NCBI GenBank assembly: GCA_034440635.1
Contig: JAOTON010002229.1
Span: forward strand, 248,001 to 312,000
DNA from: Lepas anatifera
Lineage: Eukaryota; Arthropoda; Thecostraca; Lepadidae
Length of the DNA stretch: 64,000 nt
Direction of reading: 5' to 3'
The notes under the pieces were generated by a model. That model was not told the DNA's origin and did no database searches. It saw only the letters and a program-made list of their open reading frames with translations. Shown here one piece after another: positions 1-64,000 of the stretch. Each line of letters starts with the position of its first letter. Position 1 is the stretch's first letter. The translations under genes and the position numbers were made by a program.

Positions 1-557
1 CGGGGCATTTCGCAAGTAACAGAACACCAATTCATATTTCAGGGGAGCGGATCATAAACATAACTACGAGACAATGATTCCAGTGCCACATCCCGGTCAA
101 TGGTTGGGGGAGGGGGGGGCAACGGGCCTTAAAGTTGTTAAAAAATATAAGATTATGAAGAAAACCTACTAAACCGAAAAATATCGGTGGAGGGGCGCTT
201 GGAGGAGGGAAATAAAAATGTTTCCGGCCCCCTTCCTGACCCGCCAGTGAAAGGTTTAGGGTAGATTATAATCAACGCAAGCTACTAGTTAGGAGGTGGG
301 AACAAAGTAAGTGTCACTCTTTTAGTGCCACACAATACGGAATTTCACCATTTCAGGAATAATTTATTTAACAAATTTATAGCTGATAAATTGAAAAGCA
401 TGTACTGAGACGTCGGCACCCGATCGTCGGCAGTCAAGGTCATGACCGGCTGCGCTCGCCGGGTGGTGTAAGGCAAGCGGGCGGGCCCGGGTGGTGTAGG
501 GCAACGGGGGAGAGGGGAGGGAGCAAGGCAGACAATGGGACTGAGATGGCTGTGCTA
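1..557. other. No recognised feature
   Basis: A GC-rich patch at 430-600 on the minus strand contains a short proline- and leucine-rich open frame after a possible acceptor near 560. I could not link it convincingly to the Dpr C-terminus. Confidence 0.4.
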
Positions 558-1395
558 GCTCGTGCATTGACGGGGTCTGAGCCACCTTCGCTTGGGGGGG
601 CGGGTACCCGCTGCTCTAAGATCTCGAGAAACACGCTAGATAACGAAAATCGGTAAACGGCTTTCGGTAGCCCATCCACTGCTCTCTCGAAAATAGTTGA
701 CCATTTTTTTGTCAGGTCACATGTAAGGTCACTAGATATCAAAACATGTCATCATACGGATAATATGTAAAGCAAGGTTTTCGGTCATTTCATCTGAACA
801 AGTAAGGATAGAGCAAAACAATTTAAGCCATTGGAATCCTCGTAGTAAGCAAAATCGAATGATATATGACATGAACTTGCTAGGTCAAAGCAAGGATTTG
901 ACCTGACCTGAGGTCAGGTCAAGGTCACATTAAGTAAAATGTATATCATTAGAACTGCAAAGACAAGGTGATTCTAATGCAGTTAAAAAACTACACTATC
1001 ACCATTCGTTACCAAGTTATTCAGTTAGAACCATTAATCCCATGTGTTTTCAATGGGGAGGTCATGGCTCGTACCTGACCTTAGGTCATCGATATTAAAA
1101 AATCCAGGAAAGTATTTTAGAGAACTCGGTAGGGCTATTATGTGATATGAGCTTCAATGGGATAAGTTCACCCTTCTTTGACTTATGAAATCTTAAACTT
1201 CGTTTTTATGTCGGGTCACTTTACCTGTACTGGTGACCTGACCTGATGTGACATAACCTTAAAATGTTTACAAAAGTTGTAAGAAATGATCAGAAAAAGG
1301 TATGCCAAGTATGGTGGCGCTAGCGCTGCCGTTTCTTCGCTATCTCCAAAATACCCGAGTGGGCGAGTACCCGGCCCCATCAATGCACGTGTTAG
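558..1395 (-). mobile_element. TTAA-type MITE, family B, degenerate copy
   Basis: The copy runs from a right arm with the doubled terminal repeat (gcattgacggggtctgagcc) to a left arm ending in tcaatgcacgtgtta. It aligns along its length with the complete copies at 32604-33451 and 50168-51011. The palindrome around GGGTACCC is decayed at both ends and the terminal TTAA has become TTAG. The body carries many AGGTCA/TGACCT motifs. It lies downstream of the last Dpr exon seen. Confidence 0.75.
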
Positions 1396-2004
1396 TAATA
1401 GCGTGACTTACCATTACGGAGAGCACAGAGCTGTGAGCTCTCATGATCAAAAGTGAAAAAGGGGATACATTAAAATTAATGAAAATAGAACTAGTTGGTT
1501 GAACAGCGTGAATACCTAAAAGTGATGAAAACCTAACTATAAAAGCAGAAAAGCGAGCATCGGTTATATGATTCAGCGCCGTCGCAAACATGACCGAATT
1601 TGAGAGTGAGATAGATTCGGTGCAGCTGATCCATTCTCCGGAACTCACGATGCGATTTCAGCACGAAAAAGACAGCTATCTGTTTTTAAGATGGAAATAA
1701 GGCAAGAGAGGAGGCAAAGAAAAAACCTGCCAACTGCCTCGACCAAATAAACACCCGAAACTATTGATAAATTGATCAGAAACGCAACAGCGCATCGAAA
1801 TCTTAGAGTTGGAAATTATGGGAAGGATAGGAAAATACAAAAAACCTTACTTGGAGTTACAGCTGCATTTTGAAATGTGACAACTGCAAGTTTCAGGAAC
1901 ACGTGAAATCGACTGACACAAAACGTTAATTCTCACGTGAAACGACTTCGACCAATGCACGGAAAACGGGGACATTCCAGACACGGTATTAACGCATGCA
2001 CTGG
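1396..2004. other. No recognised feature
   Basis: I see no exon, repeat family or RNA gene that I can name in this stretch. Confidence 0.4.
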
Positions 2005-2816
2005 AGTAGACCTCAGAGGCGCGTTCCATCTATGTTTCTGAGGTAGCCGAAGAACCACTCGCTGCCGAAAGACGCTACCTTAAAGTTGAGACAATTCAAT
2101 GGCGCATCGATTGATAAAGCAATTTTGAATCCCGGCTGATAATGTTTTCACCCTTAAGCTATCAGAGTCAGACATTTATTTTGAGATCGCCACAAAAGGG
2201 CGGTGGCACGAGTTCGCCTGCATTTGAGACCGAGTGGTAGAGTCATAACGCCACATAAAAGACACCATATATCAAGGTCACCTTACATGAGGGTCAAAGT
2301 CAATTTCAAAATTCACAGGTCAGGGTCGTACCACAATTTTTAAGGTCATTGGTCCCAGTGTTTCCACTATTGATTTCAAGATCAAAGGCCAAGTTAAAAG
2401 GTCACGGGTCAAGGTCAGTCCATATTTCTGGCCCAACGGTTGTTATCGTGTGTGGATATATTGAGCACTGTAGAGAATATGCAATATTGTGACATCATAG
2501 GTCACTGACCTGGCATGACCGCGACCCTAACATTTGGGAAACATCTTTTGGAACTTTCCCACTATGATTTTGGTCGTTTTTTTCGAATATTGTTGTATAT
2601 CGTCCTGCATAAGCACGACACTTCCCTAATAGCTCTCATCACGGTTCAGATTCGACATTTATGACCTCTTTGACAGTTGGCCATGGTGTAGATTATCCTA
2701 GCCTCCCAAGGGTATTTTTTCTAAGGATTCGAGATCTCACAGCAGGGGACTTCCCAGTCCTCCCTCTCCAGTGCGCGTTAGTGCCAGACCCCTCCCCATT
2801 GCAGGTATTTAACTAC
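2005..2816 (+). mobile_element. TTAA-type MITE, family C, degenerate copy
   Basis: The left part (gaggtagccgaagaaccact, 2039 onward) and right end (ctccagtgcgcgttagtgcc, 2765 onward, running to tatttaac) match the fuller copy at 54096-55024. The terminal repeat at the left is no longer recognisable. The interior contains several AGGTCA half-sites. Confidence 0.65.
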
Positions 2817-3549
2817 CACAATCAAGGTTTGGGTCTGAGTTCTGATGATTTCCAATGAGTATGCCGTCTTCAAACAGGCAACAAAGTAATCGTGACATTT
2901 ATCCAGCAGCCTGTTGGTATTCTCGCCTAGAAGTGACCATTTGAGGAGTTTTCTCTGGAGAGGAGTGGAGGAGGACCACTGCGCAGCCTATCAGACAGTG
3001 CAACACTTAACATCGCGGAATCACTGAAGTCCAGCAAAGTAGAAAATCTACCAACATTTTCTCACTGCACACAAAACAAGGAACGTGATACTGTTTTTTT
3101 TGCGTGGGGAGAGGCACTTATTCTGCCGAACGAGCAGCATCAAAATGGTTTTCAAATTTTGCAACAGGAAAATAGCTCGTTAGTGGCTTGCAGTTAAAGG
3201 GTAATCTTTCGAAAACAAGCAATACACTCCTGCGCGCTAGTTTCCTCGCGATTGAGAAAACACGTAAAGCTAGCGCGAAAGACGGCAAGTTACGACACCA
3301 CTAACGCCAAAATTTAGCTGCCCTCCAACTGATCCCTCCTAAAGTCGCTCCACGTCGACTTCCCTGCTGCCGGAGCCGTGCGCCGCCTGCTCCGCGCCTG
3401 GACCCCCTCCCCCCACCTAGGTCATGGTGTGACCTGATGCTTTCAAATACATTCAGCCGACACTCAACTGAAAAAGCATTATGCTATGAGGCAAAGTTCA
3501 CCGAAACATACAGATTATCACAAGGCTTATGATTATCCCCAGAACTGAC
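2817..3549. other. Nothing recognised downstream of the last Dpr exon
   Basis: The expected intron follows exon 4 on the minus strand here. No exon with a hydrophobic C-terminal tail was found. A short GC-rich stretch at 3350-3410 has no open frame I could support. Confidence 0.4.
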
Positions 3550-3721
3550 CGCTGAGAACGTGGACTATGACCTTGGCCTGTCTAAGGCCGTCCGGGTCAC
3601 AGAAGTACTCTCCGGAGTCGGACGGTAGAGCCCGCTCTATGCTGAAGAAGCTGACTGTACGGCCGGACTCGTGCAGTGTTCGCACTCGAACGCCTCTCCT
3701 GGCGGGGTCAAACTGCACCAG
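3550..3721 (-). CDS. dpr: Dpr-like exon 4: second half of Ig2
   Basis: The 172-nt exon starts after the acceptor GGTCGGCAG and ends before GTCAGT. It gives 57 codons plus one base, so the next intron is phase 1. It opens with LVQFDPARRGVRV, matching the family stretch that follows the Ig2 tryptophan strand (typically ISYDSPRGGVSV). It then carries the F-strand motif LPSDSGEYFC with the second Ig2 cysteine, and closes with VIVHVLS, the conserved end of Dpr Ig2 (VHVLNGE in many members). If the donor were not used, the frame would stop six codons later. The acceptor has a poor pyrimidine tract. It joins in phase 0 to the AAA of exon 3, and that joint gives exactly the family spacing, which supports the first donor copy as the ancestral one. 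Confidence 0.86.
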
Positions 3722-3817
3722 CTGCCGACCCCAGGTCACAGGTTACACATCAGGGGCGTACCCAGTGGCATCAGTGCACTGACCAACACCGGGGTGTGCA
3801 TCCAAACCAAAGCTTCC
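3722..3817 (-). other. Intron 3, start of its downstream part
   Basis: A short unremarkable stretch lies between the exon 4 acceptor and a family A element. Confidence 0.5.
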
Positions 3818-4834
3818 TTAACCCTCGCCCCACCGGGGGCCATCGATGCCCCCTAAGGTTTTTCCGGGATAGCAGAAAACGACGAGGCGCAGCACCGCGG
3901 TTGAGAGCTCTACCTCTCACTGCATCATTTTCCCATCATCCCTGAAATTTTTTACCCCGGGTCACCCAAGGTCAGGTCACCAGACGAGGTCAACCAAGGT
4001 CACCTCACTTCAACTTCTGCTCTGTAGGAGCTACATTTCAAAGTCGATCGATTTGAAACTTCATACTCTTCATGACCCCTCCAGGGTCTACAAGGTGTAT
4101 ATCCAGATTTTTAGATTTCGTGCCCTGAGGTCAGGTCACGAGGCGACCTCTCCCATTGGAAAAGCATGGGGAAAACCTGTTTCATGATATAAAAGCCACA
4201 AAAATGATTGCAAATACTCAGACTGCTCAGAACAGCGTTTTTGGACCCCTTTCACGGATCCCAGGGGTCATATTTACCCTTTGACTTTTCCAAGGTCATC
4301 CAAGGTCACCAGAGGTCAAAAACAGTATTTTGACAATAACTTTTGACCTAATTAAGCTAGGCGGTGAAACAAACACCATCGTGTTTGTCTTGTCACTGGC
4401 TTTCATTTAATATACGGCAAGGTCACTTTGTGACCATTCGTGACCTCAGGTCATATTAGGTCACGAGGTGACCTCTGGAGGTCAAACCACTGGCGGGAGG
4501 TCTTTACGCTCCACATAGCGGAAAAGTACTGGCAATTTCCTATCAAATGAACTTTACCAGGCCTCAATAGCTTTAATGACATAAGAGTTATGACCAGTTT
4601 GCTTAATCATTGCATATTTGAGTGAAAATAGCCGATCTTGACCTAATTTGACCTCTGGAGGTCAAACCATTGACCTGAGCACTAAAACATGTGAAGTAAT
4701 TTCTTACTGAATTCACGCGAGCTTTCTATTGCCCGTGGCAGATTTGCGCTAACACCCATATTTTCGGAGTTAGAGGGGGCATCGATGCCCCGGTGGGGCG
4801 AAGGTGGCGCCGACCCCGGTGGGGCGCGGGTTAA
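3818..4834 (+). mobile_element. TTAA-type MITE, family A, complete copy (A1)
   Basis: It is bounded by TTAA on both sides. The left end reads TTAACCCTCGCCCCACC, then the palindrome around CCATCGATG, then TTTTTCCGGGATAGCAG. The right end, read inward on the minus strand, is TTAACCCGCGCCCCACCG, a GGCGCCACCTT spacer, a second CGCCCCACCG and the same palindrome. TTAA targets and CCC-starting ends are the hallmark of piggyBac-type transposons. No transposase frame is present. It sits in intron 3 of the Dpr gene. Confidence 0.85.
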
Positions 4835-5884
4835 TGCTAACTACGATTGCAGAAAATAGTGGGCTACCATTTTCAACACAAGCAAACCTCTTCAGCAAAA
4901 AAAACTACTATTTCCACATTTCACTCACACTGCACATGCATACAACTGTTTTCCAACTTATCTACGGAACGAGCAATCAAATTAGAACTCCAAGAGGTAT
5001 TTTGCTTATACGACCTGCTGCTCTCTAATGCTAAGAAACGCTTTTCATTCGTTAAGTACATAGGGATTATGCAATCATTATTCGAAAGCGATTACAGACT
5101 ACCTGGATCTGCACTGCCTCGACCCGATTCCCTATCGAAACTTAGGAATGAGGCTTCAGTAAAAGGACAAAAACAAATTTCCAAAACTCCGATTTTATTA
5201 TTTTTGCTAATAGAGAAGTCCTTAACGTTTTTTTGCACTTATGTTTGTCAACAGTGTGCATATTGTGACTGGTTTTTTGTACCATGGCTCCTTTAGTTCT
5301 ATCATTGCTTGTCAGAGAGACGGCTCATTCAGTGTCTGGCTTGTGCGCAACTCCCGACCATTCTCTTCTGTTCCGTGTGTTATGAAAACCAATATTTCAC
5401 CAACCAACCAAACCAGCCACGTGAAAATTGGGCGACAACAGTGCCCACTGGGTGGCTAAACGACTTACAACTGAGCTACCCAGCCGGGGCAGACGATATC
5501 TACAAAAATCTTAAATGAAACTTTGGTAGAAAAATAACGCCCCGAGGAATAACGAGATCAGATAAAAAACATTGATGCCTCTCCATGCAAAGGTATCTTC
5601 AATCTGGTGAAATGCGAGCCTGATTGCGACTGTCCTTCCCACAGGAATATCCTGAATCGGTCGCAGCCCCCACCACTTTCGGAACTATGTATTTGCTTCA
5701 GTGATATAATTCGGAATAATTTGCTCAGAGACATTGGAAACCTTCCTAATGAAATTGTAGTGCACAAAGTATTGATTTGCGAGTGACTTAAAAGAAAAGA
5801 GGATGACATAGAGGATGACATACATATCCTGCTGATGATCCACGTATGTCTCAGTAAAATAGAAGAGCAAATATCCCTGTTTTA
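4835..5884. other. Intron 3, no named feature
   Basis: A 149-codon plus-strand open frame (4847-5296) has no recognisable domain and is AT-rich like its surroundings. I regard it as chance. Confidence 0.45.
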
Positions 5885-6250
5885 AGCTGTATAGCTTACT
5901 TTACTGATGTCAGCCGTATGACTTACTTTGCTGTCATCAGCTGTATGACCTGCTCTGATGACGTCAGCTGTATGACTTACTTTGGTGATGTCAGCTGTAT
6001 GACCTGCTCTGGTGTATGACTTACTTTGCTGTTGTCAGCTGTATGACTTACTTTGCTGTTGTCAGCTGTATGACTTGCTTTGCTGTTGTCAACTGTATGA
6101 CCTACTTTGCTGTTGTCAGCTGTATGACCTACTTTGCTGTGGTCAGCTGTATGACTTACTTTGCTGTTGTCAGCTGTATGACTTACTTTGCTGTTGTCAG
6201 CTGTATGACTTACTTTGCTGTTGTCAGCCATAGGACCTACTTTGCTGTTG
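5885..6250 (-). repeat. 27-bp minisatellite made of the exon 3 splice donor
   Basis: There are about 14 units of 27 bp (minus-strand core GACAACAGCAAAGTAAGTCA). The copy nearest the exon begins within the last codons of exon 3 (HNSK). Every unit repeats the exon end AGCAAA followed by a potential donor: eight have GTAAG, three GTAGG and three GC. Counting from the exon, ten copies keep the 27-bp register, so using a later donor would add nine-residue blocks of the type VSHTADNSK in frame. A 22-bp unit near 6001 breaks the register beyond that. Distal units (5885-6000) are more diverged. Confidence 0.92.
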
Positions 6251-6368
6251 TGGGTCCATCGCACGTGCTTGGGTTTCTGGTAGGCGCCCTGGATCAGGCA
6301 GGTCAGGTTGGCGTTGCTGCCTTTGTAGATGTGCAGGTCGGGCCCTCCCACAATCTCCACTGAGGGCT
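6241..6368 (-). CDS. dpr: Dpr-like exon 3: first half of Ig2
   Basis: The acceptor is strong (CTTTCTGTTTCAG). The first two bases complete a codon begun by exon 2 (G|AG, glutamate), followed by 42 codons. The product begins PSVEIVGGPDLHIYKGS, matching the inter-domain joint and A-strand of Dpr Ig2 (typically EILGGPDLYIDRGS). It then has ANLTC, which holds the first Ig2 cysteine and a possible N-glycosylation site, and HVRWTHNSK with the core tryptophan. The end given here uses the first donor, AAA|GTAGGT. The next donor, 27 bp on at 6214, is AAA|GTAAGT, a better match to consensus, so the true exon end may be one of several. The frame stays open to 5977. Confidence 0.88.
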
Positions 6369-8379
6369 CTGAAACAGAAAGCAGTCGTTGCTCCCTGTGA
6401 TTGGCCTAAGAAACATCACCTGCCGAGTGGGATGCGCTGGTGGATGTTCGCAGGAGCTGATGGATGATCTGCACAGCTGACTAGGGCGTCTGCATTGAAA
6501 CGAACTGGGGATTTTGATGGCGGAACGGCACGGAATGATGTAGTCCGCATTTAATTCGGGACAGGACAAGAAGGGATAACAATTTCTGAAATGTCACCAC
6601 AGAATGTGACCTGGGTGAGACAGGATCACTGAAGATGCATGTGACGGAAAAGGACGAATGGAACAGGACGGCATAAGCGAAACGAAATGGTACGAATGAC
6701 ACAACGTGTCACACGGGTTCCAATAGCATCAAGGCTTCCATTATGCATGTGAGTGACATTTACAACCGGAACGGGAAATCGACTAGCACATCGACCGGTT
6801 AGAGCACCTCTTAACCTTTGCTCTAACGTATGGATTGCTGCAAGCCCCTGCTCAAAAGGTATCGGTAATCCGGAGAGCCATCCGTGGGGCTAGAGCATCG
6901 CTTTGCATGGCTTATGGGGAATTCACATCTAAAAAGATATGCCGGACATATCCGCCTGGATATATGTTCTAAGCATCCTGATGTTAAGTGACCTGGGTCC
7001 TCTGGCCTTTCACCTGACACGATATATGCTGCTGAGTAGGAATAACTGCAGATATTTTGGCCTCTAGTAACCTCAGTATTGACTCAAAGAAGGAATTACT
7101 AAAACGCCTTGGTTTGAAGTTTGCACGAGCCTTCATTTGCTGTTTCCGCATGTTTGTAGCTTTCTTAGTTTTTTAGTTAGATTATGTGTTTTGCTACCAT
7201 CCACCATGGCAATGGTGACACATATCTGCCTCCCGGCTGGTGGCTATTGAAACAGAATACCACTTATTTCACTGAGACAAGTCTAATTGTCTACAATTTG
7301 ACAACATTTAGTCAGCCTCAGATTTTGATGCCATCTCAGGTTCACAAAATAACCTAATACGGCCATGATGTATTATCACAGACATCAATCGACCCGCCGC
7401 GATAAAACAAACACAATGACGGCAAACCAAAGTCTCAGTCTTCACTCAATCTGCACTTGTTAACTAGAGTACTGCAAATCACTCGCTTGGTCTCAGATTT
7501 AATGTCACACAGATTTAGCCAAAAATGACTCAAGTCAGTAGTTTCTACTTAAGCTTTGGGCATTCGCCTTGAACTCATGACGCTGCAATTGACAGGTCTA
7601 TATGAGACATAAACACTAAAATGCAATATCTAAAAATCTTCCCACAGCTTCACACTGAGGATGTCAGAGGTCTGGCCTGGCCTTTGGTCAGATATACTAA
7701 GAATGCCGAATATCCGAATTTTAGTATTAGGTGCCGTCATAACACAACATGAGCTTGAAATCATTCGGTTAATATTTTTAGAACCAGTCTTGTTCTTAAA
7801 CGAGTATGGAGGTACAGACACTTAACTTAGGCTCATGATGTAACCTGACATTCGGACCCTCCCTTCCACTTAGGCGTTGGTGTGTACGAAAAGAGCCCAG
7901 GCGGTGCCGGGTAACCAAGGACGATATGTTTTAATATTTTTTTGTAGTGAAGCTGCAAATTTTCAAGGAACTTTTTCCAGTTAATCCATGCATTAACAAT
8001 GAGCGTCGATTATTTAGCTTTAGGTAGGTAGTTATTATTCGTGGATGCCCAAACTGTCTCTCACCAGAATGCAAAGTTTAAATATGACAGGTGTATAGAT
8101 ATCTGGAGAAGCTTATTTGTCACTAGAAGGAATTTGAGCTGGAGATAGGGGCGCACTTTAAACAAAAATAGGTGAAATTGAAACATGAAATGAGGGTATA
8201 TCTATAATAACAAAATGTTTGTAATTTTGATGTGGATTGTTTAATGAGTGCTGTTAGAAGGGAAAACTACGAGCTTAGAAAGCTAACCATCAGCAAAATG
8301 TATGTCCCGTTTCCAATGCGATTTAAGCTGCCTTTACCCAAGGTAGCCGAGGACTTTACCATTCTGTCAACCTTTGCAA
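6369..8379. other. Intron 2, no named feature
   Basis: About 2 kb without a recognised exon, RNA gene or repeat family. Open frames here are short and unlike any family I know. Confidence 0.45.
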
Positions 8380-8892
8380 GGGGAAGGGTGGTGTTTAAAC
8401 ACCCCTTCGGGATTTCCAACGGCCCCAGAAAACAACAAGAAGAAGCGCGGCCATACTGGGCACGCTTTATTCTTGATTGGTTGTGCAACCTGTCTCAAAA
8501 TGGAAACTGCATGTTATCTCGGGTCAGGTCACCAGACAAGAGAAAGTGATATCCTTACCAAAACTTCAAATGGCACCAGTAAAGAAAGGTTTAACAATCT
8601 ATTGATATGATATATTCAAGTTACATAAAAGACTTACCAGGAACCACATGTTGTGGTAACGACATTTTCTATATCGATGAACTAGACTCTGGTACAGGTA
8701 ATTCTGCATTGGAAACACCTACACGTGAACAATAGGAATTAGTCGTTGAAGACTTTCTGAAACGGGGACATTAAAAGGGTTTTCGGACTTGGGTCAATAA
8801 CTTTGCCGGAAATTGTGATCAATATTTCAGTTTGATATATAATTACGTTTTGATTATCATTACGAGTCGATTGGTATGCATATTGAGTTGTG
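8380..8892 (+). mobile_element. TTAA-type MITE, family F, fragment
   Basis: It begins near the family F palindrome, here the perfect GGTGTTTAAACACC at 8389-8402, followed by the usual left-arm order and a GGTCAGGTCACCAGAC block. The right part (ttgggtcaataactttgccg and the following 100 bp) aligns with the interior of the F element at 25007-26885. Both ends are lost and it abuts a family A element. Confidence 0.6.
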
Positions 8893-9876
8893 TTAACCCT
8901 CGCCCCACCGGGGGCCATCGATGGCCCCCTAAGGTTTTTCCGGGATAGCAGAAAAACGACGAGGCGCAGCACCGCGGTTGAGTGCTCTACCTCTCACTGC
9001 ATCATTTTCCCATCATCCCTGAAATTTTTACCCCGGGTCACCCAAGGTCAGGTCACCAGACGAGGTCAACCAAGGTCACCTCTTTCAACTTTAGAGCTCT
9101 GTAAGAGCTACATTTCAAAGTCGATCGATTTGAAACTTGCTACACTTCATGACCCCTCTAGGGTCTACAAGGTGTATATCCGGGATTTTTCGATTTCGTG
9201 CCCTGAGGTCAGGTCACGAGGCGACCTCTCCCATTGAAAAGCATGGGGAAAAGCTGTCTATGATCTAAAAGTCACAAAAGTCATTGAAAATGCTCAGCTT
9301 GATCAGAAAAGCGTTCTTAGACATTTTTACGGATTTCAGGGGTCATATTTACCCTTTGACCTCTCCAAGGTCATCCAAGGTCACCAGGGGTCAAAAACAG
9401 TATTTTGACAATAACTTTTGCCCTAATTAAGCTAGAGGGCTGAACCAAACACCATCGTGTTTGTCTTGTCACTGGCTTTCATTTGATATACGGCAGTCAC
9501 TTTGTGACCTTTCGTGACCTCAGGTCATATTTTGTCACGAGGTGACCTCTGGAGGTCAAACCACTGGCCGGAGGTCTTTACGTTCCATATAGCGGAAAAG
9601 TACTGGCAATTTCCTATCAAATGTACTTTACCAGGCCTCATAGCTCTAATGGCATAAGGTTATGACCAGTTTGTTAATCATTGCATATTTGAGTGAAAAT
9701 AGCCGATCTTGCCTATTTGACCTCTGGAGGTCAAACCATTGACCTGAGCACTAAAACATGCGGTTTCTTACTGAATTCACGCGAGCTTTCTATTGCACTT
9801 TGCAGATTTGCGTTAACGCCCATATTTTCGGTTAGAGGGGGCCATCGATGGCCCCGTGCAAGGTGCCCCCGGTTAA
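8893..9876 (+). mobile_element. TTAA-type MITE, family A (A2)
   Basis: It has TTAA at both ends and a left end with the full palindrome GGGGGCCATCGATGGCCCCC. It aligns along its length with the copy at 3818. The right arm is shortened: after the palindrome only about 25 bp remain before TTAA, and the second terminal-repeat copy is missing. Confidence 0.85.
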
Positions 9877-9976
9877 GTCAGATATTTTACATTCTTCAGT
9901 TTTTTTACATTTTTACGTATCATGTTCATGCCATACACCATTCAATTTACCGTTATGAGAGGAAGCGAGTGAAGCC

Positions 9977-10239
9977 TTAACCCGCGCCCTTCCCGTGGTC
10001 CGGCACCACCTTCGCCCCACGGGGGGGGTCATCAGAAAATATGGGGTAAGCGCAAGTCTGCAAAGTGCATTGGAGAGCTCGTGTGAATTCAGTATGATTT
10101 TACTTCACATGTGGCACTCAGGTTAATGGCTTGAACTCCAGATCTCAAGTTGAGTTAGGATAGGCTATCTCCACTAAAATATGCAATGCTTAAGAAACCT
10201 GGGCGTAGCTCTTACGCCATTAGATATATTGAGGGGAAG
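9977..10239 (-). mobile_element. Family A MITE, right-arm fragment (A3)
   Basis: It starts with TTAACCCGCGCCC and the spaced second terminal repeat, keeps about 260 bp of the right end of family A, and breaks off near 10239. The palindrome is degraded to a G-run followed by TCAT. Confidence 0.7.
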
Positions 10240-10893
10240 GGGGCATAACCGGATCGTCCCTCCCCAAGGTCCGCCCCTGAGGGATAAATGTATATTGCAA
10301 AATGTAGTTGCAAGCTTCACTGTAAGTGAAAGTCAATTAGAGCCTAAGAAGATTGATGTTCTTACCGTTATAGAGTCGAATTTTTAGTGTGATTTTCCCG
10401 CGTATCTCTGGAATTCTCAGAGTTTTGTCTTTACCAGTCAGGGTGTATCCTCATGATGTATTACACCCGGAAAGTAATGGATGCATTGTTAGGAATGCAG
10501 CAATGGTTCTGACCCCAATCTATGGTTTCCCTGACTTGACGAAATATTTCGATAAGCTAATGGCAAGCATTTCTCTTAAAGGTCACATCTGGCAGAATAC
10601 AAACCGAAACTATTCGGTTTAGAGCCACATAAAGGAAGATTAAACCTTGCAATTTAGAGGCTAGTCATGTGTCATGTTTGATGAAAACGAGTGTCCCCAC
10701 ATGAAAAGCTGGCGATATTGTAGATCATCACAGTCCCTAAAAGCCTAAATGATTTTTTTTGTAACCCTCTTGGTTTCCGAGATATCATGGCGGGTGGGGG
10801 AGGGGGTTGGTACTTGAGTACGTAGTGGTGCGGGTACTTTAGGACCTCTCCATTGCGCGTTGACGCCAGAACCTTCTCCACTGTGCGTGTTAA
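10240..10893 (+). mobile_element. TTAA-type MITE, family D (D1)
   Basis: This is the inverted partner of 28657-29275. Shared stretches include the region with AACCGAAAC and ATTCGGTTT and the AGCATTTCTCTTAAAGGTCA block. The right arm (GTTTCCGAGATATCATGG, then a G-rich palindrome remnant and a doubled terminal repeat) ends at a TTAA (10890-10893) that is also the first TTAA of the next family A element. The left end is not defined. Confidence 0.7.
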
Positions 10894-11831
10894 ACCGCGC
10901 CCCACGGGGGTCCGGTGTCACCTTCGCCCCACCCGGGCCATCGATTGCCCCCTCTAACTCCGAAAATATGCGGGGTCAGCGGAAATTTGCAAAGTGCTTT
11001 GAAAAACTCGTGTGAATTTAGTATGCTTTTACTTAACATGTTTAAGCGCTCCGGTCAATTGTTTGACCCCCAGATGTCAAGTTGGGTCACGATAGGCTAT
11101 TTCTACTAACATTTGGTAGAGAAGATTTGATGGTAATGTCAGGGTTTTCTCCGCTATGTGGAACATAATGATCTCCCGCCAGTGGTTTGATATCCAGAGA
11201 GTACATCGTGACCTAAGATGGCCTGAGGTCACGAACGGTAAAAAAGTGACCTTACCGTATATCAAATGAAAGCCAGTGACGAGACATACACAATTACATG
11301 CACAATGCGATCTAGATTCATTGAGTCAAAAGTTAAAGTCAAAATACTGTTTTTGACCCCTAGCGACCTGTGATGACCCCAAATGGTTGAAGGTCAAATA
11401 TCACCCCTGAAATCCGGAAAGGGTAGCCAAGAACGCTTTTCTGAGCAATCTTGGCATTTGCAATCCTTTGTGTGTCTTCTCGGTCAAAGACAACTATTTC
11501 CATGCTTTTTTTAATGGGACAGGTCACCTCGTGACCTCACCACAGGTCACATAATCGAAAAATCTTGGATATAATTTTTTTAGAATCTGGAGGGATCATG
11601 AAGTGTAGAAAATTCCAAATCCATCTGCCCAGAAATGTAGCCATGGTAGAGCTCAAAAGTTGTGCCTGATGACCTGACATAGAGTGGCCCGGGTTAAAAA
11701 ATTTCAGAGAGGGTGGGAAACTGATGGGCTGAGAGATAGGCCCATCAAACACGGTGCTGCACCTTGTCGTGTTATGTTCTGTTATTAAAAAAAGCCTAGA
11801 GGGGTCATCGATAGCCCCGGTTGGGCAAGGG
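10890..11831 (-). mobile_element. TTAA-type MITE, family A (A4), diverged
   Basis: It runs from TTAAACCGCGCCCCACGG with the doubled right arm to GGTCATCGATAGCCCC at the left arm. It is more diverged than the other A copies. The final TTAA is lost. Confidence 0.75.
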
Positions 11832-12492
11832 ATACAGCGACTCTAACTCGCTCCAGTAATATGCTAGAGTCAAGAAAATATTAACCAACTATCACATTCT
11901 TTGATATGTCATGGTCCCAATGACCTGAGCCCAAAAAAATGTTTTTTTTCATAATATTTTCCTGTGGGAGATTTACCACCATTCCTGTTTTTTTTATATC
12001 CCGCACAGGAGTCGAGATCAAACAGGGAATTGTTCGCCCCCCGCCCCCTGCTACCTTTGCCACCGGGGCGAAGGTGGGGCAGATGCTAATTGTTTTACCA
12101 CGTTATGTATAATGTTTTTCAACTATCTAGTTCGGTCCACTGTGGTGCCGAAATGCGAGGTGGGAGCATATGCCACCGTGAGAGTGCTGCACCTGATTAA
12201 CGGCGGTGTTTTTAACGGGTGCCGACTTGGATTTTAGCGTTGGCGTTTTCCGTGCTGCCTGGAATTGGCAGTGGCGAAACAATACACCAGAATAAAGACC
12301 TGGAAACCTGAGTGCTCTTTTTTACTTTACTTGTTGCTGCACCTTTAGCGTACTTCCAGTGGTGTGTATTAAAAAAATTATTTGGGGGTGACAACATGTG
12401 AAGCAAAGTCAAGGACCACCTAATATAATGGGATATTATAAGGTATGTGCGTTTTAGCCCTCTTACAGAGCCAATACATAAATTTAGAATAT
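11832..12492. other. Intron 2, MITE scraps
   Basis: A scrap at 12030-12085 (CACCGGGGCGAAGGTGG) resembles a right-arm terminal repeat of the TTAA elements. The rest is not recognised. Confidence 0.4.
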
Positions 12493-13243
12493 TCAACCCG
12501 CACCCCAGTAGACCCCTGAGCCATATTCATCCTGGTGGGGGGGGGGGGGGTTTGAACACCCCCCACCCTTGAACTCGGCCCCTATGTGGGATAGCAAAAA
12601 ACGCGAAGCTGGTGGATAGGTCATATATGTACATACATTCATAAAGAAACTATGTCAGACACTTTTGGCTTTTTGGCTCAGTTCAATATTGAGGTCATGA
12701 CAGGTCGAAGAAGGTGGCATTTTGAGTACGGTTTTTGGGCTCTGGCATCTGAAATATTTGAGTTAGAATCATTTTAGTCACAATTTGCTTCCTCTCGTCA
12801 CGGCAAATCGAATGATGTATAATATGGCCATACTAGGTCAAAATACGAAAATTACCTGACCTCAGGTCAGGTCAAGGTCACTTTTTAACCTAGCATATTC
12901 AATATGCATATCAATCGATTCGCAATAGCAATCCAAACGCAATGTTATCAAATTAAAAACTGTGTCATCATTTCATGCAGTTATTGACCTAAATTTGAAA
13001 ACTGCTTAAGTAGCCCCATATGACCTCTCAGAGGTCACAGGTCAAAAATGGCAGCATGAACCTGGAATGGGGCCCAGGATACTACGATTTGGATAATATG
13101 AAGGTATTCTCAGCTTTATCTACACAAATACAACCCCGGGGCGCTGTAGTGGAGCGGTCAGCGTAGCTGACTGCCACGCAGCCGACCCGGGTCCAAGGGG
13201 GAGGTATTCAAACACCCCCGCCCCCCACCGGAGCGAGAGTTAA
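12493..13243 (-). mobile_element. TTAA-type MITE, family F (F2)
   Basis: The right arm is at the low coordinate (CAACCCGCACCCCAGTAG, then a doubled terminal repeat and GTTTGAACACCCCCC). The left arm is at the high coordinate (ATTCAAACACCCCCG, then CACCGGAGCGAGAGTTAA). The body has palindromic TGACCTCAGGTCA blocks. A tRNA-like sequence lies inside the left arm. Confidence 0.75.
13136..13198 (+). repeat. tRNA-Gly-like sequence, probably a pseudo-tRNA or SINE head
   Basis: It reads GGGCGCTGTAGTGGAGCGGT, then an anticodon-arm-like GACTGCCACGCAG and CCGACCCGGGTCCAA. The CTGCCACGC core is that of tRNA-Gly(GCC) and the start resembles an A box. The T-arm is broken before the usual TTCGAATCC and the acceptor stem does not pair, so I do not call a functional tRNA. 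Confidence 0.4.
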
Positions 13244-16200
13244 AATAAGAACACGGATATTAAATTTTTTCCAATACCACTTCAACAATTCATTAGGGGT
13301 GCTCGGACAGCCCTCAAGAATATATCTTTCTACGCCCCTGAGTCTTTCACCAGTGTTTTTGGGGTTGAAAACATTTGTGCAGAGAGAGGGTCATGCAATT
13401 CCGGAAGATTTCTGACAAAAGGGGGGATTGGGCAGCGCACTCCCAGTTTTGGCTGACATCATATGTGAACAGCCCCTAACACATATTTCTATCTGCCTGT
13501 GCAGCAGTTATCCCTTTATCCACTCGGCAGGGGCCAAAAAAGTTTTCAGTATGTCACCATTGAAAATTTAAAACCATAAATGTGTCACCAGCCCAGGCTG
13601 CAAAATTTGGCTCGTTTCGAGTTAGCAGGATACAAAAATATACTCCTGGAACCATTCTAGATGTTGGAAAAACATTGCAGGTTAAAAAAACAGGCGTCAG
13701 TTACAGATATGTGTTCCGTAAATGGTCTGGAGGAACCATGTCGGCTAATATTTATCACCTTACCCACCTTGGGCTGTCACCATTTAGAATGGGAACATGG
13801 GAGGATTTTCGACCCCTGCCACTCAAAAAAATAACTTACATAACAAATATAAACTGGTCAAAGCTGCCATGGAACCCGTCTCAACGCCCAACCTATTTTC
13901 AGCACAAACTATTTATCAGCTACAAGGCTCAACCACGGCACGGCAGCAGCGACTGCGTTCGGGAGCGTCGGGGCCGCAGCATTAGTGTGGCGCCGCTACA
14001 AAAGGAAACGTCCCCGAGAACGACTGCTGAAAACAACACCATTTATCAACACTGACGTGTTTATCAAACGATAATTACTGCCGAGGCGTTACTCACGGCA
14101 CAATGCTGAATCTGCCCTCCCAGTCGACACCAACGTTTCTCTTTAAAACAATATAGGTACAACGGTATATCCTGTGTGTCAATGCATGTGCAACTGGACC
14201 AAACATAATCATGTTTCAACCTAGTGTTTTCTGATGCACTTAACCTTCAGCTCAAAATATGTGAGCAAACATTGAAAACGAGTTCCTTCAACACATAGCT
14301 AATGGGAGCGCTGGCAGAGCAGATTAACACTGTCAGAATATCAAATAAACGATGGGACTGCTCGCTACCGGGAAGCTCCAGTGCACCTGCCCTCGTCCAA
14401 CCCCAATACTAATGATACCATGTGCCTCGTCATCCTCCATCTCAGATTACATCAGGCATTGATGCCGTCTGACGGGTGAGCTTCCTCCCCACCTGCCAAA
14501 CGAACTACGCAGTGTCTTGGCCGGTGTTGGGGTTTTCTGGCGCCCCGGATGGCCATTCCAGATGACAACTTTTGCAGCGGAAGCGAGCTGTGAATAGGCC
14601 AGTGCCGTCAACGTCGCATCGACCAGCAGTGCCTACTGCGCCGCCGGCACAAGTACGCCATAAACACATAACTTGTCCCTCGCCTGCATACCAACCGCCA
14701 GCCGGGCCGAGCACGCAGCGCGGTGGACGAAAAACTCCACTGGCATGCAAGGCGACGACCGGAGCCGAATCTGTATTCCCTGTTTGGACTCCGGGGACGG
14801 AACCGTCCCAAGAGGCCTCCGACCTGTTCTGTGCCAAGGTGGGCCGCGCCCGGACCTTTGCGCAAATACGATTATGTAATACATAAATTGTAAACATATT
14901 TTGAAGTGGCTGTATGCAGTTCTTTGCTCAAGGAATAAGCACTTGCTACATTTTCTCTCTGCGTCAAATCATTGGCCTGCTTTTCGATCGTGTCAAACGA
15001 AAATATTCATATGCAGAATGGGTAACTGGACTAAAATATAATGCATTTCATTCGGAACAAAAGCAAACGGGTCATGAAAATACTAGATCACCGAAAAAAT
15101 TATTGTATCAAATAATATTTTTCCAGGCAGCTCTAAATTTTTTCACCACACCTCTTCCTCGCATCTATGTAAAAAATAACGTTCATGCTCATCTTGTTGT
15201 TGACAACAGTTGCGATTCACGCACCATCTGCTCGGTATCCAGACGCATCCAGCGTGCAAATAACAGAATGTGCGTCCAATTTCTCTTTACAGGTATTCGG
15301 TGGCATAGTTCAGAACTTTTTAGTCAGGCTCAGAGACAAATTTTGCTGCACATCTCAGTTTGGAATTACTTCAGGGACTTTGGCAATCTGAGAGGCAGCA
15401 CCAAAGCGCGCGCCAAAACAAGCCTCGTTAGCGTGGCGGCCCCGCGGGGCAGCGGCCAGCGGACTGCGGCTGGAGCCACCGCCGCCGTCAGCTGTCCAGC
15501 CTCAGGGTGAGACCGGCTGACCAGCAAACGCGTGCACAGTACAGCTGACGTGAGCTGGGGACCGATGTGCCGACAGCACTGTAATTACATCAGCCACTGT
15601 CACCCCGGCCCCGCCCCGCCCCAGCGCCCACGCACGTGCCGCCGCTGCAGCATCGACCCCACGCAGCTCTGCTGTTGATGAAAACAAGACGCCGGGTGCG
15701 TACCACACGGCGGGTGTTATCATTAGGCGTAACGATACCATAACCTGGGTGTTTTCCCTGCGTTGCCTCCTCCCAACAAATGTTCTGCTCCAAAAGCCAC
15801 AACCTGTGGAAGTGGTTGGAAGTGGTACATCGTGCTGGTGATGATGGCGAACTGGCGGCACAGAATGCTCCACGAGCCACCTGCTTCAGGATTGACCTGA
15901 GTTTGCGTCCGCATTCGTGGTTATCCTGTTCGCATTGGTGATAGGGTTCGGTCCCTACCAATACTTTTGAGCATTTGCAGAAAAACTTGGGATCAAGTCT
16001 TGGAGCTCGAAAGGCTTTCGCAAGTTTTTTCATTGCTTATTTGAACGTTTCCAGGGTTTCAGCCATGCAGAGAAGTGGTCTCTGTCTATGCCGTTGCTGC
16101 TCGTACTTACAGAAAAAATATCGGAATATTTATGTTGAATCATGGTCACATCAACCATCTGGGCCTACACTCGGGGTCACGCCACTATGGCGCAGGGGAG

Positions 16201-16255
16201 AGACACCTGACGACGTTTGGAAGGCAAGCCACCTACTTATTCGGGAAATTCACGA
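13244..16255. other. Intron 2, no named repeat; two GC-rich patches
   Basis: GC-rich patches lie at 14480-14860 and 15400-15900. The first is open in several frames on both strands without a recognisable domain. The second contains a plus-strand frame ending at CTCAGG|GTGAGA (15504-15515), a good donor, but no family match. A 157-codon plus-strand frame at 13582-14055 is also unrecognised. Confidence 0.4.
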
Positions 16256-16261
16256 AGTTAG

Positions 16262-16290
16262 AATAGGCGCACCTGGGTTCGAGCCAGGAT
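16262..16290 (+). repeat. tRNA-like T-arm (SINE fragment)
   Basis: The string CCTGGGTTCGAGCCAGG forms a perfect T-stem and loop with a B-box (GGTTCGAGCC). No matching 5' half is visible, so it is probably a truncated tRNA-derived SINE. Confidence 0.4.
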
Positions 16291-16475
16291 ATCATGCATG
16301 GGCGCCAAAAGTGGCCCTGGGGGGGAGGGGGCGCTTCCACTAGATAGTGTACCAGGGAGTGACGCGCTACTTCCCTCATCCGCTAAAATTCGTCCTCTTT
16401 CTCTGTTTAAAAGACATGGGCTAATTTCAGGCCTTCGAATTGTTATTCCTTTCTCTCGCTTATCAACATCAATAC

Positions 16476-16690
16476 GCCCCGGTAGCTCAGTTGGTAGAGC
16501 GTTGGGCTCCGGCCCGCTGCTCAGAAGCATGCAGTGGCAGTGCATGTCCAGGCTTGGGATCGGTTCCCCTGAGACGCTCCGGCGCTCAATAGTTTACCCG
16601 ACGTACAGGTCGGCTGGCAACTGACTGGTGAGAGGGTGACGCGGGGCGGCCGTCCCTGTGCTTTGTGGGACGTTAAACTTTGGCTTCTAA
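16476..16690 (+). mobile_element. tRNA-derived SINE
   Basis: The head has an intact A box (TAGCTCAGTTGGTAGAGC). About 190 bp further on is a tail with TTTGTGGGACGTTAAAC, a string typical of tRNA-derived SINE tails in several invertebrates. The tRNA body between them does not fold properly, as expected for a SINE. Confidence 0.6.
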
Positions 16691-16894
16691 ATTAACCCTC
16701 CATTGAGGGAGTTGCTCGTTCGGGTGGTGGGGTCGGGGTCTCCGTGACAAGTCCCTTGATGACTTTAGTGAGACTCCGACTCCAGCAGCCTTACCAGGAA
16801 TAACTTGAACAAAATTTATAAAAAAAAATACTAGGCCACCTGGCCCGATAGCACTGTCACAGACAGCCATCAAGTTTTGGCTTCACGTCCCAAC

Positions 16895-17045
16895 ACCCTA
16901 GCCCTGTTCTAGCTGTCAGCACAGTTTTGTCAGCACCAATCAGCGGGCCGCGTTGCGCCTACGTCACAGGAATGTAGCCTCTCCCCGGGAACTGGTTCTA
17001 GAGGTTTTACAGGCCGATGGCCTGCTGTTTGCGCTGATGAAAAAT
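16895..17045 (+). repeat. Interspersed repeat G, copy 1
   Basis: The stretch with AGCTGTCAGCACAGTTTTGT, ACGTCACAGGAATGTAGCCT and CTCCCCGGGAA matches 35100-35235 with point differences. Its first 37 bp are also found inverted at 23056-23092. The family is not known to me. Confidence 0.65.
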
Positions 17046-17160
17046 AGTAAGTGCACGAAGTGGCCGTCTAATATTTTCTAAAGGTATAAAGGTTTAAGTT
17101 CCCTTTGCTTAGCACAAACAAGAGGCGATTATGGCGCTGATGTTTCTTTTCTGGAGGAGA

Positions 17161-17168
17161 GGTTAGAG
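17161..17168. repeat. Target-site duplication of the hAT-type element, left
   Basis: GGTTAGAG is present here and again at 23047-23054, directly outside both terminal inverted repeats. Eight base pairs is the hAT superfamily duplication length. Confidence 0.9.
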
Positions 17169-17659
17169 CAGGGGTCTAAAAAGTGAGCTTGTGGTCGCCG
17201 ACTAAAATCCAAGCTTCTTAGATGGTCGCCGAACCTAATACTACATGTATTACAAAATCGGTCTTAAAAGTGGTATAAATATGGCTATAGGGAATCACTG
17301 GCGAGTGCAAGGGGGAAGGTTCCGATAAAATATAGATATAAAAAAAACCTATAAAATATAGATCGGGTTTCTCGATATCGATAACCTAAGCCAGAATCAA
17401 GTCATTACCTAAGTGATTTCATGAGATTAAAATTCAGTATCAAAGTCAAAGTTATGATCTGAAAGCAACAAAATTATACATGCTGGCTAGGGTGTTTCAG
17501 CCCACTATAGTAAAATTTTGTTTGTTTGGAACGAAGTCATATCGACTTTCCCCCAGCTCTAGACGTAAAACTGAATCGATTGACACCCTTAAAAGCAAAA
17601 TAAAAGGGCATTTAGAGGTCGCGCACTATTATCACCAAAAACCATTACACTTGAAAGAG

Positions 17660-17857
17660 GCGCATTCTTTCTTGGTGCGCTTGGGTAGAGCCCTCCGATG
17701 GAGTTCCACCACCCGGAGCAGGTACTGCTTCTGCTTCTCGTCCTTGACGAATCCGTTGAACCTCTTGATGAGGGCGATCTCCCTTTCCCACTGTTTTTGT
17801 CTTGAGTCGAAAGTTAAAGTCATTGTGGCGTCCCATTTGATATAATGATCCTTCGCA
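17660..17857 (-). pseudogene. Penelope-like C-terminal remnant, inverted copy
   Basis: The minus-strand translation contains KDHYIKWDATMTLTF and SRQKQWEREIA, nearly the same as the C-terminal part of the plus-strand remnant at 18154-18226. The two lie as an inverted pair about 300 bp apart. The following residues (RFNGFVKDEKQKQYLL) were not placed in a known domain. Confidence 0.5.
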
Positions 17858-17939
17858 TATGTAGGAGTATCGCAACAGATTCGACGCATATGTTCTAAAT
17901 TCAACGTAAGAACATATTTTAAGGAACATCAAACGATCA

Positions 17940-18276
17940 AACAATTACTGGTCAAACCAAAGGACAGGATAGACAACCGGAAAAACCAGGCCCAGTATAC
18001 AAGATGGAATGTAATGGCTGTCCAAAAATATACATTTGAGAAAGCAAAAGGATGATGGAAGTCCGACAAGACGAACACCGAAAATCTCGACAAAAACTAA
18101 TGCGAGAGTCAATTGACGAGAGAGCAGCGGAGGCCACAGCAAAACAATCATTCAAAAAGGATCATTATATCAAATGGGACACCACAACGACTTTAACTTT
18201 CAACTCAAGACAAAAACAGCGGGAAATAAAAGATGCAATTTACATCCAAACCACCACGGAACCAAAATGGATATAA
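17940..18276 (+). pseudogene. Penelope-like retroelement remnant (GIY-YIG endonuclease end)
   Basis: Across one frameshift the translation gives LVKPKDRID, then PVYKMECNGCPKIYI, a stop, then KRMMEVRQDEH, and finally HYIKWD and REIKDAIYIQ. This is the order of a Penelope-like GIY-YIG domain: VYK..C..C.KIYIG.T.R, then R..EH, then a C-terminal H...W and IKEAI helix. The stop replaces the residue after KIYI, so it is dead. The reverse-transcriptase part is absent. Confidence 0.65.
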
Positions 18277-21200
18277 ATATCGGCAAAGTTACCATCTTCT
18301 CTGGATTTTTGGACCTCTTAAAATGCCAGCCAAACAAGAGATTGAATTGAAAAATAACACGTGCTTAGAGCTAATAATTCTAAAATGATTCGTCATGTTC
18401 ATACCTAAGATTGTTCTTTCAAAGTTTACCCTGTCTTCGTGTTTTTCGCTTAGTTAGGTTTATGTCATAGTGTTTTCTTCATCTCCCTTGAAAACGGGGG
18501 CGGGATGCTCCCGAAATCGGTCGGGTTTTATGCTCAGGCTAGTCTTGTGCAGTAATAAATGTTTTATTTAATTTTAAGAATATTTCAGATGTGAAATAGA
18601 AAACCAAGCAAAAGAAAACCAGCGCCAGTATCAGTGTGGAAATGTGTACATTCATAGGCGTAGGAACAGGGGGCAGGGGCCATAGCCCCCCCAATATTCT
18701 TGATTCTTAACCCTTAACCCTATGGCGTTGACTGGAAAGAAATGACTTCCAAATGCACCTTGGCCTCCCCAATATTCTGGACGTTCCTACGCTTATGTGT
18801 ACATTTGAATACATTTGATAAAAAACTGCAAAAGTGCGCGACCTCTAAATATTATCGAAATACATGGAAATCTTGCACCGAAGCTTGTAAGCAGATGAGG
18901 TTTGAGGGGAACGTCGATATGCGTCAAAATATTGCATTTTGGAACAATGAAACACCCTAATGCTGGCCCTTAACCCTAGCCCCGATGACCAGCATGAATC
19001 ACCTATGACCCCCTCTGGTGGGAGGGGTTAAAAATGACACCCTCGATCTCGGAAACAAAGAAAGATAGAAGCGGAAAAAGCGATCGAAAGGTCGTCGGAA
19101 ATGCAGTCGGCGTTACTCCCGGAATTTTTGCGGAAGGTCAATACTGTGGTCACCAGAGGGGGATAATTCATGTACGTCAAAATGTATCAAATGCAGTGCT
19201 CTATAAAACCTTGCTTATCTCCGTACGCAAAATAACCGGAACCACTTTCTCAACGCTATTCGACAGAGCCGGACCAGCTCTTTCACAAAGGCAACATTCA
19301 TTTTCATATCGGTTCAAAGGCTAGGGCGCAACAGGACACTGAATATTGGGGATGTTATCACGTAGCTTCAAGTTATAATAGGAAGAACGCTCGCATTGGG
19401 CGTGATATGTCGGACCTAAGAGCCAATGTTGGATAGTGATTAGTCATTTATACGCACTACGCAGTCATGAATACGTGTCGATAGTGCCCACTAATCTTAG
19501 GCTAAGTCTGTTTGGAGGTCAATCGAGGTCAAAGATGATACACTGCCCGTACACAAGGGCAATTAAATGGGCGCCGAAAGCGGTGGGACGGGGTACCTAC
19601 GCATCCTCCTGTTGGCCAACCAGGGGGAGGTCTCCCCAAAATTTTCGGTTCGTCATTAATGCTGTCAGGTACCAAATATGCTCACAATTCCCCTGCCCCG
19701 GTCAGCACAAGCCCGGGTCCGTTCCCCTGTAAAAACTCCGTGGGAGCGTCCCCAGGCATTAACATTTTCGCCCATCACTTCTATACCAAGCAAGATACAA
19801 CCATAATTGATGCAACATTGTTGTTCTCTCATCAATAATGGTTTTATTTTGTGTCCATCCATGTGAAAAATTGTTAGGCCTTATCTTAGAGACAAATAAA
19901 AGGGTTTGCAGCACCTTAAAAAGAGCCTCAGAAACAGTTCCGATGTTTCATTTAACTAGAGAAAATGTTTTCATGTACATACATGCGTCGTGAAATACTT
20001 GTGATTCTTCACCTTGAGGCGTCAGAAATCAGATAAATTCCTGTAACATTTCAAATAAATAATTCAAACATTATTCATTGGCAACATTTCGTCAGAAGTG
20101 CAGTGGAAAATATCAACCATTGCTAAGATGAGGCCCAATTTTCACTCCATTGTTGAACATGGTTCTATTCAAAGCAATAGCAATGCTGTCTCTTGGGAAT
20201 AACCTTGTTTTCTTTCCATGACATCATTCCCATGATAACTATTTCCAAAGCTCTTAATTGATGCATTTTAGCATTAATAATCAGGACTGAAAAAGTTTCC
20301 AGAATAGTTGCTGATGACCTATTTGGACCAGGATTGGGTACTGAGAAGAACAATTTGCATTTCAGCAACCTGTTCTTTTGTGGTGGACACAATCTCTCTG
20401 TGATATTTCTGCTGTACCTCTGTGGCAGTGCTTCCATATTTCATCCATACTAGAGAAAACAAAACGATTCAACTTTCTTGTGACAAAAAATACAAGATAT
20501 TATCAGAAACTTGGATGCATATAATCAGTCAGTTAAAAACATACACACACACCTTGATCACCCAGTGTGCATCCATCTGTGCAAAAGACACAGCTTATTC
20601 TATGTTTGGCAGACTTGGATTGGACCATTGTCCTTGCAGTGGAGTCTTCTGGCAAATTGGAAATGGTTTATCACATATTTGTGCTGTGCAGGAATTCACA
20701 TTTATATCCCTTATGGGGTACCAATGCACAGAGATGGATCTAGGATTTTAGTAAGGGGCAGGCAGCCCTCTGAGATTGCATGCTGTCAACCAAAATGGCA
20801 CACTTCACCCAAAAGGGTGGCTATCATCATCAATCAGTGGGAGAAACTGTGGTTGGTGTGACTTAAAAATGGTAACAGTGCCATAAATGGGAATGATTGA
20901 CCCATAGATGGGAACACCCATTCTCAATTATGGGAATGCATGAGACCATTTTCCAGAACAATATTTTAGGCCATGAAACAAACTTTTGTTCTTTCTACCT
21001 GGCTTATTTCTGTTCTTAAAATTTTAGAGGACATTTATCTTTGAAGCAGAAACAGGAAATCAAACTTTATACCCTGCTTCAAATATTGAAGCTCAACATG
21101 TTTATTATGATCATTCACATGTCTTGGTGCATCTGTGTAAATAAAACCCTAGTCATATACAAAATAAATTAATAGATACCTAGTGAAACAATAAAAAAAG

Positions 21201-22380
21201 TTTTTTAATATTTGATTTATATTGCCACTTGAGATAATAATATATACAGACCAAGACACATGGCCATACAGAAATGCCATTTTTCACAACTTCTAAACTT
21301 CAAAGCTCCATCTGTAGCCCCATCATTTGTATTCTAGTGGTGGGGGCAGTAGCAAGGTATTTTCTGCCTCACAGACCTGGTTTAATCAATTTTGGGGTAC
21401 CCTTTTCCTCAGGCCGCCCTTAATCCTTTCAAACTTAAGGGGTCCTGGACTCGAGTTCAGGGATCCCTTGCACCCGTCACTGCTGTGGCACCCCAAATGA
21501 AAGCTCAAGTTATTTTCTGTGCCTACTAAGAGCATCCTTAAAATTTTCCTATTTCTCATTTCAGGGACTTTAAAATTTATAAATAACAGGCCTACTTGGT
21601 CACCCAGTTATATGTCCAGCTATAAGGCCCAGTCTGCAAAGTATGGCAGCATGCCAGACGAGTCGCACCAGCCATCTAAAATTCTCGCACCACCAGCCTC
21701 CAAAAATTCGCACTAATCTGGCACATACCAGGGAAAAAATGCACCCATTCCTACCCCTACAATGCAATGCTACCTCAATCATTAGTCAGTTAGTTAAGGA
21801 ATTTTTTATAAGGCCCCCTCCTGTGTCTTAATAGCCATTCAGCCATTATTTGTTTAGTCTAAGTTTCACTAACCTCGCAAGTTCGCACCAGGTTGATAAA
21901 ATTTGCACCAGTCGGTCCTGTCTCCAAGGGCACTCACACCGACGAGATCTCGTCAAAAATGTCGTACTTTGCACACTGGTATAAGGCAAGAACATGGTGG
22001 TATCAAAAACAGTATACTTGTTATGGATAGTCTCATAATTAGGCACCCCAAAATCATTTAGGAAATCCACCCCTTGGGAATGTGTGACTATACAACAATG
22101 TTTACGATGACATTTTAGTGTGATTGTGGTTGGACAGGGTTTAAACATGCACCACTTGTATTCAAGTTTGTTTTCCTTCTGAGACTTTTCGCGATAAAGC
22201 AAAACAAGGAAACATCATTGCAAGTAGACTCCAAAACCCACCTAGATTGCACGGACTGTCTATGATAAACGCTCATCTTGATTTAGCCCCTTGGATTTAA
22301 CAAATTGAACACCAGTCGTCAAAAACGGCGCTCACTGCTCCCAACAAGAATACAAAAATATTAGCGGCAGCCCGCGCCGC
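18277..22380. other. Interior of the hAT-type element, unrecognised
   Basis: It is AT-rich and, unlike the flanks, free of recognisable TTAA-type MITEs. At 18968-19030 a 60-bp piece is bounded by TTAACCCTAGCCCC and GGAGGGGTTAA. A minus-strand frame near 20165-20440 is uninterrupted for about 90 codons but not recognised. No transposase motif is seen. Confidence 0.45.
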
Positions 22381-23046
22381 GCTCGTTCTGAAGGCCGCAG
22401 ACACCGAAAATGTACCAGGGCGACCACCGGCGACCAGGCGACCACTGCAAGTCGGCGGTTTCGGCCGACCTGGTCGCCCATTGGTCGCCTATAGAAAAAA
22501 TGAAAATCACCGACTTGGTACCGACTCGTGACAGATTCTAGTACATTCTAGTTTGAACTTAGAAATAGTACATAAATACGGTACAGGAGATGGCATCATC
22601 TAAAGTACCAGGTCATTTCAGTCGTTTTTCATAAAATTGGAGCCAAAAATTGTAGTAAGAAGAAACATAACTAGCATAGACTAGCAGCAACTAAGGGCGG
22701 TGATGATACCAGATGTAATCGGCCAAAGATGCCCCGTTGTAGCCAAGCTGTCTTTCAGAAACGCCAAACAAGCCGGGAAACGAGGGCTAACTTGGCTCTT
22801 TGTCGAAGTAGATTCTGCCCATTCTTGGCCAAAGGAACTGGCAGACTTCATCCAATAGATTTTGATGGGCTCTGTATGTATTACGATGACGGGTGGAGAC
22901 AGTGGAGAGGGTAAGCATATTTAGAAGCAGGAGCGGATGGTGGAAGCTAAACTCATAGCCGAGTTTGAGACGGTTGCTGGGTCGCCAACCAAAAGATGAT
23001 AGGGTCGCCGATGGCGTAGGTAGATCGGCAAGTTTTTAGACCCCTG

Positions 23047-23054
23047 GGTTAGAG
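23047..23054. repeat. Target-site duplication of the hAT-type element, right
   Basis: GGTTAGAG, identical to 17161-17168. Confidence 0.9.
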
Positions 23055-23055
23055 G

Positions 23056-23105
23056 TCCTACTGACAAAACTGTGCTGACAGCTGGAACAGGGCTACTGTC
23101 GTCAC
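23056..23105 (-). repeat. Interspersed repeat G, copy 2, truncated and inverted
   Basis: CTGACAAAACTGTGCTGACA followed by GCTGGAACAGGGCT is the reverse complement of the start of repeat G at 16902-16938. It lies just outside the hAT-type element. Confidence 0.6.
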
Positions 23106-25006
23106 TAGGTCCGAATCCCCCCTCCCTTCCCAGTAAGAAACCCGTGGCAAAAATCCTGCCCTCGAGCTCCCGTTGCCATACCATTCCATAGCGTGCCACA
23201 GACCAGTAGCGACCTATTGCTTCACGGAACTGACCGGGCCCAGGTCAGGGTTGTACGGAGGATATCAGCACAGTGGCGTTGGCACTTCGACTGGGGAAAA
23301 AGCCTTCGGTAAAAAGCTTAGACTGAGTTGAAATTGTATGTTTTGATTATAAGAATATGCCAAGAAAATGTCCGTGAATATATGCCAGAACTTTCAAACT
23401 TTGCTAGTTAATAGTGCCTCTCCTACATTCTCCAAACCGATGCAGCGTATCGAAATTCTGAGCCATATTTTGTGAGTAAAATGGAAAATTACTTCAGGAT
23501 TTAGATGGTCTGACTATGAGCTTCAAACTCGATCGGCTTTTCAATGTCTATATAGGCTGTATTTGAAGACCATAAATTGATAGGCCTATTATTGGTGGTC
23601 AAAAGGTGATTTCCTCGATATGGTAGACACAATTTTCGCAGAATATCAGTCGTTTCAAATGCTCCAAATATCCCACGATAAGGTACACAAGGCTATATGA
23701 TTGTAGTTAGATATCCTAACGAATACACATGATTCCTCTATTAGTTAAAACATATTGCGGCATGAATCTATAAGAACTAAGAAAATCCTTTCAGATAATA
23801 TATGCATCAGCGTTTCTAATGTATACATGTATATAAACGCAATGTTCCACTTTCGGAACATAAAAACCAAACTAAATTTTCAAAACTTTATCGGAAGCCA
23901 ATTGTGGCTTAGGCACACACTAATTCGATTCGTGCATTATCATTTCTGCCTAAAATTTGGATGATTGATGTTGGAATACGGGTTTGGCTGAAGTTTCAAT
24001 TATTGAAAGTCAAAGCGTGAACAATTATAATTCTGAACATTTATTTTCGGAAATCTTAAGAACTCATCATGAACAAATGATATGAAATACAGGTGTCATT
24101 CCTTTTCTTGCAGATGAACAAAAAGCCATACTATCAGTTTCCACCTCGGTAAATATGGAACTAAAGAACGGTGTCCAAATTTTAGAGTATTGCTGGTTAA
24201 ATCATAGAGATATGTTATATTATAGTAAAACACATTATGACACTATACATACTAATAGTCTATAATATTTTACAGTATATCTCTACGGGTTCAATGGTTA
24301 AAAACTACGCGCTTAACGTTACTTTGGTACTAGCGACTACAACTTCGTATACATTTCTTAAATGATTACTTTGAAATGTATAATATGCTTAAATGTATCA
24401 AGAAAACTAACAGAAACTGATGAGTCTTAACAAAAGCCTCATTTAGCTAAACTCGTTCCATTTTGTTTTTGCTTAGCTGTGGCACAAGTCAAAGAGGTTT
24501 AATCGGGCACAAAACATTATCAGCTTATCACGACACGCGGATATGGACGTTTTTCCTTCAGTAAAGGAGGGCCGGTTAGACATTTTTCACAAGATAAATA
24601 AAACTGAACTATTTTTCAATAAAAAACGTCCCCAAAACCACTTTAGTTTGAAATTGCACCAAAATGCCACATTTCCTTTAATGAAGATCTCAATTAGTGT
24701 CGAGTAAAACAAGCAGGTGCATCCTTTGTTAGCGACGAGCTTCTTTGTGCAATCAGTTGGCAACCAACCGGAAGGTAAGCGGCCACACATTCCATCAGGG
24801 ACGCTGCAGGCACCTTTAAGTCCTCATCAGCTACCCAATTCAGCGCAGCGGTGACACCGCGCTCGGCATACTGATAAGTCGCCATAGCAACGGCCAAAAC
24901 CCGCACAGACAGGCATTGACAGCCGCAGCAACAATACGAGCTTACACATAACAGAACATGCACACTGATTCTTTATGCAAAATACCAATTGTGTGCATAT
25001 GGCGGT
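23106..25006. other. Intron 2, no named feature
   Basis: AT-rich sequence from 23300 to 24600 with no recognised coding or repeat family. Confidence 0.45.
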
Positions 25007-26885
25007 TTAACCCTCGCCCGGGGGTGTTTGAACATCCCCCTGAAGTTGTTCTGGTGGCACGAAAAAAACGGCGGCCCGAAGCGCCGCCGTAGGGGGAGAC
25101 CGGGGCTGGTTGAATCATTTTTCAATTTTCCCTCCATAGCTGATAATCCACAAGATCTATCGAAAATTGGATACCACCATTCAAAATATCGTTTTTTCCC
25201 CACCAAATGGCGGTTAATATTTTTCCCAAAAAAACGAATACATTTTACCACAATAGACTTTTGAAATCAACTCTGCACCTGATGCAAACTGTCCCCATGC
25301 CGGGGTAAGTTGCATCAGTCCCCGGGGCAGCTTGCATCGTGAGGAATTAGCGCACAGAAACACAATACAACGTCAGATTCGCTTTATTGATAGGCACGTT
25401 TCACATTCAGCGGAGGCACGTTTCCTTGGTAGGCACGTTTCCCATCGGATACCCTTCCGAGCTTACCTACTCAGAGTCAGAGTCACATTGGTGACAGATA
25501 TAGCACCTGCTTCTCGAAAGTGACGCGCTCCTCTCCCACTTTCGACGCCCATGCCAATAATTATTGCAATAATACATCCTTATGGCTATTCAATTTTCCC
25601 ATAAACAAAACTAAGCGTCGGGTTAGGTTGCAACAATGCTTCAACCTGCCCCGCGAAAAATGATTCGTCTTGCCCCGTCCCTGCCCTGAATCAATCGTGG
25701 CGCCAAATATTGCACAAGCCAAGAGGTCCCGCCAAAAGTATTTGCCTCATTCGAAGACTGAAGAAACACACTTTAACCTGCCAGGCTTATGATCAGCGTG
25801 CATGTTATCTTGTATTTCATTTAAACCGTAATGTAACGGACTAAAAAATACTTTCACCCCAAAAAACTGAGCTTTTGCCTCCTCACCTGGTATCGGCCGA
25901 CCACCTTCGCTGGTTTCTTCACCGGAAAGGCATTGCGCGTGAGCAGTTCTAGTGGGCCCGCTTAAACTGTTATCTAATGAATATTTTTTTAGTTACAGCC
26001 CCTGATGCATTCAACCCGTGATGTAACCAGCCCCGGTCTCCCCTATTTAGCACACCTTGTCCCTGATCAATTTTCAAATTTCTCCAAATCTTATAGGGTT
26101 GGGTAATCTCAGGTCAGATCACCAGTGCAGGTCAAGTGACCTCACCTCCAAAATTGTTTAAGGTGGCACTAGTAAGAAATGGGTGAATATATCGGATTGA
26201 AGCCTGTAGCACAAAATTGTCCCGACGAGCACTACAAATCTCGTACTGGGATTTTTCATATCTATGACCTAGGGTCAGGTACAGATCATGACCCCTCCCT
26301 TGCTTCATATTATTCAAATCGCAGTATCCTGCGCCCCTTTCTAGGTTCATGCTGGAGTTTGTGATCAGTGACCTTTGAGAGGTCATCTGGAGCTACTTAA
26401 ACAGGTTTTAGACTTGGAGCAATAACTTCAGAGGAAGTGATCACAAAGTTTTTATTTTGATGTCATTACGCTTGGATTGTTATTGCGAATCGATTGATAT
26501 GCATATTTACTATGCTAGATTGGAAAATGACCTTGACCTGACGTTAGGGCAGGTTATTTTTATGTTTTGACCTAGTATAGTCATATTATACATCGTTTAA
26601 TTTGACGTAACAGGAGGAAACGGATGGTACCAAACAATTATTCTAGCTTCACTCCGTCAGATGATAGAGCCCACAAACTCTTCTCTAACATGTAGCCTTC
26701 TTTGACCTATCAAGATCTCAATATCTACCTGAGCCAAAGTGACCGATGCAGTTTTTTATGAATTTTTATGAGCTATTCAACAGCTTCCGCCGTGTTGTTT
26801 TCGCTACCTCGCATAGAAATCGAGTTCGAGGCGGGGCTTGAACACCCTCCCTCCACCAGGGCAAAGGTGGCGGGGGAGGGGTACA
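25007..26885 (+). mobile_element. TTAA-type MITE, family F (F1), interrupted by a second MITE
   Basis: The left end is TTAACCCTCGCCCGGGGG followed by the palindrome GGGTGTTTGAACATCCCC and CGGCGGCCCGAAGCGCCG. The body resumes at 26046 (TTTAGCACACCTTGTCCCTG, matching the position of TTTGGCATACCTTTT in family B) and reaches the right palindrome GGGGCTTGAACACCCTC at 26834-26850. The right terminal repeat is damaged. A further F-like scrap follows to about 27020. Confidence 0.75.
25092..26043. mobile_element. TA-flanked MITE nested inside F1 (Tc1/mariner-like)
   Basis: The terminal inverted repeats read GGGGAGACCGGGGCTGGTT at both ends, with one extra G at the left, and are bounded by TA (25090-25091 and 26044-26045). 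Removing it and one TA restores the family F left arm. Its interior has short repeats of TGATGCAA and GTTGCATCA around 25275-25340 and no transposase. Confidence 0.8.
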
Positions 26886-27020
26886 AACATTCTCTCGATC
26901 TGGTTCCTAGGTGGGATAGTAAAAAAACACACAAATGCTGGTAGATGTCAATGTGTATATCAATCGATTCGAAATAATAATCCAAACGTCCGAACAGATG
27001 AGACATTGAGACCATTGAAC

Positions 27021-28656
27021 CACCATTGTCTTTCTATCGTCAGTACATATGAAATGATTTACCATGCCCGATTATACATTTGTATCAAAACTACCGGCAA
27101 AAACACGGACGACACGTCTTAGCCTCACAATATCCATCAAGCAATCGTCTTCCTTATGACCAGTTTTTTATTTAAAAAAGTATATTTTTGGTAGGCAAGG
27201 CCCTCAACTTTATTCAAAGTAGTAAACATATTTAGGTGTGCAAAACGTAGCATTTTAGAGGAGTTAAAGCGATTGTAAATGAAAGGAAAACGAAGTAAAG
27301 GAAATATGTGTAGTAAAGAAACCTTTTCAAGTAGCATGGTATAGGGTAAGGGCGGGTAAGAGTACGCAGGAGATAAGACTACGCAGCAACTGTTTTGGTT
27401 ACTTATCAACCACTAAGATGGTGGATACCCTGGTATAAAAACAAGGTCAGTGCCTAGGCTGCACACCAAAATTCAACGTGCTCCTGTTCTTCCCGTGGGT
27501 GTGCAGAGCAAAATAATTTTCTGGACACGCTTGAAGTAATATTTCTTAACTGGGTAAACTTTTAAACCATGCTTTTATTATCAAAACTATTGTATTACGG
27601 TCTGTCATCAGTAAGAAAGATGAGCTAGAAGTGGGCCCCCGGGATCGGAGCTCACTCTAAAACTCCTGTCAACATGTTTATGAAGACTTTCTTCCCAAGG
27701 GAGCATGTCTGGCAAGAGTACGCAGTAGACCATTGGACAAGAGTGCGCATGCTTAAGAGATAGGAAAATTAATTTACGCTCGGGACAGAGTCCGTAATTC
27801 ATATTTGGAAAACAAAACGTTGCAACATAGTTATTGTATATTCAGAACGATATAAAATCATATATTCGCCTAGTTTGGCGACAAAAAAAGTGTGCGACAT
27901 GGCCTATGCACCTAAAGCACAAAGGGGCAGTAATGCGTACTCCAGCCTCCTCCCTTCCGTACTCTTACCGACCCACTCCGGTAAGAGTACGCACTTGAAT
28001 TTTTATTTTTGATGGGCTCGTGGTCGGTTCCTTTCAGAGACATTGAGTTGAAACATGGACCATACATAGACAATTCTTCAGGCTGAACAACCACATAAAC
28101 AATTTAGCTGTTAGACTTATAGGAGAAAAGTGAAAGCCTTTAGAAAGTTAGGTGCGTACTCTTGCACGGACTTCCCCTACTACTGGAATTACTGCTTATA
28201 CAATTATCGCTAATAAGCATGTGAAATAAACGGAGGTGAATTACTATCATTGTGCAGTAATGCTCTGAAAACGTGAGAGACGCAACAGCAGGCACAGCCA
28301 CCCGCTTTGACTCTAAATTACGCGCAGTGAGGTGAACACATGTCCGGTCCATAGCCTGCCGAGACTGCGCAGTAATGGCCATAACGTGGGCACAGCAGCA
28401 CTCATGGCGCGTTTCGGAGAAGCAGCCGGATCCCAGTCCGCAACTCCAGACGCCTGGGTGAAATTTAGCTCTCGGAACAAGGTCACGTGGTGATGAGATA
28501 AGACTAGTTGGTCCTTAGATCTCCCGGCAACGTGATGTGCCACCGGCACTCGGAGAGACAGACACGTGGGCAGTGCGGGAGAAAACTGATCTGTACAGTC
28601 AATGAGTACGACCTGGAAGCCGAGGTCACTGCATATCTGACTGTACTGCCTCAGCC
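27021..28656. other. Intron 2, no named feature
   Basis: I see nothing I can name in this stretch. Confidence 0.4.
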
Positions 28657-29275
28657 TTAAAACACGCAGTGGAGAGGGGTCTGGCGTCAATGTGCAGTGG
28701 AGGGGTACTTAAGTGCCCACCCCCTCTCTCCATGAGATCTCGGGAACCAAGAGCGTTACAAAAAGACAGTTTGGGACTTTGCGGGAACTATGATAATCTA
28801 AAATATCGCCAGCTTTTCTTGCGATGGCGCCTGTTTTCACCAAAAATGACACGTAAATATCCTCCAAACTGCAGGCTTAATCCCAGTCTGTGTGCCTCTA
28901 AACCGAACAGTTTCGGTTTGCATTCTGCCAGATGTGACCTTTAAGAGAAATGCTTGCCATTAGCTTATCGAAATATTTCGTCAAGTCAGAGAAACCATAG
29001 ATTGGGGTCAGAACCATTGCTGCATTCCTAACAATGCATCCATTACTTTCCGGGTGTAATACATCACGAGGATACACACTGACTGATAAAGACAAAACTC
29101 TGAGAATTCCAGCGAGACACGAGAAAACCATACTGCAAGTTTCGACTCAATAACGGTAAGAACATCAATCTTCTTAGGCTCCAATTGACTTTCACTTACA
29201 TTGGAGCTTACAACTACCTTTGATAATATATTTTATCCCTCATAGATGGATCTAGGGGAGGGGCGATCCAGCCAT
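28657..29275 (-). mobile_element. TTAA-type MITE, family D (D2)
   Basis: The right arm begins TTAAAACACGCAGTGGAG, with a spacer GTCTGGCGTCAA and a second GTGCAGTGGAGGGG, then a palindrome-like GGGGTACTTAAGTGCCC and GAGATCTCGGGAACCAAGAG. The body is the inverted match of 10240-10893. The other end is not defined. Confidence 0.7.
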
Positions 29276-29396
29276 GCCCCCACGCGAAATAGAGGGCGCC
29301 AGATTCTCGCTGCCACCCCCCCCCCACCACCTAAAAGCAAACTGGTGTTTCATAATTGATCAATTAAGGAGGACGTGTCAGTCAGTAAAACAAATA

Positions 29397-30409
29397 TTAA
29401 CCCGCGCCCCACCGGGGGTCCGGCGCCACCTTCGCCCCACCGGGGGCCATCGATGGCCCCCTCTAACTCCGAAAATATGGGCGTTAGCGCAAATCTGCAA
29501 AGTGCAATAGAAAGCTCGCGTGAATTCAATAAGAAATTACTTCGCATGTTTTAGTGCTCAGGTCAATGGTTTGACCTCCAGAGGTCAAATTAGGTCAAGA
29601 TCGGCTATTTTCACTCAAATATGCAATGATTAAGCAAACTGGGCATAACTCTTATGTCATTAGAGCTATTGAGGCCTGGTAAAGTAAATTTGATAGCAAA
29701 TTGCCAGTACTTTTTCCGCTATGTGGAACGTAAAGACCTCCCGCAAGTGGTTTGACCGCCAGAGGTCACCTCGTGACCTAATATGACCTGAGGTCACGAA
29801 AGGTCAAAAAGTGACCTTGCCGTATATCAAATGAAAGCCAGTGACAAGACAAACACGATGGTGTTTGTTTCACCGCGCTAGCTTAATTAGGTCAAAGTTA
29901 TTGTCAAAACACTGTTTTTGACCTCCGGTGACCTTGGATGACCTTGAAAGTCAAAGAGCAAATATGACCCTGGGATCCGTGAAAGGGTGTCCAAAACGTT
30001 GTTCTGAGCAGTCTGAGTATTTGCAATCATTTTTGTGACTTTTATATCATGAAATAGCTTTTCCCATGCTTTTCCAATGGGGAGGTCGCATCGTGACCTG
30101 ACCTCAGGGCACGAAATCAAAAATCCCGGATATACACCTTGTAGACCCTGGAGGGGTCATGAAGTGTAGGAAGTTTCAAATCGATCGACTTTGAAATGTA
30201 GCTCTTACAGAGCTCTAAAGGTGAAGTGAGGTGACCTTGGTTGACCTCGTCTGGTGACCTGACCTTGGGTGACCCGGGGTAAAAATGTCAGGATGGTGGA
30301 AAAATGATGCAGTGAGAGGTAGAGCCCTCAACCGCGGCGCTGCGCCTCTTCATTTTCTGCTATTTTGGAAAACCTTAGGGGCATCGATCCCCCGGTGGGC
30401 GAGGGTTAA
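29397..30409 (-). mobile_element. TTAA-type MITE, family A, complete (A6)
   Basis: The doubled right arm is the cleanest in the window: TTAACCCGCGCCCCACCG, then GGTCCGGCGCCACCTT, then CGCCCCACCG and the full palindrome GGGGGCCATCGATGGCCCCC. The left end finishes CGATCCCCCGGTGGGCGAGGGTTAA. The next 70 bp (30410-30480) are shared with the flank of the copy at 38536. Confidence 0.88.
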
Positions 30410-30480
30410 GACGGCATCTTGTTTGGGACAACATATATAGACACAAACAATTTTAAAAACAATGATCTGTAACATTGGAA

Positions 30481-32603
30481 TTGGGTTAAGCACCTTTGTC
30501 CGTTCGGAAGTAACCTCTTTGAGGCGGAAATAAATGGTATAACCGAGGGATGTCTCACTTCAAGAGGTTCTTTGGTTGTTCACTACATGAAAATAATTTG
30601 CTTTAATATCTACATCCTGCCATCGCACCCCCTCCGGCGCTCAATATGTTTTCCTCGCTGGCATGGGCTTACCCCCAAAGTTACCCGGCTGCACCCGCCC
30701 TGAGCACCTTGATCCTTGCCTGGTGGAGCTGGGGAACAAGGAACCCAAACTCGTGGAGTTCTTATCGGTAGGGGAAGTCTTTTTCCTGATGGAAGCAAGG
30801 CCGGATCTAGAATCTGCAGGGGGCACTCTGGTCAGAGAGCGCCATTCGGGCCAGAAGACAGCAAAATTTGGCCCAGTGACACAAGTTATTAGTGTGTAGG
30901 TAACCTATCACAGTGGTGCCAAGTTACATCGTGGAGGTGCCAACGATTTTATCCTGGAGAGGGAGGATGTGAGTGAGCGAGATTTCAGGGTGCGCCGGGG
31001 AGGTTTAATGGGGCGGCAGCGGTAAGTAGTGTGGGGAGTCACTGGGTTGGTGGATGGGGACGGGAAAACATGTATCTGTCTTCTGGAGTCACTTATGGAT
31101 ATCATTTTAGTTAAGTTTCGCTGGAGGACCCGGCCGCTCCTTTTTTGCTAGTGACCAGCTTCTTGCTTCTGGTCATCTATCATCCGCTTTTGTTTCGTAT
31201 TCTTCTAAGCCTGTCCCTTCCCTCTGTGCGGACGCTGTCAGTACTCCTAGCCGTTATCGCCACCTAGGACGTTTGTTGACCTAAATAGGGCTAGACGACC
31301 TTTGGGAAATTTGTCAATAGTTGCTATCTTTTTAGTGAGCAATAACAACCCAGTATGATAGCATGTCAGGCTCGGTGGGGCTGAATGAAGAGCGTCTGTT
31401 TACATATATTTTCAACCAAGAGCATGTGTCGGGTCGACCTCTCCAGTGTCGTGACGTCAGACGGCTTTGGCGGTGTAATCACTGCAGAGATGCCAACAGT
31501 CGCCCACCCACCGTCAGTCCAAGGGTGTGCTAGTTAAACCAGGGAAAGACATTCTAATGCGCTCGGAGAGGTAATGGGATCCAGCCTGACATGCCAGCAT
31601 CCGGTGACCGTCAGACCAGTCGCAGGGTGATCTACCTAGCTCTCATTGTTACTAAAATAGATAGGACATACATAAACAAATACATCACAATTTGCAAAAA
31701 AACTATTACAACCTGGTTACAGGTCATATCTGATTAATCGGAGAGATAGTGTGAAAAACTAGATTTTTCCTGAAATTTAAGCAAAATGATATTTAGTAAA
31801 AATAAGATAACAGCTTGAAGTCGGTTTGATCCTTTCACCACCGCAAGATTATGCCCTAATATGGGTGGGGAAAAACAGTATATCTTCCAAAGGCCGAAGC
31901 CCTGTATGGGTGTTGGCAATGCATCAACTACCGCCATGGCACAGCACATCACAGTGACAATTAAGGGGCCAACTCTTCCTGACTCCTCACCGCCATCCTC
32001 TCCCACTCCCATCTGCTGTAAAAACCGTAATCATGATGATAACACCTCTCTAATGTGCGTGCTAACTTCACCACTGTGCTGTTCATTTTCATCCCACTAC
32101 TAACGGCATATTTTGGAATTGTTATGACAAATAGCTTACTAGTAAGACACCTTTTTGGGCGATAACCGGGTGAACATTTCGGTTTCAAAATAAGAAATGA
32201 ATGTTGGCTGAAATTTTCTTAGATGGTTCATGGTATTTTTCAAACATAAAAATGACTATCGCAAAGAAAACCAGCTACCATGAATTACTTGCAACAAATT
32301 GGCATAAAACACAGTTGAAAAATGACTGAAAGTATACATATATAGCAAATGTATTTTAGATAATATATATCGTGGAATTAATTCCATCAGATATTACCTA
32401 TTTGGCTTGGACTTCATTATAAGTATTATGAATAATCAACTAATCGTTCAAATTTATTGTTCGAAACTACATAGAGTGAAGCAACTCTTCATAAATGCAT
32501 GCTTCTTTACCAAAGCTCTCGCACAAAACGCCTCCAAATAGTTCATTTTTCAAGCATTGAAGCCTTTGAAAATCACTGATCAGGAAAATTGCAAGGTCTT
32601 GCG
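30481..32603. other. Intron 2, no named feature
   Basis: I see nothing I can name. It is moderately GC-rich up to 31670 and AT-rich after that. Confidence 0.4.
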
Positions 32604-33451
32604 TTAACACGCACATTGACGGGGGGGCGGGTACCCGCCCCCTCGGGTTTTTCGGAGATAGCAGAAAAACAGCGGCGCATAGTGCCGCCGTACTTGGTAT
32701 ACCTTTTCCCTCATCATTTTTAAACTTCTGTAAAACTTTTAAGGTTAGGTCATGTCAGGTCAGGTCACCAATACAGGTCAAGTGACCCGACCTCAAAAAA
32801 AGTTTAAGATAGCATAAGTCGGAGCAGGGTGAACTTATCCGATTGAAACTCATATCACATAATGGCCCCACCGAGTTCTCTAAAATATGTTCCGGTATTT
32901 TCTATATCGATGACCTAAGGTCAGGTACGAGGCATGACCTCTCCATTGGAAATACATGGGAAAAATGTTTTTTTACGGAATAACTCAGCAACGGATGGTG
33001 ATAGAGCATTTATTTTAGCTGCATTAGACTCGCCTGGGATTTGCAGTTCTAATGATATGTTTTTTATATAACTTGACCCTGACCTGACCTCAGGGCAGGT
33101 GAAATCCTTGATTTGACCTAGAAAGGTCAAATTATATATCATTCGATTCGGCTTGCTGAGAGGATTCATATAGTTTAAGTCGTTTTGCTCTATCTTTACT
33201 TGTTCAGATGTAATGGCCGAAAAACTGAATTTATATGTTATCCCTATGACGACATGTTTTGACCTCTCGTGACCTTAAATGTGACCTGACAAAAAATGGT
33301 TCCAATATTTTCGATGGAGAAGTGGATGGGCAGCCCAACGCCGTTTACCGTTTTTCGCTACCTACCGTGGTTCTCGAGATCTTAGGGTGGGGGTTACCCG
33401 GCCCCCTGTCAATGCGAAGGTGGCTCAGACCCCCGTCAATGCGCGTATTAA
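32604..33451 (+). mobile_element. TTAA-type MITE, family B, complete (B2)
   Basis: It is bounded by TTAA. The left end is TTAACACGCACATTGACGGG, palindrome GGGGGCGGGTACCCGCCCCC, then CGGGTTTTTCGGAGATAGCA. The right end has a decayed palindrome, TCAATGCGAAGGTGGCTCAG and a terminal TCAATGCGCGTATTAA. The body contains TGACCTCAGG and many further half-sites. Confidence 0.88.
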
Positions 33452-33679
33452 CGACCACTACCACTATGTATTGTTACGATCTAGTTTGCATTTTTATAGA
33501 TTGAGTGGAATTGATGCAGCTACCTGATGGTGTAAATTTCATTTACCTACTTTAATTACTCGCAGAGAAACAAGCTCACCCAAAGCGTTAGTATGGCCGG
33601 GCCAGGCCAGGCTGGGCCATTACCGAGCGGACGCAAAGCCTCCTCGAGGTCTTCCTCTGATTAACTAGACAAATATACA

Positions 33680-34538
33680 TATCATTAGGTCACAATTAGG
33701 CTATTTCTACTAAAATATGCAATGCTGAAGAAACCTGGGCATATATATCATACCATTAGAGCTATTGAGATCTGACAAACTAGATTTGATAGTAAAATGC
33801 CAGGGCTCTCTCCACTCTATGGAACATATTGATCTCCTGCCAGTGGTTTGACCTCCAGAGAGCACCTCTTGACCTAGCATGACCTGACGTCACGAAAGGT
33901 GAGAAAGTGACCTTATCGTATATGAAATGAAAGCCAGTGACAAGACATACACGGTGACGTTCAATTCAGTGTTCTAGCTTGATAAGGTCAAGAGTTATTG
34001 TCAAAATGCTGTTTTTGATCCTTGGTGACATGTGATGATTTCAGATAGGTCAAAGAGTAAGTATCGCCCCTGAAATCCGTCAAAGGGTGGTCAAGAATGT
34101 TTTTATGAGAAATCTGAGCATTTACGATCATTTTTTGTGAGTTTTAGACCATAAGACAGTTTAAGATAAGTTTTTCCCCATGTTTTTTTAATGGGACAAG
34201 TCACCTCGTGACCTGAACTCAGGTCACCAAACCGAAAAAAATCCCGGATGTGCATTTTGTAGACCCTGAAGAGGTCATCAAGTGTAGAAAGTTTCAAATC
34301 AATCAGTCAAGAATTGTAGCTATAATATAAGTCAAAAGTTGAAGTGAGGTGACCTTGTTCGACCTCTCCTGGTGACCTGACCTAATGTGGCCCGAGGTGA
34401 AAAATTTTAGGGCTGGTGGGAAAATTATAAGGTGAGAGGAAGACCCCTCAGCTGTGGTGCTGCGCTTCGTCCTTTTTTGCTATTCTGAAAACAAACCTTA
34501 GAAAGGTCATCGATGGTCCCCGGTGGGGCGATGGTTAA
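33680..34538 (-). mobile_element. Family A MITE, right end truncated (A7)
   Basis: It aligns with family A from CACAATTAGGCTATTTCTAC to the left arm GGTCATCGATGGTCCCCGGT, GGGGCGATGGTTAA. The first 200 bp of the family are missing. Confidence 0.75.
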
Positions 34539-35099
34539 TAAAGAAGACATTAAAATTTACCCAGTGTGCTAGGAAACCATTCAGAGGTATAAACGTATCA
34601 ACCGTTACTGCTCCTGGTAACACAGGCCCCATTGTACAAAGTTTTGATCCAGTCTGTATAATCTTTCCCTAAAAATGATTAATTATAATGCATATGTGAC
34701 GCGCAGTATGGAATTTCGCGCATTTTGTCAAATACCCAGGAATCGTTGGATTGCCCAGGAGCCTGGAAATACACCATCTGCCCGCTCATCCGGATTTTAT
34801 GAACTCTACCTGGGAATTTTTCAAAAAGTGCCCAGCTTCCTCGGCAGTTTATGTACTACCCGGGAAATTGACAAGCTGCAAGGATAAACGACAACTGCCC
34901 GGAATTTATGCTCAGGGCAGTATGAGAACTCGGGCAGTTTGTAACTTCCCTGTAATATCTGCAGCTAAACCTACAGTCGGATCTCCCATCACTGGCATGA
35001 GTTTAGCAAGACTTGTAAAAGGCTGAACAGCTGGGCTTCCCTCGATGACAACCGTTGCTCCCCTGTGGACATCCGATGCCCTCTGAATGAGAAATCGTA
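34539..35099. other. Intron 2, no named feature
   Basis: I see nothing I can name. Confidence 0.4.
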
Positions 35100-35235
35100 A
35101 ACAGAGACCCTGTTTTGTCTGTCAGCACAGTGTTGTCAGCTCCAATCACCGGTCAGTGATTTGCTTACGTCACAGGACTGTAGCCTCTCCCCGGCTACTC
35201 CTAGATGTTTTACTCTCTGCCGGCCTTCTGTTCTG
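35100..35235 (+). repeat. Interspersed repeat G, copy 3
   Basis: It aligns with 16902-17040: CTGTCAGCACAGTGTTGTCA, ACGTCACAGGACTGTAGCCT, CTCCCCGGCTACT, then a GTTTTAC and GCCGGCC stretch. Confidence 0.65.
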
Positions 35236-35780
35236 CTGGGAGAACGGACGATAACACAGCAGCAGCCTACCATCTTGCCGGGTAGAGAAATTCCTGCATT
35301 GGCTAAACAGATATCAAACGGATGGCTGATAGCGATAGTGTTATTTTGGGGGAGAATTAGAGGCCCTGCTGAAACAGCCATGCTGACAGGGGGGAGCCAG
35401 GCGAGGGTTAGATTGGGATCCCATAGCGTGCTGGCTCGAACAAAGTTGGAGCTGCCAGAAGGTTTGCTGATTTATCTGACGTTTATGAGCAAGCTAACTG
35501 CACCCAGTGTCCATGGCTTAGTTGGTTCAACAATTAAATTGCCAGCTGGATCACTTAGTTCTGAAAGACGTCCGGAGCCCTCGGTGTCGAAGTTGAATCT
35601 ATTCATGACCTGACTTGCTGACACATCTCAAAGTGAACATAACAGTAAAGAATCTGGTTCATTTAATAATTCTGTTTGACATTTCCAACGCGTGGGCTGA
35701 CCCATGTAGGCCAACGATACGGCTTGTGCATAAAACGGCCACATTTAGGGACTTTTCTGTCCATATGTTACAGGGAGAGT
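35236..35780. other. Intron 2, no named feature
   Basis: A 150-codon plus-strand frame crosses 35161-35613 from inside repeat G. It shows no domain and is probably chance. Confidence 0.4.
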
Positions 35781-35784
35781 GCGA

Positions 35785-35940
35785 GATCCGGGAGTTCGCG
35801 AACTCCCTAGGGGTTTCGCGAAATCACTGACCAGCCAGGGAGTTTGCGAAATCCCTAGGGAGTTCATGAAATCCCTGGGTGACCAGGGAGTTCGCGAAAT
35901 CCCTGGACTTAGAAGTCAGGGAGTTCGCGAAATCCTTGAC
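35785..35940. repeat. Cluster of palindromic TTCGCGAA sites, cluster 1
   Basis: Six copies of a near-palindrome of the form GGGAGTTCGCGAAATCCC, irregularly spaced, vary at the centre (TTCGCGAA, TTTGCGAA, TTCATGAA). A second cluster lies at 40122-40228. Confidence 0.8.
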
Positions 35941-36344
35941 ATTTAGTCAGCTCAAGGATGACTAGCTAGGATTGCGGACTATTGTTCTTATGATTTATTT
36001 CAAACAGTAACCGGACATTTTCCGTAAAAATCACGTATAAGGGAAGTTTTAAGCTAAATATGAAGGTTTTAAGCTAAATATAAGGAAGGTCATAATTGTA
36101 TTGTTGAGGTCGTAGCGATACATTTATCGAGTTTTGCTTATCAATATTGTACTGCAATGTAAAAGTTCAGTTGCTGCTGATTGCAAATGTGGATCACCGG
36201 AGAGAAAGACACTGGCCCCTGGCGGTTCCAAAATGCCCTGGTCCACTCCTGAAATTTGGTTCCCACACACTTCCCCACAGAATACACTTTCGCCTTCACT
36301 GTGATTTGGTACTTGGTTATTTTATATTCATGATATATTTTATA
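35941..36344. other. Intron 2, no named feature
   Basis: AT-rich, with an imperfect 25-bp tandem repeat (AAGTTTTAAGCTAAATATGA) near 36045-36085. Confidence 0.4.
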
Positions 36345-36592
36345 CGCGGATTTAGGGGGACAAAGGGAGGCAGGTGCCCCCCCCGATCGACCCTCGGCGC
36401 CCCCTGAAATGGTCACGGCGCCACTCTGAAATGTCGCTTTCCATCCCCCGTCCCTAGGGATGTAAAAATCGGCGCCCACCGATAGGATTTTGCGCCCACC
36501 TGATAGGTTTTTCCGGTAAAAAAGGCACTCCCCTGGTCCGGATGGGCCCGCCCTGAAGATGCCCATTGGCATCCTGGATCCGCCTATGATGA
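36345..36592 (+). repeat. Interspersed repeat H, copy 1
   Basis: Blocks CGATCGACCCTCGGCGCCCC, GGTCACGGCG, CGGCGCCCACCGATAGGATT and TTGCGCCCACCTGATAGG match 43435-43680 in reverse orientation. The ends read ATACGCGGATTTAGGGGG and CTGGATCCGCCTATGA, an imperfect inverted pair, so it may be a MITE. Confidence 0.7.
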
Positions 36593-37555
36593 TTGTTATT
36601 TAATATTATAATGGTTATTGATGGCGCAGCACTTTTGGAACCACGCCTCGAAAAGAATGTGCCCGACGCTATTTTTGAAAACTGGTCCGTGTTTTTGGCT
36701 GGTGGTGTGTGGGTGCCGGTCACCGGGCATGAGTCGCTTTGACTTGCCTTTGATACTTAAATTATCGTCAAACGCTGGTGGTCCAAACTAGTTTGCGGGA
36801 TGAAATTTTAAGACGTGATGCCGGGTCTGGCCCCTTCCTGACGGGGTGTGGGCTACCCCTGCATAAATATAAAACTATGTGTTGCGAAAAGTAATGACGT
36901 TAGTGGCCTAGTTTAAGGAAGTGTTTTGATTTTTTGTGGGTAAATCTGTGGGCATTGGAGCCACATGCCACAGTATGGATATGGTGATATAACTGAATAA
37001 GTTCTTGTCTCCATCTGATGTGGGTACAATATATAGTTACTATCTGGCTTTCTGCAGGACGTGAATGATTAATAATGTGATATTCTGGGTAAGCTAGATT
37101 TGACCTGACCTTGGATGGTTAATATTGATTGGGTGATGCATATCATTGGACTGCGAAACAAGACAGCCCATGATGCCAAATATAATTTAGTCCGTTCCAA
37201 AATTATGATGTTTAACATTTACCGCTTTCACGGTGTTCTGTCTATTGACCTGGGTCTCGACTGAAATCCTAAAAACAGTGTACTCGTGGCTCTTTATTAT
37301 ACGACTTTAGATTGTAATTAGCTGTTCTTGTTATGTTTATTTTTTTTGGAGATGTGTCCTTGACCTGCACGATGTCCTGACCTGAATGACCTGACCGAAA
37401 TGTTGACGGGTTGTAAGCTCGAAACTCTACTGGGTGGCGCTGCGGGGCCGTTTTAGATTTGCGAAACCGGGGTATGGTTACCACCCCGCCCCGGCCTGCG
37501 TACTGGTACGAGTGGTCGGTGCACCACTGTAGTAGTTAGATACATGTTTGACCAC
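36593..37555. other. Intron 2, no named feature
   Basis: A short run at 37360-37400 holds three TGACCTG motifs (TGACCTGAATGACCTGACCG). Otherwise nothing is recognised. Confidence 0.4.
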
Positions 37556-37700
37556 CACCGTGGCGCAGTTGGTTAAGGCATCGGTGGTGTTGGGGTCTGG
37601 ATAAGCTGACCTCTGGCGTTTTTTGCCGCCTCCTCGGGATGGCGTACACTGGGTGTGCGCCTTGACGGGACTTCCGCCGACCACCGCGCCCTTGTTGTGG
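37556..37700 (+). mobile_element. Probable tRNA-derived SINE
   Basis: The head carries an A-box-like TGGCGCAGTTGGTTAAGGC. The next 120 bp are GC-rich with no matching copy elsewhere in the window. The B box is not clear, so the call is tentative. Confidence 0.4.
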
Positions 37701-38535
37701 GGCAGGGCTTGATTGTTTAAATGATTCCGGTGGTGGCACGCCGGGCACGGCCTCGCCGCGGTCCGGGCAGTCTGTTCCGCCGGGCCCGGAAACGGGATAG
37801 CCCTACCGTCTGGTACGTGGGGCGGTGATGTGGGCGTGCGGGGATGTCCGAGGGTGCCGATAAGCGTAGCCCGCTGCGTGTACGGTGTCTGGTGTGTGTG
37901 GGCAATGTATAAAATGTTCCCGGGTGGGCGCGCAAAATATTAGAAATAAATTCTGCGCTCTTCACTTTATCCGCATCTGCGGGATCTTATCTTCCAGTCA
38001 TTACTACAGAAATGCTGCTTATCTGTGGCTTTTGTTTTTTGGGTGGAAATAATAATGTTTTATTTTTGATTAAGTTTTTGTTTCAAACTTTGATTTAGGT
38101 GGTTGCTATACTAGATAATTTTGGCTGCACAGAAATTTTTGATTCTGCTCTGTTTGTTTTGTTGTGTTTGGTGCTGACAAGCCACATGTTGTGAATATTG
38201 TTAGCAATATTTGCAATGTGTTATCTCATTGCCTATTGTCATGACCGTGGCTGGAGCACCTAAGCTTAAAGTGCATTTGCTAGCCCGCCGGAATCGACAA
38301 TAAAATTTCGGAAAGCCTTGGCAATGGTCAAACGATGACAGGCGTGCCGCTTCTTACACCGAGAGCTTTTTCGAGGCCGACACTTCCTCCTGCATCAAAG
38401 TATTGTTATTGGAAAATTTGTGGACGTCCGTAGTAAATTCCAACATAGACATAGCTAAAATAGACCTTTGTGAAAGTATATCAGTTCTTTGTCCGTTTCT
38501 TACGGCACAATAATTGCCATCAGGAGTCTGCTTTG
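37701..38535. other. Intron 2, no named feature
   Basis: GC-rich to 37960, then AT-rich. Nothing recognised. Confidence 0.4.
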
Positions 38536-39567
38536 TTAACCCTCGCCCCACCGGAGGTCCAGCGCCACCTTCGCCCCACGGGGGGCCATCGATGGCCCCT
38601 CCCTCTAACTCCGAAAATATGGGCGTTAGCGCAAATCTGCAAAGTGCAATAGAAAGCTCGCGTGAATTAAGTAAGAAATTGCTTTACATGTTTTAGTGCT
38701 CAGGTCAATGGTTTGACCTCCAGAGGTCAAATTAGGTCAAGATCGGCTATTTTCACTCAAATATGCAATGCTTAAGCAAACTGGGCATAACTCTTATGCC
38801 ATTAGAGCTATTGAGATCTGGTAAAGTATATTTTATAGGAAATTGTCAGTCCTTTTTCCGGTATGTGAAACGTAAAGAGCTCCCGCCAGTGGTTTGACCT
38901 CCAGAGGTCACCTCGTGACCCAAGATGACCTGAGGTCACGAAAGGTCAAAAAGTGATCTTGCCGTATATCAAATGAAAGCCAGTGATGAGACAAACACGA
39001 TGGTGTTTGTTTCAGCGCTCTAGCCTAATTAGGTCAAAAGTTATTGTCAAAATACTGTTTTTGACCCCTGGTGACCTTGGATGACCTTGGAGAGGTCAAA
39101 GGGCAAATATGACCCCTGAAATCCGTGCAAAGATGTCTAAGAACGCTTTTCTGATCAAGCTGAGCATTTTTAATGGCTTTTGTGACTTTTAGATAATAAG
39201 GCAGCTTTTCCCCATGCTTTTCAATGGGAGAGGTCACCTCGTGACCTGACCTCAGGGCACGAAATCGAAAAATCCCGGATATACACGTTGTAGACCCTGG
39301 AAGGTTCATGAAGTGTAGGAAGTTTCAAATTCATCAACTTCGAAATGTAACTCTTACAGAGCTCTAAAGTTGAAGTGAGGTGACCTTGTTTGACCTCGTC
39401 TGGTGGCCTGACCTTGGATGACCCGGGGTAAAAAATTTCAGGGATGGTGGGAAAATGATGCAGTGAGAGGTAGAGCCCTCAACCGCGGCGCTGCGCCTCT
39501 TCATTTTTCTGCTATCCCGGAAAAACCTTAGGGGGCCATCGATGCCCCCCGGTGGGGCGAGGGTTAA
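38536..39567 (-). mobile_element. TTAA-type MITE, family A, complete (A8)
   Basis: TTAA at both ends, doubled right arm at the low coordinate, GGGGCCATCGATGGCCCC palindrome, and left arm ending CGGTGGGGCGAGGGTTAA. It is very similar to the copies at 29397 and 41515. Confidence 0.88.
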
Positions 39568-39640
39568 GACGGCATCTTGTTTGGGACAACATATATAGAC
39601 ACAAACAATTTTAAAAACAATGATCTCTAACATTGGAATT
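39568..39640. repeat. Flank shared with the A6 copy
   Basis: About 70 bp after the TTAA (GACGGCATCTTGTTTGGGAC, then ACATATATAGACACAAAC and on) are almost identical to 30410-30480, with one substitution seen. The flanks on the other side of the two elements are unrelated. Confidence 0.85.
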
Positions 39641-39750
39641 GTCATCATCTCAAAATAGATGGCAGCATGCCTATTTTTGTTTCAAGAACTTTCGCAAGAT
39701 GTGTAAAAATTTATCTAGATCTTCTAAAAGCCAGGTTACATTCTGGTTTT

Positions 39751-39787
39751 GATGGTCATCGATGGCCCCCCGTTGGGGCGAGGGTTA
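39751..39787 (-). repeat. Solo left end of a family A MITE
   Basis: Only the palindrome (GGTCATCGATGGCCCCCC) and the terminal repeat GTTGGGGCGAGGGTTAA are present. Confidence 0.7.
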
Positions 39788-40121
39788 AGAAATCAAGACA
39801 TTCATTATAGATGACAATGTAAAAAAGTAGTGGCATCTCTAGTTTGTTTCGAGCCCCCCTCTCCACACCTACGGTTCATAATGCATAAACCATGCACCTC
39901 GAGGAAGGCTAGTGACTCGAATAGTTTGTCAGCAGGCATAAGGACCCGGTGTGAGGTAGAGCTGAGGGTGTAAAATTAATTTTCAAAAAATAAATATCAG
40001 GCCGACATACATAAAATCAAGCAAAATACAACATGGAAAGAGAAAACATGGGCGGGGAGTGTAAAACCAGATCACTGAAAGATCATTCTTCGGATTTAAA
40101 TTATATGTGATATTGGCATGT
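39788..40121. other. Intron 2, no named feature
   Basis: Nothing recognised. Confidence 0.4.
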
Positions 40122-40228
40122 TAGGGATTTCGGGAAATCCCTGAAAAGCATTCAGGTAGTTCGCGAAATCACTGAATTTTCAATGAGTTCGCGAAATCCC
40201 TAGGGAGTTCGCGAAATCCCCGATTTCG
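40122..40228. repeat. Cluster of palindromic TTCGCGAA sites, cluster 2
   Basis: Four copies, the first being GGATTTCGGGAAATCC and the other three of the form AGTTCGCGAAATC. The same unit as 35785-35940. Confidence 0.8.
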
Positions 40229-41514
40229 TACTTTCCTTGTAACACATACATGTATTTCACATTACAATAAGCATCAAACCATCTGCATGAGCATCAATAT
40301 CTCATGCCATTAGTAGCTTTAAACTCATGTCATTAGTAGCTTTTGGCTAATTGTGTACAATTAAACAAGTTTATCACGGTGTTATCCTGGTTTTCCGTTC
40401 AGTTGGTTTCGATCTGTCCCTGTTCAGTGCCAGCAAAATATTTATTGACTTACCATCAGCTCGGCACCTGAGGTCACTTCCACAGCAGGGGCAATCAATG
40501 GCGTTCAAAGGAAAAATCTGGAAATTTTTCGACTTGGGAACGGTGTGTATGAAAACCTCAACCCCCAGGAGACAATTGCTATATTTAAACAGAATGTGGG
40601 ACTTCATAATGGATTGGAACTGATAAAGCCATGTGATAGATCATGTCGAGAAACCACTCGGCCGAAATTTAATTTGCCAAAATTTACCCTTCGTGGAGAA
40701 TAAGGGTATAATATTACCGCCTACCTACCCCTGCCCTTTTGGTCACGTGGTATGAATAAAACTTAGGAACGTGACCTAATACTCAGGCCCAATGCGAGGA
40801 CAACTATTTTTTGCTTGAAACTCTTTAAAACCCACGTACCAGTCGGACTAGCCTTCGTTGCTGGCGACTATACATACGTAAAAATAGTTTTTTTCATTGG
40901 TCAGTTTGAAATGTGAGAGATGTTATGATATATAAAAAACTGAAGTCTATAAGCGCAAGTTTGGTTCCTAATAATAACCTGTTTTAGCTAAACACCCTTC
41001 ATTTGTTTTCATATTCTGGTTCAGGGTATTACCAGATATTACATCAATTTGACGTTACGCAATGTGGAGCCCTTCTTATATCTAACAGAGCAAAATCAGA
41101 TAGAACACATTATTAAGAGCAAGGTGCCATGGTCCCCCACAAAAGGACAAAACTCTGGCAAATTTTCAAATAAAAAAGTTTTTACGATTTCTCCCGAGTT
41201 TCCCCCTCCTCCTGTAACAGCGTTTCTTCGTCCACCCCTGGCAGAAATAAGATCATATCCATTATTTTCAATGCAAATTGTGCCTAAAAACCGCTACAGT
41301 TTTGAATTGCACCGAGGTACCATATTCTATTCAAAAGCGAGGCTAAGTAATCGGCCAATATTCTATCTCGTAACAGTGACCCGGTATTGCCGCCTTCTGG
41401 GCAGGCATCATGTCACGTGGCTCACTTTTTATGATTTATCTCTGATTTGTTTTCTATTGAATATGCGGTGGTTTTAGAAGATAATTTCTGGGCTTTTATA
41501 AACTTCCAGTTGCC
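40229..41514. other. Intron 2, no named feature
   Basis: A 142-codon plus-strand frame (41049-41477) has no recognised domain. Nothing else is seen. Confidence 0.4.
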
Positions 41515-42514
41515 TTAACCCTCGCCCCACCGGGGGCCACCGATGGCCCCCTAAGGTTTTTCCGGGATAGCAGAAAAACGACGGGGCGCAGCACCGCGGT
41601 TGAGGACTCTACCTCTCACTGCATCCTTTTCCCACCATCCCTGAAATTTTTTACCCCGGGCCACCCAAGGTCAGGTCACCAGAGGAGGTCAACCAAGGTC
41701 ACCTCACTTCAGCTTTGGAGCTCTGTAAGAGCTACATTTCTAAGTCGATCGATTTGAAACTTCCTACACTTTATGGCCCCTTCAGGTCTAGAAGGTGTGT
41801 ATCTGGGATTTTTCTATTTTATGCCCTGAGGTCAGGTCACGAGGTGACCTCTCCCATTGAAAAAGCATGGGGAGAAGCTGTCTTATGATCTAAAAGTCAC
41901 AAAAGCGATTGAAAATGCTCAGCTTGATCAAAAAGCGTTCTTGGACCCTCTTTCACGGATTCCAGGGGCCATATTTGTCCTTTGACCTCTTCAAGGTCAT
42001 CCAAGGTCATCAGGGGTCAGAAACAGTATTTTGGCAATAACTTTTTACCTAATTAAGCTAGAGCGCTGAAACAAACAGCATCGTGTTTGTCTTGTCACTA
42101 GCTTGCATTTGATATACAACAAGATTACTTTCTGACCTTTCGTGACCTCAGGTCATCTTAGGTCACGAGGTGACCTCTGGAGGTCAAACCACTGGCGGGA
42201 GGCCGATACGTTTCACATACCGGAAAAAGGACTGACAATTTTCTATCAAATGTATATTACCAGATCTCAATAGCTCTAATGGCATAAGAGTTATGCCCAG
42301 TTTGCTTAAGCATTGCATATTTGAGTGAAAATAGCTGATCTTGACCTAATTTGACCTCTGGAGGTCGAACCATTGACCTGAGCACTAAAACATGTGAAGT
42401 AATTTCTTACTGAATTCACGCAAGCTTTCTATTGCACTTTGCAGATTTGCGCTAACGCCAATATTTTCGGAGTTAGAGGGGGCCATCGATGGCCCCCGGT
42501 GGGGCGCGGGTTGA
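41515..42514 (+). mobile_element. TTAA-type MITE, family A (A9)
   Basis: It starts TTAACCCTCGCCCCACCG and ends GGGGCGCGGGTTGA, the last TTAA mutated to TTGA. The right arm has lost its second terminal repeat; only one remains after the full palindrome. Confidence 0.86.
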
Positions 42515-42520
42515 ACTAGG

Positions 42521-43318
42521 TTAAACTGCGCCTGACCGGGGATCTGGCGCCACCTTCGCCCCACCGGGGGCCATCAATAGCCCCCTCTAACTCCGAAAAT
42601 ATGGGGGCTAGTGCAAATCTGCGAAGTGCATTAGAAAGTTCGTGTGAATTTAGTGGGAAATCAATTTGAATAATTAAGCGCTCAGGTCAATTTTTTTACC
42701 TCCAGAGGCCAAGTTAGGTCACGATAGGCTATTTCCACTGTACTATGCAATGCTTAAGCAAACACTGGACATAGCTCTCCTGCAGTCAGAGCTATTGCAA
42801 TCTGGTAAAGTAAATCTGATAGGAAAATACCAGATATTTTTCTGCTATGTGGAATATGATGACCTCCCGCCGGTGGTTTGATCTCCAGAGGTCACCATGT
42901 GACCTTATATGACCTGAGGTCACAAAAGCTCGGAAAGTGGCATTGCCGCATATTGAATGAAAGCCAGGCACAAGCCATACACAATGACGTTTATTTCAGT
43001 GGTTTAGCTTAATTAGGTCAAAAGTTATCGTCAAAATACTGTTTTTAGCCCCTGGTGACCTATGACGACCTCAGATATGCCAAAGGGAAAATATTGCCCC
43101 TGGAATGCGTGAAAGGGTGTCCAAGAACGTTTTTCTGAGCATTTTCTTAATCATTTTCGTGACTTTTAGATCATAAGACAGCTTTTCCCATGCTTTTCCA
43201 ATGGAAAAGGTCACCTTGTGACCTGACCTCAGATGACGAAGTCGAAAAATCCCGGATGTAAATTCTGTGTATCCTGGAGGGGTCATGAAATGTAGGAATT
43301 TTTAAATCGATCGGCTCA
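42521..43318 (-). mobile_element. Family A MITE, left end truncated (A10)
   Basis: It begins TTAAACTGCGCCTGACCG with the doubled right arm and a mutated palindrome, CCATCAATAG. It matches the family to about 43318, where it breaks off. It is tail-to-tail with A9, six bases apart. Confidence 0.78.
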
Positions 43319-43434
43319 GCAAAACTTACCTCAGGCCTCTGGCCACCTCCACCTTGCACTCCTCGCCTGACGACGGTCTAAGACTGAAACGTTGCATCTA
43401 CCTCATCCCACGTTTTTCGTATCCAGGATTGCCG

Positions 43435-43680
43435 ATCGGGGAGGGCACCTTCCGGCGGGGGGGCATCCGGTCCGTGGGGTGCCACTTTTGACCGGCGAAA
43501 CCTATCAGATGGGCGCAAAATCCTATCGGTGGGCGCCGATTTTCGCATCCTGGGGGGGTGGCTAGCGACATTTCAGGGGGTGCCATCGACCTTTCAGGGG
43601 GACGCCGTGACCATTTTAGGGGGCGCTGAGGGTCGATCGGGGGGGTGGCACGTGCCCCTTGCCCCCTGGATCCGCCTATG
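43435..43680 (-). repeat. Interspersed repeat H, copy 2
   Basis: The inverted match of 36345-36592, ending CTGGATCCGCCTATGA at 43667-43682. It lies about 40 bp inside intron 2 from the exon 2 donor. Confidence 0.7.
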
Positions 43681-43719
43681 ACCTCGGCATATGTCAGTGA
43701 TGGCTAGTGTGGGACTCAC

Positions 43720-43924
43720 CGACTACATCGAGCACGACCTCGTGGGAGACGGGAGGTGTGCTGCTGACTTGACAAAAGTACACCCCGGCGTCCGACCACC
43801 GCACAGAGCTGATGCGCAGACCCCAGTCGTCACTGTACGCCTGGTGAAGCGTCTGGTAGCGTGGGTCGTCGACGAACACCTCCATCCCAGCCGTCAGTAG
43901 TCGCACACCGTGACCCCACGAGAC
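43720..43924 (-). CDS. dpr: Dpr-like exon 2: second half of Ig1
   Basis: The exon is 205 nt: 68 codons plus one base. The acceptor is GTGGTTTGCAG and the donor CG|GTGAGT. It starts VSWGHGVRLLTAGMEVFV, which holds the core tryptophan and the Dpr LTAG or LTVG strand. It continues DDPRYQTLHQ, DDWGLRISSV, SDAGVYFCQVSSTPPVSH and EVVLDVV, all diagnostic of Dpr Ig1 (compare DAG.YECQVST.P..S..V.LNVV). The loop between the tryptophan and LLTAG is about two residues shorter than usual. The first 39 nt are one unit of the 50-bp minisatellite next to it, so the array has entered coding sequence. About 20 further acceptor copies lie upstream in the intron. Confidence 0.88.
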
Positions 43925-44970
43925 CTGCAAACCACCCCAGCCGTCAGTAGTCGCACACCGTGACCCCACGAGATCTGCTGAGCATCCCAGCCGTCAGCGA
44001 AGGCACGCCGTAGCCCAACGAGACCTGCAAGCTACCCCAGCCCTCAGCAGTCGCACACCGTGACCCCACGAAACCTGCAGATCCCCCAGCATTTAGCAGA
44101 GACACATTGTGACCCCACGAGACCTGCAAACCACCCCAGCAGTCAGTGAAGGCACACCGTGACCCCCGAGACCTGCAAACCACCCCAGCAGTGAGTGAAG
44201 GCACATCGTGACCTCACGAGACCTGCAAACCACCCCAGCCGTCAACGAAGGCACACCGTGACCTCACGAGACCTGCAAACCACCCCAGCAGTCAGTGAAG
44301 GTACATCGTGACCTCACGAGACCTGCAAACCACCCCAGCAGTGAGTGAAGGCACATCGTGACCTCACGAGACCTGCAAACCACCCCAGCAGTCAGTGAAG
44401 GTACATCGTGACCTCACGAGACCTGCAAACCACCCCAGCCGTCAACGAAGGCACACCGTGACCTCACGAGACCTGCAAACCACCCCAGCAGTGGTGAAGG
44501 CACATCGTGACCTCACGAGACCTGCAAACCACCCCAGCCGTCAACGAAGGCACACCGTGACCTCACGAGACCTGCAAACTACCCCAGCAGTGGTGAAGGC
44601 ACATCGTGACCTCACGAGACCTGCAAACCACCCCAGCCGTCAACGAAGGCACACCGTGACCTCACGAGACCTGCAAACCACCCCAGCAGTGAGTGAAGGC
44701 ACATCGTGACCTCACGAGACCTGCAAACCACCCCAGCCGTCAACGAAGGCACACCGTGACCTCACGAGACCTGCAAACCACCCCAGCAGTCAGTGAAGGT
44801 ACATCGTGACCTCACGAGACCTGCAAACCACCCCAGCAGTCAGTGAAGGTACATCGTGACCTCACGAGACCTGCAAACCACCCCAGCCGTCAACGAAGGC
44901 ACACCGTGACCTCACGAGACCTGCAAACCACCCCAGCAGTCAGAAGTCGGACACCGTGACCCCACGGAAC
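43886..44970 (-). repeat. 50-bp minisatellite made of the exon 2 splice acceptor
   Basis: There are about 21 units of 49-50 bp. On the minus strand each is the first 39 nt of exon 2 plus the last 11 nt of the intron (GTGGTTTGCAG), so nearly every unit ends in an AG acceptor. The units nearest the exon are diverged and mostly keep TGG in the VSW codon. Those from about 44210 on are nearly uniform and have TGA there. The distal end shows GTTCCGTGGGGTCACGG after GTTGCCTGAG. Because 50 is not a multiple of three, most alternative acceptors would shift the frame. Confidence 0.93.
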
Positions 44971-45340
44971 CCTCAGGCAACTGACCTGACGTAGCGGGGC
45001 ATGACACTTAGCCCACATGTCTGAACCTCCCCAGTGGCATGATGATAACTACCAGAAGCTGCTTGTCTTATAGGGTTATGATCAGAAGCGATCTGCTTTT
45101 ACGTCACCTTCACCATTGCAGTTGCAGGGGTCAAGTTGGTGCACCAACCTTACCAATCCCTGTACAGGTTGATGCAAATTTGGTGCAACATTCTCACGCG
45201 ATTGACCCCTTATTGACAAGGACTTTTGCAGCAAAAAGAGGCTTCCCACTCGTTACAAGCGTTTGCAATGATACCAATGCTATGACTTTGGGTAATCAGG
45301 TTGTCTGACGCGTATTTGCATTTCACAATTAATTTTGCTT
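44971..45340. other. Intron 1, no named feature
   Basis: Nothing recognised. Confidence 0.4.
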
Positions 45341-45550
45341 TTTTGGCCGCTCATAGTCCGAATATATGGTAAATGATTACATATGGCACAATTCCACAGT
45401 CATCGGAATGATCGGAATACATTTGGACAACTGTTCATATTCCATGCTGGTGCCGTGCTGTTTTGGCCGCTCGTGGTCAGGATGTATGGTAAATAATTAA
45501 ATATGGCCCAATAACATAGTTATCAGAGTGATCGAAAGACATTTGGACTA
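45341..45550 (+). repeat. Tandem duplication, period about 120 bp
   Basis: TTTTGGCCGCTC with the next 90 bp (ATATGGTAAATGATTA, ATCGGAATGATCGGAATACA) recurs from 45461 with scattered substitutions. Confidence 0.75.
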
Positions 45551-45904
45551 TTTCATACTGTTATTTGACCTACGAGAGTAACGAGTAAAGTGGGGTCAAA
45601 GGTCGAAGGTCACATTCGGCAAAAGTAGCCTAAAATGTAGTGTATCAAATTTTGTCGTATTTATAAAAATAAAATTAACGGTGCAATGGGAAAATCTCTC
45701 AGACGCCAATAAACGCCACCAAAGTTAAGCATTGTTGAAACAGCTGATAACGTTCAGAAGAGTCCGCCTGCGTTCACCGAAGGCCTACTAAATCAAAGTA
45801 TTATTTTATACATATGTCTCACACCAACGCTAGGTCCGTGGAAACGCAGCACAAAGTATAAAAAAATGGTTTCGATGTGTCAGGAATTGACATCATAGCT
45901 CAAT

Positions 45905-46052
45905 GACCTGATTTGACCTAATTTTCTTTTGAAAAGATGCAAGGCGAACCATGAGCCAAGCAAAGCGGCTCGAGCCCCACTGCACCGTCGCTGAGCCATG
46001 TTCGAAAATCCTTAAGGGGCTTAAATCCCCCTTGCAAGAGCGAGGGTGAACA
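45905..46052 (-). mobile_element. Fragment of a TTAA-type MITE, left arm
   Basis: Short TGACCTGATTTGACCTAATT, then a palindrome-like GGGGCTTAAATCCCCC and a terminal-repeat remnant GCAAGAGCGAGGGTGAA. The family is uncertain and the TTAA is lost. Confidence 0.45.
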
Positions 46053-48170
46053 TGTAAAGTAAAGGCTCTTTTGCATGAGCAGGGCTACACGGGAATAAAA
46101 GCACAAACATGTAAAAACGTGGGATCACTAGCATCATGCTGGCTTAACGAAAACATGCAGGCATTACAAACATATTTGGAAGATACTTCCGTTCACCTTT
46201 GTAAACAAACACAGCCTTCAAAAATAGCCGCCTTAAAGTTTAACATCAGATCTGTCCTTTCCATGGATTTTTGGACTGAAATAGTCTTAGGTATGGAAGG
46301 GCTTCCCATCCCCTTGTCATGACAGAGTCAATTATTTATTAAATAGATGGACATTATGACTGGCAGACTTCTCAAATGCCACAAACACATTTAGCTTTAG
46401 GCAGAAGGTAGTTTGAAACGAAATGCATGGGCACTTTGGCTTGGTCCATTACGGTGATGAAGTTTTGAAGCGTTCCGCGCACGCTCTACTCGTTTTAACA
46501 AGACGGTAGTAACGTTTTATCGCCTGGCCTTGGCCGTAAGTTGACCGTACCCATCAGGCTAGCAGGTATCATTAAAATAGCAGCCCTCCGGACTTTTGGG
46601 CATGGGCGGAAAATGAAGAAAAGGACGGAAGGACGAGTCTTCTAACTAGTGAGCTGGGAGCATGTTCGCCAAAATTGTGATTGATTTTAACTGATTAATT
46701 TAAACTTCTCCATAAAGCTTGAATGGTTTAGTTTTAATAATCTGACCGACAGCATATTTTTACATTTATTTTTAGTTTTCAAATCTCAACGCTAACTGAT
46801 GGAAAAATTTCAATACTTTTTGTGAGTGAACTACCCCGTCCGGTCTTTCCTGGAGAATCATAAAGTTTCACTGCAAACCATGCTGGTCAGTGTCCTAACT
46901 GACGAATGCAAAGCTATCGCATAGCCCTACACATTGGTGACTTTTATGGAGTGGCCCACCCAGTTATCCTTCGCAGCGGGTGGTCGGCCAAATTTGATCC
47001 CTTACGTTCAATTCTAAAGGTGTCCAGAAAGTGGTGGAGTGGAGCACCACCCTATACGTTTTATAACTTTTCCCTGACCTTTCGTGTATTTTTCCTCCGA
47101 ATTCAGGTCAGTCATCCAATTTTGGGTTAAGAGGTCAGCTTCAGAGACCTCACATTGAACAAGTTACAGTCTGAAAACTCTCTACAAATCATAACTAAAT
47201 CGCCTGAACTTTACATAATGACATAAGTACACCCATGCTACAATCACATTATTCGGAACTATTTGTTTGGTGTTCTAAAGCCAGGTCAATTCAAGGACCT
47301 TATATAGAATGCTATTAATCAATTTCGAAATGTTGGCATTTCAGCAGCCATACCCCTTGAAAATTTTGGATGAAAACCTCCTGGGTGACATTAGAGGCTC
47401 AAGCGAATCGATTCTTCAAACGTCTGAAATGGCATCTGGGATTTCATAAGCAATTTTTAATAATTCAGTTTAAAACATTCAGATAGATAAAACTTGCTAC
47501 AAGTGAGCACGTTTCGACCCTAGAGGCTCATTACGGCAATCATGCACATGGATTATGATCACTGCAGAAAAGTGCGGCCAGTATGGCATTTTACTTGGAA
47601 GAAATTGGTATAGCTATGCATCTTTAACTTGATTCGAAATCCAGAGAGGATTGCAATGATAAAACGTTGATAACTACAGCTTCTCTAGTCAAATCGCTGG
47701 ATGAACAAATCGACCCTCACAGTATTGTTGCGGCACTGCTTTAGAGCAGAGGTGACATCAGCACAGACCTGATATAACCATTGTTAGCACCGCGACAGTT
47801 TCTGCTTTGGAGAGTTTCCGAATGTCCAGAAATCTTATTTTCATCTGTTATTGTAAAATAAACATAACTGAAATAGAAAAATAAGTCCCATTCTTCGGAG
47901 CCATCTTACCCCATTCGCATGATGGCGCCGAAATGCAGCCCGCATGATATTCCGGCCAGAGGGAGCTTTCTAATATTCCTGAGGTCCATTGAACTGTGGG
48001 CAACTAGCTCTTCACTGCAATGCAACAAGTATGCAAATGTTTCCATTGCATTCAAATAGTTCTGCCACGAATTTCAAAATGATAGAAGCTTTTCATGCAG
48101 GCCCTGCTAAAAAAACTGCATCTTTCATTACCTTCAGTGACTTTGTTATATTTGCCAAGAAAAATGATTA
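46053..48170. other. Intron 1, no named feature
   Basis: Two kilobases without a recognised exon or repeat. Confidence 0.4.
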
Positions 48171-48253
48171 AGGTAACTTTACCTTGATATGCGACGAGCT
48201 CCCTCCCTCTGTCAAAACAAAGGTAGCTCAGACCCTCGTCAATGCGCGTGTTA
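48171..48253 (+). mobile_element. Fragment of a family B MITE, right arm
   Basis: CAAAGGTAGCTCAGACCCTC followed by GTCAATGCGCGTGTTATAA matches the family B right end with a decayed TTAA. Confidence 0.55.
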
Positions 48254-48649
48254 TAAGCCCCACTCATCATGGTGCTGGATGCGCGCTTAATATGTTTGCC
48301 AATCGCGCTAATAGTAACAGGACAAGTGGGGGCTAAATAATATACTGAATTTTGTGTTTAAAAAGATGGAAGTCCAAAAAGAAACACAGCTATTCCTACC
48401 ACAGACCAGTTTTCCACTCGACCAATTTACCTTCTGTTGGACCTAAATTCCACCCTTTTACAACACTAGATCCAGTGCTGCTATTAGCGTCCACTTGCCT
48501 ACGCGTGCTTGGTGCGCTTAGCAGACAAAGCAAGCGCACGTCCAGCACCGTGATTAGAGGAAACGCTCGATTTGGCGTTAAGACAAGATGGAAACTGAGT
48601 CTAGAAGAAAAAAAGATATTCGTACCTTAGTCCCAGCCTTCCAGCTTGC
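48254..48649. other. Intron 1, no named feature
   Basis: Nothing recognised. Confidence 0.4.
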
Positions 48650-49800
48650 CTCAGTTCAGCAAGCTGGACTGGGAAGGCCCCTTAAAGCGGTGACGACACC
48701 TCAATTGAGCGCCGAAATTTATAATCTTTTGAAAGCGGTGTGTCTGGATAATATTACATGACCCATAAATCGATAGACATAAGCGGATAACTGACATCAC
48801 CAGTGCTTGCACAATACCTTTCATGACACCCTTTGGTATTGCATGCTCCGCATGTCTCAGCGCGATCAGTATTCCTTTCCATTTGACACGTATGGAATCC
48901 ACATGGCTTTCAAATATCAGGTGTCGCATCTACCATTACGCCTAGATGTCTTATCATTCTAGAATCGTGGACTACAGCTCCACAGAAATTGATGGTGATA
49001 TTAGGTAGCGTCCTGAGCATTGATGGTAAGCCAAGAACAATCATCTGTGTTTTGCTAGTGTTCAGATTTATCCCATGATTGCAAAACCACTGGAAGAGGG
49101 ACTTAAGTGCTCGTTCAATGTGAATCACAATCTCCTGCAGATCGCAGTTTTGGGCCCTTTACGAGGACATGGATGTCATCGGCGAACTGGACAATCTTAA
49201 TTTAATATTCCACGCATAAGCTGAAGTATTTTTTCCCAGAGCATGAATAAAGCACATAATAAACTGCCATCCTAGAATGTCCCCAGGTGATTAGTTTTGG
49301 ATTTTGACATGTAGTTAGAACCATTTGCTGTGCGAATTTTGATATGTGAACTGGGTGTGACCTGACAGGTTGTTTTCAAATCATTCGTGGTCGACGCTTT
49401 AAAGGGTAAGTTTCTCGAGTAATTTAGAATGTCCGACTACGCCAAAGCACTTGGAAAAATCAAGAAGATCAAAATAAGAATGTCGCTTTAATCCATCCCT
49501 AAAAGCACCTTATATGTTATGACGCTAAGCGCTGTGTCGGTAGAATGATATTTTTGGAAGCCATGTTTGGTTGTAGCCAAGGGATGATCTAATTCTTAAT
49601 ATTCCGAAGTCGAGCCTGAACAATTCTTTTAACAATTTGCATCATAGCGGGAAGAATCGATACGGGTCTGGTCTGAGCCGGACCATTGGGCACTCGACCT
49701 TTCGGTATCGGTGTCACCACTGCATGCTTTCACGCCGAAGGAGGCCTGTGGTAAGACTGGAATTTACCATATCAAGCAGCAAGAAGCCTAGGCAAGGGAA
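48650..49800 (-). pseudogene. Non-LTR retrotransposon (LINE) reverse-transcriptase remnant
   Basis: In minus-strand order the translation, with frameshifts and stops, shows VVTPIPKGRVP and RPVSILPAMMQIV (about 49620-49720), then LLDFSKCFGVVGHSKLLEKL (49410-49470), then KIVQFADDIHVLVKGP with the catalytic FADD box (49150-49200). After that come GINLNTSKTQMIVLG (49035-49080) and MIRHLGVMVD (about 48925-48960). This is the motif series of a LINE reverse transcriptase. Only about 1.1 kb remains; no endonuclease or intact frame is seen. The clade was not determined. Confidence 0.75.
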
Positions 49801-49967
49801 TAAATGTTGTAACATTAGAATGCTACGACCGTCGTTTCCTATATATGTGGATTTTGTAATCCCAAGAACGTCACGTGAAATAATTCCACACTGATTGGCT
49901 GGTTTCCAAAAAACATCTTCCTATTGACCAAATCGCAGTGTCTTAGGCACTTCTCCAAGGTCAAGTT

Positions 49968-51645
49968 TTAACACACGCATTGACGGCGAGGGTGGGTACC
50001 CGCCCCCTCGGGTTTTTTGAAGATAGCAGAAAAACGGCGGCGCGTAGCCCCCGTATTTGGCATACCTTTTTCCTCATCCTTTTTACAACTTCTGTGAACA
50101 TTTTAAGGTTACGTCATCTCAGGTCAGGTCACCAGTAACGGTCAAGTGACCTGACCTCAAAACAAGTTTAACACGCGCATTGACGGGGGTCTGAGCCACC
50201 TTCGCATTGACGGGGGGCGGGTACCCGCCCCCTTAAGATCTTGAGAACCACGGTAGGTAGCGAAAAACGGTAAACGGTGTTGGGCTGCCCATCCACTTCT
50301 CCATCGAAAACATTTAAACCATTTTTTGTCAGGTCACATTGAAGGTCACGAGAGGTCAAAACATGCCGTCATAGGGATAACATGTAAATTCAGTTTTTCG
50401 GCCATTACATCTGAACAAGTAAAGATAGAGCAAAACGATATAAACGATATGAATCCTCTTAGCAAGCCGAATGGCATGATATATAATTTGACCTTGCTAG
50501 GTCAAATCAAGAATTTGACCTGACCTGAGGTCAGGTCAGGGTCAAATTATATAAAATGCATATCATTAGAACTGCAAAGCCCAGGCGAGTCTAATGCAGC
50601 TAAAATCAATGCTCTATCACCATCCGTTACTGAGTTATTCCGTAAAAAAACATTTTTCCCATGTTTTTTCCAATGGAGAGTTCATGTCTCGTACCTGACC
50701 TTAGGTTATCGATATAAAAATACCGGAACATGTTTTAGAGAACTCAGTGGGGCCATTATGTGATATGAGTTTCAATCGGATAAGTTCACCCTGCTCCGAC
50801 TTAAGCTATCTTAAACTTTTTGAGGTCGGGTCACTTGACCTGTACTGGTGACCTGACCTGAGATGAACTAACCTTAAAATTTTCACAGAAGTTGTAAAAA
50901 TGATGGGGAAAAAGGTATGCCAAGTACGGCGGCGCAACGCGCCGCCGTTTTTCTACAATCTCCAGAAAACCCGTGGGGGCGGGTACCCGCCCCCGTCAAT
51001 GCGCGTGTTAAGATAGCATAAGTCGGAACAGGGTGAACTTATCCGATTTAAAATCATATCACATAATGGGCCCACCGAGTTCTCTGAGATGTGTTCCGGT
51101 ATTTTTGATATCGATGACCTAAGGTCAGGTACGAGGCATGACCTCTCCATTGGAAGTAAATGGGAAAAAGGTTTTTACTAAATAACTCAGTAACAGATGG
51201 TGGTAGAGCGTTTATTTTAGCTGCATTAGACTCGCCTTATCTTTAAAGTTCTAATGATATGCATTTTACATAATTTGACCTTGACTTGACCTCAAGTCAG
51301 GTCAAATCCTTGATTTGACCTAGCAAGGTCAAATTATAAGTCATTCGATTTGGCTTGCTGCGAGGATTCATATAAATTAAGTCGTTTTGCTCTATCTTTG
51401 CTTGTTCAGATGTAATGGCCGAAAACCTTAATTTACATGTTTTCCCAATGACAGCATGTTTTGACCTCTCGTGACCTTAAATGTGAGCTGCCAAGAATGG
51501 TTCAATTATTTTCGATGGAGAAGTGGATGGTATACCCAACACATTTTACCGTTTTTCGCTAGCTACCGTGGTTCTCGAGATCTTAGGGGGTACCCGCCCC
51601 CGTCAAAGCGAAGGTGGCTCAGACCCCCGTCAATGCGCGTATTAA
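49968..51645 (+). mobile_element. TTAA-type MITE, family B (B3), split by a second copy
   Basis: The left part is 49968-50171 (TTAACACACGCATTGACGG, palindrome GGGTACCC, GGGTTTTTTGAAGATAGCA) and the right part 51008-51645, ending TCAATGCGCGTATTAA. Removing the nested copy and one TTAA gives AAGTTTAAGATAGCATAAGT, exactly the sequence of the intact copy at 32812-32822 and after. Confidence 0.88.
50168..51011 (-). mobile_element. TTAA-type MITE, family B, complete, nested in B3
   Basis: Both ends are TTAA. The right arm has the doubled terminal repeat (TTAACACGCGCATTGACGGG, GTCTGAGCCACCTTCGCATT) and a palindrome; the left arm ends GGGGGCGGGTACCCGCCCCC, GTCAATGCGCGTGTTAA. This is the best-preserved family B copy. 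Confidence 0.9.
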
Positions 51646-52669
51646 GTTTCGACCTGTGAATTCTAAGAGGTCCAGTGGAGCAACCAGGGGGCTATGGGGG
51701 CTATAGGTCCCACGTGAAGTGTTTGGGGGCCTCAATTCGATTTTAAGTTCTGCTTGTACGGCCTGATTTGGGTTTGCTTAGGTGTACTTGGGGCCAGATT
51801 TGGTTCGATTTGGATGTGCTTGATGTAGAAGCGTAGCCAAAGAGGGAGGGCTGGGGTTCGCGGAACCCCCTTGCGTTGACCCCTTTCACTGTAAAGCACA
51901 AGTATTTGTCTTGGGAGCCCTGAGCTTGGTCTCAGAGGACCCCGATAATCAGTATCGACGGCCCCCGAACATCGATCTCAGGGGCCTTCCCGAGAATCAC
52001 TCTCGGGAGCCCCCGAGCATTGATCTCTTGTACCCCCAAACATTCTGGATAAGGGCGAAACAACTAAATGAGTATCACTCAGAATGTGCTGTGCATTCTG
52101 TTTTTGTCCATGATGTCCACCTTTATTTTGCCAGTGCAATAGGAATTGCTGCCAGTATAACACATAATCACTTCACACGATAATCGCAAAACCTTATGCT
52201 GCCACGGATACACAGAGAAGCAGGCAGGATAAATTTTATCTAGCGAGGCGTACAAATGTATAACCAGCTTATACAGGAGTGACAGTGATGACAGTGAGCA
52301 TGACTAAGAAACATGCTTATTTACGACGTTAATGAGCCCACTTTAATTTTGTCTGATTAATTGTGATTTAATTTTTGTCTGATTAATTTAATTTGATTTA
52401 ATTGTGTCTGAACTTTACCGTGGTATCTTCTGGGTTTTAACGTTTTAGCTTAAGTCGTTTTAGTCTTTTTGCTGTAGTCTATTTAGTATTTTTACTTTTA
52501 GCACTTTGATTCCGTATCTTGGTATATGCTGTACGTATTTTGGGCTATATCACGAACACGTACTTCTACACAAAATGATGTGTCAAGGAAAAACAGCCAC
52601 AGTGGATCTTATTACAAAATATACAAATACGAAAAAACCGTATCTACAGATATTGAGCCCCTTTTCGGC
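51646..52669. other. Intron 1, no named feature
   Basis: At 51900-52030 short direct repeats occur (GATCTCAGGGGCC, GATCTCTTGTACCCCC, GGGAGCCC). Nothing else is recognised. Confidence 0.4.
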
Positions 52670-53039
52670 TAATTCTCGTTTCCCACGCATATCCAATGGA
52701 GAGACTGCTATCCGTTCCTGACCCAAGGTCATCGACATGCAAAATCCCGGAATACGTTTGTAGTAACTGCTGGGCCCATTATGTGATGAGTTTCAGATCG
52801 ATAAATGTGCCCTGTTGTTACTTATACTATATTGAAATTGTTTGGGGGTGATGTCACTTGACCTACACTAGTTCCCTAACCTGAGATGACCCAACCTCAA
52901 AATCTGGAAAAGCTGCAGAATTGACCAGGTGTAAGTTGTGCGAAGCATGGCTGCGCCTTACGCCGCCTCTTCTCGATGCCGCTGGAAAAAAACCCGAAGA
53001 GGTGTTCAAACACCCTCCTCACACTGGAGCGAGGGTTAA
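52670..53039 (-). mobile_element. Family F MITE, left-end fragment (F3)
   Basis: The high-coordinate end is a left arm: AAACCCGAAGAGGTGTTCAA, ACACCCTCC, then ACTGGAGCGAGGGTTAA (TTAA at 53036-53039). The rest matches the left third of the family, including a CCTGAGATGACCCAACCTCA block. Confidence 0.65.
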
Positions 53040-53325
53040 AAATCACCTCGATTGTGCGGAAGGGATGGAGCCCAATGACACACAGGATTTCACACTCGGT
53101 CTGTAAAACGTTGCAGCGTTATTGTTCGAGAACATTGTGGATTATTGTTCCTGTCTCAATATTCAGCGACAGAAACCGTGCAATATATTCGCCTGTTACA
53201 ATTATACAGATGCCAGACATATCACAAAGACCAGCAACAGATAATCATTGTTGCATCAACAGCACCACCATTACCCTGGATCTGGTAACGACCCGGCAGA
53301 TGTCTCACTGAGACACAGCTGGTTG

Positions 53326-53330
<5 letters not shown>
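53040..53330. other. Intron 1, no named feature
   Basis: Nothing recognised. Confidence 0.4.

Positions 53331-53380
<50 letters not shown>
53331..53380 (+). repeat. (TC)25 microsatellite
   Basis: A pure TC run of 50 bp. Confidence 0.98.
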
Positions 53381-53384
<4 letters not shown>

Positions 53385-53814
53385 CTGAAATATTGTTGAA
53401 GTGTCACTTTGAAGACAATTGCCGTATATCTGAGAGGAATGTGACACATTTCGGGAGAATCTGAAATTAAATCACCATGTGATGGAAAAAGCAGGAAACT
53501 ACCCAGTTCCATGTTTCAACTCTCGCAAAAAGGTGACTTGCAAAACACAAAGGTGAACAACGTGCCCACCGTGTCAACGGAAACATTTAAACGCCGACTG
53601 TTTTTCCTAATCTCACGGGGCTTTATGATTTATTTATGATCTTAATATATAGTGATCTATCTGTGACAGATCTATATGAGGATAAAAAATGTATGTTCAC
53701 ACAAAGCTGGCTACTTTTAATACTAGAATACACATGGGCTTGGCAAATTTGCTCAATTTTGCCGTCGACCATTTCATTTTACACGTACAGTTGAAAGGGG
53801 TCTGCCTTTACGCG
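53381..53814. other. Intron 1, no named feature
   Basis: Nothing recognised. Confidence 0.4.
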
Positions 53815-54095
53815 CAGAAGATGGGAGGTCCTGAAATGTCCCACCCCCTCAGATCTAAAAAACCAAGAGGGTTAGTTAAACCTCCGTTTAGGAGGGGTGG
53901 GGTCGATGAAGGTCTACATTTTAGCCAAAGTTCATTAACCTAGGTCAATATCTTCAATGTCTAACGAGGTAGTCAATCTAAGATATGGGCCATGCTGCAA
54001 ACAAATTGGGAAATGCCGTGATTATGCAAAAAAAACGGGAATACACTAACAGCGGACTGAGGTCATACAGGTCATAGAGCCCACACAATATTCCC
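53815..54095 (-). mobile_element. Family C-like MITE, right-end fragment
   Basis: CAGATCTAAAAAACCAAGAG, ACCTAGGTCAATATCTTCAA and CGTGATTATGC align with the copies at 60469 and 62044. Termini are missing and it directly precedes C1. Confidence 0.6.
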
Positions 54096-55024
54096 TTAAC
54101 ACGCGCACTGGAGGGGGCCTCGGGAGGCCCCCCCACCTGTTTTTCCGAGGTGGCCGGAGAACCACTTGTAGCCGAAACACGATTCTTTGCCACATTTAAC
54201 AGAATTAAATAGCGCGTCGATTGGTGAAGATTTTTTGAAAATCGGTCGAAATTTTTTTGACTTATAGGCTTTTAAAGTCAGATCTGCATTTTGAGATCGC
54301 CGTAATCGCGTGGTCGGACCAGTTAGCGTGCATTGGAGATCGAGTGGTGAAGTCATAACACCATATAACCGGGATTATATGTCAAGGTCACCTCACAGGA
54401 AGGTCAAGGTCAAGGTCAAAGGTCACAGGTCAAGGTCATATCGGCACTTTCAAGGTCACTGACCACAGTGCTTCCGGTCAAATGACGTTACCCGGTCTGA
54501 CGTGCATTATGCTATGACGTCATCGATAAGGTACCTCAATACCAAGGTCAAGGTTAAAGGGCAAGGTCAAAGGTCATTTTCAAAGGTCAGTCCTCATTTC
54601 CTGCCAAACAGTGGCTACAGTGTTAGTCAAAGTGTACATTATAAGTAGTATACTATATTGTGACCTTACAGGTCAATGTCCTTGAATGACCTTGACCCCA
54701 AAATTGAAGGGAAGGCTTTTTGAGACCTTCTCTATATGACCCTGGTCCACCTTTAGCTTATTCCCGCCAATTTCCCGCATAATCACGGCATTTATCGGTC
54801 GGTCCCCAGCACGGCCAAGTTTTGACCTTTATGACCTCGTTTGACCTTGAAGATATTGACCTAGGTCAATAAAAATTGGTTACGATGTAGATTACCATAA
54901 CCCCCATCCACCTCTTAAATTTCGTTTTCCTATGCCTCTTAGTTTCCGAGATCTTAGGGGGAGGGCTTACCAGGCCTCCTCCAGTGCGCGTTAGTGGCAG
55001 ACCGCCCTCCAGTGCGGGTGTTAA
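54096..55024 (+). mobile_element. TTAA-type MITE, family C, complete (C1)
   Basis: TTAA at both ends. The left end is TTAACACGCGCACTGGAGGG, palindrome GGGGGCCTCGGGAGGCCCCC, TTTTTCCGAGGTGGCCGGAG. The right end has a palindrome remnant, CCAGTGCGCGTTAGTGGCAG, and a terminal CTCCAGTGCGGGTGTTAA. At 54401-54438 six AGGTCA half-sites stand in tandem with spacings 0, 0, 1, 1 and 0. Confidence 0.87.
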
Positions 55025-57090
55025 AGTTTGAGGTCAGGGTCGTTCAACGTCACTGGTCCTATGGAGTAACAATATGGGATATTCCCAGCAATGCACGCTA
55101 TAATTGGCGCTATAGCAGTTTTTGGGCGGGAAATCAGGGTTGATGAGAGTTTGTCATACGGAATAATGTAATCTGACCGGACCATCGGGGTCAATAACAT
55201 GGACGCGGGCTTTTGAACTTAAGCTTGACCTTCATGGGGGATGGCCTTGAAATATAATCCCGATTATATGACTATCATATCAGCAGCCTGTGTGCAGTGC
55301 AAGTGAACTAGTGCAGCCACGCTATTGCACCGGTCTCAAAACATAGGTCTAGCTTTGAGAGCCTACAAGTTATATGATTACTGACCGATGTTTAAGGTCA
55401 TTTCACCAATTGACGCACTCATTTATCTCAAATGTGGTCCTGTAGCGTTTTCCGGTTGAGAAAGATTCTCCGGCCACCAGGGAAAATAGATGGGGGCACT
55501 TTAGGACCCCTCCACTGCGCTTATCAATCTGCCGAGGTGCCCATGGGTGCCAGACTGAGGAACCAATGAATATAACCATGTCCGTCAACATTTCTCTATG
55601 CCCTCTGTTTGGCAGTCACAAAAATTAACACATCCTTGGTACCCCCCCAGTCCTGCACACTTTGAGAACGCCAATATTAGAGCACAGCCAAGTACTAGGC
55701 CGTGCATAGGTCAAGCTCGTCGGTAACGTTGCCGACGTCTCTAGTTGTACTGAGCTTGATAATTGGTGAGCAATGGTATAGGACTATGTCTGTGTATCTT
55801 GCCGCAGTACTCATGCCCAATACATGCCACCGGACTTGCTGCACCATAGCGGTAGATTATTTAACCTCTGGCAGATATATGGCGAGTAGTTTGAGCGAAA
55901 CACATCGGCGCCACGCCATCAATCTACCATTACTGAGCCCATAACCCCGGGAGAGGAAGACGCTAGAAGAGTCGAGAGCGGTGAGCTCAAGTAAAGTCAT
56001 TCTCGTAAAACGTCTTTTTCCATAGAATGTGATTCTTAAGACAAACGAAGCATGAACCTCGTTTTTTATGCAGATATTCTACCTCTGATATTTACCTATT
56101 TCCACCTCTGGAATGAACTGGTATCAGTGTCCTGAAACTCTTATGGGTGAAAGGGTAGATCCAGGTACATCATCATCATCATTAATTTGTGTACTTCATT
56201 TTCATAATGACAGGAATGGAATAGAAGAGAAGAAACATATCAGTAAAAACCATGACGAAATAAGCGATAGGGAGCAACATGATGGAAAATACTTAAGATG
56301 CAAAAGGTAAATATAAATCGAGATCAATAGGCGAGTATGGTATAGGATTGGAGCAATTAATACCATGGACAGTCAATAGAATAAACACAAAACTGACAAA
56401 CAATAAACACAAAACTGACAAACAAAGCAAGTCACAAACCAAAAAATGCATATCACAAAACAAACCAACGAAATGAGCATAAACACAGCGGAAGGCACGC
56501 CTAAAACTTAAGCCTAAAAAGCAAATGAAATTGAGTACGAAGAGAATGCAAAAAATGGCATAAAAATTATCTAATATCGAGGGGGTACATATGTTCACAG
56601 GTGTTAAAGGCAAGAAATGTTTTTATATAATTGTTGTGGTAAAAACACGAGATATTTCAGGATTTCAAGATTCAAAATAAATTCCAAAATTTGTGGTACC
56701 TTTTAGTTATTGATTTTTGGTAATTTGTTTTGAAGCTAGACCGCAGAAACTTACACCTTCTAATAAGCTTGGATTGTAGTTCTTTGAAAAGGATTAAGGA
56801 AATAAACCAGAGTTTTAAGCTCTAAAATTAATTTTTGGATTGTTTACATCTGTCTAAAGTGCAATCTAAGTCAAAAGCTATAATTTTGGGAAGTCTAAAT
56901 ATGCGGCACTGGTGAATCGACTTTTTGCAGATGGCCTAATTTTTGCATTACTGCAGAAACATGTCTACAATGATTCATCATTAAGGTCAATGAGGTCATT
57001 TTACCTTCAATTTCTTGTGCATGTGCAGAAGAAAAATGGATTTTTAATGATCAGAGCTAGTTTTAGTGGCCTTTGCAGCAACAACGACTT
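55025..57090. other. Intron 1, no named feature
   Basis: A scrap at 55470-55530 (CTTTAGGACCCCTCCACTGC) resembles the right arm of family D. The rest, including an AT-rich part at 56000-57060, is not recognised. Confidence 0.4.
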
Positions 57091-58280
57091 TTAACCTTCG
57101 CCCGGGTGGGGGGTCTTTTAGACCCCCTCGGGTTTTTCCGAAGTGACCAAAAAACGGCGGCGCGCAGCTGCCAAACTTGGTCTAACTGTTCCTTCATCAT
57201 TTTTACATCTTTCCTGAAAATTTTGGCTCAAGGTCATATCAGGTCAGGTCACCAGGTCAGGTGAAGTGACCTCACCTCAAAAAATACTTAGGACGGCATA
57301 ACTAAAAGAAGAGTTAATCGATCAAGTTGAAACTCATACCACATCTTGGGCCCACCAGGAGCTACAACATTTGTTCCGGAATTTTTGATATTGGTGACCT
57401 AAGGTCATGTGCAGAGCATGACCTCCCCATTGACAATACATGGGGAAAATCACGAAATGAGCTTTTCTCAGTAAGTATGGATGGAATCAACTTCAAACAT
57501 CGGTTGCGACTTTTCTTAGCCCATTTCTGAAGCTGATACCAAAATTTTTGACTTGTGACCTTTAAAAGGTCACCTTAGGTCAAATAAGCATTTTTGGTGT
57601 TTTTCTCTATAAATTTTGAATAAACTAAAATAGAGCTTTTATTTTGTCACCAAAGTGTTTGTATAGTCACTGGAAGTCAAATGATATACATCATGACTAT
57701 ACCAGGTCAAGTTGGGTCAGACCGTTGACCTGGGTCAGGTCAAATTCTTAAATTTGACCTGGCATAGAATATCATATATCATTCGATTCGTATTGACGAG
57801 AGGATTGCAATGGTGCATAAACTATGGCTGTATCTTGTTTGGTTTGGAAGATATTAGCGAAAAGTAAACGCCCTTATGCATGGGTGGCTATGGACATTCC
57901 CAGAATATGCCCAATATGTAGTGACCTGTAGCTCCCTAGGCTTTGACCTGACACGAAAATGAATGCCACTGTAATGAAAGCGCATCTCAAGAGCTTTCGA
58001 ATGGTGTTAGAAAAATGTTTCTAGCTATCATAGTTTCTGAGATATAGGAAGTTTTCTTAGTACACCTCATATTAGCGATTTTGACCTATTTTGACCTCTG
58101 GTGACCTTGATATTGACCTGACAAGAAAAATGACCGAAATATTTTCGATATCATTTTCGAAGGCTTTCGATTGCCGTTTTGCGCTTTTTTCTAGCTCTCT
58201 TAGTTTTTGAGATCGTGGGGGGTCTTTTTAGCCCCCACCAGGCGAAGGTGGCTCGTACCCGCCACCGGGGCAAGGGTTAA
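57091..58280 (+). mobile_element. TTAA-type MITE, family E, complete
   Basis: At 1190 bp this is the longest intact MITE of the group here. The left end is TTAACCTTCGCCCGGGTGG, palindrome-like GGGGTCTTTTAGACCCC, CGGGTTTTTCCGAAGTGACC, ACGGCGGCGCGCAGC. The right end is GGGGGGTCTTTTTAGCCCCC, AGGCGAAGGTGGCTCGTACC, GCCACCGGGGCAAGGGTTAA. It is the only family E copy in the window. Confidence 0.85.
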
Positions 58281-59378
58281 CTGTTATGCCCTTACTGACC
58301 CGACTCACCTGCTAGTCGAACTGTCTGACTAATCCTGAGCCAGAGCGGCACAAGTCGAGGCCGTAGAACACGGTTTGAAGTGACCCAGCATTGACATATG
58401 CCGGTCGGAAATGTCCAAGTTAGCACCATATAATGGGTTGATTTGGGCTTAAAAATATGCTGTCCCAGAATTGTCATTGTTGATCTACCTCTAAGGTGGG
58501 TTTACCTGTTTGACCAAATGATCATGAATCTATGAGGAACTGAAGGCTTGCTTTTCAGTAAACGGTGGTCAGGTCAAGCAGAGGTCAGAAAAATCCTTTT
58601 CCCCAACAAAGAACAGGTTTTTCCCCGAGCTCAGGGAACTTCCCCAAACTAGCCTTCAAAAAATATAATATTTGTATCCCCTGGCCACAGACTGAGTGGG
58701 TTTGATAACAACTTTCGATAACATGTTATACTTAATGATTTAATTGCACCTTTTTAGGTACTAGCCTCAGTTCTGAAAATACTTAATTTTCTGGCTCCCG
58801 ATATTTTCTTCAGCTACGTTGGCAGGATTGGGGATTTCCTGACCTCTGAGATCCAGTTAGATTCCGCTAAATAATATAATATTACTTCTTTGCCACGATC
58901 AAGTTACAAGTTGGAATATCTATGCTACAGGAGGATTTCTAAAACAAACATGCATATGCATGTGAGCAAGTGTGCCGTTGACTGGTACCCGTACCCACAA
59001 CCATCTGAACTATGCTGGCTCGGGTAAGCTACTGCTGTCAGCAGTACCTCAGCAGTACCAGGCGTATTTACAAAATCAAAACAGCCTCAGGGTATTGGGG
59101 CTAAAAGGCTAAAATGCAGCCTCAGGGTGTTGTGCATGGATTTTCCAGGTTAGGCCACTGGTCCTCTAATTAGGAAAATCATGTGTCTTGGTAGTCAGCA
59201 GCCAACTGGTGCGGGACCAGTGTGTACGACCATCATAAAGTGGGCCAAGGATCTTCTGTCTAACCCTGCAACTAACTATTGGCGCCACTTCAATTGGTTT
59301 ACTACCTTATATTTTGATCCGGTGCGTCGTTAAATCAAGAAAGGCTGGGCGACTGTAGGTGACAGCTAAGGGACTGAC
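58281..59378. other. Intron 1, upstream part, no named feature
   Basis: Nothing recognised between the family E element and the exon 1 donor. Confidence 0.4.
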
Positions 59379-59533
59379 CTGTTTGGTGTCGCCGATGTGT
59401 TTGACGCGGCAGTTCAGTATGACGGAGCCCCCGACGGTGGCTGTCTGGTTTCCGGAGAACTCGACCACAAACTCGGGGCCGGCCGGAAGTTGGGCAGTGG
59501 CGTTATCACTCTCTGCTGCCGACGGTACCGAAC
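59379..59533 (-). CDS. dpr: Dpr-like exon 1 of those seen: first half of Ig1
   Basis: The 155-nt exon has acceptor GGGTTTCAG and donor CAG|GTCAGT. Its first two bases complete a codon from an upstream exon (phase 1) and it ends on a full codon. The product includes FVVEFSGNQTATVGGSVILN, then C, RVKHIGDTKQ. This is the A to B strands of Dpr Ig1 with the first cysteine (compare NCRV.NLGDK, normally followed by VSW), and it joins in phase 0 to VSW of exon 2. NQT is a possible N-glycosylation site. The preceding 17 residues (from SVPSAAESDN) are a linker. No start codon or signal peptide belongs to this exon; those must lie upstream on the minus strand, and I found no candidate between 59534 and 64000. 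Confidence 0.84.
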
Positions 59534-59824
59534 CTGAAACCCACCACCGCACATTGTATCCAGTCCTGCGTGAAATCGCCACCGTGGAACCTGTATGTCC
59601 AGCTCAACGGCATTCAGTCTTCGTGCTCGTTGCTGTCGTTGCACATTGTTCATATTCGTTATATTGTGTTCCATGGGGCCAATGCCTTTGGATAAACTGC
59701 ATTCGAACGTTTTAGGAAACACTGCATGGAACCTTCCCTAAATTTGCTATGTCCATTTCCACTTTATTTTTTTTTTTCTATGTAATTATCACTGCTGGGG
59801 ATCCTTCGTCCAAGAGGGAACACC
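59534..59824. other. Intron upstream of exon 1, no named feature
   Basis: Nothing recognised. Confidence 0.4.
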
Positions 59825-60472
59825 TTAACACGTGCACTGACGGAGGGGGCTTGTATCCGCCTCCTTCGGGTTTTTTCGACGTAGCATAAAAACAGCGGCG
59901 CGTAGCGCTGCTACACTTAGCATGCCTTTTTCTGACCATTTTTACAACTTTTTAAAAATTTTAAGGTTAGGTCATCTCAGGTCAGGTTACCAGTACAGGT
60001 CAAGTGGCCTGACCTCAAAAGAATTTTAAGAAATCACAAGTCAGAGCACGGTGAGCTTATTGAATTGAAACTTATATCACATAATGGCTCCACCGAAGTC
60101 TCCAAAATCTGTTCCTGCATTTCTTATATCGATGACCTAAGGTCAGGTACGTGCCATGATCTCTTCGTTGGAAATACATGGGAAAAATTGTTTTAGCTGA
60201 ATTAATTATAAATGGATGGTGATAGGGCCTTTATTGCCAATGCATGATATTCGCCGTATCTTTGCAGTTCTAATGATATGCGTCTTATCTAATTTGATCT
60301 TGACCTGACCTCAGGACAGGTCAAACCTTATATTTGACGTAGCAAGGTCATTCGAAGGTCGTTCGATCATTCAAGGTTATTTGATCATTCGTTTTGACAA
60401 GGGGGGCGGGTACCTGCCACCCCCTCTTGTCAAAGCGAAGGTGACTCAGATTCCCGTCAATGTGTGTATTAA
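59825..60472 (+). mobile_element. TTAA-type MITE, family B with internal deletion (B4)
   Basis: TTAACACGTGCACTGACGG at the left and CCGTCAATGTGTGTATTAA at the right, with the left half and about 100 bp of the right end of family B. The right part of the body (roughly 200 bp) is missing. Confidence 0.8.
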
Positions 60473-60870
60473 CACCCGCACTGGAGGGGGTCTGGCACTA
60501 ACGCTCAATGAAGGGAGCCTGGTAGGACCCCCTAAGATCTCAGAAACTAAGAAGTGTAGAAAAATTCAATTTAGGAGGTGGTGTTGGGCTATGGTGATCT
60601 ACATGATGACCAATTTTTATTGACCTAGGTCAATATCTTCAAGGTCGAACGAGGTCGTAAAGGTCAGATCTTGGCCATACTGGGCACCGATTGGTAAATG
60701 CGGTGATTATGCGGGAAAATGGCGGGAATAGGCTAAAGGCGGACCAGGTTCATTGAGAAGAGGTCTCAAAGAGGCTTCCCTACGATTTTGGGTCAAGGTC
60801 ATTCAAGGTCATTGACCTTTAAGGTAACCATGTGGTATGCTACTTATAGTGTATGTACACTTTGACTAAC
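60469..60870 (-). mobile_element. Family C MITE, right half (C3)
   Basis: It begins with the same TTAA that ends B4: TTAACACCCGCACTGGAGGG, GTCTGGCACTAACGCTCAAT, palindrome remnant, AAGATCTCAGAAACTAAG. It follows family C to about the middle and is cut at 60870. Confidence 0.75.
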
Positions 60871-62043
60871 ACGATACGAGGCCCCGCTAACACGAGGCCC
60901 CTCTACCGAACCTCGTGTCTCTGCAAGCGAGACCCAGTGAAGAAGGATTTAATCTTATCGTGTATTTCTGAATAACCTGCCGGAAGTGCCATTCTTTTCC
61001 TTCTCCCGATATTGCCATGCGAATATCTACCGTTACTTGACCGTCACGAAGATAATGCTCCTGGTAGCTGTTATGCGCTTTTGTAAAAATTATCAATAAA
61101 CAGATGGTAGATACATTCAAGCTTTCTGGATAATGCAAATTTAAGTGAGACAATTATCGTGTTGCTCTGCTCGCGTCTGACAGCAGCGGCGCGCATCTCA
61201 GTCATATATACAGCTTCTGACACAGACCGGGCTCGTCGACGCGACTGACCGACGCGTCGCGACGGAAGGGTGGCAATTCACATGGTTTGGTTGCGCGGTA
61301 GCGACCAACGGGAAGGCAAGGGCAGAAGAAAACATGTTGCCGGAACAATAAACCCCGGTCATTCCCATGTCCGTTCCCCGTTGGTGCAGAGTTACGGAAA
61401 TGGACCTAAGCATCGAGGTGAGGTACATCCTAGCTAGCAGTTATGAAATGGCTAATATCAGTCCCTTTGCATATCTGCGATACCACATAAACAACCATTG
61501 TTTTGAGTGACTGGTTTACGCAGCCTCCACGCGAGCTCCTCGACATACCGCACCAGCCGATCCAGGGGCGGACGCAGACCCGAGTTTTGGGGGCCAAACC
61601 CATGTCTGTCTCTCCTCCTGGGGGGGAGCGTGCGATTTGGGTGCTCGACAGACCTAGTATAAGGTACCTCACCAAGTACATGATTGCTCTCCTGGGAGAA
61701 GGGGGGTTGGAAGCCAAGATTTAATTACCCGACAGACCTAGTATGAACACCTTTTCAAAAATTTATCCGACCATTGGAGGAGTCAACAGATAGCTTGGCC
61801 CCCCTTCCAGCGCTTTCGGGCGGGCCATGGCTGGAATGCCTTCCCCCTGCGTCTGCCAGTCGATCCAAGACCTGTACTGCGGCGCGCACAGTGGTCGGAA
61901 ACAGCCTCACGGATGGCCACCGAGGTTTTTGTGCATGCTAATTTTGCTACAGCCCTGAAACGGCTAAACCGGCTCACCCCAAATTTTCAGCAGATCATGC
62001 TAAATCAATCGCAATGGAAATAGTATACTTAAATCTATTCAAC
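60871..62043. other. No recognised feature upstream of exon 1
   Basis: A GC-rich patch at 61180-61420 is open on the minus strand for 76 codons from an ATG at 61428. It lacks a clear signal peptide and a downstream donor in the right phase, so I do not call it the first exon. Confidence 0.35.
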
Positions 62044-62530
62044 TGACGCCCTCACTGGAGAGGGATATGACACTGACGCGTACTGTAGGGGGCCTGGTAG
62101 GCCCCCTCTAGATCTCGGAAACTAAGAAATGCAGAAAAACTTTTTTAGAGGGTGGGTGGGAGATATAGTGATCTAAATCATGAAAAATTTTAGTTGACCT
62201 TGGTCAATATCTTCAAGGTCAAACGATATCATAAACGTCAAAGATTGGCCATGCTGGGCACCTATTGGGAAATACCGTTATTAAGCGGGAAAATGACGGG
62301 AATAAGCTAAAGGCAGAACAGGTTCACAGAGAGAAGGTCACAAAGAAGCTTTGCTACAATTTTGGGATCAAGGTCATTCAAGGTCATTGACCTATGAGGT
62401 CACAATATGGTACACTACCGATAATGTACATTTTGACTAACACTATTGGCAGTGTTTGATGAAAAATGAGGATTGGCCTTTAAAAATGACCTTTAACCTT
62501 GAATTTTGACCTTGATATTTACATTCAGGT
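62044..62530 (-). mobile_element. Family C MITE, right half (C4)
   Basis: CTCACTGGAGAGGGATATGA with a second terminal-repeat copy, palindrome-like GGGGGCCTGGTAGGCCCCC, CTAGATCTCGGAAACTAAG, then the right half of the family. The left half is replaced by the next element. Confidence 0.75.
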
Positions 62531-62533
62531 ACC

Positions 62534-63000
62534 TTAACACGCGCCCCACTGGGGTCCCTGGCATGACGGGCCCCGCTGGGGCGTTTCCCCTCGTATCTCG
62601 TTGCCCAGCTAAAGGAAATTCGGGCGTGTTCAAGCTCTTGACAAAACGAAAGACTTTATACGAATAGTTTTCATGTGGTCATATTAGGTCGCATAGGTAA
62701 AAGGTTCCATAGGCTAACAGCAGGCGGACGCTCTCTCTTATCTGCCCTCGGCTAGAAAAGTGATGCATCATTAATTCCTCTAATCGCGAATCGAATGATG
62801 TTAATTACCTTGCTAGGTCAAATAATGAAATGACCTGACCAGAACTGGTCGGGTCAAGGACCTGGTATGGTCTGTTTGTCAATTGACTCCCGGTACAATA
62901 TAAGCACATGAAGCATAATGGGAGCTTTATCTCAATTCAGTGATAAGTTACTGGCAATAATCACTATGCTCCCGTACGTGATATGACCTTTGAAGTATCG
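62534..63000 (-). mobile_element. TTAA-type MITE of another family, right part
   Basis: TTAACACGCGCCCCACTGGG, TCCCTGGCATGACGGGCCCC and GGGGCGTTTCCCC show the doubled right-arm plan. The body resembles family B loosely (AATCGAATGATGTTAATTAC, TTGCTAGGTCAA). The far end is not defined. Confidence 0.6.
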
Positions 63001-63379
63001 TAGATGGAGATCTATCGTTTAAACGAGCCATTTTTTTCACCTAGACTTAAAATGGTACCAAATTCCCTTGGTAAATCTAAAATTTAGATAAACTTACCTA
63101 ATCCTTTTGGAAACTATCATTATTAGTTTTGGCTTACCTTGAATAGCCTACCTACAATAACTCATATTTGTATGAAATTATCAAAAGACGACCATTGGTT
63201 AATTTTATACAACGAGGGGTAATATTTGTATAATACGACGGTACAATACGGATACAAATTTTTGACCACTTACCTTCCTACCTCAACTAAATCATATACT
63301 ACGCACACACAAGCAACTGCGATTGTGGAAATTCTAAAAATGCAGGTCTCACTTTGAAAGTCTATACGTCACAAAATTT
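63001..63379. other. No recognised feature
   Basis: AT-rich; nothing recognised. Confidence 0.4.
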
Positions 63380-63534
63380 TCGGTCGATTTTTTTAGATAT
63401 CTTCCCCAATCGATGCGCCGTTAAATACCCTCGAATGTGGCCAAATATCGTTATTCGGCTCTATGAGCTGTTCTTACGCCACCTCGGAAACAGGCGAGGG
63501 AGCCTCCGAGGTCCCCCTCCAGTGCGCGTGTTAA
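63380..63534 (-). mobile_element. Family C MITE, left-end fragment (C5)
   Basis: It ends GCCACCTCGGAAACAGGC, GAGGGAGCCTCCGAGGTCCC, CCTCCAGTGCGCGTGTTAA and matches the first 155 bp of C1 in reverse. Confidence 0.75.
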
Positions 63535-64000
63535 GCAAATGAATTGACCTAACCCGACCCCTAACGACCTGGTCAGGTGTGCTGGCTCCGCATGCAAAAG
63601 GGCATACCCAGTCTCTTCTCAGACTAATCGTCTAATCGGGCTAAAACAAAATACATATTGCCATTCGGAACCCCTGAGTGAAATGAGTGTGTGAACTGCT
63701 CACCATTTGCTACCCTCGTTAAAATTGATGTCCCCAGAAGTAAAAAAGGTCTTGTTGAATGTTCCCACGATAATATGGGTTTCTTTCATATATTCAGACG
63801 GCAGGAAGATCAAGACAGCAGTTATCAGTGTACCCCTCTCATCATAGCATGTCGAATCATGTGCAATTTGAGCATGGTTTATGCATTGGTGACCTTGACC
63901 AAGGGTGGTTCTTGGTAAGGCCAAAAAAACCTATGAGCTTACAATGAAGATAATGTGCATAAAGGCGAGCAAATACGACATGAGATGCACCTAATAAGCG
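63535..64000. other. No recognised feature
   Basis: Nothing recognised. The Dpr signal-peptide exon was not found here. Confidence 0.4.

Follow-up and report, generated by a model that had tools for sequence, protein, structure and literature searches.

Tandem repeats that span a splice donor have been described in human genes. In ABCA7, an intron-18 VNTR with a 25-bp unit has the exon-18 donor as its first two bases, and the reference carries 23.7 copies (PMC5954066). Canonical splicing and retention of one unit by use of the second donor were both measured at this locus, two frame-shifting isoforms account for 14 and 2 per cent (the 2 per cent being read as unit retention), and VNTR length goes with skipping of exon 19 and with lower expression (PMC5954066). 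The 31-bp VNTR of human CBS is named c.1444_1467+7(16_21), a notation that we read as a donor-spanning unit of 24 nt of exon and 7 nt of intron, repeated 16 to 21 times (PMC2630376). Among human paralogues, tandem repeats at exon-intron boundaries reportedly alter splicing, with 27 intron modifications listed (PMC2812944), and tandem duplication of coding sequence has been given as part of the explanation for novel intron positions in Drosophila (PMC2891723).

Here we analyzed a 64-kb stretch of barnacle DNA (the window; positions 248001-312000 of contig C2085 in a 1.04-Gb assembly), in which the donor of exon 3 of a gene lies in an array of 27-bp units. This array shares with the ABCA7 VNTR that it spans a donor, but a 25-bp unit breaks the reading frame in ABCA7 whereas a 27-bp unit keeps it in the barnacle; length variation among people and exon 19 skipping were measured for ABCA7, whereas the barnacle array is the sequence of one assembly (PMC5954066). 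The CBS unit is likewise not a multiple of three, and CBS is polymorphic in people (PMC2630376). The human internal tandem repeats and the barnacle arrays are both boundary minisatellites; the human ones are described from recent paralogues with units of 30 bp on average in four copies, whereas the barnacle arrays have about 9 to 22 copies and belong to an arthropod gene family (PMC2812944).

The gene in the window is most likely a nerve-cell adhesion gene of the barnacle. Its exons 1-4 lie on the minus strand (Table 1) and, when joined, code for the two domains Ig1 and Ig2 of a Dpr-type protein; the second domain follows the first directly, and exons 2-4 form one open frame. Ig2 matches the solved Dpr4 structure (6eg0_A) with an E value of 1.8e-14 over query positions 5-101, which bears out the Dpr-type identity proposed in a preliminary description of this DNA, and it scores over cut-off with both the Ig_3 and the I-set family of Pfam. 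The joined exons can be aligned to the barnacle proteins P0001-P0003 (245-282 aa), and six of the eight matches in a protein search came from the barnacles Amphibalanus amphitrite (best identity 69%) and Pollicipes pollicipes (67%). Named public relatives are annotated as hemicentin-2-like, Dscam-like or hypothetical proteins. Compared with the two-Ig synaptic adhesion proteins Dpr and ZIG-8, the gene has the same Ig1-Ig2 order and its Ig2 matches Dpr4 over the full length, while the motifs WTH..K/LVQFD and FCDPDGL mark it as a member of a barnacle-type clade. The C-terminal motif of the relatives, sought as a membrane anchor, was not found within 20 kb downstream of the gene, and Rfam and tRNA scans of the window gave no matches. 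The window also contains copies of two dispersed repeat families. Those of an approximately 1-kb family are up to 93% identical and occur in both orientations, one of them lying within the intron that separates the 27-bp array from exon 4; those of the second family are also up to 93% identical.

Table 1. Features of the window and of related loci in the same assembly (columns: feature, position, strand, description; a slash marks an exon boundary)
Exon 1	59379..59528	-	Part of Ig1, 5' end not fixed; ...SAAESDNATAQLPAGPEF...CRVKHIGDTKQ; donor CAG/GTCAGT at 59378
Exon 2	43720..43924	-	Second half of Ig1, VSWGHGVRLLTAG...VVLDVV; donor TCG/GTGAGT at 43719
Exon 3	6241..6368	-	First half of Ig2, EPSVEIVGGPDLHIYKGSNANLTCLIQGAYQKPKHVRWTHNSK; the first 27-bp unit takes in the final 11 nt
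Exon 4	3550..3721	-	Second half of Ig2, LVQFDPARRGV...YFCDPDGL...VLS; acceptor GGTCGGCAG/CTG at 3721
Donor-spanning tandem array	5885..6252	-	14 units of 27 bp, each about 11 nt of exon edge and 16 nt of intron
Donor 1	6239..6240	-	AGCAAA/GTAGGT; putative ancestral donor on the exon side; yields the length of the relatives when joined to 3721
Donors 2-9	6023..6213	-	6213, 6186, 6159, 6132, 6105, 6078 (GC), 6051, 6024; in frame, 1-8 nine-residue blocks
Five older, diverged units	5885..6008	-	Other frame; donors 5980, 5926, 5899 lead to stop codons
Acceptor-spanning array	43882..44966	-	50-bp unit of 43 nt of exon-2 start plus TTTGCAG; 21.8 copies (TRF); extends into the intron
C141 exon-3 donor array	L026 316-810		31 bp x 16
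C2085 plus-strand gene, exon-2 acceptor array	L032 118-485		43 bp x 8.6
C142 exon-4 acceptor array	L038	-	42 bp, at least 10.1 copies (runs off the piece examined)
C507 exon-2 donor array	L045 582-1000		37 bp, at least 11.3 copies (runs off the piece examined)
Dispersed repeat family of about 1 kb	3816-4835, 8886-9858, 10888-11842, 29396-30410, 33684-34538, 38534-39570, 41508-43322		
Second dispersed repeat family	561-1394, 32605-33451, 49968-51645, 59825-60367		
67-bp array	L017 6093-7546		21.5 copies

The preliminary description had reported about 14 copies of a 27-bp unit from the last codons of exon 3, and we find 14 units, the first of which takes in the exon end (TRF limits 5877-6251). 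Units 1-9 are in perfect 27-bp register; after unit 9 the spacing is 17 bp, a shortening by 10 bp that a repeat search returns as 44 (27 + 17). We obtained the same donor counts as that description, namely eight GTAAG (6213, 6186, 6159, 6051, 6024, 5980, 5926 and 5899), three GTAGG (6240, 6132 and 6105) and three GC (GCAAGT at 6078 and two diverged AGCAGGTC units), so that the exon edge and donor are copied with GTAAG or GTAGG in 11 of 14 units and with GCAAGT in one. The hexamer AGCAAA, said to stand before the potential donor in every unit, is present at only 10 places; the first nine units, which are in frame with exon 3, all have it ahead of a donor. The donor motifs of the array are not a product of chance: AAAGTRRG occurs 16 times on the minus strand of the 64 kb, 11 times at array donors. 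A search of the 1.04-Gb assembly with the array DNA, which skips very common words, returned the array itself as the single match. Tandem arrays are often mis-sized in assemblies, and the copy number, or the array as a whole, might be the work of the assembler. We consider this very improbable, given that single units carry private substitutions and divergence is graded, that the array occupies one locus, and that the sampled genome holds arrays of many different units.

The junction of exon 3 with exon 4 at 3721 is in phase 0. Nine donors, from 6240 to 6024 and including one GC donor, can be joined to 3721 with the frame open, adding zero to eight nine-residue blocks, while the distal GTAAG donors lead into stops. 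The earlier statements that the frame stays open through the first copies and that multiples of nine residues can be inserted without breaking it are thus correct, for nine units (until a TAA at 5979-5977) and for eight extra donors. An open unit such as this 27-bp one is what luck would give in about one array in five (0.20 per array by simulation). Inserted blocks may sit at the C-C' turn of Ig2, a placement derived from the alignment with Dpr4 and from general Ig topology. The earlier term Ig recognition domain calls for caution: binding between Dpr and DIP proteins is by Ig1-Ig1 contact (PMC6374074), and in the nematode relative ZIG-8, whose Ig2 binds an acetylcholine receptor, a contact that is described lies between the A and G strands and not at C-C' (PMC12881522).

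From these features the preliminary description had derived a controlled, length-variable loop in Ig2, in which the choice of a later donor in splicing adds 9n residues, within a range set by VNTR copy number. The eight frame-keeping donors and the blocks free of stops are what such a length dial would need, and the predicted U1 pairing (ViennaRNA) of the GTAAGT donors at 6213, 6186, 6159, 6051 and 6024 (-5.3) is slightly better than that of donor 1 (-5.0; GC copy, -1.1; other donors of the window gene, -7.7, -9.1 and -4.9). Since donor 1 pairs no better than the GTAAGT donors, sequence alone does not favour it. The relatives point the other way. With zero blocks the junction reads WTHNSK/LVQFD, and five barnacle proteins that cover it (P0001-P0005, all gene-model proteins) read WTH(N/D)NK/LVQFD without an insertion; P0006 has no insertion either. 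The absence of the insertion from barnacle relatives suggests that donor 1 is ancestral. A protein search with the open frame of the array yielded 1056 candidates, none of them at E ≤ 0.1. Neither the donors nor the peptide are spared inside the array. In copies 2-8, 3 of 42 cells of the donor hexamer are changed compared with 2 of 147 elsewhere (Fisher 0.07, toward more change), and all four kinds of substitution seen alter the amino acid, where 15 of the 81 possible changes would be silent.

The window gene has a second array at the acceptor of exon 2 (Table 1). Its units are of alternating types, with a 100-bp period also reported by TRF, most copies contain stop codons in the exon frame, and all 20 intron-side acceptor-like copies lead to a stop, at the third codon in 15 of them. 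No direct repeats were found in five other junction regions of the gene. We searched the genome with an Amphibalanus protein and obtained 49 exon-like matches, the weaker of which are not necessarily Dpr genes; all were examined together with some 0.1-0.7 kb of flanking sequence (window, 4 matches; L025-L056, 32; L057-L069, 13). A junction array was called when a TRF array overlapped the end of a protein match, the six called arrays were then read by eye, and not all junctions in this set and in the myosin set described below were placed base by base. Two of the six arrays that include a splice site are those of the window gene and four belong to relatives. Arrays with no splice site inside or with few copies were left out of the count: L057 (5.5 copies, after an exon-4 donor), L052 (5.8), L028 (3.6) and, on the same grounds, L036 (a purine repeat), L037, L049, L054 and L058.

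To judge from their sequences, the six arrays look independent of one another, having units of different length that match locally, pair by pair, over short stretches. The in-frame 27-bp array is the exception among them, and each of the other five shifts the frame or contains stops. In the C141 relative, the 31-bp unit at the exon-3 donor does not keep the frame and contains TGATGA, and all 14 further donors found there by pattern (15 further units exist) lead to a stop. The same is true of all eight upstream acceptors of the plus-strand gene on C2085; the 42-bp array of C142 has stops in the exon frame, and the 37-bp unit of C507 is not a multiple of three. These frame-breaking arrays, the C141 exon-3 donor array among them, argue further against a built length dial, and we regard a controlled loop of variable length as quite unlikely.

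We compared the number of junction arrays with the minisatellite content of the genome. In a sample of twenty 10-kb pieces plus three neighbours of the window, 31 arrays (unit of at least 15, at least 4.5 copies) cover 13,831 of 229,997 bases, or 6.0%. A 67-bp array on L017 has a unit that contains both TTCCACAG and CAGGTGGGT and could be a repeated exon-like unit. Six arrays at up to 98 junctions are as this cover predicts (P of at least 6: 0.54). For the two arrays of the window gene, an initial chance estimate of 0.0024 for both touching a junction ignored the 6.0% cover and was superseded; with it, the probability of at least 2 of 7 junctions is 0.06. As a control, 20 myosin exons with flanks of about 350 bp or more contained no array of the same kind, and only two 2-copy repeats lay around them (L074, L086). 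The probability of none in 40 myosin junctions at 6% cover is 0.08, and conserved exons may therefore be partly protected from arrays. The myosin exons are short ones picked by hand, before the flanks were seen, from 75 matches; those that lay within a long open frame, and a few more, were passed over. Several of the 20 are neighbours at a single locus (C1580, C1417), and one stretch has a second match, only the named match of each being scored. Cytochrome P450 genes were dropped as a control set, being mostly long uninterrupted frames and hence a poor control for junctions; many P450 matches run for about 490-550 aa without a break, which suggests that those genes have few introns.

The difference between all 49 matches and the myosin exons has a Fisher value of 0.17. 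The barnacle-type Dpr clade, taken for these statistics as the window gene, the plus-strand gene on C2085, C141 and C142, shows a concentration of arrays: they occur at 5 of its 16 exons compared with 1 of the 33 other matches (Fisher 0.011) and with none of the 20 myosin exons (Fisher 0.012), and 5 of 28 junctions at 6% cover has a probability of 0.024. The grouping was made post hoc, and we treat this concentration as a lead, not a result. Another explanation is that the arrays have a non-coding function in which many U1 sites aid exon recognition or guard the long intron, or distal donors and upstream acceptors divert transcripts to decay, with array length controlling dosage. Arrays do recur at both donors and acceptors in one gene clade, and the length of the ABCA7 VNTR tracks exon skipping and expression (PMC5954066). 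Moreover, in the arrays of C141 and C507 (L026, L045) all 26 units tested have an unchanged GTAAGC donor, and none of 12 donor columns varies compared with 20 of 56 columns elsewhere (p 0.013), which could mean that the additional donors are being maintained. The 27-bp array of the window goes in the opposite direction (2 of 6 donor columns vary, 2 of 21 elsewhere), and the three arrays pooled give no significant difference (p 0.15). The arrays also lie at different junctions, their units are alike over short stretches only, and at 43 of the 49 exon places no array extends across a junction. We consider a non-coding function unlikely. Similarly unlikely is the broader proposal that the synaptic Dpr clade of barnacles repeatedly and independently makes donors and acceptors into tandem arrays with intact splice signals, as length-tunable splicing elements for isoforms or dosage, the 27-bp case adding nine-residue steps to the Ig2 loop.

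Overall, we favour recurrent capture of splice sites by minisatellites, with the exon-side site used and an occasional leak of nine residues, and give this reading a probability of about 0.7. It draws on the anatomy and frame of the array, its single locus, the lack of an insertion in barnacle relatives, the arrays at other splice sites, the minisatellite-rich genome and the ABCA7 precedent as reported (PMC5954066). In this view, a minisatellite would have taken over the donor of exon 3 in a Dpr gene of the barnacle type, and successive 27-bp duplications would have extended it from the edge of the exon into the intron. The spliceosome would mainly pick the exon-side copy, joining donor 1 to 3721 and giving a normal Ig2. 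Donors 2-9 would provide an in-frame leak, through which a small fraction of transcripts may gain 9 or 18 residues at the C-C' turn; transcripts made from the distal donors would be exposed to nonsense-mediated decay. A low-level leak of this kind is plausible from the sequence, and the open frame would be incidental. Arrays at junctions would be able to persist since the copy on the exon side remains functional. We count against capture that the barnacle-type clade has more arrays than pure luck predicts (in a grouping made after the data were seen), that GTAAGC is invariant in C141 and C507, and that predicted U1 pairing does not favour donor 1.

In minisatellite-rich genomes, these findings suggest care in gene annotation and in copy-number typing at splice junctions. 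The arrays provide a natural set within one gene family, in which splice sites are present in about 9-22 similar copies (donors in units of 27, 31 and 37 bp, acceptors in units of 42, 43 and 50 bp). Such exons make it possible to test directly how the spliceosome picks one of several nearly identical sites, and also whether junction arrays do harm or are neutral. With the 27-bp array, one could look for leaky nine-residue insertions in an adhesion protein.
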